Source: Selaginella tamariscina (lineage: Eukaryota > Streptophyta > Lycopodiopsida > Selaginellales > Selaginellaceae). From it: DNA of 64,000 nucleotides. Of this stretch, positions 1 to 64,000 are shown piece by piece (within the stretch, counting starts at the first letter, position 1; the number at the start of each line of letters is the position of its first letter). Position numbers and translations under genes: made by a program. Where the stretch lies: assembly GCA_003024785.1 (NCBI GenBank), contig PUQB01000494.1:124001-188000 (forward strand), in the 5' to 3' direction. The notes under the pieces were generated by a model that searched no databases, had not been told where the DNA came from, and saw nothing but the letters and a program-made list of their open reading frames with translations.

Positions 1-2308
1 TCATCAATGAAGAAGGATCTTGAAGAGCCTCTGTGCGCATGGAAAGTCATCTTCGTTGAACATGACATCTGTGCTAACAAGAGCCTTATGAGATGCAAGA
101 TCCCACAACTTGTAAGCTTTTCTCCCGATGGTGTCATTTTGTGCATATCCTATGAAGATGAATTTTTTACTTTTGGGATCCAGTTTTTTTTCGAAGTTGA
201 TCAGGGGTATGTGCGTATGCCGCACAACCGAAGACTCGAAAAGTGAGACACATCAGGAGTAGACCCTGTCCAAAATGCCTCAGGGGTTTTTCCATCCAAG
301 CAGCCGTAGCAAGGCGATTTTGGGCATGCATTGCTGTGGCTATGGCCTCTTGCCAAAACGTCTTGTCAAGATGTCCATCAGCTAACAAAGCACGAGCAGC
401 ATTGACAAGAGTGCGATTCTTCTTTTCTGCAACACCATTTTGCTGGGGGGTGTAGCGAGCCGTGGCTTGCAGTCGTATGCCTACATCACGACAGATGCCC
501 CGAAGCTCATTGTTGAGGTATTCACCACCACCGTCAACTCGAAGAGCTTTTATCTTTCGGCCAAGGAGATTTTCAACATAGGCCTTATATGTTTGAAACG
601 CAACAACTGCATCGCTCTTGCGCATCAAGAAGTGAATGCATGTTCAACGGCTATAGTCATCAATGAATGTGATGAAATACTTCGCACCATCATGGCTTGG
701 CACGTCCATTGAGACCAACAAAGATCAGAATGGACCAAGTCCAAAAGTCCAATCGCTCGATGCTTACTCGGCGAGAAATTTCGGCGGTGATGCTTGCCTA
801 AAACACAAGCTTCACAAAACGTAGATGGGATACGTCGGAAATCCAATCCAGTAACTATGCCTTGTGATTTCATTCGTTGAAAGAGATTGGTAATTCACAT
901 GACCGAGTCTCTTGTGCCAGAGCTCTACACGAGAATCTGCCTCCACAGTTTGAAAGGCCTGAACTGAGTCGGCAGCAATAATTCGTACAAGTCCCCAATG
1001 CGTTTTCCCACGAAGCAACTGTGTACCAAGCATGTGAAAGTCGCTAGAGTCAACCAAGGAGACTCCCTTTGCATCAAAGACTACCACTGCACTTTGATCG
1101 CATATCTTGGCGATGGACATTAAATTACGTCGCAAGGTGGAGACGTGCATGGCACCATCAAATGTCATGGTCCCCCATGATCAAGTGAGAGCCGAAATTG
1201 CCCGATGCTTCCACAGGGATGGTGGTATTATCACCTAAATGAACAGCATGCTTTTCAATGTTCGGTTGGTAACACTCAAAAAAGACTTTTCTTCTTGCCC
1301 ATAAGATTAGTACAACAGAGTCTAGAAGCCACCTACTCGGTGCTACAACTGCCTCTGCGTTGTAGAGTTCCTCGTCAACTCTCATTTGTTGTAGCAGTCC
1401 CATTGCTCTCGAGTAGATTAGCTTTCGCCGTCATAACAATTGGTTTGTTTGACAGGCTTTGGAGCAGTGCAATCTTGAGCCCAATGGCCCATCTCCAAGC
1501 AACGAGCACACTGATTCTTAGCAAGTCTGGCCTTGGCACGCCCAAATGCCCTAGAATTTTGCCCTTTCTGGGCATTTGCTGCTACCCTGAATTTTGCCCT
1601 TTCTGGGCATTTTGCTACTGCCCCAGAATTTTGCCCTTTCTGGGCATTTGCTGCTGCATACGTTTTTGCCACTTTGGCATCACCAAGAGCCTGTGAAAGC
1701 ATACATAGCATGTGGCATTTCCGCCCTCTCACTTCGCATGGCTTCAATATTGCGAAGACTCCTCACGGCATCTGCCCAAGTCATCCCTGGTTGGAGAAGC
1801 AAGCTCTCAACTGCATTCTTCCAACTAGCCGACAAGGACTTGTAAAGTCGCAGCCCTCTGCTGTTCATCCGTGAGACAATGCTTCGCCCCAGCAGCCACA
1901 AGCTGTGTGAAAAATCCCTGAAGCTTGGCAATGTGAGTCTGGATACTACCATTTTCCTCTAGCCTCAAGGAATCTAGCTGTGAATGGATGTTGAAGACAT
2001 CCATTTCACTCTTGATGCTATAGGTGTCGCTCAACCATTTCCAAAGTGCTGCTGCAGTGGATTTGGGAATGGATGGAGCAGCAAATAATACATTCGAGGA
2101 CAGGCACATTGCAATACTTCCTCTAGCCTTGGAATCCCGGAGATTCCAGTCACGTACCTCAGCAGCAGTAGAACCTGGAAGCTGGCGACGGCTCTGTTCC
2201 ATCTACAATCCCCAACAACCCATGAAATAAGAGAAAGGATTCAAGATGGATCTTGAATCCCTCAAATCCTTCTCCATCAAACTTGCGGATGGATGGCTTT
2301 CCTTCCAT
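1..2308 (-). pseudogene. copia-1 gag-pol, broken and partial
   Basis: The polyprotein starts at a minus ATG at 2308. Recognisable in order: N-terminal gag and gag body (about 2308-1830); a CCHC zinc knuckle with core CARCLEMGHWAQDC (about 1480); the protease/pre-integrase region with LWHKRLGHVN (about 920) and CEACVLGKHHR (about 800); and the integrase core with RVDGGGE and GVAEKKNRT (about 550-410). The reading frame changes several times, so no intact protein is encoded as read. An intact element would carry reverse transcriptase and RNase H beyond the left edge. The best intact stretch is the integrase core (167-628). Without frameshift correction this is a degraded or error-bearing copy. 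Confidence 0.8.
1553..1655 (-). repeat. Three-copy in-gag minisatellite
   Basis: Three tandem copies of a roughly 35-bp unit centred on AATTTTGCCCTTTCTGGGCA lie just N-terminal of the zinc knuckle on the coding strand. They encode a repeated ANAQKGQNS peptide. The unit contains a small self-complementary core (GCCC...GGGC). Confidence 0.75.
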
Positions 2309-2320
2309 GGTGCTATCCGA

Positions 2321-2332
2321 GCTTCGATACCA
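2321..2332 (-). other. Primer-binding site of copia-1
   Basis: Minus strand reads TGGTATCGAAGC directly after the LTR. This is a variant of the plant copia primer site TGGTATCAGAGC, complementary to initiator-Met tRNA. Confidence 0.75.
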
Positions 2333-2419
2333 TGAGACAATCAGGATCCAAGCGCACCGTGCTAACGGACACAAACGGAAAGCCTAAAATGTATATGTGG
2401 CGAGGTATGTCATGTAACA
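2333..2419 (-). repeat. copia-1 5' LTR (87 bp)
   Basis: On the minus strand this begins TGTTACATGAC and ends TTGTCTCA, so it has canonical TG...CA ends. One side abuts the primer-binding site and the other abuts intact G-repeat sequence. At 87 bp it is far shorter than typical copia LTRs of several hundred bp. Confidence 0.75.
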
Positions 2420-2559
2420 CGATTTTCAGTGAGAGTGTGAGGAGGTGTCCCATGTCCATCCAATTCTCCACGATCGAGTTGTCATATGTGCAATTCAGGC
2501 TCCGGTCGCTATCTAAGAAGAAACAATTCCGGATGTGTGTGTGAGAGAGAGAGAGTTGT

Positions 2560-3030
2560 AATGAGGTTCAAGAAAGAGCTATTGTTCAAGATAGCAGTCT
2601 ATATGAATGGAGATGCCATATCATATATGCACGTTTATTTGATTTTGGGCACGTGCATGTGTGAGATAGATGTCCTGAGGTTCAAGAAAAGGGCTAATTG
2701 TGGATACGTTCTAAGATAGTAGTCTGTACAAAAGGAGATGCCACATAATGTATACACGTTGTTCAGCTGCATCTGGCACCTTTGGGTACGTGTGTATGTG
2801 AGAGAGCTAATTGGTGGATATTTTCTAGGATAAATACTCTATGAATGCAGATGTAAATCATGTATACAAGTTAGTCGTTTATACATTTGGGCATTTGCAG
2901 GAGAGAGAATGCCCCTGCGTGCCTAATTGTGGATATGTTACTTTGTAGTCTGTACGAATGCAGATGCCACATCATGTATACATGTTAGCTGTTTATACTT
3001 TTGGGCATGTGCAGGAGAGGGAAAGAGAGA
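2560..3030 (+). repeat. Diverged ~120-bp minisatellite in region A
   Basis: About four diverged tandem units share the phrases 'taattgtggata', 'agatgccacat(c/a)atgtata' and 'tttgggca(c/t)(g/t)tgca'. The same array recurs in reverse at about 30290-30760 and forward at about 31790-32240 and 43410-43850, so it is an inherited part of the G unit. No coding potential was recognised. Confidence 0.7.
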
Positions 3031-3791
3031 GTGACTGAGTGAGAGAGACGCCTTACAACACAACACGGAAGCATTGTAAACAGGAGAAGCTACATGGAGA
3101 ATACAATAGGAGAGAGAGATTTACCTTGTAACACAACGGGAGCACTCAAAACAGAAGAAGCAACACAGGAACACAATAGCAACCATGAGTTTCAACGTCG
3201 CCATATTACAAATCCCTTGGATCTGGAAACAAAAGAAACTTTCTTTTATTAGATGTATGAACCCATAAACAATATATTACACGTGGCACCTCAAGAATGC
3301 GGCATATTCTATTCGATATGCGATTCATTCGTGGGCGCTACTATTAAAAAACATGACACAAATATTCATAAACATGTGAATAACGCATTGATTCCTCGTT
3401 AATATTTGTGATATTAAAACCTATCACCTGGATGAATCTCCTAGAAGGTCCACGTTGGCATTGGAGAACCATTCGATGGGACTCATCGGACGAAGAAACT
3501 CTAATCGAATCTGGTTAAGACACGTCTCATCAGATGCGAATCTGGTTAAGACTCGTCAGCAGTTCTCCTTAAAAGGGGAGGGCTGCACACATTTTTACAC
3601 CCTTTTTTGGTTTCGTTGCTGCCATGTATTACTTTATCGCCTCTGTACATCTGAATTTTCATTTGCTTCCGCTCGTCTGCTGTACTCTGAAGGTGAGATC
3701 TGTTGTGTGGTTTCACCCTTGGGTTGTGTGTGTGTTCATTCTGTTTGGGTTCTCTTCTTTTGTTGTGATCTGAATGCTGTGTGCAGGATTA

Positions 3792-4337
3792 ATGGGCTCA
3801 GAGGTCTCTTCAATCCAAGCTTCTGAGGTATGATCCCAAAAAAAAATATAAATTTCTCTCAATTGATTCTGTGTTCATTTTCTTCTCAGTACTCAAAAAC
3901 TGTTCAGAACCATCGTCGTCCTCAACCCGAGATTGTTGAAGACTATATATACTCGGGTATGATCCCAATCTGTCCCATCACCATCCTCCCATGTCTTCTG
4001 AGCTCCAGAAAAACAGAGTTTCTTCTGATACTACTCGCTTCTTCAATCGCAATCCTTCTTTTGGTCGTACCCCTCCTGCGGCTGTTGAATTTCATGAAGA
4101 GTATGTCTACAGTCGTCCTCCCGTGCATACTCAGGTAAATACAAACCAGTATATGTCACACACACGTACACACGCACTCTACTTTCTTTGTTAACACTGT
4201 TGTTTACTTTGGTTTAGGCTAGAAAGGAAACTCAGGTAAAAAGTGCATCTGAGACTACTGCAAATGAAGGGGACTATGGTCTGCCAACTTATAATATGCG
4301 TCCTCACCACCCTGCTCGTTATTCACCTCCTTATTAG
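3792..4337 (+). pseudogene. Gene X copy 1: small spliced gene-like structure of unknown function
   Basis: A 5' untranslated segment with its own GT-AG intron (3693-3786) precedes ATG 3792. Exon 1 is 3792-3827 (MGSEVSSIQASE), exon 2 is 3890-4134 and exon 3 is 4218-4337, ending in a stop after HPARYSPPY. All introns have GT-AG ends and pyrimidine-rich 3' sites. The protein of about 130 residues is rich in Pro, His, Arg and Tyr and has no signal peptide or membrane segment. I do not recognise the family. This copy has a 1-base loss in exon 2 (TCGGGTATG where the other copies have TCGGGGTATG), shifting the frame. The four copies differ mainly by small indels and keep their splice sites, except that copy 3 lost part of exon 1. 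Confidence 0.5.
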
Positions 4338-4494
4338 GTTTCAAAAATCTCTTTTCCCCATGTTGTGGAGTGATTAGATGTCTTTAATAAAATTCAACTT
4401 GCAAAATTATTAGGTGATTGCCCACTTACTATGTGTGCATATCCGCTGTGTGTGTCAATCCATAGTTGATTTTACTTAATCTTTAATACATACT

Positions 4495-5444
4495 TTTGAT
4501 GTAATTAAACATACATAACTAAGTATCTTTATTCACAATATTTATAAATGCTATATTAACTCTAAAGTCTTCACACATACACTGTGTATGTTTTACAAAA
4601 GATTCATAAACTTGTGTTTAGTATGTATGTATAAAAGTAAGTAAATATGTTAAATTGTTATAGATTTCTGGAGGCATGTCAATATAAATAATGTGGCAAT
4701 ACTGTATGCTTAATGCATACCACAAAAAATTATATTATTCCCTAAAATGCTTTTTTGATATGTAATTTACCACCAAATGTAGGTTTAACTAACATAAATA
4801 AAATTTAAATTTAACTTATAAATAATTTACTCACTTGAATATATATTGGTAATATTTATTGAATCCAGTCTTGAAATAAAAAAGCAAGAGATGAATAATG
4901 AATATAGAAATATAATTATTTTTCTAAATGATTAAAGGCCTCAAAATGGATGAGATCCTTTACACATATTCGTTTAAAGTTTCGACTCAATCCCTATGCC
5001 TATTAAACCGTAGGAAAGAATTGGTTTCTGTGTACACATAACATATATATGCTAAGAAATATAAGCACCAATTAGCGAAATTATTCCATCCAAATCACAA
5101 TCATCTCTCTCTCACTCTTTATCTCTTACACACACGCAACCATCAAATCCTTTTATTAACTGGTAAGATAACCGTTTCAAGAAAGCTATACATGGGCAGC
5201 AGTTGATCTAAGGGTGAAAAAATGGAGGTAGTATCTCTATACACAAAAAAGAACCTCTAACTAAGCTTAAATATAATTAATAGTTTACCTATTTAAGAGT
5301 TAGCACCAACAATGGAAGAAGGAATCACCTTCCGGCCTCCTTTTCCTCCTCTCTTCTTACTCTTCTTCTTGTTCATAACGATCTAGGTGTAATCCATGGG
5401 AACACAAAAAGATCTTCCGGTACTTTGAGGTAGTTTAAGAGTAA
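4495..5444 (+). repeat. Repeat B in G1
   Basis: AT-rich segment of about 950 bp recurring in G2 (about 27870-28800, reverse) and G3 (about 38135-39105). It is a diverged direct homologue of B' (22590-23640, 41435-42455). Shared landmarks include 'tctttattcacaa', 'ctaaagtcttcacac', 'atccaaatcacaatcatctct' and 'ggtagacctgttt'. B and B' bracket the gag region, so they may be old LTRs or a duplicated flank. No gene seen. Confidence 0.65.
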
Positions 5445-5882
5445 TGTTTGTTAGGATCGTAGTTAGTCATGTAGGAAATTCTTAATCATGTTTCTTTTTT
5501 TTGGGGCATATAATGGGAAAAACACAAAAAAAAAGTATATATTGTGGAAAAAATGAGAGGCGGATGGAAATACAAAATTACAGGTCATATAAGGGGTCAT
5601 TAACACAATACGAAGTTTGAGACAAAGTACGGCATTAAAAGATAAGGATAAGAAGAAGTTACAATAACTGAAAGGATAAGGTTAAGCTTGGGAGGAAGTT
5701 AAGATAACTGCTACTATGGGAACGGGAGTAAGGGTATAGGAAAGTATCCCCAGTATACTGTATATTGTACTATGTGCCATGAGTGGATATAATATAAGTT
5801 TCCTCATTCTCTCATTACATCTTGTCTTGCTTGACCTTCTTCTTGATTTGATGTATAATTACCTCTTCTCAACACTGTGACA
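5445..5882 (+). repeat. LTR-like segment upstream of gag in G1
   Basis: The stretch starts TGTTTGTTAGGATCG and ends CACTGTGACA (TG...CA). It contains a TATA-like ATATAATATAAG about 90 bp before its end, followed by a CT-rich leader, as in many LTR promoters. Related sequence is at about 39108-39540 and, reversed, about 27440-27870. The bases that follow are not a standard primer-binding site, and no matching LTR was found after gag, so the call is tentative. Confidence 0.35.
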
Positions 5883-6052
5883 GAATCCGCAGTATTGTTA
5901 CCTGCTACATACCTTACCATCCTTATCCTTTCCCGACCTTCTAAAGTATGATTTGTACTCTATTTCTCTATCTCCTTATGCCGTACGACCCTTAATACAG
6001 GTTGACGATGATGACCACTGTTATGATTTGTTAAGATTTTCTTAGTTCAACA

Positions 6053-7689
6053 TATGATGACCACGGAGGGATGGTCGTATTAGCAAGTAACTAACAACGT
6101 ATATGTAGGGATGTACCAAAATGGGTAGATAGAGTTTGAAAAGAAATTACGACGGAAGAAGAAATTTGAAGCTTTCCACAGACTACGATTAATATAGTGT
6201 TGCAGAGAGGAAATTTTGCTAACAAAGACAACATGAGGATTTGTTGCATTTAGTAGTAAGTAAATGGATGATTACGAGGAATTCTTGCAAAACGTCAATG
6301 ATACAAAGAGATAAGACAGAGACAGTAAAAGAACGTGAGGAGCAGTACTTACGACGACAAGCCATAATTGAGACTCAAAGAAGATTGGAGGAACAAGAGG
6401 AACAGAGGCATAAGGAGCAATCAGAAGCACAAAGAGTAGAGCAACGACAATTGGAGCATGACATATCTATTGAAGAAGAGGACAACAATGAGGAATACGA
6501 AGACAGAGAAAGACGCATACCGGCACAATATTACTAGGATCTACTTACGATTGAAACACCCGAGATGATGGGAACACTAACAATTACGAGGAAAGTAGTA
6601 CCCTCTACCTTTTTAGGCTTAGAGCACAAAGATAATGTGAAGCCAACAAAATTATAAACGAGCTTGAGAAACTTCAGATATTCCCTTTCACACTTAAGGG
6701 AGATGCCAGCGATTGGTATTACGAGAAGGCCATCATAATTGATAAGTACGACACATTACTCACGTTATTTAGGAACTACTATGTATGCAAATATCGCAAA
6801 CTAGATCCAATAATTCAGCTACAAGAATTGCGGCAAGGACCTACAGAGGCTTGAAGATTATATGCAAAGATTCTGAAAATATATAATCGTTGTGAAGTGA
6901 GAGATGTCAGTGACAAATTGGCAAGGAAATTGTATGTCAACGGACTACGAGAAAGCTTAGAACTCCAAGTATGGTTGACAAAACCACATGACTTGAGAAA
7001 TGCGATAAAGGAGGCTGAACAAATCAAAATATTGATACCACCAAGATTAGAAGATGAGGAACATGAACCACGAAGGTTACATAGAAAGGAGACTGAGATA
7101 TGAGCATGACCTAGAGTAGTATTGTGCATAACATGCAAGAACAAAGAACATAGTGCTTCAGAATGTAAGATACCGAAGTGCTAGATGTGTGGAGGGATAG
7201 GACACGAAGCAAAGCAGTGTCGAAGTATGGGATACAAACCACAACCAATGATTGGACGTGCTGAAGGCTACCCACCACCACCACCCAGATGGACACAACC
7301 CGGAATATGAACCCATATGACTATCCACAAACTCGGAACACCAATCCATATGATTATCCACAAAAGCCGTATAATGGAGAACGAAGGAACAAAAATGGGA
7401 GGAGATACCCCCGGAACCAAAGCCCTATTATTAGCAAAACAACAATCCAGAGATACCATGATGGGGACAATCTTTATTACCAGCACCAATGCAAGCTGAA
7501 CCACCTTTTTTACCACCAATACCGCCTACACCAACGCTACGTGGTGCAAATCAAAACGTGACATGTTTCAGATGTGGGGAAAAAGGACATTATTCCACTT
7601 AATGTAAGATACATAGAAGATGAGGAACGTGAACCACGGAGGTTACATAAAAAGGAGACCGAGATATGAGCATGACCCAGAGCAGTATT
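6053..7689 (+). pseudogene. Gypsy-type gag pseudogene in G1, left part
   Basis: The region encodes, with many breaks, a Gln/Glu-rich coiled-coil segment (6310-6535; EEQYLRRQAIIETQRRL), then a Ty3/gypsy gag core with FPFTLKGDASDWYYE (near 6690) and LARKLYVNGLRESL (near 6915-6960). Zinc knuckles follow (CITCKNKEHSASEC near 7130, CGGIGHEAKQC near 7190, CFRCGEKGHYST near 7565). No protease or polymerase follows in any copy, so this is a gag-only derivative. From about 7605 the sequence jumps back and repeats gag from about 7042, so T1 sits in the second copy of an internal duplication. Confidence 0.7.
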
Positions 7690-7707
7690 ATGCACGTTGT
7701 AACTAAA
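7690..7707 (+). repeat. T1 left terminal inverted repeat
   Basis: ATGCACGTTGTAACTAAA, differing by one base from the reverse complement of the right end and from the T2 terminus at 45528. Beyond this core the ends match only loosely (GTGGGCATG against AGGGCCATG). Confidence 0.8.
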
Positions 7708-7976
7708 GTGGGCATGATACGTGAAAATGGGAATATAAAATAAATTACTAATTAATACTTAAGTTTTAATTATTAATTAATCATTTAATTAATATGTAAT
7801 TAAGCCTTAAATATTAATTAATTAATTAATTAATCCTTCAATAACCTTACTTAGTAAGGAATATTCCTAAAATATCTTAGAATATTCATATTATTCTAAA
7901 AATAGTTTACAATAATGAAGAAATACTATCAAACATAATTACAAATGAAATCATTTCTTATCAACATGTTAATTTT

Positions 7977-9144
7977 TTATAAATACTTTCTTCCTATCAT
8001 ACAGAGAAATCTCCTCATTTTGTCTAAATCATCACTCTCCGGATTAATCAAATCATTTTGGTCAATATCTTGATGTTGTTGCCACCACTTAACACTCTCA
8101 CGAATGCAATTGGGAGTTGCCATCCTTGTTAATACATAAGATGTAATAAGAAGGTCTGCATAAAGGCTCATCTAAAAATGACGTTCCTTAAGAATAATAT
8201 TATAAAGCGCCCGGTTGCTATCCTTCATTTTATAAAATTCAAAATCATCAGAAAGAAAAGCTTCAGGAAATGTTGATACGGTGGATACTGCTCACAAAAA
8301 TTTTCGAGATTCTTCTTTCTGAGGCACGTATCCAAGTAGTTCACTAGCTCATCCATGATATCGTATCAGAATATGGATCGAAAGTGATTGGATGAATACA
8401 AGCAATGTTTTGGTTGAGCATAGCCTTCTGAGGAGAGTCGTCTACTACTAAGATATGTGCATTCTTCATTATCCTTAAGCGACTGATCTCCCCATGAGTC
8501 CCAATTATTCTTTCATTCTTGAAGAAGTATGGCTTGCTTTCCTTTCTTATATTGTGAAATTCGAGAGGTTTATAACACATTCGCTGGTCAAAAATCCAAT
8601 CTTTACGAATCACCTCTTCTGCAACACTACAATGTTTCTTAAGCAAATTCAACAGCGGTGTTAAGTTATGAATCTGCATGCATGACCAAATCCCCACAAG
8701 CGCACCCATCTCCTTAAGCTTTTGAAAGAGACGATCCAACCCTGGACGAAAAATAATATCATATCGAAATTTACCATGACAAGGAATGAAATCTCCTTGT
8801 TTGATTTCTTTTTTCCTATCCTCGGGCCTTTGTCGATGAAGCAGAACACCATTGACATCCAACAACACAATATGGCCATGAGTAACATGGATAGCGTTGC
8901 CTCTTGAATACTTTGCAAATCACTTGTTTGCTCCCTTTCACATTTATCCGTTGCACTATCTCGTTGCCTATCCCTTCATCATTTAATTGTACATCATCCT
9001 TACAAGATTCAGATATTGCATGCGCTGAAGAAATTGATTTCGGAACTGAAGCCAATAAAATGATGATGAAAAAACTGAAGTGGCCCCCATGGTAACGATG
9101 TTTTGAGCTGCATTATTATCCATTTCCTGCATGAACTCTGTCAT
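7977..9144 (-). pseudogene. NIF/FCP1-type HAD phosphatase-like cargo gene in T1 (frameshifted)
   Basis: Read right to left from a likely ATG near 9144, a weak N-terminal segment leads into a HAD domain of the NLI-interacting-factor (CTD phosphatase-like) type. Motif I is LLDVNGVLL near 8860; the usual second Asp of DxDx is Asn here. Motif II is GIWSC near 8690, then WIFDQRMC, with the acidic motif VVDDSPQKA near 8440. The family dephosphorylates phospho-Ser/Thr of protein substrates; the Asn change makes activity uncertain. The domain end (MDELVNYLDTCLRKKN) and a C-terminal extension to 7977 are in shifted frames, with an in-frame TAG before 8171. Frameshifts occur near 8360, 8907 and 9070. 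It lies inside the transposon, so it is probably captured or element-encoded cargo. Confidence 0.6.
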
Positions 9145-9402
9145 TCTGACATGTGGCACAAGAAATTGTCGCCAAACCCCTCTCTTACCTCATGCAATGC
9201 TGAAAATCCATGTTCTCAATTTTCATTACATCTGCAAAATGATAATTAGCTGACCTTAAAATTATCAAGGTATATTATTTACCTTGTTAATGTGTGACCC
9301 ATGTTTGAACTAAAAGCTTCATTAATCCTTGAGAATTTATTTTCTGTACAAATATAAAAATATACAAAAATGCCTTATGTTACACTCATTTACAACTATT
9401 CG

Positions 9403-12400
9403 TCATTCTTTTCCTATTACCTTCTGAGTGAGGCGAAGAAGGTCTAAGCCGCTTGTGAGATGGTTCAAGATCTTCATATCTTCTATTGATGTTTCCATGG
9501 GTAATGGAGTGTGTGAATGTTCTGTACTCCTCGAGATAACTTCCGGTCTAATATCTGATTGAAGTTCGTCCTCAGACTCCGACATTGAACCAGATTCGTC
9601 TTCAGAGCTATCGCACTTATCTGGAGGGAACTTTCTCAAATACTCCTTATGGATTTGTTGGGGTAGTCAGTTGAGAACCTCTCTATCCACTTGTTCAGGT
9701 CCTCAACCATGGTCTTATCCTTTTCAACGGCAAACACACATGTATCCGAAGGTAACACTCCTTCAAGACGGACCCCCTAGTGCAGTAGTCAAAAACCCAC
9801 GCATCACTGTGAGGACCCCTGATCAAGTTGACGATGCTCCGTGCCGCTTGACTTGTAATGTTTGGATAACGTACATTGCCGAATACGTCACTCTCACTAT
9901 CGGTGTATCGGATGGAGGTTCAGGGCCGTTGGAGTGCAAACAGATGCCTGGCCAGTCATTTGGAAGTTTGAAATTGTTTGGCGCATTCCTAACAACCAAG
10001 TGAACAACCGAATCAATGCACTTCGGATCAGCATCATTCATATAAAATCCTGTCCAACGATGTTTATTCCTCTTGGCAAAGGCGAAGGCAAAGGTATCGG
10101 TGACATGAGCAAGAATCAAGAAATAAATACCTGAAAAGTAGATATCAGTCAAGAGTGCAAGTATGAATTCAATAATAAATACCTTCTTTGTATATGCTTG
10201 CACGGCTAAGTTTCTCCACCAAATCCTCTAGTGTCCTGTCTGTCGAAGGATTTTTTGACACCCGCCGATCCATCACGAACAATTGAAACGGTTTCCTACA
10301 AGCAGTGATGGTACCCCATAAAGTCTCCGAATCCAACAAACATCTGTAGGGCTTGTCGTGATTCGTAGCATCCTCCTTTATAAGGTTCAACTCGGTTCTC
10401 CGCTGCTGAAGGACTGCCATAAGAGAAGGCGTCATCGCAATGTTCTCCTTTGGCGTTGGCGTGCAATAGATTCTTGCCCAGATCTTCCGATTGATTCACC
10501 CATTCGACAAGCATATCATCGTTTGTCACATGCAAATATTTGCTGACCTCTTCGTATGTTGAAGCCGAGGTCCAACCCAGTTTGTGGCAGTGTATTCCCA
10601 ACCACTCCTTGAAGTGCCTGACCGTCTTCAACTCCATTGCCTTGAGATGAAAAGGAGAGGTGGGGTGCTGTTGTTAATCTGTAATTTGCCATCAATCACC
10701 AAATCAGCCAAGACTTCCATCTCCTCCATCGTTGTTCCATTTAAAGGCTTCAACCATGTGAGCTTGAAATCGTTGTCTACATCCTTTATAGATTGAACAG
10801 ACTTAGCCTTCGGCGTCTTACTGGGTTTCTTTGCAGACTTCTCTGAGGGCTCCTTCACTTGTCTGCTTCTTCTTCAGTGTTCCTTTTGCAAAGGATTCCA
10901 TAATCCCCAACCATTTGGCAAAGATCCTATCCTCGGGACAAGAAATCAACATCAAAAAGGATGTTTCCTTCCCGCCCACCTGGGCAAAATCAACTGCTAC
11001 AATTTCTTCAACTCTCTGAGAAAAAAGACAGATTAATATACCGGCGAGATAAATCCCGCCCAAACAATTTGCTTACCCGGTAGTCCGCAGATTGTGTATT
11101 CCCTGCGGTAGCTCTTTGTGGTCGCTGAAGAGATTCCCACACGGCTCGCGTGTGTTTGAACTTCTCCCATATTTTGCTGTTGTAGTGGTTGGTGTCTGCA
11201 GCGTCCCATTCCGCCGATAACTTATGGTACTGCTCGATTGTGAGATTCGGCTTCGCTAAAAAGCCGATCTTTTTGTCAGCTTCTCACGGGTATGCTCGGA
11301 AAGTTTTGTTGCCATCGTTCCTTTGTTGTGTTCGTCGAGAAGTCGTTGGGCTGCCGTTATTGTGTGCTGGCCACTAATGATGTAGTACTTGATGATTTTC
11401 TATTCTCCGTCTGAACCTTCCTCATTTGTTCCGGTGTTGTGATCCACACTTTGTCAGCGCCTTTGTTTCTCTCGTAGTATGCGCACAAAACAGCATTATG
11501 TGGAACGGTGTAAGAATTGTCGTCCTTCATCTTCTCCATGAGCTCAGCTACACGTTCCTGGTTGAGTGGCCTGTAATTGAAGTTTGGGTTGACGCTGCAA
11601 TACTTAACCCTACACTCGTAAATCCTATCATCCAACATCATTTCCTTGTGGCTTATTGCAGCATGGGATGCCACAGGTGCAGCTGACAAAACGATGAGAT
11701 TTTCTTCTACGATCCGAATCAACATGTGTGATCCCCGATTGATGCTGTTCTAATGTTCTCGGCACACTCTTCCAGCTCCCGAAATTTCTAAGCAAATTGA
11801 ACGTGATCTGTAAAGAACCTGAGACCAAGCCACCCTCTCAATCTCCTTATGATGTCGCTGTGTTCTTCTTCAATGTGAAGAGGGACGATTGCTCCACTTG
11901 TGATTTTCTGTATTGTGAAGCAATATCTCCTGAGAATACACCTACTCGATGAGTCTGAAGATCTTCGAAGTAGACATCCAGTTGGATCCCCTCCATAGAT
12001 GGGCTTTCGTTGAGTTGAAGAAGAACTCCACGGTCAACATCATTAGTGAACACGTGAACGTCATTATCCACAAGTCGACAAAACCACCCGAAATTAATGT
12101 TGTAACTGGCGACCTCTGGATCCGAGAACGTGACATTGGATGGAACAAGGCATATGTGTCGAGCATCGTTCAATCTGGGTTCACAGCATGCTTTCGGATG
12201 CTTGACTAGCACACCCACTTTCCATTGTTTTGCTTGTCCATGCGATGTGACAGAGGTTAGTTTGACAGCAACCATGGTTGTTCCAATGCGCTTCCCGTTT
12301 AGTTTGAAATATGGCCAAGTTGATTCCAGAATCCCCCTGCCCATCTCTTCTCCTGCTCTCGTCTTTAATGTCACCTCAATTCCACATCTGAATACAAAAA

Positions 12401-12475
12401 TGATTAGTTCAAGCACATATCCGAGTATAACAGATTTTATTTTAATTCTTACCCAGAATTTGACGACGACTCCAT
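9403..12475 (-). pseudogene. Large T1 gene with ParB-like GQH motif and acidic tail (frameshifted)
   Basis: A clean start is visible: ATG at 12475, exon 12475-12453 (MESSSNSG), a 65-bp GT-AG intron (12452-12388), then a long open stretch (12387 to about 11850) opening with CGIEVTLKTRAGEEMGRGIL, an SH3-like beta-rich module. A segment near 11570-11600 reads NPNFNYRPLNQERV and, near 11320-11366, YIISGQHTITAAQRLL. Together these resemble the ParB/sulfiredoxin-like fold, whose hallmark is a G-x-H turn followed by an Ala-rich helix. Later parts include a Lys-rich linker (about 10800) and an acidic C-terminus ending at 9403 (SSEDESGSMSESEDELQSD). A GT-AG intron near 11065 is possible. At least six single-base frame breaks occur. 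The biochemical role is unknown. It is divergent from the transposase gene and may be an accessory transposition protein. Confidence 0.5.
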
Positions 12476-12616
12476 ACTAATGACTCGATCTCCTTGTTTA
12501 ATTAAATCGTCCTTCTGCAAAATAATACACTATGAATACAAATCATATAAAAACGCACACACACTTGTATAAACCCGAATATACAAAAATAATACACAGA
12601 GAGAAGTGACGGAATT

Positions 12617-12703
12617 AACTGTCCAAAGCTCACATTTGTGCTAGTGCAAAAGAAAGATAACATTTCGTTTTAGAACCACCACAAATGTGAGCTCTGGACA
12701 GTT
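12617..12703. repeat. 24-bp near-perfect stem-loop
   Basis: Left arm 12617-12640 and right arm 12680-12703 are inverted copies with one mismatch (GTCCAAAGCTC against GTCCAGAGCTC), separated by a 39-nt loop. It lies about 140 bp upstream of the ParB-like gene start. It could be an RNA hairpin, a binding site or the remains of a tiny foldback insertion; nothing in the sequence decides between these. Confidence 0.7.
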
Positions 12704-12813
12704 TTACATAGATTCCTAGCTTTTACTCGAAATATTGATAAGATGATAAAAGTAAATAAAATGAGATATGCAACTTATATATACTAATACACATATATAT
12801 TCACATGGAAGGT

Positions 12814-14399
12814 GCGGCGGGATTAATCTCGCCACCCCTTCAATGCCTCCTGAAAGAGTGGGCGGGATTAATCTCGCCACCTTTCTGGAGGCCTTGAACG
12901 GGAGTGCGGAATTAATCTGCCACCTTCTCGGTCTCAGAGAGAATTTGGCAGGATTTATTTGGCACACCCTGTTAAAGGTAAAATATTAGGAGCATAGGAC
13001 ATCCTACTGTGGAGAGAAAAGGGTAGGAAGTTCTGTAGTAAGCATGGAAGGAAAGGCTGTGAAGGAGGAAAATCCTTACCGAGAGGAAAAGGTGCGTAAG
13101 GAAAAGGAAGGAAAGGCTGTGAAGGAGGAAAATCCTTACCGAGAGGAAAAGGTGCGTAAGGAAAAGGAAGGAAAGGTTGTGAAGAAGGAAAATCCTTACC
13201 GAGAAAATAAGGAAAAGGAAAAAGGTAAAGGTAAAGGATGACATGGCGAGAGGAAGAGTAGTTAAGGGGAGTTAGGGCAATGAAGGAAGGGTCTCCAGAA
13301 GGGTCTCCACAAGAAGTTCTAACAGGAGAGAGGGTCTCCATTTGAAGTTCTAGCAGGAGATAGAGGTTCTCTACACTTTGTCTCTTATATTCATGTTAGT
13401 AATGAAAGGTGCATATTAGTGAATCTTATGTGTGTGAATATGTTTACTCTCAATGAATGGATCTAACAAGGCAATAGCCAAAATCCGTTCTTGCCCTTGA
13501 CTTTGGAGACCAGTCATAGTGGCACTGGGAGAAGTCTGATATATATACAGATATATTGAGAGTTGAGGAAGGAAAGGGTGTAGCCTTTCCTGTACGTTGT
13601 ATGAAAGGTTTCCTGTCTGTGTGAAGGAAACAGGTTAAATAGGAAAAGGTGAGGCAGAGAGCCCTTTTCCTGTTTAACACACCCCTTCAGTGACTCCAGA
13701 AAGGCGGCGGGATTAATCTCGCCCACCATGTAAGGGATGGTGAAATGAATCTTGCCACCCTTCCCAGTCCCCTCCATTGATATGTTGTAAACCTTCTACG
13801 TCTCATACAGAAACGTTTGGGATTGGTCCGACTCACCAATGGAGAAAAAAGGGAAGGGTGGCGGGATTCATCCTCCAACAGGCATTGAAGGCTCGGTGGG
13901 ATTAATCCCGCCGCCCAAGCCCTTCACTCGGTCCCTAGGCGGCGGGATTAATCCCGCCGCCTAGGCCCTTCAAGCAGGCCTTTGGCAGCGGGATAAATCC
14001 TGCCCGATTCTGTGCAGGGCAACGGGATTAATCCTGCCGCCTAGGCCTTCAGGCAGGCCTTTGGCGGTGGGATAAATCCGCCCGATTCCGCGTAGGGCAT
14101 GCGTACGCGGCGGGATTAATCCCGCCGGACGCCAATGCCCTGTGCGAAATCTGGTGGGATTAATCCCGCCGCCTAGGCCCTTCAGACATGCCAATGGCAG
14201 TGGGATTAATCCCGCCGGATTCCGCACAGGGCATCTATAGGCAGCATGATTAATCTCGCCGCTCATGAGGCTAACCGAATAGCCTGCCTGCTCGGCGGCG
14301 GAATTAATTCGCCACCGAGGGTCTAACCATATAGTGGCGGGATTAATCCCGCCGCTATAACACGTCTCACCATATAGCGGCGGGATTAATCCTGCCGCT

Positions 14400-14400
<1 letters not shown>
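12814..14400. repeat. Palindrome array I (GGCGGGATTAATCCCGCC variants)
   Basis: About 17 full or degraded copies of an 18-bp perfect palindrome occur here, including exact copies near 13932, 14108 and 14335. They are densest from 13880 to 14400, spaced roughly 40-55 bp. Spacers share phrases such as 'aggcccttcagacatgcc' and 'cgcacagggcat'. The GC-rich array contrasts sharply with the AT-rich surroundings. It lies upstream of the minus-strand ParB-like gene, mirroring array II upstream of the transposase gene. Likely protein-binding or structure-forming sites; function inferred only. Confidence 0.85.
13044..13230 (+). repeat. 60-bp tandem repeat, three copies
   Basis: The period is exactly 60 bp, with copies beginning near 13046, 13106 and 13166. 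The first two are identical and the third has a few changes. Because 60 is a multiple of three, an open frame runs through it (Lys/Glu-rich), but there is no other sign of a gene. Confidence 0.85.
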
Positions 14401-14462
<62 letters not shown>

Positions 14463-14818
14463 GTGTAGGAGAGTGCGTGTGTGTGCTAGAGATAGACAAA
14501 TCAGATAAAATTATACAGATACACACACACACACATATATATATGTATATGTATATGTATATACAGGAGTGTGCGTGTGTGTGCGAGAGATAGATAAATA
14601 AATAAAATTATACAGATACTAGTACACATAATATATGTATGTATATATGTACATAGGTATATATATATGTGTGTGTATATGTATATCGTGTGTGAAACAA
14701 ATAAAATCATACAGATAAACAAATACACACACACATATATATATACAGGAGTGTGCGTGTGTGTGTGAGAGATACAATTAACAAATCATATAAATTATAC
14801 AGACACACACACACACAC

Positions 14819-14867
<49 letters not shown>

Positions 14868-15060
14868 GGAGTGTGTGTGTGTGTGCGAGAAATAGATGTA
14901 TATGTATACGAATGTGCGTGTGTGTGCAAGAGATAGAGATCTAAATTATATTATTAAGATACACACACATATAAATATATATGTGAATAAAAAATAAATA
15001 AATAAACTCAGGAGTGTGCGTGTGAGAGAGAGAGAGAGATCTCACCTGTGTGTGAAAGAG
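14400..15060. repeat. Tandem (CA)n(TA)n(TG)n palindromic microsatellites
   Basis: Blocks of CA repeats, a short TA tract and TG repeats recur at about 14401-14462, 14520-14580, 14720-14765 and 14805-14890. They are joined by a repeated linker (agga gtgtgcgtgtgtgtgc gagagatag). Each block is an inverted repeat that can fold on itself. No gene is present. Confidence 0.85.
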
Positions 15061-15094
15061 AGAAGGAGATTTCACAATCGCCGCCTTACTTCTT

Positions 15095-15235
15095 GAAACC
15101 CTAGGAATATACCTAAACCCTAAAAGGAATAGAATATATATTAACCCTAATTGAATATTCCTTCTAAGAATATACTTAAACCCTAAAAAGAATAAACTAT
15201 AGATTCGCCCTAAACGAATATTCTTTCATTATATT
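15095..15235. repeat. Cluster of telobox-like AAACCCTA motifs
   Basis: AAACCCTA occurs at about 15104, 15115 and 15178, with related aaccctaa at about 15144. These are separated by repeated 'gaatat(a/t)' phrases, so the segment is itself an imperfect tandem repeat. Teloboxes are known plant promoter elements as well as degenerate telomere sequence. Confidence 0.6.
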
Positions 15236-15239
15236 ATCA

Positions 15240-16010
15240 GTGTGTGGGTGTGCGTGAGTGTATCACATACACCCAAGAATAAAAATTATGCAGGGGTTTA
15301 ACGTGTGTGTGTCCATGAGAGTGTTTAAAGTTTCACGTGCAGCGATACTATATACACACATAGTATTATACCATAGACATACATACATATTAATACATAT
15401 TAATATTAGAGAGACAGAGTACATAATCATGCATGGTGTGTATGTATGAGAGAAGAGTGACAATACATATTATGGATTATGCATGGTGTGTATGTTTGAG
15501 AGAAGAGAGACAGTACATATTAATATGGATCATGCATGGTGTGTATGTATGAGAGAAGAGAAAGAGTGTTAACAAATTAAATTCATACACATTGCATATA
15601 TTAGTACACACATATACATACACACATGTATACACACATACATACATACATATTACATGTGTAAATTCAATGTGTTACATAGGGTTTAGGGTTTAGGGTT
15701 TAGGGTTAGGATGGATCATGCATGGTGTTTATGTATGAGAGGAGTGTTATACACAGATATACATTATACATATTACATAATATTGTACATCAGTACATAT
15801 TATGGATCATGCATGGTGGGATTTGCATGGTGACACTGTGTATATATGAGAGAAGAGATAGAGTGTTAACAAATGAAATCGTACACATTGCATATATTAG
15901 TACACATATATACATACACACGTGTATACACACAGATATACATATATATTACATGTTTAAATTCAATGTGTTATATACACACAGACTGAGTACATATAGG
16001 TCATACATGC
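15240..16010. repeat. Imperfect tandem repeats around 'atcatgcatggtgtgtatg'
   Basis: The phrase recurs near 15428, 15478, 15532, 15715 and 15808, linked to 'gagagaagag'. A longer block (catacacattgcatatattagtacacac...) recurs near 15585 and 15880. This is non-coding simple-sequence-rich DNA between the two palindrome arrays. Confidence 0.7.
15680..15711 (+). repeat. Interstitial telomere-like TTTAGGG repeat
   Basis: AGGG followed by three TTTAGGG units and a final TTAGG. This is the Arabidopsis-type plant telomere repeat in an internal position within T1. Confidence 0.85.
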
Positions 16011-16159
16011 ATTGAACATGATGTTTTTCAATAAAGAAGCAACATATATTTCTCAAGTTTGGTTTAAGGCAATGTGCATGTGTGTGCATATGTGTCTCTG
16101 TAAGTGCTTCTAATGCGTGTGCACGTGTATATATAATTTATGATTGTGTTTATATATGT

Positions 16160-17000
16160 GTGCAAAACAAACATCGAATAATTAAAAAATAATATTAATA
16201 AACACACTATGAACATATTTACATAATAATATATGATTTTATCTAATATATAACCATATATAGTTTTAATAAATTATTAATTTAATATTGATAATAAAGT
16301 TTAACACTGGAATATTCTTGAAATAATAAGAATTTAATTGAGAAAAATCCCATTAATATATACAATGTAGATCAAGTACTGAAATAATTAACTAAATTAA
16401 TTATGATAATCATGTTTTAATATTGAAATATTCTTGGAATAATAAGAAATAATAAAGAATATCCCATTAATATAAAGAAGATTAATTACTCAAGTATTTA
16501 AGAAAATGATATTAATATACACACTATGGAACATATTTTAAATTATACATAATAATACATCATTTTATCTAATATATAGTCATATATAGTTTTAATAATA
16601 TATATTAATTTAATATTGATAATAAGGTTTAACATAGGAATATTCTTGAAATAATAACAAATTAATTGAGAAAATCCCATTAATATATACAAATGTAGAA
16701 TAATTACTGAGATAATTAAGAATAAGACTAATTTAATTATGATAATCAGGTTTAATATTGGAATATTCTTTGAATATTAAGAAAATAATAAAGAATATCC
16801 CATTAATAGTAGGAAATGTAAATTAATTACTCGAGTAATTAAGAAAATAATAATAATAAACAGACTATGAATATATTTTAAATGATACATAATAATATAT
16901 CAATTTATTTATTGTATATTATATATATATATATATATAATATAAACTTAATAATATACTTGAATATTAAGAATGTAGAATAATTACAAAAATTTCGTAA
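16160..17000. repeat. AT-rich ~340-bp imperfect tandem repeat
   Basis: Phrases such as 'ttttatctaatatata', 'tttaatattgataata' and 'aagaatatcccattaatat' recur near 16230, 16560 and 16900 at similar spacing. Very AT-rich, with no open reading frame of note. From 17000 to 17530 I see only AT-rich DNA, a small inverted repeat around ATGTCAGAC, and one kinase-loop-like mini-exon discussed among the findings. Confidence 0.65.
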
Positions 17001-17530
17001 TATTAAACAGCTTGAAGCACTTGAATGACATTAAATGCAATTTTAAAACACTCATTGGAATTGGAGAGTATATATGTCAGACTGTCGGTTATTTGTTTCA
17101 ACTCATCTTAAATTTTCTTTCTGTTATTTTAAAAATTTCGAATTTCTGACATAAGTATTGTCGGTCTGACATGTAAATTTGAAAATGCATTTAATTTCCC
17201 ACTCAAATTCAGATCTGGTTCTTTCTCCGGCAAGGGTTTCTTCATTTCTTTATTTTTCACTCTTCAGATTTTCTTTTTTCTTCTTAGTGATCAGCTCAGG
17301 AGCGACATTAAATTGGGTGCGCTATTGTTTATAGGAAAGCACGGCGCCTTCAGTGCTGTTTACAAGTAAGTATTATAAAACAAATTTAAATATATTTATA
17401 AAGATTCACTCTCTTACATTCTCTTTAAATTTTAGAATTTAGGGATTTAGGAATGCATTAGATTACAATATATTCTGTTAGGGATTTATCCCGTTTAAAT
17501 ATACTTTAACTTAATATTCTCGGTTAGCCG

Positions 17531-18285
17531 GGGCGGCGGGATTAATCCGGCCATTTTTTTTCGCCTCTTTGAAGAGGTGGCGGGATTAATCCCGCCACCA
17601 TCTCTTTATAGCTATGACAGAATTAGTCCGGGCAATGCTTCTCCGCCTTTAAAAAGAGCGGCGGGATTAATCCGCCGATAACTCTCTCAACTGATAAAGA
17701 GTTATTAATTGAATTATATTTAGAAAGAGTTATTTACGGGATTAATCTCGCCAACCATTTTAGGAGGCAGAGAAGGGGTGGCGGGATTAATCTCGCCACC
17801 ACTTCCTGTTTTAAATATTTGGGCAGGATTCATCCCGAATCTCTTTGAAATCATAGTTTCGGAGAGAGTTGTGGGCGGGATTAATCCCGCCTTATTCCCC
17901 GTCGTCAGAGTTGTGGGCGGATTAATCCCGCCGCCTATTCTCCTTCGTCAGTGTTGTGGGCGGATTAATCCCGCCCCCTCTTCCTCGTGGAGGGATTTGC
18001 GGCGGGATTAATCCCGCCGATTCTCCTCACGAGGAAGATCCGGCGGGATTAATCCCGCCGGTACTTCCTCGTCGGAGGGAGTCCGCGGCGGGATTAATCC
18101 CGCCGCCTCTCTCTGACGAGGAAGTACCGGCGCGGATTAATCCCGCCGCACTCCTCCGACGAGAAGTACCGGCAGGATTAATCCGCCGACACTCTCCGAT
18201 GGGGTAGAGTCGTTGGCGGGATTAATCCCGCCCATCGTTCCTCGTCGGATGGAGTCGTGGGCGGGATTAATCCCGCCCATCAGTT
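17531..18285. repeat. Palindrome array II upstream of the T1 transposase gene
   Basis: About 17 copies of GGCGGGATTAATCCCGCC or variants. Exact copies start near 17579, 17875, 18001, 18042, 18086, 18215 and 18259. From 17870 the spacing is 41-46 bp, and the spacers carry 'cttcctcgtcggaggagtc' in alternating orientations, giving a higher-order inverted arrangement. The array ends about 145 bp before the first coding ATG. The homologous array III lies in the same position in T2. Confidence 0.9.
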
Positions 18286-18430
18286 GTATTAATAAAGCAT
18301 GAGATATTATCTTTATACATAATTATGTATTATTGCACATGCATATTATTAAGCAACCGTAGTTATGATTTCTTAAAATATTGCATAAACAAATATCATA
18401 AATAACATAATTATTTATGTGCAGGACAAT

Positions 18431-21394
18431 ATGTATAATACTGGAGATAAAATATGTCTTCTTTGGAACAACGAGATAGTTGGCACTGGAACTGTGGAAG
18501 TTCGAGATGATAATGCATCATGTCACAATATTGCCCAAGGATCTTGTGTGTATGTATGGGTGAACACCATTTTCAAGCATGTTGAGGTTCCGGGAATGGA
18601 ATTTGAGGAGGGTTCTCCTGTATTGTGGAATTTAGATGAAGTCAAGGCTGACACAGAATATACAGAGTTATAAACAAACAGTAACACGAGTTTTCCAGAT
18701 GATGGCTTTGCTTGCTGTGATGGATGAGGTGATTCTCTTTCTTCATGAGATTGAGGTTGGAGAGGCATCATCACAGCTATAAATCCAATGGAAGCAGTGT
18801 CAAAAGCCTAGTGAAGTGGCGAACATTTGAATTAAGATGACAAGATGGTTCAACATATTCTGGGTTGGATTTTAATAATAACAACCGGCGGAAGAACAAC
18901 TCATATTTTGAAGAGGTTCCTTACATTGGTCCTATTGTAAGAAAAAGGCGATTCATGGGTTGCAGATCTTCCTCTGCAAGTTTCAGCAAGAGGGTGAAGA
19001 TGGATCCTACATCTTCCGAAAGTGTTACGAGCATTTCCACGATTGACTGCTGCAAGAAGAAGTGTTGTCAGATGGCAGACCGGAATGAAATTAACCCAAT
19101 GTAAACATGTCTTTCGTACGCTCACCCAAAAGCAAAGGCATGAGTTTGTATATGCTGCACTAACTGGGTGTATTGATGGAATGGCCTCGAACACAGGTTA
19201 TCAGAGTACATCCATGGTATTTAATAAGGTGGCCATCTGCTTCAAAGCTTGGTACAGTATATACGGGATCCCAAAGACCACGTTCTACTGTCGGAGGGAT
19301 GAGTGGCTAGATGGAGCGTGAACCTCAGTACATGGGAACACTTGCTTGGTCAAAACCTGCTCTCAGATTATGGCAGCCATAAAGATACTCAAGGCTTTTG
19401 TGAAAGCAAATGCAGATAGGATGCCTCACAAGTGTGAACATGTGAACAAGTGCCTCAGTTTGATGGGGCTCCAAGCAATCTGCACTGGTACCTTCAACAA
19501 CATATGGAATACTCATTTTAAGGATGTGGAGATTGCAAAACACTCTAGCTTTTCCAAGTGTGACACTTGTACATCATTGAAGGCTGCAGAGGCTTGTGCA
19601 AAAACCTTGGTGGAGATCACTGCCATTCAAAAGAAGATGGAGGCCCACATGATTGCACAACAAACTTGCCGGTCTCAGTACTATGCACACCGCATGCTTT
19701 CTGTGTCACGCCCATCAGAGTACCTGTGCTTGATCCATGACAAGATGGATCATTCAAAGACCAGCATTCCAAAGCTCTTGCAACACCAAAGTGCCTTGGA
19801 AATGTCATGAAACTTCCGATTTCATTGACAGGTGTGCTAACACATGGACACGGTTGTGAGTCATATGGACACTTTTCACTTCCACATTGGTCTAGCGACT
19901 CCAATTTCACTATTGGGTCGTTGCCATGTGTTTCAGAAACCTTGAAGCCCACTCACAGACAAGTCCTATCAGTGATCTCAAAGTGAAGAAACAACACCTT
20001 CAACCTTTACATAATGCTCTCATGAACACGTCTGCACTTGAGGCTACTTGGGAATATGAGAGGCATTGTCAGCAGCCTGCACAAAAAACAGATGGCCCTG
20101 TTGAGAGTTCAGGTTCAGTGGAGGGATCTAGCTCAAATAGTGTACATGTGTCCTCAACATCAAATAAGCTTCCTCGTCATTTGCTTTTACAGATGGATAA
20201 TTGTGCAGGCGAGAACAAAAATAGGTAAATCATTTTACTTAAGGGTTTCTCAAGCTCATACTTACTTTTATTTTCTAGATATGTGCTAGCATACTTGTCA
20301 ATGCTTGTTGCCAAAGGTGTGTTTGAAACAATCACGCTCAGTTTCTTATGGTTGGTCACACTCATGAAGATATTGATGCGTTCTTCAGCAAGGTCTCCAA
20401 CTCTACAAAAAGGACAAGTGCACTTACCTTACCGCATATGATGAATCTTTTTGAAAATTGCATCTCCAAAAAAAGTTGTGCTTTGCTTGTGACTGAGGTG
20501 CCAGACTTCAAAAAATTTCTCAAGGAGTATATAAAAGAGGGAGTGATTCTTTAGTTGGTCACCTTGTGCCGCTACAATTCTTTTTCTCCATACGAGATGG
20601 TATACCTATTATGCAGTACAAGTTACGGCCATCAGAGCAGGAGTGGTTACCGAAAGAGGGTTAATGCTCTTCAAAAGTGGAGAGAATGGAAAGCCACTTC
20701 TCCCAGAAGGACAACCAGACCCTATTCCATTGAGTGCCCAGCTCAAGGAACAAGAGGTTATTATTGATGGCATCAAAAAATATGTGGCATGGGTTCAAAA
20801 ATCGATGCCAAAGAATTCTGATAAGGCAACTGGTTACTCAGAACTATATAAGCATGTGGTCACTATTGGGAGACTGTTGTTCGAGAGTTGGAAGGGCCTA
20901 CTGTCACAAGTACAGAATTGCAACACCCTTTTTGGCCTAAAACAAGGTGGCGAGAGGAGATTGAAATGACATCACATGAGCATAGAAGCCAGTAGTGATG
21001 TGGAAGTGCAAACCCCACACTTTGTTGGACAAAGGAACCAAAAACCTAAAGCATACTTTGATTGTGCAAGGATCTTCAAAAACTAATGATGGTTCTCATT
21101 ACTCCAGATGCGTCATATAATCAGCCTATTTGGATGGGTCAAATTATCGACACACCTGAAGTAATCACAAAAAATAGTATTGTTAAGGTTGCATGGTTCA
21201 AACCACAAAAAAGGCGACACGAGAAGGAGAGCGAAAGATATAATGGATGCCTAGAGAAAACATGGTCTCCCAATCAAAAAGACCCAGCATGTTTTATAAA
21301 TGTTAAATCCATTCGATATGGGTGGATGTCAAGAAGCGTTGATAAAGTCACGATTAACAAAACTGCAAGGGAATGTATGTTTTCTGAAGCTTAA
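18431..21394 (+). pseudogene. T1 DUF7869-type transposase-like gene (frameshifted)
   Basis: A splice-acceptor-like tgcag precedes ATG 18431. The first segment (GDKICLLWNNEIVGTGTVEV) is an SH3-like module, repeated once further in. A Cys-rich stretch (DCCKKKCCQ, about 19045) follows, then the RNase-H-like core: LIHDKMDHSKT (near 19735), LLLQMDNCAGENKNR (near 20185-20224), a 54-bp GT-AG intron (20225-20278), then VGHTHEDIDAFFSKVS (near 20350). These are hallmark motifs of DUF7869 proteins and plausible DDE/D-type catalytic positions. The C-terminus ends ARECMFSEA at 21394. Compared with T2, T1 lacks 24 codons near 19430 and has extra indels, for example in NEI at 19090. Probable role: transposase of the T element; catalysis is inferred. 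Confidence 0.7.
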
Positions 21395-21879
21395 AGCAAT
21401 TACAAAATTATAAAATATCATATATTTAATATTCATAATTATTATAAACTCTTTAATAATAGTACCAAATTGTTACTTAACTATATAAATTTAAAAAATA
21501 TGGAAGATTGACTATATTATTATAGGATTTTATATATATATATATTACTACTACAAATTTTTAATTAATAATGTTATATTTAAATATTAATATTTTAATA
21601 ACAACATCAATATTTATATAATGTACCTCTTATGCTCTTCCTTAATTGTTATATTAGGCAATATATTATATAATTTAATACCTTCTACTTTTATAATGTT
21701 ATTAATTTTTGTTCAATGAATGCTATAATTTATTAAAGGGTAGAATACAAAATAGAATATTCTAAAGAATATTCTTTTTCAAACATATATTCTAAAGAAT
21801 ATTCCTTTAATATTAGAAAATGCTAATTAAATAGCTAAAATTGCTAATTATTAGGAAATGGGACTATAGCCATGGCCCT
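21395..21879 (+). other. AT-rich 3' terminal region of T1
   Basis: Non-coding and strongly AT-rich, with repeated 'aaagaatattc' phrases near 21770-21810. The same region, inverted, forms the start of T2 (45546-46010), so it is conserved in the element and probably holds the 3' UTR and subterminal sites. Confidence 0.7.
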
Positions 21880-21897
21880 TTTAGTTACAACTTGCAT
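21880..21897 (-). repeat. T1 right terminal inverted repeat
   Basis: Plus strand TTTAGTTACAACTTGCAT. Its reverse complement is ATGCAAGTTGTAACTAAA, identical to the T2 terminus at 45528-45545, and the similarity to T2 continues inward for tens of bases. Confidence 0.85.
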
Positions 21898-21901
21898 TAT
21901 T

Positions 21902-22590
21902 GTGCATAACATGCAAGAACAAAGAACATAGTGCTTCAGAATGTAAGATACCAAAGTGCTAGATGTGTGGAGGGATAGGACACGAAACAAAGTAGTGTCG
22001 AAGTATGGGATACAAACCACAACCAATGATTGGACGTGCTGAAGGCTACCCACCACCACCACCCAGATGGACACAACCCGGAATATGAACCCATATGACT
22101 ATCCACAAACTCGGAACACCAATCCATATGATTATCCACAAAGGCCGTATACCACAAACTCAGAACACCAACCCATATGATTATCCACAAAGGCCATATA
22201 ATGAGGAACGAAGGAACAAAAATGGAGGAGATACCCTGTGAACCAAAGCCTATTATCAGCAAAATAACAATCCAGAGATACCATGATGGGGACAATCTTT
22301 ATTACCAGCACCAATGTAAGCCAAACCACCTTTTTTACCACCAATACCGCCTGCACCAACGCTACGTGGTGCAAATCAAACGTGACATGTTTCAGATGTG
22401 GGGAAAAAGGACATTATTCCACTTAATGTAATAAGCATGACAATGTTTGATGTTACACATGTGGAGAGATGGGACATTATTTGCCGTAGTGCGCACAACC
22501 TGAATTTAACACCAGAGTACCACCAGAACTGGCAACGCCAAGGATTGAAGACCAACAAGAAGGTGATCCGGAGGAATAGATCATTAAAAC
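21902..22590 (+). pseudogene. Gypsy-type gag pseudogene in G1, right part after T1
   Basis: Continues the gag interrupted by T1: zinc knuckle CITCKNKEHSASEC (near 21910), CGGIGHE (near 21970), a repeated NPYDYPQ segment (22090-22195), CFRCGEKGHYST followed by a stop (near 22385-22430), and CYTCGEMGHYLP-like (near 22455). Stops in the second and third knuckles are shared with the other gag copies. No protease follows. Confidence 0.7.
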
Positions 22591-23776
22591 ATGCATTCCA
22601 CTAATTAAACATGTATCTTTATTCACAACATGCTTAAATGCTATATTGTACTCTAAAGTCTTCACACACACATACACATTTGATGTTAAGTTGTTATAGT
22701 TACTATACATATACACATCATATAGTTTTTGAATGAGTTTGCGTACATGTGTTATGTGTGGGTTGCTGTTACCATACTGCACAAACTAGGCTTAATAGGT
22801 TGTTGAACCACTCTTAGGAAAATTCCCCCCTATGGGAATTCAAGATTCCCGAGGCATGTCCATATAAATACTAGGCAATATTATATGCATGTTTAAAAAA
22901 AATTAATACAAATTTGATTATATCTTTAAAAATACTTTTTTAAAGTGTAAATCACCACCAAATCTAGGTTACAGCAGCAAAAGTGCACGCAACCTAAATA
23001 AAAAATTTATAATTAAATTTAAATCAATAATGTATTCACTTAAACTTGAGCATATAATGTTAATACACTAAACCCAACTATGGAATAGAAGGCGAGAGAT
23101 GAATAATAATATTAAATATATTTATTTTCTAAATGATGGTGGTTGAAGGTCTCAAACTGGATTAAACCCTTTATATAGGTGCTTTAAATGTTAGTATATT
23201 ATTCCCTTATAATGCTTTATTTTATTGGACCAGAAAGTCCTTACTAAAGAAACAGTTTCTAGTCATAGACAAGACCCACTCTTTCCAATTAGCTAAACTA
23301 TTCCATCCAAATCACAATCATCTCTAGCACACACACAAACAACCATCGAATACTTTTATTAATTGCAGCAGTTGATATAAGGGTGAGAAAAATAGAGATA
23401 GTATCTCTACATAAAAGAGAGATACCTCTACTAAAATTAAATATAATTAATAGTTTGCTTCTTTAAGAGTTAACACCACCAATGGAAGAATTCGCATTCT
23501 AGCTTCTTCTTCTTTTCCTTTTGTTCTTCTTATCCTTTATTCTCCTCTTCTTTGTATCAATCCACATGGAAATCCTCATAAATACGAAAAGAATAGATGG
23601 TCCATGAGGTAGACCTGTTTGGGAGTAGAGCTCTTAATCCATGGTATCCACGAGCTTAAAGAGGATGAAGAAGATTGTTGAGCAACTTTTGGGGCCTTCA
23701 TTGTGTGCTTATCATCAACTGGATGGGTCTTGAGAGTGGTGTGTAGAAATCCTCCGGTTCTAGCTGGAACTTTGCT
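22590..23776 (+). repeat. Repeat B' in G1 and its 3' extension
   Basis: Diverged direct homologue of B. Near its end the phrase CCATGGTATCCACGAGC (about 23640) resembles a copia-type primer site, so B' might derive from a 5' LTR. A short open stretch then leads to 'ggaactttgct' (23776), where the inverted copy in G2 also ends. No gene is supported. Confidence 0.6.
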
Positions 23777-23908
23777 GAATGTGACTACTAGAATTGTTGG
23801 AACAACAAGTATGGCCATATGCAAATCTTGATTTTTAGTGTGTGTATGTGTGAGAGATGCGTTTAAAGCACCATACATATACACATACAATAAATAAATA
23901 AATAAATA

Positions 23909-23959
<51 letters not shown>

Positions 23960-24337
23960 AAATAGATAGATATAGAGAGAAAGCATGTATAGAGAATATT
24001 ATACAGAAGATTCAAAATATACTATAAAATCCATCAGTTGTCAGAATAAAATTATAAAAATCGGCCATAACCAATACTACACGGACCAGAAGCATAGAAA
24101 ATATCAAAAGCATATAATAATAATTGTTTCAAACTCAAGTATAACCTTACACATACACAAAGACACACATATCCAATTCAAACAGTTTAAAAGCGTAAAC
24201 ATGAACTCAGTATACTCAAACAAACACACACGCACGCACACACAACAACCATGTACGTCACATACAAATATGCACATTTCCCACAAAATACTTGGCATGG
24301 AGAAGAAGCCCTTGTCCGTTCAAGTAAAGACAGCCAC
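23777..24337 (+). repeat. Spacer block S1
   Basis: Begins gaaTGTGACTACTAG and ends GACAGCCAC. It contains TA and GA microsatellites (23905-23960) and 'cgtaaacatgaactcagtatac'. Related copies S2 (30992-31512) and S3 (42602-43134) are in the same orientation. S1 is flanked on both sides by inverted copies of the B' end ('ggaactttgct' and 'agcaaagttcc'). Confidence 0.8.
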
Positions 24338-25509
24338 AGCAAAGTTCCAGCTAGAACCGGAGACTTCTACACACCACTCTCAAGACCCATCCAGTTCGAT
24401 GATAACACACAATGAAGGCCCCAAAAGCTGCTCAACAATCTTCCTCATTCCTCTTTAAGCTCGTGGATACCATGGATTAAGAGCTCTACTCCCAAACAGG
24501 TCTACCTCATGGACCATCAATTCTTTTCCTATTTCTGAGGATTCCATGTGGATTGATACAAAGAAAGAGGAGAATAAAGGATAAGAAGAACAAAAGGAAG
24601 AAGAAGAAGCTAGAATGCTAATTTTTTCATTGGTGGTGTTAACTCTTAAAGAAGGAAATTATTAATTTTATTTAATTTTAGTAGATTTATGTAGAGATAA
24701 TATCTCTATTTTCTCCATCCTTATATCGACTGCTGCAATTAATAAAAGTATTCGATGGTTGTTTGTGTGTGTGCTAGAGATGATTGTGATTTGGATGGAA
24801 TAGTTTAGCTAATTGGAAAGATGTGGGTCTTGTCTATGACTAGAAACTGTTTCTTTAGTAAGGACTTTCTGGTCCAATAAAGCATTATAAGGGAATAATA
24901 TACTAACATTTAAAGCACTCTATATAAAGGGTTTAATCCAGTTTGAGACCTTCAACCACCATCATTTAGAAAATTAAATATATTCTAATATTATTATTCA
25001 TCTCTCGCCTTCTATTCTATAGTTGGGTTTAGTGTATTAACATTATATGCTCAAGTTTAAGTGAATACATTATTGATTTAAATTTAATTATAAATTTTTT
25101 ATTTAGGTTGCGTGCACTTTTGCTGCTGTAACCTAGATTTGGTGGTGATTTACACTTTAAAGAAAGTATTTTTAAAGATATAATCAAGTTTGTAGTAATT
25201 TTTTTTAAACATGCATATATATATATTTATATGGACATGCCTTGGGAATCTTGAATTCCCATAGGGGGGAATTTTCCTAAGAGTGGTTGGACAACCTATT
25301 AAGCCTAGTTTGTGCAGTACGGTAACAGAAACCCACACATAACACATGTACGCAAACTCATTCAAAAACTATATGATGTGTATATGTATAGTAACTATAA
25401 CAACTTAACATCAAATGTGTATGTGTGTGTGAAGACTTTAGAGTACAATATAGCATTTAAGCATGTTGTGAATAAAGATACATGTTTAATTACGTGGAAT
25501 GCACGTTTT

Positions 25510-27290
25510 AATGATTATGTTCCTCCGGATCACCTTCTTGTTGGACTTCAATCCTCGGCGTTGCCGGTTCTGGGGTGGTACTCCGGTGTTAAATTCAGGT
25601 TGTGCGCACTGCGGCAAATAATGTCCCATCTCTCCACATGTGTAACATCAAACATTGTCGTGCTTATTACATTAAGTGGAATAATGTTTTTTTTCCCCAC
25701 ATCTAAAACATGTCATGTTTTGATTTACACCACGTAGCGTTGGTGCATGCGGTATTGGTGGTAAAAAAGGTGGTTCGGCTTGCATTGGTGCTGGTAATAA
25801 AGATTGTCCCCATTATGGTATCTCTGGATTGTTTTTTGCTGATAATAGGGCTTTGGTTCACGGGGGTATCTCCTCCCCATTATACGGCCTTTGTGGATAA
25901 TCATATGGGTTGTGTGTTCTGAACTTGTGGTATACGGCCTTTGTGGATAATCATATGGGTTGGTGTTCTGAGCTTGTGGATAGTCATATGGGTTCATATT
26001 CCGGGTTGTGTCCCATCTGGGTGGTGGTGGGTAGCCTTCAGCATGTCCAATCATCGGTTGTGGTTTGTATCCCATACTTCGACACTGCTTTGCTTCGTGT
26101 CCTATCCCTCCACACATCTAACACTTCGGTATCTTACATTCTGAAGCACTATGTTCTTTGTTTTGCATGTTATGCACAATACTGGTCTGGGTCATGCTCA
26201 TATCTCAGTCTCCTTTCTATGTAACCTCCGTGGTTCACATTCCTCATCTTCTATGTATCTTGGTGGTATCAATATTTTGATTTGTTCAGCCTCCTTTATC
26301 GCATTTCTCAAGTCATGTGGTTTTGTCAACCATATTTGGAGTTGTAAGCTTTCTCGTAGTCCGTTGACATACAATTTCCTTGCCAATTTGTCACTAACAT
26401 CTCTCACTTCACAACGATTATATATTTTTCAGAATCTTTGCATATAATCTTCAACCGCCTCTATAGGTCCTTGCCGCAATTCTTGTAGCTGAATTATTGA
26501 TCTAGTTTGCGATATTTGCGTACATAGTAGTTCCTGAATAACGTGAGTAATGTGTCGTACTTATCAATTATGATGGCCTTCTCGTAATACTAATCGTTGG
26601 CATCTCCCTTAAGTGTGAAAGGGAATATTAAGTTTCTCAAGCTCGTTTATAATTTTGTTGGCTTCACATTATCTTTGTGCTTAACCCTAAAAAGGTAGAG
26701 GGTACTACTTTCCTCGTAATTGTTAGTGTTCCCATCATCTTGGGTGTTTCAATCGTAAGCAGATCCTAGTAATATTGTGCCGGTATGCGTCTTTCTCTGT
26801 CTTCGTATTCCTCATTGTTGTCCTCTTCTTCAGTAGATATGTCATGCTCCAATTGTCGTTGCTCTACTCTTTGTGCTTCTGATTGCTCCTTATGCCTCTG
26901 TTCATCTTGTTCCTCCAATCTTCTTTGAGTCTCAATTACGACTTGTCGTCGTAAGTACTACTCTTCACGTTCTTGTTACTGTCTCTGTCTTATCTCTTTG
27001 TATTTGACGTTTTCAAGAATTCCTCATTTTACTTACTACTAAATGCAACAAATCCTCATGTTGTCTTTGTTAGCAAAATTCTTTCTTCTCTGCAACACTT
27101 GTCCTAATCATATTAATCGGAGTCTGTGGAAAGCTTCAAATTTCTTCTTCCGTCCTAATTTCTTTTCAAACTCTAACACTTATTTGGGTATGGATCTACC
27201 CATTTTGGTACATCCCTACATATACGTTGTTAGTTACTTGCTAATACGACCATCCCTCCATGGTCACCATATGTTGAACTAAGAAAATCT
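25510..27290 (-). pseudogene. Gypsy-type gag pseudogene in G2
   Basis: Same domains as in G1, read on the minus strand: a coiled-coil region (about 26990-26780); gag core LARKLYVNGLRESLQLQ (about 26380-26330); then CGGIGHEAKQC (near 26110), the NPYDYPQ repeats (about 25990-25880) and CFRCGEKGHYST-type knuckles (about 25710-25610). Stops occur at the same positions as in G1 and G3 (after QRF, in KC*MCGG, after HYST), so the gene was dead before the unit multiplied. Confidence 0.75.
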
Positions 27291-28954
27291 TAACACTAAA
27301 TCATAACAGTGGTCATCATCGTCAACCTGTATTAAGGGTCATACGGCATAAGGAGATAGAGAAATAGAGTACAAATCATACTTCAGAAGGTCGGGAAAGG
27401 ATAAGGATGGCAAGGTATGTAATAGGTAAATACTGTGCGGATCCTATCACAGTGTTGAGAAGAGGTAATTATACATCAAATCAAGAAGAAGGTCAAGCAA
27501 GACAAGATGTAATGAGAGAATGAGGAAACTTATATTATATCCACTCATGGCACATAGTACAATATACATATACTGGGGATACTTTCCTATACCCTTACTC
27601 CCGTTCCAATAGTAGCAGTTATCTTAACTTCCTCCTTATCCTTTTAGTTATTGTAACTTCTTCTTATCATTATCCTTTAATGCCGTATTTGTCTCAAACT
27701 TCGTATTGTGTTAATGACCCTTTATAGTGACCTGTAATTCTGTATTTCCATCCGCCTCTCATTTTTTCCACAATATATACTTTTTTTTGTTTTCCCATTA
27801 TATGCCAAAAAAAAAAACATGACTAAGAATTTCCTACATGACTAACTACGATCCTAACTAACATTACTCTTAAACAGGTCTACCTCAAAGTACCGTCTTA
27901 ATGAGGAAGATCTTTTTGTGTTCCCAAGGATTACACCTGGATCGTTATGAACAAGAAGAAGAGTAAGAAGAGAGAGGAGGAAAAAGGAAGCCGGAAGGTG
28001 ATTCCTTCTTCCATTGTTGGTGCTAACTCTTAAATAGGTAAACTATTAATTATATTTAAGCTTAGTTAGAGGTTCTTTTTTTGTGTATAGAGATACTACC
28101 TCCATTTTTTCACCCTTACATCAACTGCTGCCCATGTATAGCTTTCTTGAAACGGTTATCTTACCAGTTAATAAAAGGATTTGATGGTTGCGTGTGTGTA
28201 AGAGATAAAGAGTGAGAGAGAGATGATTGTGATTTGGATGGAATAATTTCGCTAATTGGTGCTTATATTTCTTAGCATATATATGTTATGTGTACACAGA
28301 AACCAATTCTTTCCTACGGTTTAATAGGCATAGGGATTGAGTCAAACGAATATGTGTAAAGGATCTCATCCATTTTGAGGCCTTTAATCATTTATAATTT
28401 ATATTCATTATTCATCTCTTGCTTTTTTATTTCAAGACTGGATTCAATAAATATTAACAATATATATTCAAGTGAGTAAATTATTTATAAGTTAAATTTA
28501 AATTTTATTTATGTTAGTAAAACCTACATTTGGTGGTAAATTACATATCAAAAAAGCATTTTTAGGGAATAATATAATTTTTTGTGGTATGCATTTGTAA
28601 CAAGCATACAGTATTGCCACATATTTATATTGACATGCCTCCAGAAATCTATAACAATTTACATATTTACTTACTTTTATACATACATACTAAACACAAG
28701 TTTATGAATCTTTTGTAAAACATACACAGTGTATGTGTGAAGATTTTAGAGTTAATATAGCATTTATAATATTGTGAATAAAGATATTATGTATACATCA
28801 AAAGTATGTATTAAAGATTAAGTAAAATCAACTATAGACACACACAGCGGATATGCACACTAGTAAGTGGGCAATCACCTAATAATTTTGCAAGTTGAAT
28901 TTTATTAAAGACATCTAATCACTCCACAACATGGGGAAAAGAGATTTTTGAAAC

Positions 28955-29497
28955 CTAATAAGGAGGTGAATAACGAGCAGGGTGGTGAGGACGCATATTA
29001 TAAGTTGGCAGACCATAGTCCCCTTCATTTGCAGTAGTCTCAGATGCACTTTTTACCTGAGTTTCCTTTCTAGCCTAAACCAAAGTAAACAACAGTGTTA
29101 ACAAAGAAAGTAGAGTGCGTGTGTACGTGTGTGTGACATATACTGGTTTGTATTTACCTGAGTATGCACGGGAGGACGACTGTAGACATACTCTTCATGA
29201 AATTCAACAGCCGCAGGAGGGTACGACCAAAAGAAGGATTGCGATTGAAGAAGCGAGTATCAGAAGAAACTCTGTTTTTCTGGAGCTCAGAAGACATGGG
29301 AGGATGGTGATGGGACAGATTGGGATCATACCCCGAGTATATATAGTCTTCAACAATCTCGGGTTGAGGACGACGATGGTTCTGAACAGTTTTTGAGTAC
29401 TGAGAAGAAAATGAACACAGAATCAGTTGAGAGAAATTTATATTTTTTTTTGGGATCGTACCTCAGAAGCTTGGATTGAAGAGACCTCTGAGCCCAT
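28955..29497 (-). pseudogene. Gene X copy 2 (in inverted unit G2)
   Basis: Exon 1 is 29497-29462 (intact MGSEVSSIQASE), exon 2 is 29399-29158, exon 3 is 29074-28955. The 5'-UTR intron and all GT-AG sites are kept. One C is missing in exon 2 (GTACCCTCC near 29220 against GTACCCCTCC in copy 1), which shifts the frame. A homopolymer indel of this kind may be an assembly error. Function unknown. Confidence 0.5.
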
Positions 29498-30991
29498 TAA
29501 TCCTGCACACAGCATTCAGATCACAACAAAAGAAGAGAACCCAACACAGAATGAACACACACACAACCCAAGGGTGAAACCACACAACAGATCTCACCTT
29601 CAGAGTACAGCAGACGAGCGGCAGCAAATGAAAATTCAGATGTACATAGCAACAGAGAGGCGATGAAAGTAATACATGGCAGCAACGAAACCAAAGAAAG
29701 GGTGTAAAAAATGTGTGCAGCCCTCCCCTTTTAAGGAGAGCTGACGAGATTCGCATCTGATGAGACGTGTCTTAACCAGATTCGATTAGAGTTCCTTCGT
29801 CCGATGAGTCCCATCGAATGGTTCTCCAATGCCAACGTGGACCTTCTAGGAGATTCATCCAGGTGATAGGTTTTATCACAAATATTAACGAGGAATCATG
29901 CGTTATTCACATGTTTATGAATATTTGTGTCATGTTTTTAAATAGTAGCGCCCACAAATGAATTGCATATCGAATAGAATATGCCGCATTCTTGAGGTGC
30001 CACGTGTAATATATTGTTTATGGGTTCTTGTTATACATCTAATAAAAGAAAGTGTTCTTTTGTTTCCAGATCCAAGGGATTTGTAATATGGCGACGTTGA
30101 AACTCATGGTTGCTATTGTGTTCCTGTGTTGCTTCTTCTGTTTTGAGTGCTCCCGTTGTGTTTCAAGGTAAATCTCTCTCTCCTATTGTATTCTCCATGT
30201 AGCTTCTCCTGTTTACAATGCTTCCCGTGTTGTGTTGTAAGGCGTCTCTCTCACTCAGTCACTCTCTCTTTCCCTCTCCTGCACATGCCCAAAAGTATAA
30301 ACAGCTAACATGTATACATGATGTGGCATCTGCATTCATACGGTAACATATCCACAATTAGGCACGCAGGGCATCTCTCTCTCCTGCAAATGCCCAAATG
30401 TATAAACAACTAACTTGTATACATGATTTACATCTGCATTCATAGAGTATTTATCCTAGAAAATATCCACAATTAGCTCTCTCACATACACACGTACCCA
30501 AAGGTGCCAGATGCAGCTGAACAACGTGTATACATTATGTGGCATCTCCTTTTGTACAGACTACTATCTTAGAACGTATCCACAATTAGCCCTTTTCTTG
30601 AACCTCAGGACATCTATCTCACACATGCATGTGCCCAAAATCAAATAAACGTGCATACATGATATGGCATCTCCATTCATATAGACTGCTATCTTTGAAC
30701 AATAGCTCTTTCTTGAACCTCATTACAACTCTCTCTCTCTCCACACACACACCCGGAATTGTTTCTTCTTAGATAGCACCGGAGCCTGAATTGCACATAT
30801 GACAACTCGATCGTGGAGAATTGGATGGACATGGGACACCTCCTCACACTCTCACTGAAAATCGGACGGACGAATCAAAGCTGTCGGGGTGGGTGAACCA
30901 ACACGTGTCCATGTTAGACATCTGCCTCGATTGCCCAGACTGAAATCCAGTTAGCATGTGGATCCATTGGTGCTTAAAAAGGTCGGCGACA

Positions 30992-31512
30992 AAATGTGAC
31001 TACTAGAATTGTTGGAACAACAAGTATGGCCATATGCAAATCTTGATTTTTAGTGTGTGTATGTGTGAGAGATGCGTTTAAAGCACCATACATATACACA
31101 TACATATATATATAAATATATATATATTATATATATACACACACACACACACACAGTAGATAGATAGAGAGAGAAAGCATGTATAGAGAATATTATACAG
31201 AAGATTAAAAATATACGATAAAATCCATCAGTCGTCAGAATAAAATTATAAAAATCGGCCATAACAATACTACACGGATCAGAAGCATATAATATTTAAT
31301 TGTTTCAAACTCAAGTATAACCTTACACATACATACACACAAAGACACACATATCCAATTCAAACAGTTTAAAAAGCGTAAACATGAACTCAGTATACTC
31401 AACAAACACGCACACACAACAAACCATGTACGTCACATACAAATATGCACATTTCCCACAAAATACTTGCATGGAGAGGAAGCCCTTGTCCGCTCAAAGT
31501 AAAGACAGCCAC
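30992..31512 (+). repeat. Spacer block S2
   Basis: Same sequence as S1 and S3, in plus orientation. Here both flanks are the region A start in opposite orientations ('ggtcggcgaca' left, 'tgtcgccgacc' right). Contains (TA)n/(CA)n near 31105-31155. Confidence 0.8.
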
Positions 31513-32340
31513 TGTCGCCGACCTTTTTAAGCACCAACGGATCCACATGCTAACTGGATTTCAGTCTGGGCAATCGAGGCAGATGTCTAACATGGACACG
31601 TGTTGGTTCACCCACCCCGACAGCTTTGATTCGTCTGTCCGATTTTCAGTGAGAGTGTGAGGAGGTGTCCCATGTCCATCCAATTCTCCACGATCGAGTT
31701 GTCATATGTGCAATTCAGGCTCCGGTCGCTATCTAAGAAGAACAATTCCGGGTGTGTGTGTGGAGAGAGAAGAGCTGTAATGAGGTTCAAGAAAGAGCTA
31801 TTGTTCAAAGATAGCAGTCTATATGAATGGAGATGCCATATCATGTATGCACGTTTATTTGATTTTGGGCACGTGCATGTGTGAGATAGATGTCCTGAGG
31901 TTCAAGAAAAGGGTAATTGTGGATACGTTCTAAGATAGTAGTCTGTACAAAAGGAGATGCCACATAATGTATACACGTTGTTCAGCTGCATCTGGCACCT
32001 TTGGGTACGTGTGTATGTGAGAGAGTTAATTGTGGATATTTTCTAGGATAAATACTCTATGAATGCAGATGTAAATCATGTATACAAGTTAGTTGTTTAT
32101 CACATTTGGGCATTTGCAGGAGAGAGAGATGGCCTGCGTGCCTAATTGTGGATATGTTACCGTATGAATGCAGATGCCACATCATGTATATATGTTAGCT
32201 GTTTTATACTTTTGGGCATGTGCAGGAGAGGGAAAGAGAGAGTGACTGAGTGAGAGAGACGCCTTACAACACATGTAAACAGGAGAAGCTACATGGAGAA
32301 TACAATAGAAGAGAGAGATTTACCTTGTAACACAACGGGA

Positions 32341-32517
32341 TGTTGAGCTGAAATCAAGGAGATGACAGCCTCAATCTCCGGCAGCTTCTTCAGCCGCTTC
32401 AAGGCTTAACAGTCACCAAGATATTTTCAACTTAGAGTTGTATATATGCTATGCGTGAACTAATAAGCATTACAGTTGTTTCTTTTCTTTTCTGATTAAA
32501 GATCTTTCATTCTGTCA
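32341..32517 (+). repeat. copia-2 5' LTR (177 bp)
   Basis: Starts TGTTGAGCTG and ends CATTCTGTCA. A TATA-like 'gtatatatgc' lies near 32440. It differs from the 3' LTR by one inserted T and two substitutions. Confidence 0.93.
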
Positions 32518-32528
32518 TGTATCAGAGC
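32518..32528 (+). other. Primer-binding site of copia-2
   Basis: TGTATCAGAGC directly after the LTR, one G short of the standard TGGTATCAGAGC initiator-Met primer site. Confidence 0.8.
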
Positions 32529-32529
32529 A

Positions 32530-35500
32530 GGGTCAGAAAGATGGAGATGCTGCTACTGTCACATTCTCCAACGGCCGTTCCATTACTATTTTTGATGGTT
32601 CTGGAAATTTCTCAAGCTGGAGACGCCGAATGGAACTCATCCTCAAAGGCGAGGGAGTTTGGGGCGGGTCAATGGAGACGAGCTCAAACCAGGAGCCAAT
32701 GCTGGATACCAAAAGCTGGACACCTGGAGCCGGCGAGAGGATAAAGACACGGCAACGATTGGATTAGCTGTGACGGAGAGTGTGTTAGATGATCTCAATC
32801 TCGAGGAGAACTACACCAGCAAAGATCTGTGGAGAAGCTCTGCGACAAGCACAAGTTGCAGACTCATGTGCAGATTGGACACCTCTACACAGAGATGGTC
32901 AATATGCGGTGGTCCGAATCCGAGAACTTTGACCAGTTCGTGGACAACATGAAGAACACGTACAGGCAAATTGAGGAGTCCGACAAAGACAACAAGCTTC
33001 CTCCTTCCCTTCAAAATTACTTCTTTCTTCGTTCTTTACCCAACTCTTTTCACTCCCTTCGAAGCAATTTGATGCAGGTTGAGAAGCTTCAACTTAGCCG
33101 TGCAATATTGCCGTTAAGGAGGAGATAATCATGCGGAAGGATGTGGGAATTGGCAGCTCAAATTCTGATCAAGCCTTGTTTGTAGGAACTTCTAAGCAAA
33201 TTGCAAGGAAGAAAAAGAACAAGGGAAAATCAGAAGGGGAGTTGAACACGTCCAAGTTGAAGGAGAATGGGAAGGAAAGAAAAAGAAAAGTTGTGGTTAC
33301 TGTAACAAAGCTAACCATGATGAAAGTGAATGCAGATTGAAGATGAAACATCTTCAAAAGCAATTGGAAGAGATCAAGTCTAGGAAGACATCAGCTAACT
33401 ATGGACGCCTACTTGAGGAGGCTTGTGTTGCTGAGATCAAAACCGAAGCTTGCAATAACACAACGGTAAAAGGTTCTTTTGTGATAGATTTGGTGCTACT
33501 ACTCACCTAACTTGGCATAAGGATCATTATGTTAAGTATCGTGACTGTCTTGGCCAACATGCAGTTCAACTGGGAGACAATAGTGAGCATCACGTGCATG
33601 GAATCGGTGATATCAGCATTCACACATCTGAAGGGGATCTCACACTCGCTGGGGTAATGTTTGCTCCTTCCTTACGCAAAGATTTACTTTCTGTTGCTAA
33701 AATAACTGATATGGGTAATACGGTCGTTTTTAACGATACGACTTACGGATAAGGTGTCAACCAATTCCTTAATTCTTGCCTCAGTTGGCAAAGGTAGTTG
33801 TGACCTTTGGCACAAGCGACTAGGTCATTGCTCAATTTCCGGGATTGAAAGTTTGAGACCAATGGTAAATGGTTTGAATGTATCTAACGATTTGACTCTT
33901 TCTCCATGCGAGGCATGTGCTCTTGGCAAGCATCATCGCCAACCATTCAAAACAATCGGGAGTAGGGCACATGAACTGTTGGAGCTTGTCCATAGTGACG
34001 TCTGTGGCCCAATCCGTATTCCATCTTTTAGCAAGGCTAAGTATTTCCTAACCTTTACGGATGATCTTAGTCAAAAAACTTGGGTTTATTTCTTAAAAAC
34101 TAAATCTGAAGTTTTGGATTGCTTTATAGAATGGAAAGCATTGGTGGAGAACCAAACTGGTTGCCGGATCAAAAAGTTGAGGACTGATAATGGTGGTGAA
34201 TTTGTGAATCGCAGTTTCAATCAGCTATGTTCCACTTCTGGGATTCAACGCCAACTCACCGAACCATATACACCTCAACATAATGGGGTCGCAGAAAGAA
34301 AGAATCGTTCTATCGTGGATATAGCAAGATGTCTTCTTGCACATGCAAATGCTCCTGAGAAATTTTGGGCAGAAGCCGTAAGGTATGCAGTTTTTCTTCT
34401 TAACCATCGTCCCACTGTCGCAGTTAGAGGGAAAACTCCTGAAGAACGGTTTACGGGAATTAAGCCTAATGTGGCTAATCTACGTATTTTTGGGTGTACT
34501 GCTTATCGACATATTCCCTCAGATCTACGTTCAAAATTTGAACCTTCTGGACAACGACTAATGTTTGTAGGCATGTCAGAGACAAGTCCTCATGCTTACC
34601 GTTTGATGAATCCATCGACTAGCACTGTTCACGTCTGTAGGCAGGAAGAGGTACAATTTTTTGAGGAAACTTCTTATTTTGAGACAGCTTCTATTCCTGA
34701 CCTTGATTTTGTGACGTTTCCACATGAGTGGCTCTGGGACGACAACATTCTTGATGCAGATGTTTGGAATGATTATCCTGCTGTAGAGTCTCTTGATCAA
34801 GGAGGAGCTGACTCAGTGATCCAAGCTGATAATGAACCAGTTGAATCCACGTCTCCATCTCCAGTGATAGTTGATCCTACACCAGCAATTGAGGAGCTAG
34901 GAAGAGGAAAGCGGATGAAAATTCCAAGCAAGAAAGCCATTGAAAATGCAGAGTGCTCGTATGCTTTTACCTCTAATCTCTTAGAATTTTGTGCAGCTGC
35001 CTGTGTGCTAGAGCCAATCTCTTTTAAAGAGGCTATGGCTAGCTCGGATAATGTTCACTGGAAGGAAGCGATGGATAGGGAGATTGACTCTATCACCGCA
35101 TGGGAACCTTTGAGGTCACAGTTTTACCAAAGGGAGCCTCAGCTCTTGGCTGCCGCTGGGTCTATAAGACTAAGTTGAATGCAGATGGCTCCATCAATTG
35201 TCACAAAGCACGGCTCGTGGCACAGGGTTTCAAACAACAGTATGGCATTGACTATCTCGAGACTTACTCTCCGGTGGTAAAAATGATAAGCATTCGAATT
35301 TTACTTTCTTTTGCTGCTCATTTTGATCTTGAGATTCATCATACTGACATTAAAACAGCATTTTTAAATGGAGATTTACTGGAAGAAGTTTATCTCCAAC
35401 AGCCCGAAGGTTATGTTGTTCCTGGAAAGGAGCACCTTGTATGGAAACTCAAGAAAGCTCTTTATGGGCTTAAGCAAGCATCGCGAGCTTGGTGGCAGAA

Positions 35501-36571
35501 AATTGATGCATTTTTCAAAGCGGACGGTTTCACACCCATTTCTCCAGAATCCAACGTCTACATTAAAAGGGAAGGAAAGTTTTTACTTATAGTTGCTCTT
35601 TACGTAGATGATTCACTTTTGATTTGCAATAGCATTGATTATTTGAAGTGTTTTAAGGCAAAACTTGGAAAGGTTTTTGCTATGGAGATCTTGGGGAAGC
35701 ACGGTATTTTCTAGGACTGGAGATTTACCGTGATAGGAAACGACGTCTACTTCATGTATCTCAACAACAGTACTTGACCAAAGTACTTGAGACGTATGGC
35801 TATGCTGATTGCAATCCATCTCTTGTACCTATGGAACCTGGTAACATCAAGTTCTTAACCAAGGCTAATGTCCTTCTAGCAAGGAGGAGCAACATGCCAT
35901 GCAAAAGGTACCGTTTCGAAATCTACTTGGAAGTCTAATGTATGCTATGGTGTGTAGCCGCCCTGATTTAGCCTACGTGGTCATTGCTCTTAGCCAGTTT
36001 TCCGCTAATCCAGGAAAAGCATTGGGACATGGCTAAATCGGTGATGCGTTATGTAAAGCAGACGCTTGGTTATGGGGTGTTATACCAACCTAGCGAGATG
36101 TTCACGTTAACTGCCTACAGTGACAGCAGCTTGAGATGACCGTGACAGTTACAAGTCCACTACAGGTTTTTGTTTCCAGCTTGGAAGCAGTCTAGTTCTA
36201 TGGAGCAGTAAGAAGCAAGTTCACGTTGCTCTCTCTTCTAAAGAGGCAGAATACCTTGCTGCCTCTGCTGCCTCACGAGAAATTCTTTGGTTTCAGGATT
36301 TCTTGGAGCTCTTGGCTAGGAAATATCACCAACCAAGCTTCATGTTGACAACAAAGGAGCTATCGATTGGTGTAACAGTGAGGTAACACACTGGAAGTCT
36401 CGACATGTTGCCAAGCATTATCATTATGTTCGAGATTTGGTAAAAGCAGGATTGTTGAAAGTTGAACACATTTCTTCACGTCAGCAGCTTGCAGACATTT
36501 TCACAAAGCCACTGGCCAAAGAATTATTTATTGAGCATCGGTCAGCAATTGGAGTCGTGGCAAGGCCTTGA
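32530..36571 (+). pseudogene. copia-2 gag-pol polyprotein (frameshifted)
   Basis: Domains in order: gag (TIFDGSGNFSSWRRRME near 32590; FLRSLPNSFHSLRSNL near 33030-33070), a CCHC knuckle CGYCNKANHDESEC (near 33290-33335), a protease region with a D-x-GATTH-like site (near 33490), then a 474-residue open stretch (33754-35178). That stretch holds GAG-pre-integrase (LWHKRLGH) and integrase with HSDVCGP, RTDNGGEF and NGVAERKNRS, which carry the D, D, E residues. Reverse transcriptase (35100-35714) has YVDD near 35605. RNase H has LSSKEAEYLA near 36240 and ends at 36571. Frame breaks occur near 32660, 32830, 33120, 33290, 33490, 35110 and 35700. With LTRs this similar, some breaks may be assembly errors; the gag start is unclear. 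Confidence 0.88.
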
Positions 36572-36631
36572 CTGAGGAGGAGGTAAAGTACAGATGCAAA
36601 GCAGCCGCAACAGCAGTCATCACCCTTGTTT

Positions 36632-36639
36632 AGGAGGAG
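36632..36639 (+). other. Polypurine tract of copia-2
   Basis: AGGAGGAG immediately before the 3' LTR, the expected primer for plus-strand synthesis. Confidence 0.8.
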
Positions 36640-36817
36640 TGTTGAGCTGAAATCAAGGAGATGACAGCCTCAATCTCCGGCAGCTTCTTCGGCCGCTTTC
36701 AAGGCTTAACAGTCACCAAGATATTTTCAACGTAGAGTTGTATATATGCTATGCGTGAACTAATAAGCATTACAGTTGTTTCTTTTCTTTTCTGATTAAA
36801 GATCTTTCATTCTGTCA
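36640..36817 (+). repeat. copia-2 3' LTR (178 bp)
   Basis: Same sequence as the 5' LTR with three differences; ends TCTGTCA and is followed by the duplicated target CGGGA. Confidence 0.93.
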
Positions 36818-37465
36818 CGGGAGCACTCAAAACAGAAGAAGCAACACAGGAACACAATAGCAACCATGAGTTTCAACGTCACCGTATTACAAATCCCTTG
36901 GATCTGGAAACAAAAGAACACTTTCTTTTATTCGATGTATAAAGAATATATACACGTGGCACCTCAAGAATGCGGCATATTCTATTCAATATGCGATTCA
37001 TTCGTGGGCGCTACTATTAAAAAACATGACACAAATATTCATAAACATGTGAATAACGCATCGATTCCTCGTTAATATTTGTGATATTAAACCTATCACC
37101 TGGATGAATCTCCTAGAAGGTCCACGTTGGCATTGGAGAACCATTCGATGGAACTCATCGGACTAAGGAACTCTAATCGAATCTGGTTAAGACACGTCTC
37201 ATCAGATGCGAATCTGGTTAAGACTCTCCTTAAAAGGGGAGGGCTGCACACATTTTTTACACCCTTTCTTTGGTTTCGTTGCTGCCATGTATTACTTTAT
37301 CGCCTCTCTGTTGCTATGTACATCTGAATTTTCATTTGCTGCCGCTCGTCTGCTGTACTCTGAAGGTGAGATCTGTTGTGTGGTTTCACCCTTGGGTTGT
37401 GTGTGTGTTCATTCTGTGTTGGGTTCTCTTCTTTTGTTGTGATCTGAATGCTGTGTGCAGGATTA

Positions 37466-37981
37466 ATGGGCTGTACGATCCCAAAAAAAAATATAAATTT
37501 CTCTCAATTGATTCTGTGTTCATTTTCTTCTCAGTACTCAAAAACTGTTCAGAACCATCGTCGTCCTCAACCCGAGATTGTTGAAGACTATATATACTCG
37601 GGGTATGATCCCAATCTGTCCCATCACCATCCTCCCATGTCTTCTGAGCTCCAGAAAAACAGAGTTTCTTCTGATACTCGCTTCTTCAATCGCAATCCTT
37701 CGTTTTGGTCGTACCCCTCCTGCGGCTGTTGAATTTCATGAAGAGTATGTCTACAGTCGTCCTCCCGTGCATACTCAGGTAAATACAAACCAGTATATGT
37801 CACACACACGTACACACGCACTCTACTTTCTTTGTTAACACTGTTGTTTACTTTGGTTTAGGCTAGAAAGGAAACTCAGGTAAAAAGTGCATATGAGACT
37901 ACTGCAAATGAAGGGGACTATGGTCTGCCAACTTATAATATGCGTCCTCACCACCCTGCTCGTTATTCACCTCCTTATTAG
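37466..37981 (+). pseudogene. Gene X copy 3 (exon 1 damaged)
   Basis: The 5'-UTR intron and ATG (37466) are present, but 29 bp including most of exon 1 and its donor site are missing: the sequence runs ATGGGCTGTACGATCCC into the old intron. Exons 2 and 3 remain, with stop at 37979-37981. One extra G near 37701 (CCTTCGTTTTGG) also shifts exon 2. This copy is probably non-functional. Confidence 0.55.
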
Positions 37982-39710
37982 GTTTCAAAAATCTCTTTTC
38001 CCCATGTTGTGGAGTGATTAGATGTCTTTAATAAAATTCAACTTGCAAAATTATTAGGTGATTGCCCACTTACTATGTGTGCATATCCGCTGTGTGTGTC
38101 AATCTATAGTTGATTTTACTTAATCTTTACATACTTTTGATGTAGTATTAAACATAATAACTAAGTATCTTTATTCACAATATTTGTAAATGCTATATTA
38201 ACTCTAAAGTCTTCACACATACACTATGTATGTTTTACAAAAATTCATAAACCTGTGTTTGTATGTATGTATAAAAGTAAGTAAATATGTTAAATTGTTA
38301 TAGATTTCTGGAGGCATGTCAATGTAAATATGTGGCAATACTGTATGCTTGTTACAAATGCATACCACAAAAAATTATATTATTCCCTAAAAATGCTTTT
38401 TTGATATGTAATTTACCACCAAATGTAGGTTTACTAACATAAATAAAATTTAAATTTAACTTATAAATAATTTACTCACTTGAATATATATTGTTAATAT
38501 TTATTGAATCCAGTCTTGAAATAAAAAAGCAAGAGATGAATAATGAATATAAAATATAATTATTTTTCTAAATGATTAAAGGCCTCAAACTGAATGAGAT
38601 CCTTTACACATATTCGTTTAAAATTTCGACTCAATCCCTATGCCTATTAAACCGTAGGAAAGAATTGGTTTCTATGTACACATAACATATATATGCTAAG
38701 AAATATAAGCACCAATTAGCAAATTATTCCATCCAAATCACAATCATCTCTCTCTCTCTTTATCTCTTACACACACACAACCATCAAATCTTTTTATTAA
38801 CTGGTAAGATAACCGTTTCAAGAAAGCTATACATGGGCAGCAGTTGATGTAAGGGTGAAAAAAATGGAGGTAGTATCTCTATACACAAAAAAAGAACCTC
38901 TAACTAAGCTTAAATATAATTAATAGTTTACCTATTTAAGAGTTAGCACCAACAATGGAAGAAGGAATCACCTTCCGGCTTCCTTTTCCTCCTCTTCTCT
39001 TCTTACTCTTCTTCTTGTTCATAACGATCCAGGTGTAATCCTTGGGAACACAAAAAGATCTTCCTCATTAAGACGGTACTTTGAGGTAGACCTGTTTAAG
39101 AGTAATGTTTGTTAGGATCGTAGTTAGTCATGTAGGAAATTCTTAGTCATGTTTCTTTTTCTTTTTGGCATATAATGGGAAAAACAAAAAAAAAGTATAT
39201 ATTGTAGAAAAAATGAGAGGCGGATGGAAATACAGAATTACAGGTCACTAAAGGGGTCATTAACACAATACGAAGTTTGAGACATAGTACGGCACTAAAG
39301 ATAAGGATAAGAAGAAGTTATAATAACTGAAAGGATAAGGTTCAACTTGGGAGGAAGTTAAGATAACTGCTACTATGGGAACGGGAGTAAGGGTATAGGA
39401 AAGTATCCCCAATATACCGTATATTGTACTATGTATCATGAGTGGATACAATATAAGTTTCCTCATTCTCTCATTACATCTTGTCTTGCTTACCTTCTTC
39501 TTGATTTGATGTATAATTACCTCTTCTCAACACTGTGACAGGATCCACAGTATTGCTACTTGCTACATGCCTTGCCATCCTTATCTTTTCCCGACCTTCT
39601 GAAGTATGATTGTAACTCTATTTCTCTATCTCCTTATGCCGTACGACCCTTAATACAGGTTGACGATGATGACCACTGTTATGATTTAGTGTTAAGATTT
39701 TCTTAGTTCA

Positions 39711-41430
39711 ACATATGGTGACCACGGAGGGATGGTCGTATTAGCAAGTAACTAACAACGTATATGTAGGGATGTACCAAAATGGGTAGATCCATACCCA
39801 AATAAGTGTTAGAGTTTGAAAAGAAATTACGACGGAAGAAGAAATTTGAAGCTTTCCACAGACTCCGATTAATACGATTAGGACAAGTGTTGCAGAGAGG
39901 AAAGAACTTAGCAAAGACGATTTGTTGCATTTAGTAGTAAGTAAATGGATGATTACGAGGAATTTTTACAAAACGTCAACGATACAAAGAGATAAGACAG
40001 AGACAGTAACAAGAACGTGAGGAGCAGTACTTACGACGACAAGTCATAATTGAGACTCAAAGAAGATTGGAGGAACAAGAGGAACAGAGGCATAAGGAGC
40101 AATCAGAAGCACAAAGAGTAGAGCAATGACAATTGGAGCATGACATATCTACTGAAGAAGAGGACAACAATGAGGAATACGAAGACAGAGAAAGACGCAT
40201 ACCGGCACAATATTACTAGGATCTGCTTACGATTGAAACACCTGAGATGATGGGAACACTAACAATTACGAGGAAAGTAGTACCCTCTACCTTTTTAGGT
40301 TAGAGCACAAAGATAATGTGAAGCCAATGAAATTATAAACGACTTGAGAAACTTAGATATTCCCTTTCACACTTAAGGGAGATGCCAACGATTGTATACG
40401 AGAAGGCCTCATAATTGATAAGTACGACACATTACTCACGTTATTCATGAACTACTATGTACGCAAATATCGCAAACTAGATCCAATAATTCAGCTACAA
40501 GAATTGCGGCAAGGACCTATAGAGGCGGTTGAAGATTATATGCAAAGATTCTGAAAAATATATAATCGTTGTGAAGTGAGAGATGTCAGTGACAAATTGG
40601 CAAGGAAATTGTATGTCAACGGACTACGAGAAAGCTTACAACTCCAATATGGTTGACAAAACCACATGACTTGAGAAATGCGATAAAGGAGGCTGAACAA
40701 ATCAAAATATTGATACCACCAAGATACATAGAAGATGAGGAACGTGAACCCGGAGGTTACATAGAAAGGAGACTGAGATATGAGCATGACCCAGAGTAGT
40801 ATTGTGCATAACATGCAAGAACAAAGAACATAGTGCTTCAGAATGTAAGATACCGAAGTGTAGATGTGTGGAGGGATAGACACGAAGCAAAGCAGTGTCG
40901 AAGTATGGGATACAAACCACAACCGATGATTGGACATGCTGAACCACCCACCACCACCCAAATGGGACACAACCCGGAATATGAACCCATATGACTATCC
41001 ACAAACTCGGAACACCAACCCATATGATTATCCACAAAGGCCGTACAATGGAACGAAGGAACAAAAATGGGAGGAGATACCCCCGTGAACCAAAGCCCTA
41101 TTATCAGCAAAACAACAATCCAGAGATACCATGATGGGGACAATCTTTATTACCAGCACCAATGCAAGCCAACCACCTTTTTTACCACCAATACCGCATG
41201 CACCAATGCTACGTGGTGCAAATCAAAACGACATGTTTCAGATGTGGGGAAAAAGGACATTATTCCACTTAATGTAATAAGCACAACAATGTTTTATGCT
41301 ACACATGTGAAGAGATGGGACATTATTTGCCGCACCTGAATTTAACACCGGAGTACCACCCAGAACCGGCAACACCGAGGATTGAAGTCCAACAAGAAGG
41401 TGATCCGGAGGAACAGAATCATTAAAACGT
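39711..41430 (+). pseudogene. Gypsy-type gag pseudogene in G3
   Basis: Uninterrupted copy of the G gag: coiled-coil (about 40010-40200), gag core (about 40360-40720), and zinc knuckles near 40815, 40860 and 41235-41330. It carries the same three nonsense codons as the other copies plus private ones. It shows the empty site for T1 (near 40800). No pol follows, only B'. Confidence 0.75.
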
Positions 41431-42601
41431 GCATTCCACGTAATTAAACATGTATCTTTATTCACAACATGCTTAAATGCTATATTGTACTCTAAAGTCT
41501 TCACACACACATACACATTTGATGTTAAGTTGTTATAGTTACTATATATACACATCATATAGTTTTTGAATGAGTTTGCGTACATGTGTTATGTGTGGGT
41601 TTTGTTACCTACTGCACAAACTAGGCTTAATAGGCCACTCTTAGGAAAATTCCCCCTATGGGAATTCAAGATTCCCAAGGCATGTCCATATAAATACTAG
41701 GCAATATTAATGCATGTTTAAAAAAAATTAATACAAATTGATTATATCTTTAAAAATACTTTCTTTAAAGTGTAAATCACCACCAAATCTAGGTTACAGC
41801 AGCAAAAGTGCACGCAACCTAAATAAAAAATTTATAATTAAATTTAAATCAATAATGTATTCACTTAAACTTGAGCATATAATGTTAATACACTAAACCC
41901 AACTATAGAATAGAAGGCGAGAGATGAATAATAATATTAGAATATATTTAATTTTCTAAATGATGGTGGTTGAAGGTCTCAAACTGGATTAAACCCTTTA
42001 TATAGAGTGCTTTAAATGTTAGTATATTATTCCCTTATAATGCTGCATATTATTGGACCAGAAAGTCCTTACTAAAGAAACAGTTTCTAGTCATAGACAA
42101 GACCCACATCTTTCCAATTAGCTAAACTATTCCATCCAAATCACAATCATCTCTAGCACACACACAAACAACCATCGAATACTTTTATTAATTGCAGCAG
42201 TCGATATAAGGATGAGAAAATAGAGATAGTATCTCTACATAAAAAAGAGATACCTCTACTAAAATTAAATATAATTAATAGTTTGCTTCTTAAGAGTTAA
42301 CACCACCAATGGAAGAATTTGCATTCTAACTTCTTCTTCTTCCTTTTGTTCTTCTTATCCTTTATTCTCCTCTTCTTTGTATCAATCCACATGAAATCCT
42401 CATAAATACGAAAAGAATTGATGGTCCATGAGGTAGACCTGTTTGGGAGTAGAGCTCTTAATCCATGGTATCCACGAGCTTAAAGAGGATGAAGAAGATT
42501 GTTGAGCAGCTTTTGGGGCCTTCATTGTGTGCTTATCATCGAACTGGATGGGTCTTGAGAGTGGTGTGTAGAAATCCTCCGGTTCTAGCTGGAACTTTGC
42601 T

Positions 42602-43134
42602 GAATGTGACTACTAGAATTGTTGGAACAACAAGTATGGCCATATGCAAATCTTGATTTTTAGTGTGTGTATGTGTGAGAGATGCGTTTAAAGCACCATA
42701 CATATACACATACAATAAATAAATAATATATATATATGACACATATAATAGATAGATAGATAGATATAGAGAGAAAGCATGTATAGAGAATATTATACAG
42801 AAGATTAAAAATATACGATAAAATCCATCAGTCGTCAGAATAAAATTATAAAAATCGGCCATAACCAATACTACACGGACCAGAAGCATATAAACATATC
42901 AAAAGCATATAATAATTAATTGTTTCAAACTCAAGGATAACCTTACACATACATACACAAAGACACACATATCCAATTCAAACAGTTTAAAAGCGTAAAC
43001 ATGAACTCAGTATACTCAACAAACACGCACGCACGCACACACAACCCATGTACGTCACATACAAATATGCACATTTCCCACAAAATACTTGGCATGGAGA
43101 GGAAGCCCTTGTCCGTTCAAGTAAAGATAGCCAC
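42602..43134 (+). repeat. Spacer block S3
   Basis: Copy of S between B' of G3 and region A of G4, all in the same orientation. This is the only S whose two flanks are not mirror images, so it shows the presumed ancestral order B'-S-A. Confidence 0.8.
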
Positions 43135-45527
43135 TGTCGCCGACCTTTTTAATCACCAACGGATCCACATGCTAACTGGATTTCAGTCTGGGCAATCGAG
43201 GCAGATGTCTAACATGGACACGTGTTGGTTCACCCACCCCGACAGCTTTGATTCGTCCGTCCGATTTTCAGTGAGAGTGTGAGGAGGTGTCCCATGTCCA
43301 TCCAATTCTCCACGATCGAGTTGTCATATGTGCAATTCAGGCTCCGGTTGCTATCTAAGAAGAAACAATTCCGGGTGTGTGTGTGGAGAGAGAGAGAGTT
43401 GTAATGAGGTTCAAGAAAGAGCTATTGTTCAAAGATAGCAGTCTATATGAATGGAGATGCCATATCATGTATGCACGTTTATTTGATTTTGGACATGCAT
43501 GTGTGAGATAGATGTCCTGAGGTTCAAGAAAAGGGCTAATTGTGGATACGTTCTAAGATAGTAGTTTGTACAAAAGGAGATGCCACATAATGTATACACG
43601 TTGTTCAGCTGCATCTGGCACCTTTGGGTACGTGTGTATGTGAGAGAGCTAATTGTGGATATTTTCTAGGATAAATACTCTATGAATGCAGATGTAAATC
43701 ATGTATACAAGTTAGTTTTTATACATTTGGGCATTTGCAGGAGAGAGATGCCCTGCGTGCCTAATTGTGGATAGTTACTCTGTTATGAATGCAGATGCCA
43801 CATCATGTATACATGTTAGCTGTTTATACTTTTGGGCATGTGCAGGAGAGGGAAAGAGAGAGTGACTGAGTGAGAGAGACGCCTTACAACACACACACGG
43901 GAAGCATTGTAAACAGGAGAAGCTACATGGAGAATACAATAGGAGAGAGAGATTTACCTTGAAACACAACGGGAGCACTCAAAACAGAAGAAGCAACACA
44001 GGAACACAATAGCAACCATGAGTTTCAACGTCGCCATATTAAAATCCCTTGGATCTGGAAACAAAAGAACACTTTCTTTTATTCGATGTATAACAAGAAC
44101 CCATAAACAATATATTACACGTGGCACCTCAAGAATGCGGCATATTCTATTCGATATGCAATTCATTTGTGGGCGCTACTATTTAAAAACATGACACAAA
44201 TATTCATAAACATGTGAATAACGCATCGATTCCTCGTTAATATTTGTGATATTAAACCTATCACCTGGATGAATCTCCTAGAAGGTCCACGTTGGCATTG
44301 GAGAACCATTCGATGGGACTCATCGGACGAAGGAACTCTAATCGAATCTGGTTAAGACACGTCTCATCATATGCGAGTCTGGTTAAGACTCGTCAGCAGT
44401 TCTCCTTAAAAGGGGGGGCTGCACACATTTTTTACACCCTTTCTTTGGTTTCGTTGCTGCCATGTATTACTTTTCGCCTCTCTGTTGCTATGTACATCTG
44501 AATTTTCATTTGCTGCCGCTCGTCTGCTGTACTCTGAAGGTGAGATCTGTTGTGTGGTTTCACCCTTGGGTTGTGTGTGTTCATTCTGTGTTGGGTTCTC
44601 TTCTTTTGTTGTGATCTGAATGCTGTGTGCAGGATTAATGGGCTCAGAGGTCTCTTCAATCCAAGCTTCTGAGGTACGATCCCAAAAAAAAATATAAATT
44701 TCTCTCAACTGATTCTGTGTTCATTTTCTTCTCAGTACTCAAAAACTGTTCAGAACCATCGTCGTCCTCAACCCGAGATTGTTGAAGACTATATATACTC
44801 GGGGTATGATCCCAATCTGTCCCATCACCATCCTCCCATGTCTTCTGAGCTCCAGAAAAACAGAGTTTCTTCTGATACTCGCTTCTTCAATCGCAATCCT
44901 TCTTTTGGTCGTACCCCTCCTGCGGCTGTTGAATTTCATGAAGAGTATGTCTACAGTCGTCCTCCGTGCATACTCAGGTAAATACAAACCAGTATATGTC
45001 ACACACACGTACACACGCACTCTACTTTCTTTGTTAACACTGTTGTTTACTTTGGTTTAGGCTAGAAAGGAAACTCAGGTAAAAAGTGCATCTGAGACTA
45101 CTGCAAATGAAGGGGACTATGGTCTGCGTCCTCACCACCCTGCTCGTTATTCACCTCCTTATTAGGTTTCAAAAATCTCTTTTCCCCATGTTGTGGAGTG
45201 ATTAGATGTCTTTAATAAAATTCAACTTGCAAAATTATTAGGTGATTGCCCACTTACTATGTGTGCATATCCGCTGTGTGTGTGAATCTATAGTTGATTT
45301 ATTTAATCTTTAATACATACTTTAAAATACATACACTAAGTATTTTTATTCACAATATTTGTAAATGCTATATTAACTCTAAAGTCTTCACACATACACT
45401 ACGTATGTTTTACAAAAGATTCATAAACCTGTGTTTAGTATGTATGTATAAAAGTAAGTAAATATGTTAAATTGTTATAGATTTCTGGAGGCATGTCAAT
45501 ATAAATATGTGGCAATACTGTATGCTT
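43135..45527 (+). repeat. G-repeat unit G4, cut by T2
   Basis: Region A with the minisatellite (43410-43850), gene X and the first part of B. Ends at 45527 where T2 begins; the matching uninterrupted sequence is at about 38345 in G3. Confidence 0.85.
44638..45165 (+). pseudogene. Gene X copy 4
   Basis: ATG 44638 with exon 1 intact (MGSEVSSIQASE), GT-AG introns kept, stop at 45163-45165. Exon 2 lacks one C (CGTCCTCCGTGC near 44965 against CCTCCCGTGC). Exon 3 has an in-frame 15-bp loss removing part of GLPTYNMRP. Apart from the 1-base indel the frame is conserved. No known domain recognised. Confidence 0.5.
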
Positions 45528-46009
45528 ATGCAAGTTGTAACTAAAATGGGCATGGTTATAGTTTCATTTCTTAATAATTAACAATTTTAGTTATTTAATT
45601 AGCATTTTCTAATATTAAAGGAATATTCTTTAGAATATATGTTTGAAAATATATTCTTTAGAATATTTGTATTCTACCCTTTAATAAATTATAGCATTCA
45701 TTGAAAAAAAATTAATACATTATAAAGTAGAAGGTATTAAATTATATAATATATTGTCTAATATAACAATTAAGGAAGAGCATAAGAGGTACATTATATA
45801 AATATTGATGTTGTTATTAAATAATATATTTTAATTAAAAATTAAATGTAGTAATAATATATATATAAATCCTATAATAATATAGTCAATCTTCCATATC
45901 ATTTTTTAAAATTTATATAGTTATATATAATTTGGTACTATTATTAAAGAGTTTATAATAATTATGAATATTAAATATATGATATTTTATAATTTTGTAA
46001 TTATTTAAG

Positions 46010-49000
46010 CTTCAGAAAACATACATTCCCTTGCAGTTTTATTAATCGTGACTTTATCAACGCTTCTTGATATCTACCCATATCGAATGGATTTAACATT
46101 TATAAAACATGCTGGGTCTTTTTGATTGGGAGACCATGTTTTCTCTAGGCATCCATTATATCTTTCGCTCTCCTTCTCGTGTCGCCTTTTTTGTGGTTTG
46201 AACCATGCAACCTTAACAATACTATTTTTTGTGATTACTTCAGGTGTGTCGATAATTTGACCCATCCAAATAGGCTGATTATATGACGCATCTGGAGTAA
46301 TGAGAACCATCATTAGTTTTTGAAGATCCTTGCAGCAATCAAAGTATGCTTTAGGTTTTTGGTTCCTTTGTCCAACAAAGTGTGGGGTTTGCACTTCCAC
46401 ATCACTACTGGCTTCTATGTCGTCTATGCTCAGTGATGTCATTTCAATCTCCTCTCGCCACCTTGTTTTAGGCCAGAAAGGGTGTTGCAATTCTGTACTT
46501 GTGACAGTAGGCCCTTCCAACTCTCGAACAACAGTCTCCCAATAGTTGACCACATGCTTATATAGTTCTGAGTAACCAGTTGCCTTATCAGAATTCTTTG
46601 GCATCGATTTTTGAACCCATGCCACATATTTTTTGATGCCATCAATAATAACCTCTTGTTCCTTGAGCTGGGCACTCAATGGAATAGGGTCTGGTTGTCC
46701 TTCTGGGAGAAGTGGCTTTCCATCCTCTCCACTTTTGAAGAGCATTAAGCCCTCTTTCGGTAACCACTCCTGCTCTGATGGCCGTAACTTGTACTGCATA
46801 ATAGGTATACCATCTCGTATGGAGAAAAAGAATTGTAGCGGCACAAGGTGACCAACTAAAGAATCACTCCCTTCTTTTATATACTCCTTGAGAAATTTTT
46901 TGAAGTCTGGCACCTCAGTCACAAGCAAAGCACAACTTTTTTTGGAGATGCAATTTTCAAAAAGATTCATCATATGCGGTAAGGTAAGTGCACTTGTCCT
47001 TTTTGTAGAGTTGGAGACCTTGCTGAAGAACGCATCAATATCTTCATGAGTGTGACCAACCATAAGGAAACTGAGCGTGATTGTTTCAAACACACCTTTG
47101 GCAACAAGCATTGACAAGTATGCTAGCACATATCTAGAAAATAAAAGTAAGTATGAGCTTGAGAAACCCTTAAGTAAAATGATTTACCTATTTTTGTTCT
47201 CGCCTGCACAATTATCCATCTGTAAAAGCAAATGACGAGGAAGCTTATTTGATGTTGAGGACACATGTACACTATTTGAGCTAGATCCCTCCACTGAACC
47301 TGAACTCTCAACAGGGCCATCTGTTTTTGTGCAGGTGTTGACAATGCCTCTCATATTCCCAAGTAGCCTCAAGTGCAGACGTGTTCATGAGAGCATTATG
47401 TAAAGGTTGAAGGTGTTGTTTCTTCACTTTGAGATCACTGATAGGACTTGTCTGTGAGTGGGCTTCAAGGTTTCTGAAACACATGGCTAACGACCCAATA
47501 GTGAAATTGGAGTCGCTAGACCAATGTGGAAGTGAAAAGTGTCCATATGACTCACAACCGTGTCCATGTGTTAGCACACCTGTCAATGAAATCGGAAGTT
47601 TCATGACATTTCCAAGGCACTTTGGTGTTGCAAAGAGCTTTGGAATGCTGGTCTTTGAATGATCCATCTTGTCATGGATCAAGCACAGGTACTCTGATGG
47701 GCGTGACACAGAAAGCATGCGGTGTGCATAGTACTGAGACCGGCAAGTTTGTTGTGCAATCATGTGGGCCTCCATCTTCTTTGAATGGTAGTGATCTCCA
47801 CCAAGGTTTTTGCACAAGCCTCTGCAGCCTTCAATGATGTACAAGTGTCACACTTGAAAAGCTAGAGTGTTTTGCAATCTCCACATCCTTAAAATGAGTA
47901 TTCCATATGTTGTTGAAGGTACCAGTGCAGATTGCTTGGAGCCCCATCAAACTGAGGCACTTGTTCACATGTTCACACAGCTTCAATTGAGTGTAGATTG
48001 AAGGCAAAACCTTGAGATTTTCCCTGACCCCTGCATTTGTGGTTCGGCATTTGTGAGGCATCCTGTCTGCATTTGCTTCCACAAAAGCCTTGAGTATCTC
48101 TATGGCTGCCATGATGTGAGAGCGGGTTTTGACCAAGCGAGTGTTCCCATGAACTGAGGTTCGCGCTCCATCTAGCCACTCATCCCTCCGACGGTAGAAC
48201 GTGGTCTTTGGGATCCCGTATATACTGTACCAAGCTTTGAAGCAGATGGCCACCTTATTAAATACCATGGATGTACTCTGATAACCTGTGTCCGAGGCCA
48301 TTCCATCAATACACCCAGTTAGTGCAGCATATACAAACTCATGCCTTTGCTTTTGGGTGAGCATACGAAAGACATGTCTACATTGGGTAATTTCATTCCG
48401 GTCTGCCATCTGACAACACTTCTTCTTGCAACAGTCAATCGTGGAAATGCTCGTAACACTTTCGGAAGATGTAGGATCCATCTTTACCCTCTTGCTGAAA
48501 CTTGCAGGGGAAGATCTACAACCCATGAATCGCCTTTTTCTTACAATAGGACCAATGCAAGGAACCTCTTCAAATATGAGTTTTCTTCCGGGTTGTTATT
48601 ATTGAAATCCAACCCAGAATATGTTGAACCATCTTGCCGTCTTAATTCAGATGTTCGCCACCTCACGAGGGATCCAGGATACAATGTGCCATTAGGTGAA
48701 ACCTCTGTCACAACTACACCCACGAAGTCGGACCCTAGTTTCTCTTCTGACACTGCTTCCATTGGATTTATAGCTGTGATGATGCCTCTTCCGACTTCAA
48801 TCTCACGAAGAAAGAGAATCACCTCATCCATCACAGCAGGCAAGCCATCATCTGGTAAACTCGTGCTACTATTTGTTTGTGACTCTGCATATTCTGTGTC
48901 AGCCTTGACTTCATCCAAATTCCACAATACAGGAGAACCCTCCTCAAATTCCATTCCCAGAACCTCAACATGCTTGTAAATGGTGTTCACCCATACGTAC

Positions 49001-49119
49001 ACACAAGATCCTTGGGCAATATTGTGACATGATGCATTATTATCTCGAACTTCCACAGTTCCAGTGCCAACTATCTCGTTGTTCCGAAGAAGACATACTT
49101 TATCTCCAGTATTAAACAT
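46010..49119 (-). pseudogene. T2 DUF7869-type transposase-like gene (frameshifted)
   Basis: ATG 49119, with the same architecture as T1: an SH3-like module (GDKVCLLRNNEIVGTG) and a second one (VGRGIITAINPMEAV), then DCCKKKCCQ (about 48430), a helix-rich region (HEFVYAALTGCIDGMA, about 48330), LIHDKMDHSKT (near 47680), LLLQMDNCAGENKNR (near 47190-47225), a 54-bp intron (47134-47187), and VGHTHEDIDAFFSKVS (near 47065). A 351-codon stretch (46074-47129) is fully open. T2 is better preserved than T1: it keeps 24 codons missing there and its frame breaks are few (near 48545, 47850 and 47330). A TAG replaces the Trp codon of RYGWMS, so the last residues are lost. Confidence 0.75.
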
Positions 49120-49269
49120 ATTGTCCTGCACATAAATAATTGTATTATTTATGATATCTGTTTATGCAATATTTTAAGAAATCTGAATTACGGTTACTTA
49201 ATAATATGCATATGCAATAATACATAATTATGTTTAGAGATAATATCTCATGTTTGATTAATACAACTG

Positions 49270-49863
49270 ATGGGCGGGATTAATCCCGCCCAGAATCCCT
49301 CCGACGAGGAACGGTCGGCGGGATTAATCCGCCGCCGACTCAACCCCTTCGGAGAGAGTCGGCGGGATTAATCCCCTTGGACTCCCTCCGACAAGGAAGA
49401 GCCGGCGGGATTAATCCCGCCGCCTCTTCCTCCTCGGGGGGAGTCCGGCGGGATTAATCCCGCCGACTCTCTCCAGCGAGGATGAGTCCGGCGGGATTAA
49501 TCCCGTCGACTCTCTTCCTCGTCGAAGGAGTCCAAGGTGGGATTAATCCCGCCCACAATTCTTACGACGGGGAATGGGTGGCGGGATTAAACCCGCACAT
49601 AACTCTCTCCAAAACTATGATTTTAAAGAGATCTCGGGATAAATCCTGTCCCCAAATCCTTAAAACAGGGATGTGATGGCAAGATTAATCCCGCCACCCC
49701 TTCCCTGCCTCCTAAAATGGTTGGCGGGATTAGTCCCGCCAACAACTCTTTCTAATAAATTCTGGTAACTCTTCATCAGTTGAGAAGGTTATCGGCGGGA
49801 TTAATCACGCCACTCTTTTTCAGTGGCGGAGAAGCATTGCCTGAGAGATGGTGGTGGGATTAA
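49270..49863. repeat. Palindrome array III (T2)
   Basis: About 13 copies of the GGCGGGATTAATCCCGCC family, exact copies near 49273, 49404 and 49448, with 'ctccgacgagga' spacers like those of array II. It lies about 150 bp upstream of the T2 transposase ATG and is cut by the gypsy 5' LTR at 49864. Confidence 0.88.
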
Positions 49864-50840
49864 TGTCATAGTTTTTACTATGACTCGACCCTTTACTTTG
49901 GGGTTTGACTGTTGTTACCTACTGAATTATGTGACGAACCCTAGATGTAGAAGAAACAGGCCCGCATAGTGCACTTGGGTATCTAGTGATGGTCCGGCCG
50001 GGTGTCGTTAGGTATTTGCAAGAAACTCTAGGCGAAGCTAGCACTTCCATTTAGAGAACCCTCCCCCATTTTGACGTTCCAGGTTAGGGTTCTTCGCTGA
50101 TTATAGCTTGTCAAAATAAGGGTTAGGGACACCCCTAGGGTTGACCTAACCCTAGGGTTGCCCTAACCCCACGTCCTAAACCCCCCCCTAGGGGTTAGGT
50201 TTAGGATTAGGTTAGGACAACCATTTTCTCTAAGGGCTGGCATTTTTGTGCCAGCCCACTTACTCATTTAGGTAAACAGGGGGGGGGGGTCCGTCACATA
50301 AATAAGGTAGAGTATATGTAGTGAGGCTTCCTGGGTTCAAAAGAGAGCTCGTTAACCTCCTACCGGTGCAAGCTAAGCTTGTGTCGTCAAGGTGCAACCC
50401 TTGTTGTGCCGCCCAAACTTCCACACGACAGGGGTACAACCCACCCTAGGGTTAGACTATCCTTATCGTTGGCAGGATCTTGCCTTTGAGACAAGGGCAC
50501 GTCACTTCCAAGGAGTTAGCCAGATTCCTTGGTCCGAAAACCTGCTCGCAAGCTCAAAGGTATTGCCCGAGTTCACGTTCCGCAGAACTAGTGGTTGAGG
50601 CCTTGCTCCGGCCGCCTCAACCACGCCAAGCTAGGAACAACACCTATAACTCGGCTAGTCCGTGCATCCTGATTCACAAGGTGAGTCTCGTTCGTGGACT
50701 TGGTCAGTTAGGGTTTAGTTCCTAAGGGTTGGGTTCCTAATACGGGTTACTTTACCAGATTCCGTGGGGTTTCCAGAGAGGGGATTCCAGGGTTGGCACC
50801 TGGCAAGCCGCCTTTGTGGCACCAGGTAAAAACTCTGACA
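49864..50840 (+). repeat. gypsy 5' LTR
   Basis: Starts TGTCATAGTTTTTAC and ends AACTCTGACA. Contains a cluster of CCCTAGGG/GGGTTAGG telomere-like phrases (50110-50215), runs of C and G (50188, 50280), and 'cataaataagg' near 50297 as a possible TATA region. Confidence 0.93.
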
Positions 50841-50842
50841 AT

Positions 50843-50854
50843 TGGTATCGGAGC
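50843..50854 (+). other. Primer-binding site of the gypsy element
   Basis: TGGTATCGGAGC two bases after the LTR, an initiator-Met tRNA-type primer site. Confidence 0.85.
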
Positions 50855-51069
50855 AAGTTCTCTGCGGTCAGTAGGACTACCTTAAGTCATAGAGTGTTTC
50901 AATGTTTAGATAACTCTAAATTCTTGATCTACTCTATTGCTTTGGTTACATGTCTGTATTCTGCGCAGAGAGTTTGATCCTGTGAGTTGTCAAACTTCGG
51001 AGAACACTTGCTCAGTGAGTCGGCGTGAGATTCTAGGTATGTCCGAAAGTCTTATGCTAGTTCAAGCTG

Positions 51070-54000
51070 ATGTGTGTGGGTGTACAACCTGTGCAGGGTG
51101 TTTCCAACTTAACATTGGGAATATTCCGAGCATATTCTCCGAGTGTTGAAACTAGGGTTCAATACGATGAGCAAAAGAAAGCAACCGAGCCTGAGGCAGA
51201 GAGGGCTGTCGCAGAGGCTCAAAATGAGGAGATGGATGAAGCTGATCCAGGTCGACCCCCTAGGGCTAGGCAGCGACCTGGTTGGCGTGAAATAATGATG
51301 GATGCCCTAAACGAACTTCGAGGGGATGTCTTGGGATTGAATGACAGAATCGATAATGTTGCCGTTCGGATTCCAACGAATACGGCAGTGCCAGACGTTC
51401 CGCAACCAGACACACGGAAAAAGAAGAAGAAGCATGACTCAGAGTCAGGTTCCTCTGAATCAGATTCTTCGACGGAAGTAGTTGGTGGAGGTCCCAGTAA
51501 ATTCAAACCGGTAAAGCCTTCGAATTTCATGGGTTCAAAGGATTACAAGGTTTTGGATGACTGGTTGTATGATATGGAAAGCTATTTCGAGGCTGCTTCC
51601 GTGAGAAAGACAGAAAAGGTTGCATGTGCTAAGCAGTTTCTTAAAGAAGAAGCTAAGACTTGGTGGCGAATTGTTGAAGGTGAACGTGGATACCGAAACA
51701 GCTGGAAGCACATGAAAAAGGAGATCAAAAAGCAGTATATGCCGGATGATCTCGGTTTGCGATTGCGTGCTGACCTGGCACTTTGTCAACAGGGAGTTCG
51801 GGGAAGTCCTATGGACCACGTTTATCGATTCGAAAGTGTACGGCGATTGGTGCCAAATATGAGCGATGATGAAGCTCGAAGTTGCTTCATGGCTAGCTTG
51901 AATGAGAAAACGCGAAGGGAGATCTTAAGGTACAAGCCCAAGCTATCGGGAATGTCAAGAGGCAGCTCAAAAGGTTGCTTATGGCATGTCGTTAGAAGAC
52001 TTGTACAAAGGGGAGGAAGCAAAACCTAAACCAAGGAGGTTTCCTCCAAAGTCTGGGTTCAGAAGGTTTGATAGGCGACCAGATCAATCGCCATCAATTC
52101 GAAGTGCAAGTCCCTTTGTTGGCAGTTCCAAGTTTTCGGACACATCAAGACCCACCGGATTTCGGAAACCATTGGCGTTACCACCTCCTCAGCAGACCAA
52201 AGGATCGGCTCCAAAGTCTGCTCCCCCGCGTTCCGCAGGCGGGGTCGTGAAATGTTATAATTGTAACAAGCCTGGTCATTTTGCTAAAGAGTGTCCGGCA
52301 CCCTCACAACAATCAGGACATTTCAAGGCGATGGTAGAAGAGGAAGTTGCTGAACCAGAAACGCTTGAAGATCCGGAAGATGAGTCAGAAGAGGTAATGT
52401 TGTGCCAGACACAACCTGCCTTATTCGCTATTCAAGACAAAACTGACCCTTTGCTATATTTGACAGGAAGGATACGAGGGGACCGAGTCCGAATGATGAT
52501 CGATACTGGAGCAACATACAACTTCATATCGACTAGTCTAGCTCGTCGATTGAATTTGGATGTAATAAAGATGTGTGAAATAAAGATCAATTTTGGCAAA
52601 GGTTCTCAAAAACTAATAATATAGCAAGGGCAGTTCCTGTCCAAATCAAAGATTGGAAGGCTAAGCTAGACTTAGTTGTCTTGAATATGACGGGGTTTGA
52701 CTTTGTTCTGGGTATGGAATGGTTCCATAAACATGTAATCGAAATGAGGGGTTCCGGAGATAATCGAATCACGCTTGCAGCAGATAAAGAAGCCATTAGA
52801 AAAACGATGCTCAGAATGGAAAACGCTAACTGATAGGATTGGAATCCTATGTTCCTTACCTTGACTCAGTTGCGTAAAGCAGTTAGACATCGGGAACGTG
52901 TGTTTCTTGCAATGGTTTTGGATACTGGTGAAGTCAAAATAGGAGATGGTCAAGAACATGTTCCGAACCTATTTTGGAAGTCTTGAACATGTTTAGGATG
53001 TGTTACCAGAAGATTTGCCGCCTGAGTTACCTCCACGTCGAGCTGTGGACCACAGATAGAGTTTTGCCAGGTTCGTCTCCACCGGCAAGAGCCCCATATC
53101 GGTTAAATCCTCAAGAGTTGATTGAATTGAAGAGACAGCTGACAGAATTGGTTGGTCGAGGACACATTCGACCTAGTCGATCACCATATGGTGCACCGAT
53201 CTTGTTTGTAAAAAAAGGATGGTACGATGCGAATGTGTGTGGACTATCGAGCACTGAACGCGATAACTATCAAAAACAAGTATCCTCTTCCACGAGTGGA
53301 CGACTTGTTTGATAGCTATCAAAAGCAAAGTATTTTTCAAGAATAGACTTGAGGTCTGGGTACCATCAGATTCGGGTAGCAGAGAATGACATTGAGAAGA
53401 CCGCTTTTCGAACGCGTTATGGATCATTTGAGTTTCTAGTCTTGCCATTCGGGTTGTGCAATGCTCCAGCAACTTTTTGCACAATGATGGATGATGTGTT
53501 TAGAGACTATCTAGACGAGTTCGTGGTGGTGTATATTGATGACATTCTGGTTTTCAGTTCGACAATTGAGAACATGTGGAACACTTAGAAAAAGTGTTTC
53601 AGAGGTTGAGAGAGAACCAGTTGTATGCTAAAGAAAGCAAGTGCGCATTTGGTCAAACCAAGATAGATTTCTTGGGACACTTGATCTCAGGTGGGGAGGT
53701 TGCCATGGACCCAAAGAAAATTCAAGCTATTACTGAGTGGATGACCTTAAAAGACGTGCATGAAGTTAGATCATTTCTTGGTCTGACAGGGTATTACCGA
53801 AGATTCATAAAGGGTTACTCGGAAATAGCGGCCCCATTGACAGATCTTACGAAGAACATTCCATGGCATTGGACTCCAGAGTGCCAACGTGCATTCGTCA
53901 AACTCAAAGAGGCTATCTCTTCTGAGCCAGTTTTGCAGTTGCCCATCTTTGAAGATCCCTTTGAAGTAGAATGTGACGCTTCCGACTTTGCAATTGGTGG

Positions 54001-55859
54001 TGTATTGCAACAAAAAGGACATCCAGTGTTTTTCTCGAAGAAGTTAGATGCCGCGCAAACTCGATGGCCTACCACGAAAAGGAGATGTATGCTATTGTTG
54101 CTTCCTTGGAGTATTGGCGTCATTATCTTCCAAGTCATGGCACTGTGGTTTGGACAGATAGTGTAACTCTAAGGTATTTTGAAACGCAGCCGAAGCTATC
54201 ACCAAAGTATGCTAGATGGCAGCAGAAGTTGGCACGATTTCAGCCTGAAATCAGACATAAGGCGGGAAAGGAAATGTGGTAGCTGATGCACTCAGTAGAA
54301 AGGGTCATCTTCGTATTATGTCAGCACCCGTGTCAACTTTGGTGGATGAATTTGTGACGGCGTATCCTCAGGACAAGTTTGCCAAGGAAGCTTTGAGCCT
54401 GGTGGCAAAGAGGAAACAAGTTCATCAATTACGAAGAGATGGTAATATTCCAGCAGGAATAGAAAGTCGAATGGATGCACTCAAACAGGCCCATTTTGCA
54501 GTACGAGATGGAGTTCTTTATTATAAAGAAAAGAGACTCTATGTTCCAGAAGGGACATGGAGGGAGAGGCTATTAAGAGAGCATCACGACGTTCCTTTGG
54601 CAGGGCATGGTGGAAGGCACAAGACGTTGGCTTTGTTGAAACAGGGATTCTATTGGCCGGGTATGATAGATGTTGCCAAGTATGTCAAGACATGCCCCAC
54701 ATGTCAACAAGTGAAAAGTCGTTCACAAAAACGAGCTGGGAAGTTACAATGTATACCGATTCCAGAGCGGCCATTTCAAAGTGTTACTTTGGACTTTATC
54801 ATGGGATTGCCAAAATCTTGTGGTTTCAATGCTCTTATGGTGGTGGTCGATCGATTTTCAAAGGTTGCTCATTTCATTCCAACTGTAGAGACAGTGAATG
54901 CAAAACAAGCAGCAAAGTTGTTCTTCCACGAAGTCGTAAGAGTGCGAGGGCTACCGGAAACGATGATCTCAGACCGGGATCCTCGATTTACTGGCAAGTT
55001 TTGGGGAACGTTGTTCAAGCAATTTGGACGATGCTGAGGTTTAGTACGGCTTATCATCCACAAACGGATGGTCAGACGGAGAGGGTAAACCGACAAGTCG
55101 AGGACTATCTCAGATGCTATGTTCAAGGTGATCAACTTGATTGGGCTGAACACTTAGATATGGCTGAGATATGTTACAATAACTCGATGCACACTGCAAT
55201 CGGATGTAGCCCGATGGAAGTGTTAACTGGGAATAAGGGTGGTATTCCTCAGAGTATGGTGTTACCGAAAGACGATAGCAATCGAGTTCCATCTGTAGCA
55301 GAGTTCACGGGACAATTGTATCGAACATGGGAAGCTGCTCGTCAAGCGATGGCTGCAGCACAGGAAAGGTATCGTCAGCAGTACGATAAGCATCGGCGGG
55401 ATGTAGAGTATCAGGTTGGGGATATGGTATTGTTGAGTACCAAAAACCTGAAGGTTCCAATGACTCTTTCGAGGAAGTTTCTATCGCACTACATAGGTCC
55501 ATACAAGGTGGTGAAGCAAGTAGGGAAAGTGGCTTATGAGTTGGATCTTCCTCCGAGTTGGGAACAATACACAATGTGTTTCATGTCAATTTGCTCGAGC
55601 CATTCCACAAAGATGAGAAACATCCGCAAAGATATGAAAACTTACGACGCCCCCTGAGCTGGTTCATGAAGGTACGGAGTACGAAGTCGAATCCATATTG
55701 GGCAAAAGGAAGGTTTATGGACCGCGAAAACGTAAGTTTGAGTATCTCGTCAAATGGAAAGGCTATCCAGCGTGCGAATCGACATGGGAACCATTGGAGA
55801 ATCTACAAAACGCGATGGAGTTGGTGAATGAGTTTGAGGCAAGGTCTCAAACTAATTAA
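51070..55859 (+). pseudogene. gypsy gag-pol with chromodomain (frameshifted)
   Basis: Gag (51070-52029) has an acidic/Lys-rich N-terminus and the retrotransposon-gag core (AKTWWRIVEGE near 51655). A CCHC knuckle CYNCNKPGHFAKEC (near 52255) and protease MIDTGATYNFIS (near 52495) follow. Reverse transcriptase spans about 53050-53600 with [10 protein letters not shown] near 53530. RNase H follows (EVECDASDFAIGG near 53970). Integrase has an HHCC region (YWPGM...CPTCQQVK, about 54650-54715), LDFIMGLP, SDRDPRF and the Glu of HPQTDGQTERVN. A chromodomain (YEVESILGKR...YLVKWKGYP, 55678-55770) precedes the stop at 55857. Breaks near 51960, 52620, 52960, 53220, 53330, 53575, 54070, 54275, 55030 and 55560. 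Chromodomains are thought to steer integration to heterochromatin. Confidence 0.9.
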
Positions 55860-55890
55860 GGAATAAAGTTATTTCTTCTTAACCTAGGGG

Positions 55891-55972
55891 CCGACAGACA
55901 ACATTAACTAGAGGCCTCCGATATAAATTCTAGTTAACTAAAAGAAATTAACTAACTTGTTGTCTGTGTCGG
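55891..55972 (+). other. Hairpin in the gypsy 3' non-coding region
   Basis: CCGACAGACAACA at 55891 pairs with TGTTGTCTGTGTCGG ending at 55972, with a second inner inverted pair (actagag / ctagtt). It lies between the stop codon and the polypurine tract and could be a structured RNA element. Confidence 0.55.
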
Positions 55973-56223
55973 GTGACAGACTTTGCAGACGTGCAAAAGG
56001 TCTCCAAATGACTTCTTGTCGCAGGTGGTACCTCCGGCAGCTGAGTTCTCACTCAGTGAACGACGGTTCTGAAGTATTTGGCTTCGCGTAATGCAAGGGG
56101 GGTAATAAAACTTGTGAACTTTTTGCTGACTCCGCATAGAGTGATTAGCGTTAGTTTTCAGTTAATTTTTCCTAACCTAGTCTAGTCTTGGAGTTAGACG
56201 TCAACGAGGACGTTGACATTTTC

Positions 56224-56235
56224 AAAGGCGGGGAG
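56224..56235 (+). other. Polypurine tract of the gypsy element
   Basis: AAAGGCGGGGAG, followed by TG and then the 3' LTR at 56238; near-purine tract in the expected place. Confidence 0.75.
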
Positions 56236-56237
56236 TG

Positions 56238-57215
56238 TGTCATAGTTTTTACTATGACTCGACCCTTTACTTTGGGGTTTGACTGTTGTTACCTACTGGA
56301 TTATGTGACGAACCCTAGATGTAGAAGAAACAGGCCCGCATAGTGCACTTGGGTATCTAGTGATGGTCCGGCCGGGTGTCGTTAGGTATTTGCAAGAAAC
56401 TCTAGGCGAAGCTAGCACTTCCATTTAGAGAACCCTCCCCCGTTTTGACGTTCCAGGTTAGGGTTCTTCGCAAATTATAGCTTGTCAAAATAAGGGTTAG
56501 GGACACCCCTAGGGTTGACCTAACCCTAGGGTTGCCCTAACCCCACGTCCTAAACCCCCCCCTAGGGGTTAGGTTTAGGATTAGGTTAGGACAACCATTT
56601 TCTCTAAGGGCTGGCATTTCCGTGCCAGCCCACTTACTCACTTAGGTAAACAGGGGGGGGGGGTCCGTCACATAAATAAGGTAGAGTATATGTAGTGAGG
56701 CTTCCTGGGTTCAAAAGAGAGCTCGTTAACCTCCTACCGGTGCAAGCTAAGCTTGTGTCGTCAAGGTGCAACCCTCTGTTGTGCCGCCCAAACTTCCACA
56801 CGACAGGGGTACAACCCACCCTAGGGTTAGACTATCCTTATCGTTGGCAGGATCTTGCCTTTGAGACAAGGGCACGTCACTTCCAAGGAGTTAGCCAGAT
56901 TCCTTGGTCCGAAAACCTGCTCGCAAGCTCAAAGGTATTGCCCGAGTTCACGTTCCGCAGAACTAGTGGTTGAGGCCTTGCTCCGGCCGCCTCAACCACG
57001 CCAAGCTAGGAACGACACCTATAACTCGGCTAGTCCGTGCATCCTGATTCACAAGGTGAGTCTCGTTCGAGGACTTGGTCAGTTAGGGTTTAAGTTCCTA
57101 AGGGTTGGGTTCCTAATACGGGTTACTTTACCAGATTCCGTGGGTTTCCAGAGAGGGGATTCCAGGGTTGGCACCTGGCAAGCCGCCTTTGTGGCACCAG
57201 GTAAAAACTCTGACA
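56238..57215 (+). repeat. gypsy 3' LTR
   Basis: Same as the 5' LTR with about ten small differences, ends AACTCTGACA. The next bases (TGTCCGATCG) match an internal LTR position about 145 bp from the LTR start, so the flank is another LTR. Confidence 0.93.
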
Positions 57216-57840
57216 TGTCCGATCGAGTGTCATTAGGTATTTACAGAAAACTCTAAGCAAAGCTAGAAATTACCTTCTAAAATCCACCCCCCAATTTTGA
57301 CGTTTCAGTTAGACTAATTGGTTAATGTAGATGAGTTTGGTGTGTTTAATAGGGTTAGGAAACCCCTAGGGTTGACTTAACCCTAGGGTTGACCTAACCC
57401 TAAAAACCCGCATAGGGTTTTAGGGTTAAAGTTGGGCTAAGTTAAATACTCTCTCATTAACTTAATACACTCTCACATTCAGGAAAAAGAGGGGCCAGGG
57501 GGGCTCCGTCACGTCAACAAGGTAGAGTATGAATAGGAGAGCTCTTGGGTTCATGATTGAGTTCATTGCTCTTATGTCAGTACAAGCTTCACCTGTGTCG
57601 TTAAGGTACAACCTTTTATTGTGGCGCCCTAACTTCCAGATGACAGGGGATGTCCACCTTTGGGGTAGCACACCCTTAACGTTGGTGAATCCATGCCTAG
57701 AAAGTCTTGTTGAAATGCACATGAGGCAAAGGTTAAGACTTTTCTTCAGCCTCCTCCTCCACATCAAACTAGGTGTAGCACTCATGGCCAAACAAGGCAC
57801 ATTCGTGTTCTTGTCCAACCCATTATTAAAATATATAAAT
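57216..57840 (+). repeat. Older, decayed LTR fragment of the same gypsy family
   Basis: Aligns with the gypsy LTR from its position ~145 onward: 'gtgtcattaggtattta', 'ttttgacgttt', the cctagggttga cluster, 'gggctccgtcac', 'ggtagagtat' and 'acttccagatgacagggg' all have counterparts, with many substitutions. Its first ~145 bp are missing. Confidence 0.8.
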
Positions 57841-59387
57841 TTCCCAACTTATTAAGATTGCTACAGTTGGTATGGTGCTCCAATGTTGCAGCACTATTCC
57901 GGATTTAGCCGGATAAATCTTATGAATACTATGTTTCGGAACAAACTCTCACTAAAATAATGGATGAACTGGTTACGATCAACTTAGAAGGGCCACCTAT
58001 ATATACAATGAAGTTTAAAAGAGTTGTTAATGAGTAGAAAAAGCTATGTTCATGTGAGCATGTTATGTTTTGATGTTTTAAGAATAAGTCCTTTACAAAT
58101 TAATGTCAAAAAGGCAATTTAAATCAATTATAAAAAGATTTTATCTTTTTTAGTTAAATAAGTCTATCGAACGACGTGTTAACATAACTATCTAACGAAA
58201 TAGTGCGGTTGTCTTAGTCAAGGAACTGTAGTGATGTGTTGACACGGCTATCTGACACCTAATGTGATTGTCTGACGTGTACGTTAGCGCGGAGCGCACA
58301 CATTGGACTCACTATCAAACTATTTCATAACTTTTGCGATATTAGCATTATGTGAGTTCCTTAATTCATTTCACTGTCATCCGGATATCCAGGCGATCAC
58401 ATGCTTTCTATGATTGAACATGAGACAAAGAGTACTTGCACAAACTCTAATTACTTGAAAGCGATATATCTATCATACGTATGTATATGTGTGTGCATGT
58501 GTATATCGCTAGGTGTGTGCATGTGTTGAATCGCGAATCGAATCCACAAGCTACACGCGCATTCAAGAGAGGCAATCATCTCCATTTCTTGTTCTTTAAA
58601 TCGACCTTATACACATATATACATATGTACACGTAGATATACACCTATGACTTCCACTTTACCACCACACATACACATGTGCATGATGCACGCACATGCA
58701 TGGCATCCATTTGTACGCTCTAGGACGTGATGGAAAGCTGCAAATAGCCGAGGACTTCGTGGGTGTGTGTGTGTGTGTGTGTTGTGTGTGTGTTTATAGA
58801 GTCTTCATCTGTGTATATGTACCTACATATACGCAACGTGGTAATATAATAATTGAGATGTTTCTAATTTATTTGTTTTATTTTCATTATTTGTCAAGAC
58901 AGTCGTTATCAAGAACCTTGACTTTTTTAGGAAACATGCGTTATCGTAAATATCTAATTATGTCATATATATGTGTTGTGTGTGTCTATATATATATATG
59001 AACTTCATATTAGAATTATAACAAGCAACATAATAATAAAATTAATATATACGTTAATATTTTTTAAACAAGGTATAAATAATAATGTAATTTTTCAACA
59101 TTAAAATAATCAAATAATAAACATAACATCAATAAATAAGTAATTAATAATGTATTAGACTCTAATTTTTAGGATTAATAATAAACAGAACATCTATAAA
59201 TATTTGAGTACACGTGAATATCTAATACTGTCTCATATATATATGAATTCCATCTATATTAGTACATAATAATATTAATATATTTTAATAGATTTTAACA
59301 AAGTATAAATAAAAATCGAAACAATTATGTAAACATGTTTAGAACTAAACAATGATTAAAAATTAAACAGCCATTTCAAATCGTGTG
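57841..59387. other. AT-rich intergenic DNA, no gene seen
   Basis: Mostly AT-rich sequence with TG microsatellites (58485-58530, 58757-58792) and short repeats. No open frame with recognisable content and no RNA gene found on either strand. Confidence 0.6.
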
Positions 59388-59470
59388 GTTAACTTGCCCC
59401 AGAGGTCCAAGGGGGTGACTTAAGATCACCTGTACATCAGTACGCGTGGGTTCAAACCCCACAGTTCATA
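59388..59470 (+). pseudogene. tRNA-Leu(TAA) pseudogene
   Basis: Matches the tRNA-Leu at 60814 over most of its length, including anticodon loop CTTAAGA, variable arm and T arm. The acceptor arms do not pair properly (5' GTTAACT against 3' AGTTCAT), the D arm has changes (CCCCAGAGGTCCAAGG), and there is no T-run after it. Confidence 0.75.
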
Positions 59471-59527
59471 TATACAGTCACATATATCCACCATTTATTT
59501 AATTTAATACATATTTAATATATTTTT

Positions 59528-59792
59528 ACTATTCTAAGTGAGTTAAATTTTTTTTGAGGATATAAATATGATATCAATATATAGGGAACACTATATTAAA
59601 CATACATACTTATAAAAATTTAATATATGTATTCTTTCTTGTTCTATTATTATTTGTCTTACTATTCTAAGTGAGTTAAATTTTTTTGAGGATATAAATA
59701 TGATATCAATATATAGGGAACGCTATATTAAACATACATACTTATAAAAATTTAATATATGTATTCTTTCTTGTTTTATTATTATTTGTCTT
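59528..59792 (+). repeat. 133-bp tandem duplication
   Basis: Two adjacent copies (59528-59660 and 59661-59792) starting ACTATTCTAAGTGAG differ by only a few bases, so the duplication is recent. AT-rich, no coding content. Confidence 0.9.
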
Positions 59793-60813
59793 ACTTTTAT
59801 ATTTGTCAATACGGTCGTTATCAATAAACTTGACTTTTATATAGGAAACGTGTCTGAACTTCTTTCTTATTAAAATATAACAAGTGTAAGGTAACTATGG
59901 TAAATACATAGGTTATCTTAATAAGTGAAAATAGTTAAGGTATATATGAAGATTGCTTCGTATATACCTTAGTTACTTACACTTACTATGGTAACCTCGT
60001 ATTTACCGTAGTTATATTACCCTAGCAACTATAATATTATTAATATATACTTTAAATTTTGTTAACAAAGTATAATTAATAATGTATTCGACTCTAAAAT
60101 AATCAAATAATAAACAGAACATCCATAACTATTTGGATGTGCACTAATTATGTCATATATATATTCAATTTTAAATTTGGTATAATATATATATATATGA
60201 ACTTCACTTACTAAAATAAAACAAGCAACTTGTAAAGTACATAATAATATTAATATCTACTTTAATATTTTTTAACAAAGTATAATTTTCAAACATTAAT
60301 ACAATCAATAATAAACAGAACATCTTATAAAATATTCGAGTGTGCATGTAAATATCTAATTATGTCATATAATTAAATTTTAGATCTATTTTCATAGCTG
60401 ACATTTATATTAATATATAGCAAGCAACTTGCAAAGTGCATAAAATATTAATATATATTTTAATATATTTTAACAGAGTATAATTAATAATGTATTCGAC
60501 TAATTTTCAATAGCAAAATAACCAAATAACATCTATAAATATGTGTGCACGTAAATTTTCAATTATGTCATATATATTAAACTTTAAATTTGTTTTCATA
60601 ATTCTATGAATGTCATTTATATTAAAATACAACAAGCAACATACTTTAATAGTTTTGAATAAAGTATAATTAATAATGTAGTTTTTTAACATTAAAATAA
60701 TCAAATAAAGAATATCTATAAATGAATAAATAATTGAAACAACAAGGAATTTAATTATGTAAACATGTTTAGTACTAAATAATTATAATTTAGTAGATAT
60801 TTAAAACAGTGTG

Positions 60814-60897
60814 GTTAGCTTGCCCGAGAGGTCTAAGGGGGGTGACTTAAGATCACCTGTACATCAGTACGCGTGGGTTCGAACCCCACAGCTAGCA
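60814..60897 (+). tRNA. tRNA-Leu (anticodon TAA)
   Basis: An 84-nt cloverleaf can be folded by hand. Acceptor arms GTTAGCT / AGCTAGC pair with one G-T. The D arm is CCC...GGG, the anticodon stem GGTGA/TCACC with loop CTTAAGA gives anticodon TAA, a long class-II variable arm (TGTACATCAGTACGC) follows, and the T arm is GTGGG TTCGAAC CCCAC. Discriminator base is A. A run of eight T (60901-60908) follows as a Pol III terminator. There is no intron and no encoded CCA, as expected for a nuclear gene. The D arm is unusual for plant tRNA-Leu, so activity is not certain. Confidence 0.8.
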
Positions 60898-60913
60898 AGC
60901 TTTTTTTTATTCC

Positions 60914-61110
60914 CCTAATTAGGGGTATCAATTAGGAAATAAAAAAATCATAAATTAAAGAATAATCATAAATAAAAATTTAATTTAAAATACTAAATAA
61001 TATAATTTTAGCAAACCTAATTAGGGGTATCAATTAGGAAATAAAAAAATCATAAATTAAGAATAATCATAAATAAAATTTATGTTAAAATACTAAATAA
61101 TATAATTTAT
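60914..61110 (+). repeat. 102-bp tandem duplication
   Basis: Two adjacent copies starting CCTAATTAGGGGTATCAATT at 60914 and 61016. CCTAATTAGG is itself a short palindrome. No gene. Confidence 0.88.
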
Positions 61111-62033
61111 TTAATTTTAATGCATATTTAATATAATTTTATTTTTATATAACTTTAAAACGGTAAGTGTGTTCATTGTTATATTGTTAATATAGTTTAA
61201 AATGCATGTCCATGTTGTATCCCACTTACACTTAAAATTTTAAGTAAATTAAGCTGGTTCTCTTAACTATACATACGTACATATCAAAAATACACACGTA
61301 TGCATATGTGTGTGCGTGTGTCACACGCGCATTGAAGAGGGTTGCTTTTCGTGATATCTCCAGACAGATGTTGGTGGGTTGAAACTCAATGATCTCCCCC
61401 TTTTGCCCTTTCTTGTTCTTTTATATTGACCTTATACACATATACACGTAGATATACACCTACTTTAACAATAGATACATGTGCATGATGCACGCGCGCA
61501 TACGTACAAATGCCACGTCAATGGACATGTCAGCATGGATTAGGGCAAATGGTTGTTTTTGTCGTCAGACACTGCCGACATGCGGTGGATTTCTAATATG
61601 CCAAAGCGTGCTTAGATAAATCCGTTTTTCTTAATATTTAGTACTTAGATTAATTTTTTTTAACACAAGTGTGTTCAGAATAATAAATTGATTAGTATTC
61701 CTGCTGTTGCTAGCCTGTACAAATTCCGTGGTTGATTCTTTATTTTTCTTCCGAGTTTTTTTCCCCAGCAGAAATAGCATTTATTTTGTTGCCGTCCTGT
61801 CAATGAGCTAGCTTGCAAGAACAAGATATGGGTTTCACTGCCAGGATTTCCAGGTGGGCATCACGGATTTGCAAGTGGGTGCTGCACATTTTATAGATTT
61901 CCTGCAGATTTCAAATGGGTTTTTGAAATTCAGCAGAATTTCTACTGGGTTGCATGAATTTCTAGTTATCTGTACAGGATTTCATCATGGGTTCAAGGAT
62001 AGAGTCATTAGAGGATGTTTTAGGCGAGATGGT
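61111..62033. other. Upstream region of the PIRL gene
   Basis: AT-rich until about 61700, with 'acatgtgcatgatgcacgcgcgca' near 61485 recalling a similar phrase at 58675. From 61750 it becomes less AT-rich, and 61830-61990 holds an imperfect repeat of 'gatttcnaangtgggt' phrases. Probably promoter and 5' UTR of the following gene; no clear TATA box identified. Confidence 0.4.
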
Positions 62034-64000
62034 ATGGATTCGCGAGCACTGTTTGCCTCCGCGCCCATCCCAGATCAGTATACAGCAGCTGTGAATGCAG
62101 TTAATCGGGCAGATGACATACTTTCATCGCGGACTAACGAAATCATTCACGAGAAGCGTCCGGATTCCATCCCGGAACACAGTTTCAAGTCGCTCCAGAA
62201 GATGCGACGAGAGGTTATCCGGTCCCAGATCAACGAACAGAAGAGAACATGGATGGCAGTAATCGAGCTGGAGGAGAGGTACAGAGGTTTGAGCGGCTCA
62301 TGAACCGAGCTCGGGGCTCCGACTCGGTCAACGGACTGGTCAACGGGCTTGACCCGGTCAACGGACAAGGCACTTCGGTTCTAAATGGTATTGAGAGCTC
62401 GAGTTCCGGGAATTCTCTGAGGACTTAATCCGGAGTAATAAATACGAGATCCCTGTCCCGTCTTCTGTTGTTCTTCCTCCCGAGACTGTCAAACGTATTC
62501 CTTCAGATACAGGTGCACACACACACGCACACGCACACACACAAATACACATGGTGTGTGTGAGTATTTCATTCGCATGCATATTTGTGTTGGATACGTT
62601 GTTGGTATGTCAACTATAAATATTGTTTGTTTAAGTTCATGTTTATCCCGATATTGCGGTTTTACGTGTGTTTGCACGTGTAGTTACATTAATATATATG
62701 AATTATAATTGGTTTATATACGATTTATCAGTGTCGTCTTAATGTTTCCAAGGATTTATTATGATATTATGTTTCACGTTGTAATATACAATGTTTAATA
62801 CTAATATTATAATTATATTAAGTATTAACGATTTGGTTTTTAATTAGCTTCCACAAAGCAATTACTTCCATCAAGATCGTTTGATTCCTTGTCTTTGGCT
62901 TCTACAGGTATGTATGAATATGTGTGTGCGTGCGTGTGTATTAAGAAAGATGATTGTATATCTTTATGTTTTTAACTCTTTCCTTCTTCAGCTCCCAGGG
63001 GTCTGATGTGTCACTTGCCGCCCCAACAGGTATATGAGTTATGTATATAGTTGTGTACATATATCTCATTTTTTGGCTTCCAGCTCCTCAAGTTCAACAG
63101 TCGGTGCCTGGACAATCATATGATACAGCAACTGCAGGTTTGATGTGTATATATGTATATAGTTTGTGTGTGTGTGTGTGCGAGTCAACCAATAGTATGA
63201 GTTGTGTTATTTTTTATATATAAATACATCTTAATGATGGATGAATTAGTTGTTTAAACATGTCCACGTTTTAATAATTTTCAGCTCCTAAGTTCAACAA
63301 CAAGTCCCAGATACGTCTACAGGTGAATAATATACAATTTATAAATAGTTAATGTACCTAGTCCATGCTAATGAAAGAAAGTTTACTTAATTACGTGTTA
63401 AGTAGTTGATACGTGTTAGTTCATCATTTATCTCTTCTTGTCAACTGGAAGTAGTTAGTAGTAGTTAGACACGCACGCAGATGCATGCATATACGTAAGT
63501 ACTATGTGTTTGAATAATATATGTAATTTAGTATATAATTAATATATAATAATCAATATTAACCAGCTCAAAATGAAGATCCAGATGCACCATATGTGCC
63601 AGAAAAGCTCTACCACTTAATTGAAAGAGCAGCAAACTTAAACTCTGAGGAATTATAATTACCGACACTTTTGTCCGAGACAAGACACTGCTGCCGGACA
63701 CAATCGGACGGCTGACCAACTTACGTGTCCTGGAGCTTTCGGGAACCGTATAGTCAAGATTCCAGAATCAATTGGGTATCTCGTACAGTTGACCGTGTTG
63801 GACCTCCAGTCAAACCAGTTGACCGGCTTACCCGAAAGCATCGGGAGGTTAACGAAGTTAAGGAAGCTTAACGTGGAAAAGAATGGACTCGAGGAGCTAC
63901 CATGGACTATCGGTAACTGTGAGAGTTTAGAGGAGTTAAGGGCGGATTTTAACCAGCTTAAGGCTCTCCCTGAAGCCGTCGGATATCTCGGAAGCCTTCA
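62034..64000 (+). CDS. PIRL-type plant intracellular LRR protein, 5' part
   Basis: Exon 1 (ATG 62034 to 62512) encodes MDSRALFASAPIPDQ and a helical region (VNRADDILSSR; WMAVIELEERYRG) like the N-terminus of PIRL proteins. Short exons with GT-AG sites follow: 62848-62907 (60 nt), 62992-63029 (38), 63084-63137 (54) and 63285-63322 (38). Exon 6 starts at 63567 (QNEDPDAPYVPEKLYHLIERA) and enters leucine-rich repeats (LLPDTIGRLTNLRVLELSG, IPESIGYLVQLTVLDL, LPESIGRLTKLRKLNV, LPEAVGYL), cut by the window edge. PIRLs are cytoplasmic, RAS-suppressor-like LRR scaffolds with roles in plant development. Single-base losses in two exons, around 62290 and 62400, and in exon 6 (near 63658 and 63748) look like sequence errors rather than decay. 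Confidence 0.75.

Follow-up and report, generated by a model that had tools for sequence, protein, structure and literature searches.

Sola elements encode a DDD transposase, generate 4-bp target duplications and carry terminal inverted repeats (TIRs) of 11–1124 bp; according to excerpts of PMC10741241, most of them are 2–9 kb long, some exceed 15 kb, and they occur in the moss Physcomitrella. For Sola2 elements of amoebae, excerpts of PMC3627910 describe TIRs of 12–21 bp, AT-rich 4-bp duplications (AWWT) and the possible presence of an extra Fanzor1 gene. The Pfam family PF25273 (DUF7869) is named as a domain of unknown function; DUF7869 was not mentioned in the literature we searched, and among the matches listed for the letters GHTHED all appeared unrelated judging by their titles. 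CACTA (En/Spm) elements have the ends CACTA, duplicate 2–3 bp and combine repeated protein-binding motifs with an accessory protein, a possible analogy to the element described here, and piggyBac and Kolobok elements duplicate TTAA.

We analyzed a window of 64,000 nt from Selaginella tamariscina (GCA_003024785.1, contig PUQB01000494.1, positions 124,001–188,000 of the forward strand), which harbors a complete and well-defined DNA transposon, T1. It is very likely that T1 represents a family of autonomous-type cut-and-paste DNA transposons with short TIRs, 4-bp duplications, a DUF7869 transposase, two long-standing extra genes, palindrome arrays that are probable binding sites, and recent activity. 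By published description, T1 resembles Sola elements in its 4-bp duplication, its short TIRs and its large size with extra genes. In contrast to the usual Sola element of 2–9 kb, however, T1 spans 14 kb and carries two extra genes as well as phased palindrome arrays. Membership in the CACTA (En/Spm) group was rejected based on the ends (ATGCA) and the 4-bp duplication of T1, and membership in piggyBac or Kolobok because none of the nine duplications read is TTAA.

Ends, target duplication and empty sites of T1

The following features define T1 and its surroundings:

7690..21897, no strand: T1, complete DNA transposon of 14,208 bp with inverted ends, TATT duplication and three empty sites
7690..7707, + strand: left TIR of T1, 18 bp, ATGCACGTTGTAACTAAA (7690, +)
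21880..21897, − strand: right TIR of T1, ATGCAAGTTGTAACTAAA (21897, −)
7686..7689, + strand: target site duplication TATT, directly before 7690
21898..21901, + strand: target site duplication TATT, directly after 21897
40735..40878, + strand: empty site within G3, a copy of the host repeat, from flank-join comparison
7054..7199, + strand: second empty site, within a local host-repeat duplicate adjoining T1, from flank-join comparison
26103..26247, − strand: third empty site, from flank-join comparison
45528..49863, − strand: T2, right half of a second, incomplete copy, outside the T1 coordinates

The two termini of T1 agree at 17 of 18 bases, compared to no more than five matches when the alignment is offset by up to six positions in either direction (twelve offsets, −6 to +6). 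In other copies of the family, the likeness of the two ends extends over ∼27 bp with 2 differences (18 bp in T1). When the flanks of T1 were joined and compared with the whole window, three empty sites were found, and all of them carry a single TATT where T1 has two. T1 thus combines inverted repeats at both ends, a target duplication and empty sites, as expected for a TIR-type DNA transposon. The initial annotation had proposed the matching termini, the TATT on both flanks, an empty site in G3 near 40800 and the movement of the entire 14.2-kb interval as one unit; all four proposals hold, and two additional empty sites were located. T2 breaks off at 49863/49864, where an LTR retrotransposon (49864–57215) starts.

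Copies of the T1 family in the assembly

Searching the 300.7-Mb assembly with the terminus, as the initial annotation had suggested, revealed 1,723 T1-type left ends (≤2 mismatches) as well as copies with both ends and 4-bp duplications. An inner end motif (18 bp, ≤2 mismatches) gave 2149 + 2094 matches in the whole assembly, compared to 0 + 1 for the reversed control. Amplification has thus brought the family to no fewer than ∼1,700 left ends by the count given above, and all 55 transposase places that were scored are 97–100% identical to the copy in the window. The near-identity of dozens of transposase genes indicates that the family has been active very recently. Extrapolating from 1,723 left ends × 14 kb, with all of them taken as full length, the T1 family could account for up to ∼8% of the 300-Mb genome.

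Of the 28 left ends examined (T1 included), 21 are linked to the transposase half with order and strand kept, and seven two-ended copies of 11.9–14.8 kb were found elsewhere. Nine of the 18 copies with both ends read are flanked by an exact 4-bp target duplication (2/272 in the mispaired control), namely TATT, ATGT, ATTG, ATTA, ACTT, TCTT, TAGA, CGTT and CCTT. Among the others, one shows an ambiguous duplication of 5 bp and eight lack a duplication, and no length other than 4 bp recurs among the 18. The copies without a duplication are of mixed age and not consistently younger than the others.

The DUF7869 transposase and its relatives

The right half of T1 carries the transposase gene with the following features:

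18431..21391, + strand: transposase gene (DUF7869), with several frameshifts in the T1 copy
20225..20278, + strand: GT..AG intron of 54 bp, present in T2 too
19739..19741, + strand: first catalytic Asp (IHDKMD), invariant in 24 aligned relatives and at least 90% conserved in 31
20196..20198, + strand: second catalytic Asp (QMDNC), unchanged throughout the alignments of 24 and of 31 relatives
20363..20377, + strand: third acidic motif (H-E-D-I-D), with no variation at its two Asp across the alignments of 24 and of 31 relatives

The T1 protein significantly matches the PF25273 profile (E = 2.1e-18 at 20327–20551 and E = 3.2e-6 at 19896–20225), with the full catalytic motifs in common. Bases two to four of the 54-bp intron form an in-frame TAA, and the match pattern at the 55 transposase places (one TAA and a gap in the match) would fit this intron. 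With respect to relative P0003, columns D526, D664, D704 and D706 are invariant among 24 relatives and E703 is variable, the identity of the third acid being a putative assignment. The AlphaFold2 model of another relative, P0009, is RNase-H-like and places the three acidic residues on strand 1, on strand 4 and on the helix that follows strand 5, and its neighbors in structure comparison are Mos1/integrase-like. The whole P0003 model fared less well, with no Foldseek match at E ≤ 0.001, and the DUF7869 profile had none at E ≤ 1 among PDB sequences. Foldseek hits listed for the P0003 N-terminus are mostly SH3/Tudor-like folds, and the transposase N-terminus is read as a pair of SH3/Tudor-like domains. 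The N-terminal part of P0003 weakly matches TNP1/EN/SPM (PF03017; E = 6.6e-4, 19.9 bits, cut-off 21).

Judged by the predicted RNase-H-like fold and the conservation of acidic residues in the three catalytic positions, the DUF7869 protein of T1 is a DDD/E transposase. Together with the profile match and the linkage of the gene to the transposon ends, this bears out its initial designation as a DUF7869 transposase. Like Mos1 mariner and retroviral integrase, DUF7869 has an RNase-H-like core with the second and third acids 38–41 residues apart; in contrast to both, 152 residues separate its first two Asp and SH3-like domains precede the core. T1 also differs from Mos1 mariner in its 4-bp rather than TA duplication.

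The DUF7869 relatives P0001–P0031 share up to 50% identity with the T1 protein (jgi and lgn records) and include members from moss (P0017), liverwort and mussel. No relatives were detected in IMG/VR, where none of 21 pattern matches was confirmed. GTDB contigs contain four DUF7869 loci; one of these contigs, L001, groups with a Ceratodon protein, so that we regard it as moss-derived sequence within a bacterial bin. No evident pair of transposon ends was found among the five longest inverted repeats listed for each of the four short GTDB contigs. By tying DUF7869 to transposon ends, duplications and copies, T1 assigns a function to a widespread domain of unknown function, along with defined termini, a length of target duplication and numerous near-identical copies. 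Thus, genome projects could recognize DUF7869 genes as transposon rather than host genes, and both the activity of T1 and the role of its palindrome arrays become directly testable.

Left genes, palindrome arrays and alternative readings

The remainder of T1 comprises two genes and two arrays:

8347..8919, − strand: HAD/FCP1-NIF-like phosphatase gene (PF03031, E = 4.2e-11)
9406..12386, − strand: large left gene, ∼970 aa read in pieces
12815..14400, no strand: palindrome array A, 5′ of the left gene, 12 cores at 12821–14384, consensus GGCGGGATTAATCCCGCC
17534..18285, no strand: palindrome array B, 5′ of the transposase gene, 15 cores at 17540–18265

The HAD-phosphatase-like gene, already recognized in the initial annotation, is spanned by an open frame of 356 aa in one of the two-ended copies, L015 (PF03031, E = 5.1e-12), and the scores of 43.2 bits in T1 and 46.2 bits in the L015 frame exceed the cut-off of 21.8. 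Its pN/pS is 0.43 compared to 1.67 and 1.21 in the shifted frames (7 synonymous and 12 other changes), and that of the large left gene is 0.41 compared to 0.68 and 1.08. Because this coding signature is kept across copies, both are long-standing genes of the element rather than random passengers. The large left gene probably contains introns near 11013–11076 and 10132–10183, as judged from reading frames and GT..AG borders. Relatives at E ≤ 0.001 were found neither for the HAD frame among 1,259 candidates nor for the 968-aa reading of the large left gene among 6,431, in searches that required shared 5-residue words and could miss distant relatives; the HAD frame also had no match at E ≤ 0.01 among PDB sequences. 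The initial ParB-like label of the large left gene was dropped, since no ParB match emerged from Pfam, NCBIfam, PHROGs or the PDB sequences, and readings by eye as a ParB or methyltransferase gene were abandoned after the same searches.

Both arrays had been proposed before and were recovered here with 12 and 15 cores at a spacing of ∼44 bp (median 44 bp for array B); array B possibly lies inside a 5′ intron of the transposase gene. The arrays occupy the same places in the seven two-ended copies, except that the left-array region of L015 is a run of N, and their size varies between 18 and 42 cores among copies. By analogy with Mos1 and integrases, the DUF7869 transposase would bind both ends, cut, and join them to the target with a 4-bp stagger. 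Most likely, the arrays are bound by a DNA-binding domain that the element itself encodes. This may be the SH3-like domain common to the transposase and, with weak likeness, to the left protein, and binding could serve regulation or bring the ends together. A more far-reaching reading, which we regard as rather doubtful, sets DUF7869 elements apart as a separate superfamily, where an SH3-like domain present in both the transposase and the orphan protein would recognize helically phased arrays at the two genes. The arrays would then act as one element-made switch for expression or synapsis, and the FCP1-type phosphatase as a third fixed gene acting on host transcription or on silencing of the element.

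Discordant divergences of the left and right halves, together with the absence of a matching duplication in half of the two-ended copies, could indicate that T1 is a chance composite, with a left element of greater age lying next to an independent transposase element. The initial annotation had named a left terminus never linked to the transposase half, or duplications of other lengths, as signs of such a composite. However, most of the left ends examined are linked to the transposase half in the same order and strand, only 4-bp duplications recur, and T1 itself has its TATT and three empty sites, so that a composite is extremely improbable. Whether T1 as a single transposon belongs to the Sola superfamily, perhaps to a large moss-type group, is a question of naming rather than of mechanism, and DUF7869 would in this case be Pfam's unnamed Sola transposase. 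We lean slightly towards this assignment based on the 4-bp duplication, the short TIR, the predicted Asp in each of the three catalytic positions and the moss relative, although duplications containing GC (CGTT, CCTT) differ from the AWWT given for amoeba Sola2 in the excerpts of PMC3627910.

The variable array size and the lack of detectable relatives of the left gene in the protein set would also be compatible with the arrays and left genes being host or other repeats that inserted later and ride along. This is improbable given the constant position of the arrays in the two-ended copies and the low pN/pS of both left genes, which argue for arrays and genes as parts of the element. In addition, the moss-like contig L001 carries palindromes of its own, unrelated to the T1 arrays, beside its DUF7869 gene.

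Single insertion of T1 into a host repeat

The initial annotation had described a DNA transposon (T1) that moved as one unit between two copies of the same inverted terminus, both flanked by TATT. This description holds: the T1 termini are inverted copies with 17 of 18 bases identical, neighboring shifts give no comparable match, and TATT flanks the element on both sides. Alignment of the joined T1 flanks to the window revealed three host-repeat copies that carry no insert; they match end to end, each short of exactly one TATT relative to the joined flanks. This is the signature of a single insertion with a 4-bp duplication.

Features of T1 and of a second copy (T2) in the window
7690–21897: T1, with inverted ends, flanking TATT and three empty sites
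7054–7199, 40735–40878 and 26103–26247 (minus strand): empty sites of T1, from the alignment of its joined flanks to the window
12821–14384: left palindrome array, 12 occurrences in T1
17540–18265: right palindrome array (array B), 15 occurrences in T1
45528–49863, minus strand: T2, repeating the right end of T1

At its left, T1 adjoins a local duplication of the host repeat (7120–7607 and 21898–22431 are 87.5% alike), which has no effect on the single-insertion reading. About 550 bp of host repeat lie in tandem duplicate directly left of T1 (7054–7690), and the first duplicate retains an empty site. The host repeat, which was the insertion target of both T1 and T2, is present in several copies on both strands, mostly 92–97% identical (2420–7607, 21898–30991, 30993–32340 and 36817–45527), and by eye includes CCHC-like zinc-knuckle coding sequence.

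Copy number, left–right linkage and target duplications

In the 300.7-Mb assembly, where the window is G000:C831:124001–188000, there are 4,243 occurrences of the inner end motif at ≤2 mismatches (control, 1) and 1,723 of a left-end-specific 26-mer (control, 0). The initial annotation had regarded left termini never linked to the transposase half, or target duplications of other lengths, as signs of a chance composite. From the inner-end-motif places listed, we sampled ten left ends with ∼20 kb each and a further 20 for which a short piece at the left was taken; 17 of the 20 latter contigs reach a stretch 11–15 kb away (one only partly), giving 28 left ends with the first ten and T1. The transposase half follows on the same strand in 21 of the 28 (T1, eight of the first ten and 12 of the 17), which shows a regular linkage between it and the left terminus. 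Seven of the eight linked first-batch left ends belong to copies with both ends, and in L025/26 an extra middle region lies between. No transposase half was found within 20 kb of left ends L021/22 and L024/23; of the unlinked second-batch stretches, three still lie in the element's middle part and two, 11–15 kb from the left end, contain nothing of it.

Both ends were readable in 18 copies, i.e., T1, seven of the first batch, nine of the second (eight by motif and L043/L044 by alignment) and one on contig C113, from the transposase places described below, whose two ends were read directly over 197 bases. Nine of these carry an exact 4-bp duplication (TATT, ATGT, ATTG, ATTA, ACTT, TCTT, TAGA, CGTT or CCTT), and random pairing of flanks from different copies (without L044) gave agreement in 2 of 272 cases. 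L013/14 fits a duplication of 5 bp, or of 4 bp on the assumption that one base is missing from its right end; in the remaining eight, no duplication was seen at the read flanks. Among the 18 copies, no length but 4 bp was seen repeatedly. The duplication-free copies are not simply the youngest, and may result from recombination between copies or from chimeric assembly. Among T1, L015/16, L020/19, L031/32 and other copies, divergences of the left and right halves are discordant (5.1% and 0.5%, respectively, for L015–L031; 0.8% and 2.7% for T1–L020), which points to recombination between copies, perhaps in the palindrome-rich middle, or to chimeric assembly.

Genes and palindrome arrays

An 821-residue query from the window's transposase gave 8,432 candidates, of which 55 places were scored; such counts are lower bounds. 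At all 55 scored places, identity to the query is 97–98% from residue 1 or 3 to residue 473 and 99–100% over residues 468–821, with open frames of 870–1,059 aa (≥1,010 aa in 33 of 55) and one TAA each. Judged from the match pattern, the 54-bp intron of T1 and T2 would account for both the TAA position and the interval separating the two matches. T1's own transposase gene carries frameshifts, and the transposase pN/pS of 0.49 (nine rows) contrasts weakly with 0.53 and 0.78 in shifted frames. The proposed DNA transposon with a DUF7869 (PF25273) transposase is a complete, very abundant, recently active multi-gene element, a sound finding and a stronger one than initially reported.

In both left genes, amino-acid changes are fewer than when their bases are read in shifted frames (T1 plus seven copies): pN/pS is 0.43 versus 1.67 and 1.21 for the HAD gene, with few changes, and 0.41 versus 0.68 and 1.08 for the large gene. 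The HAD-phosphatase-like assignment is upheld by a PF03031 match in T1 and a better one in copy L015, there within an open frame of 356 aa. The label "ParB-like" for the neighboring large gene is not: no ParB match was found in Pfam, NCBIfam, PHROGs or PDB, and a search of the protein set gave no relative at E≤0.001. The N-terminus of its protein can be aligned to the DUF7869 family's second SH3-like domain with a score above all 150 shuffles (27.4; highest shuffle, 26.7), but with an hhalign probability of only ∼6% this likeness is no more than a hint.

T1 also contains the two palindrome arrays noted initially, built from GGCGGGATTAATCCCGCC, perfect or nearly so, with the core GATTAATC. Seven two-ended copies have 18 to 42 cores each, nearly all at the same two places (in L015 the left-array region is a run of 2,500 N). 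Core spacings below 60 bp (n = 179) have a median of 44 bp, with 94% at 35–50 bp, about four turns of DNA. Outside elements, the core was found once in 41,261 bases of fetched flanks and was absent from the remaining 45,456 bases of the window. Each array is on the 5′ side of one of two diverging gene groups, and the arrays are probably protein-binding sites of the element. By eye, region 17340–18424 has a possible 5′ splice site near 17368 and, at 18424, a 3′ splice site; the transposase gene would then have a 5′ intron that contains array B.

Relation to Sola and neighboring elements

The T1 transposon explains DUF7869, for which no mention by name was found in the literature searched, as a transposase. 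Going by published descriptions, the element works like a Sola. Sola elements are described as having a DDD enzyme, target duplications of 4 bp and TIRs from 11 bp in length, with sizes usually of 2–9 kb and sometimes over 15 kb, and as present in Physcomitrella (PMC10741241); in amoebae, Sola2 elements have TIRs of 12–21 bp and AT-rich duplications of 4 bp, and have captured Fanzor1 genes (PMC3627910). The T1 element is a variant of a known transposon kind, and may be a Sola or belong to a separate group.

A separate contig, L001:1–4327, is binned as a cyanobacterium and holds a DUF7869 gene with an open frame of 963 aa, grouping with the moss Ceratodon; it is likely moss contamination of the bin. 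Inverted-repeat motifs lie on both sides of this gene, and the palindromes near it (AGTTTAGCTCGACTCGAGCTAAACT and variants) differ from those of T1.

T2 is 95–97% identical to T1 18807–21897 and 88% to 17950–18806. At its insertion point, two other host copies continue without insert and a third differs just past the point. T2 stops at 49864, the start of an LTR retrotransposon (49864–57215; LTRs 98.8% identical), and its left half was not found within the window. After the LTR, at 50840, is a primer-binding-site-like TGGTATCGGAGC, which resembles those of plant retroelements and, together with the bryophyte relatives, would suggest that the host is a plant, perhaps a bryophyte. No target duplication was seen at the two retrotransposon edges and a related LTR (68%) lies beyond, at 57217–57685, so that related retroelements have probably undergone a rearrangement with each other.
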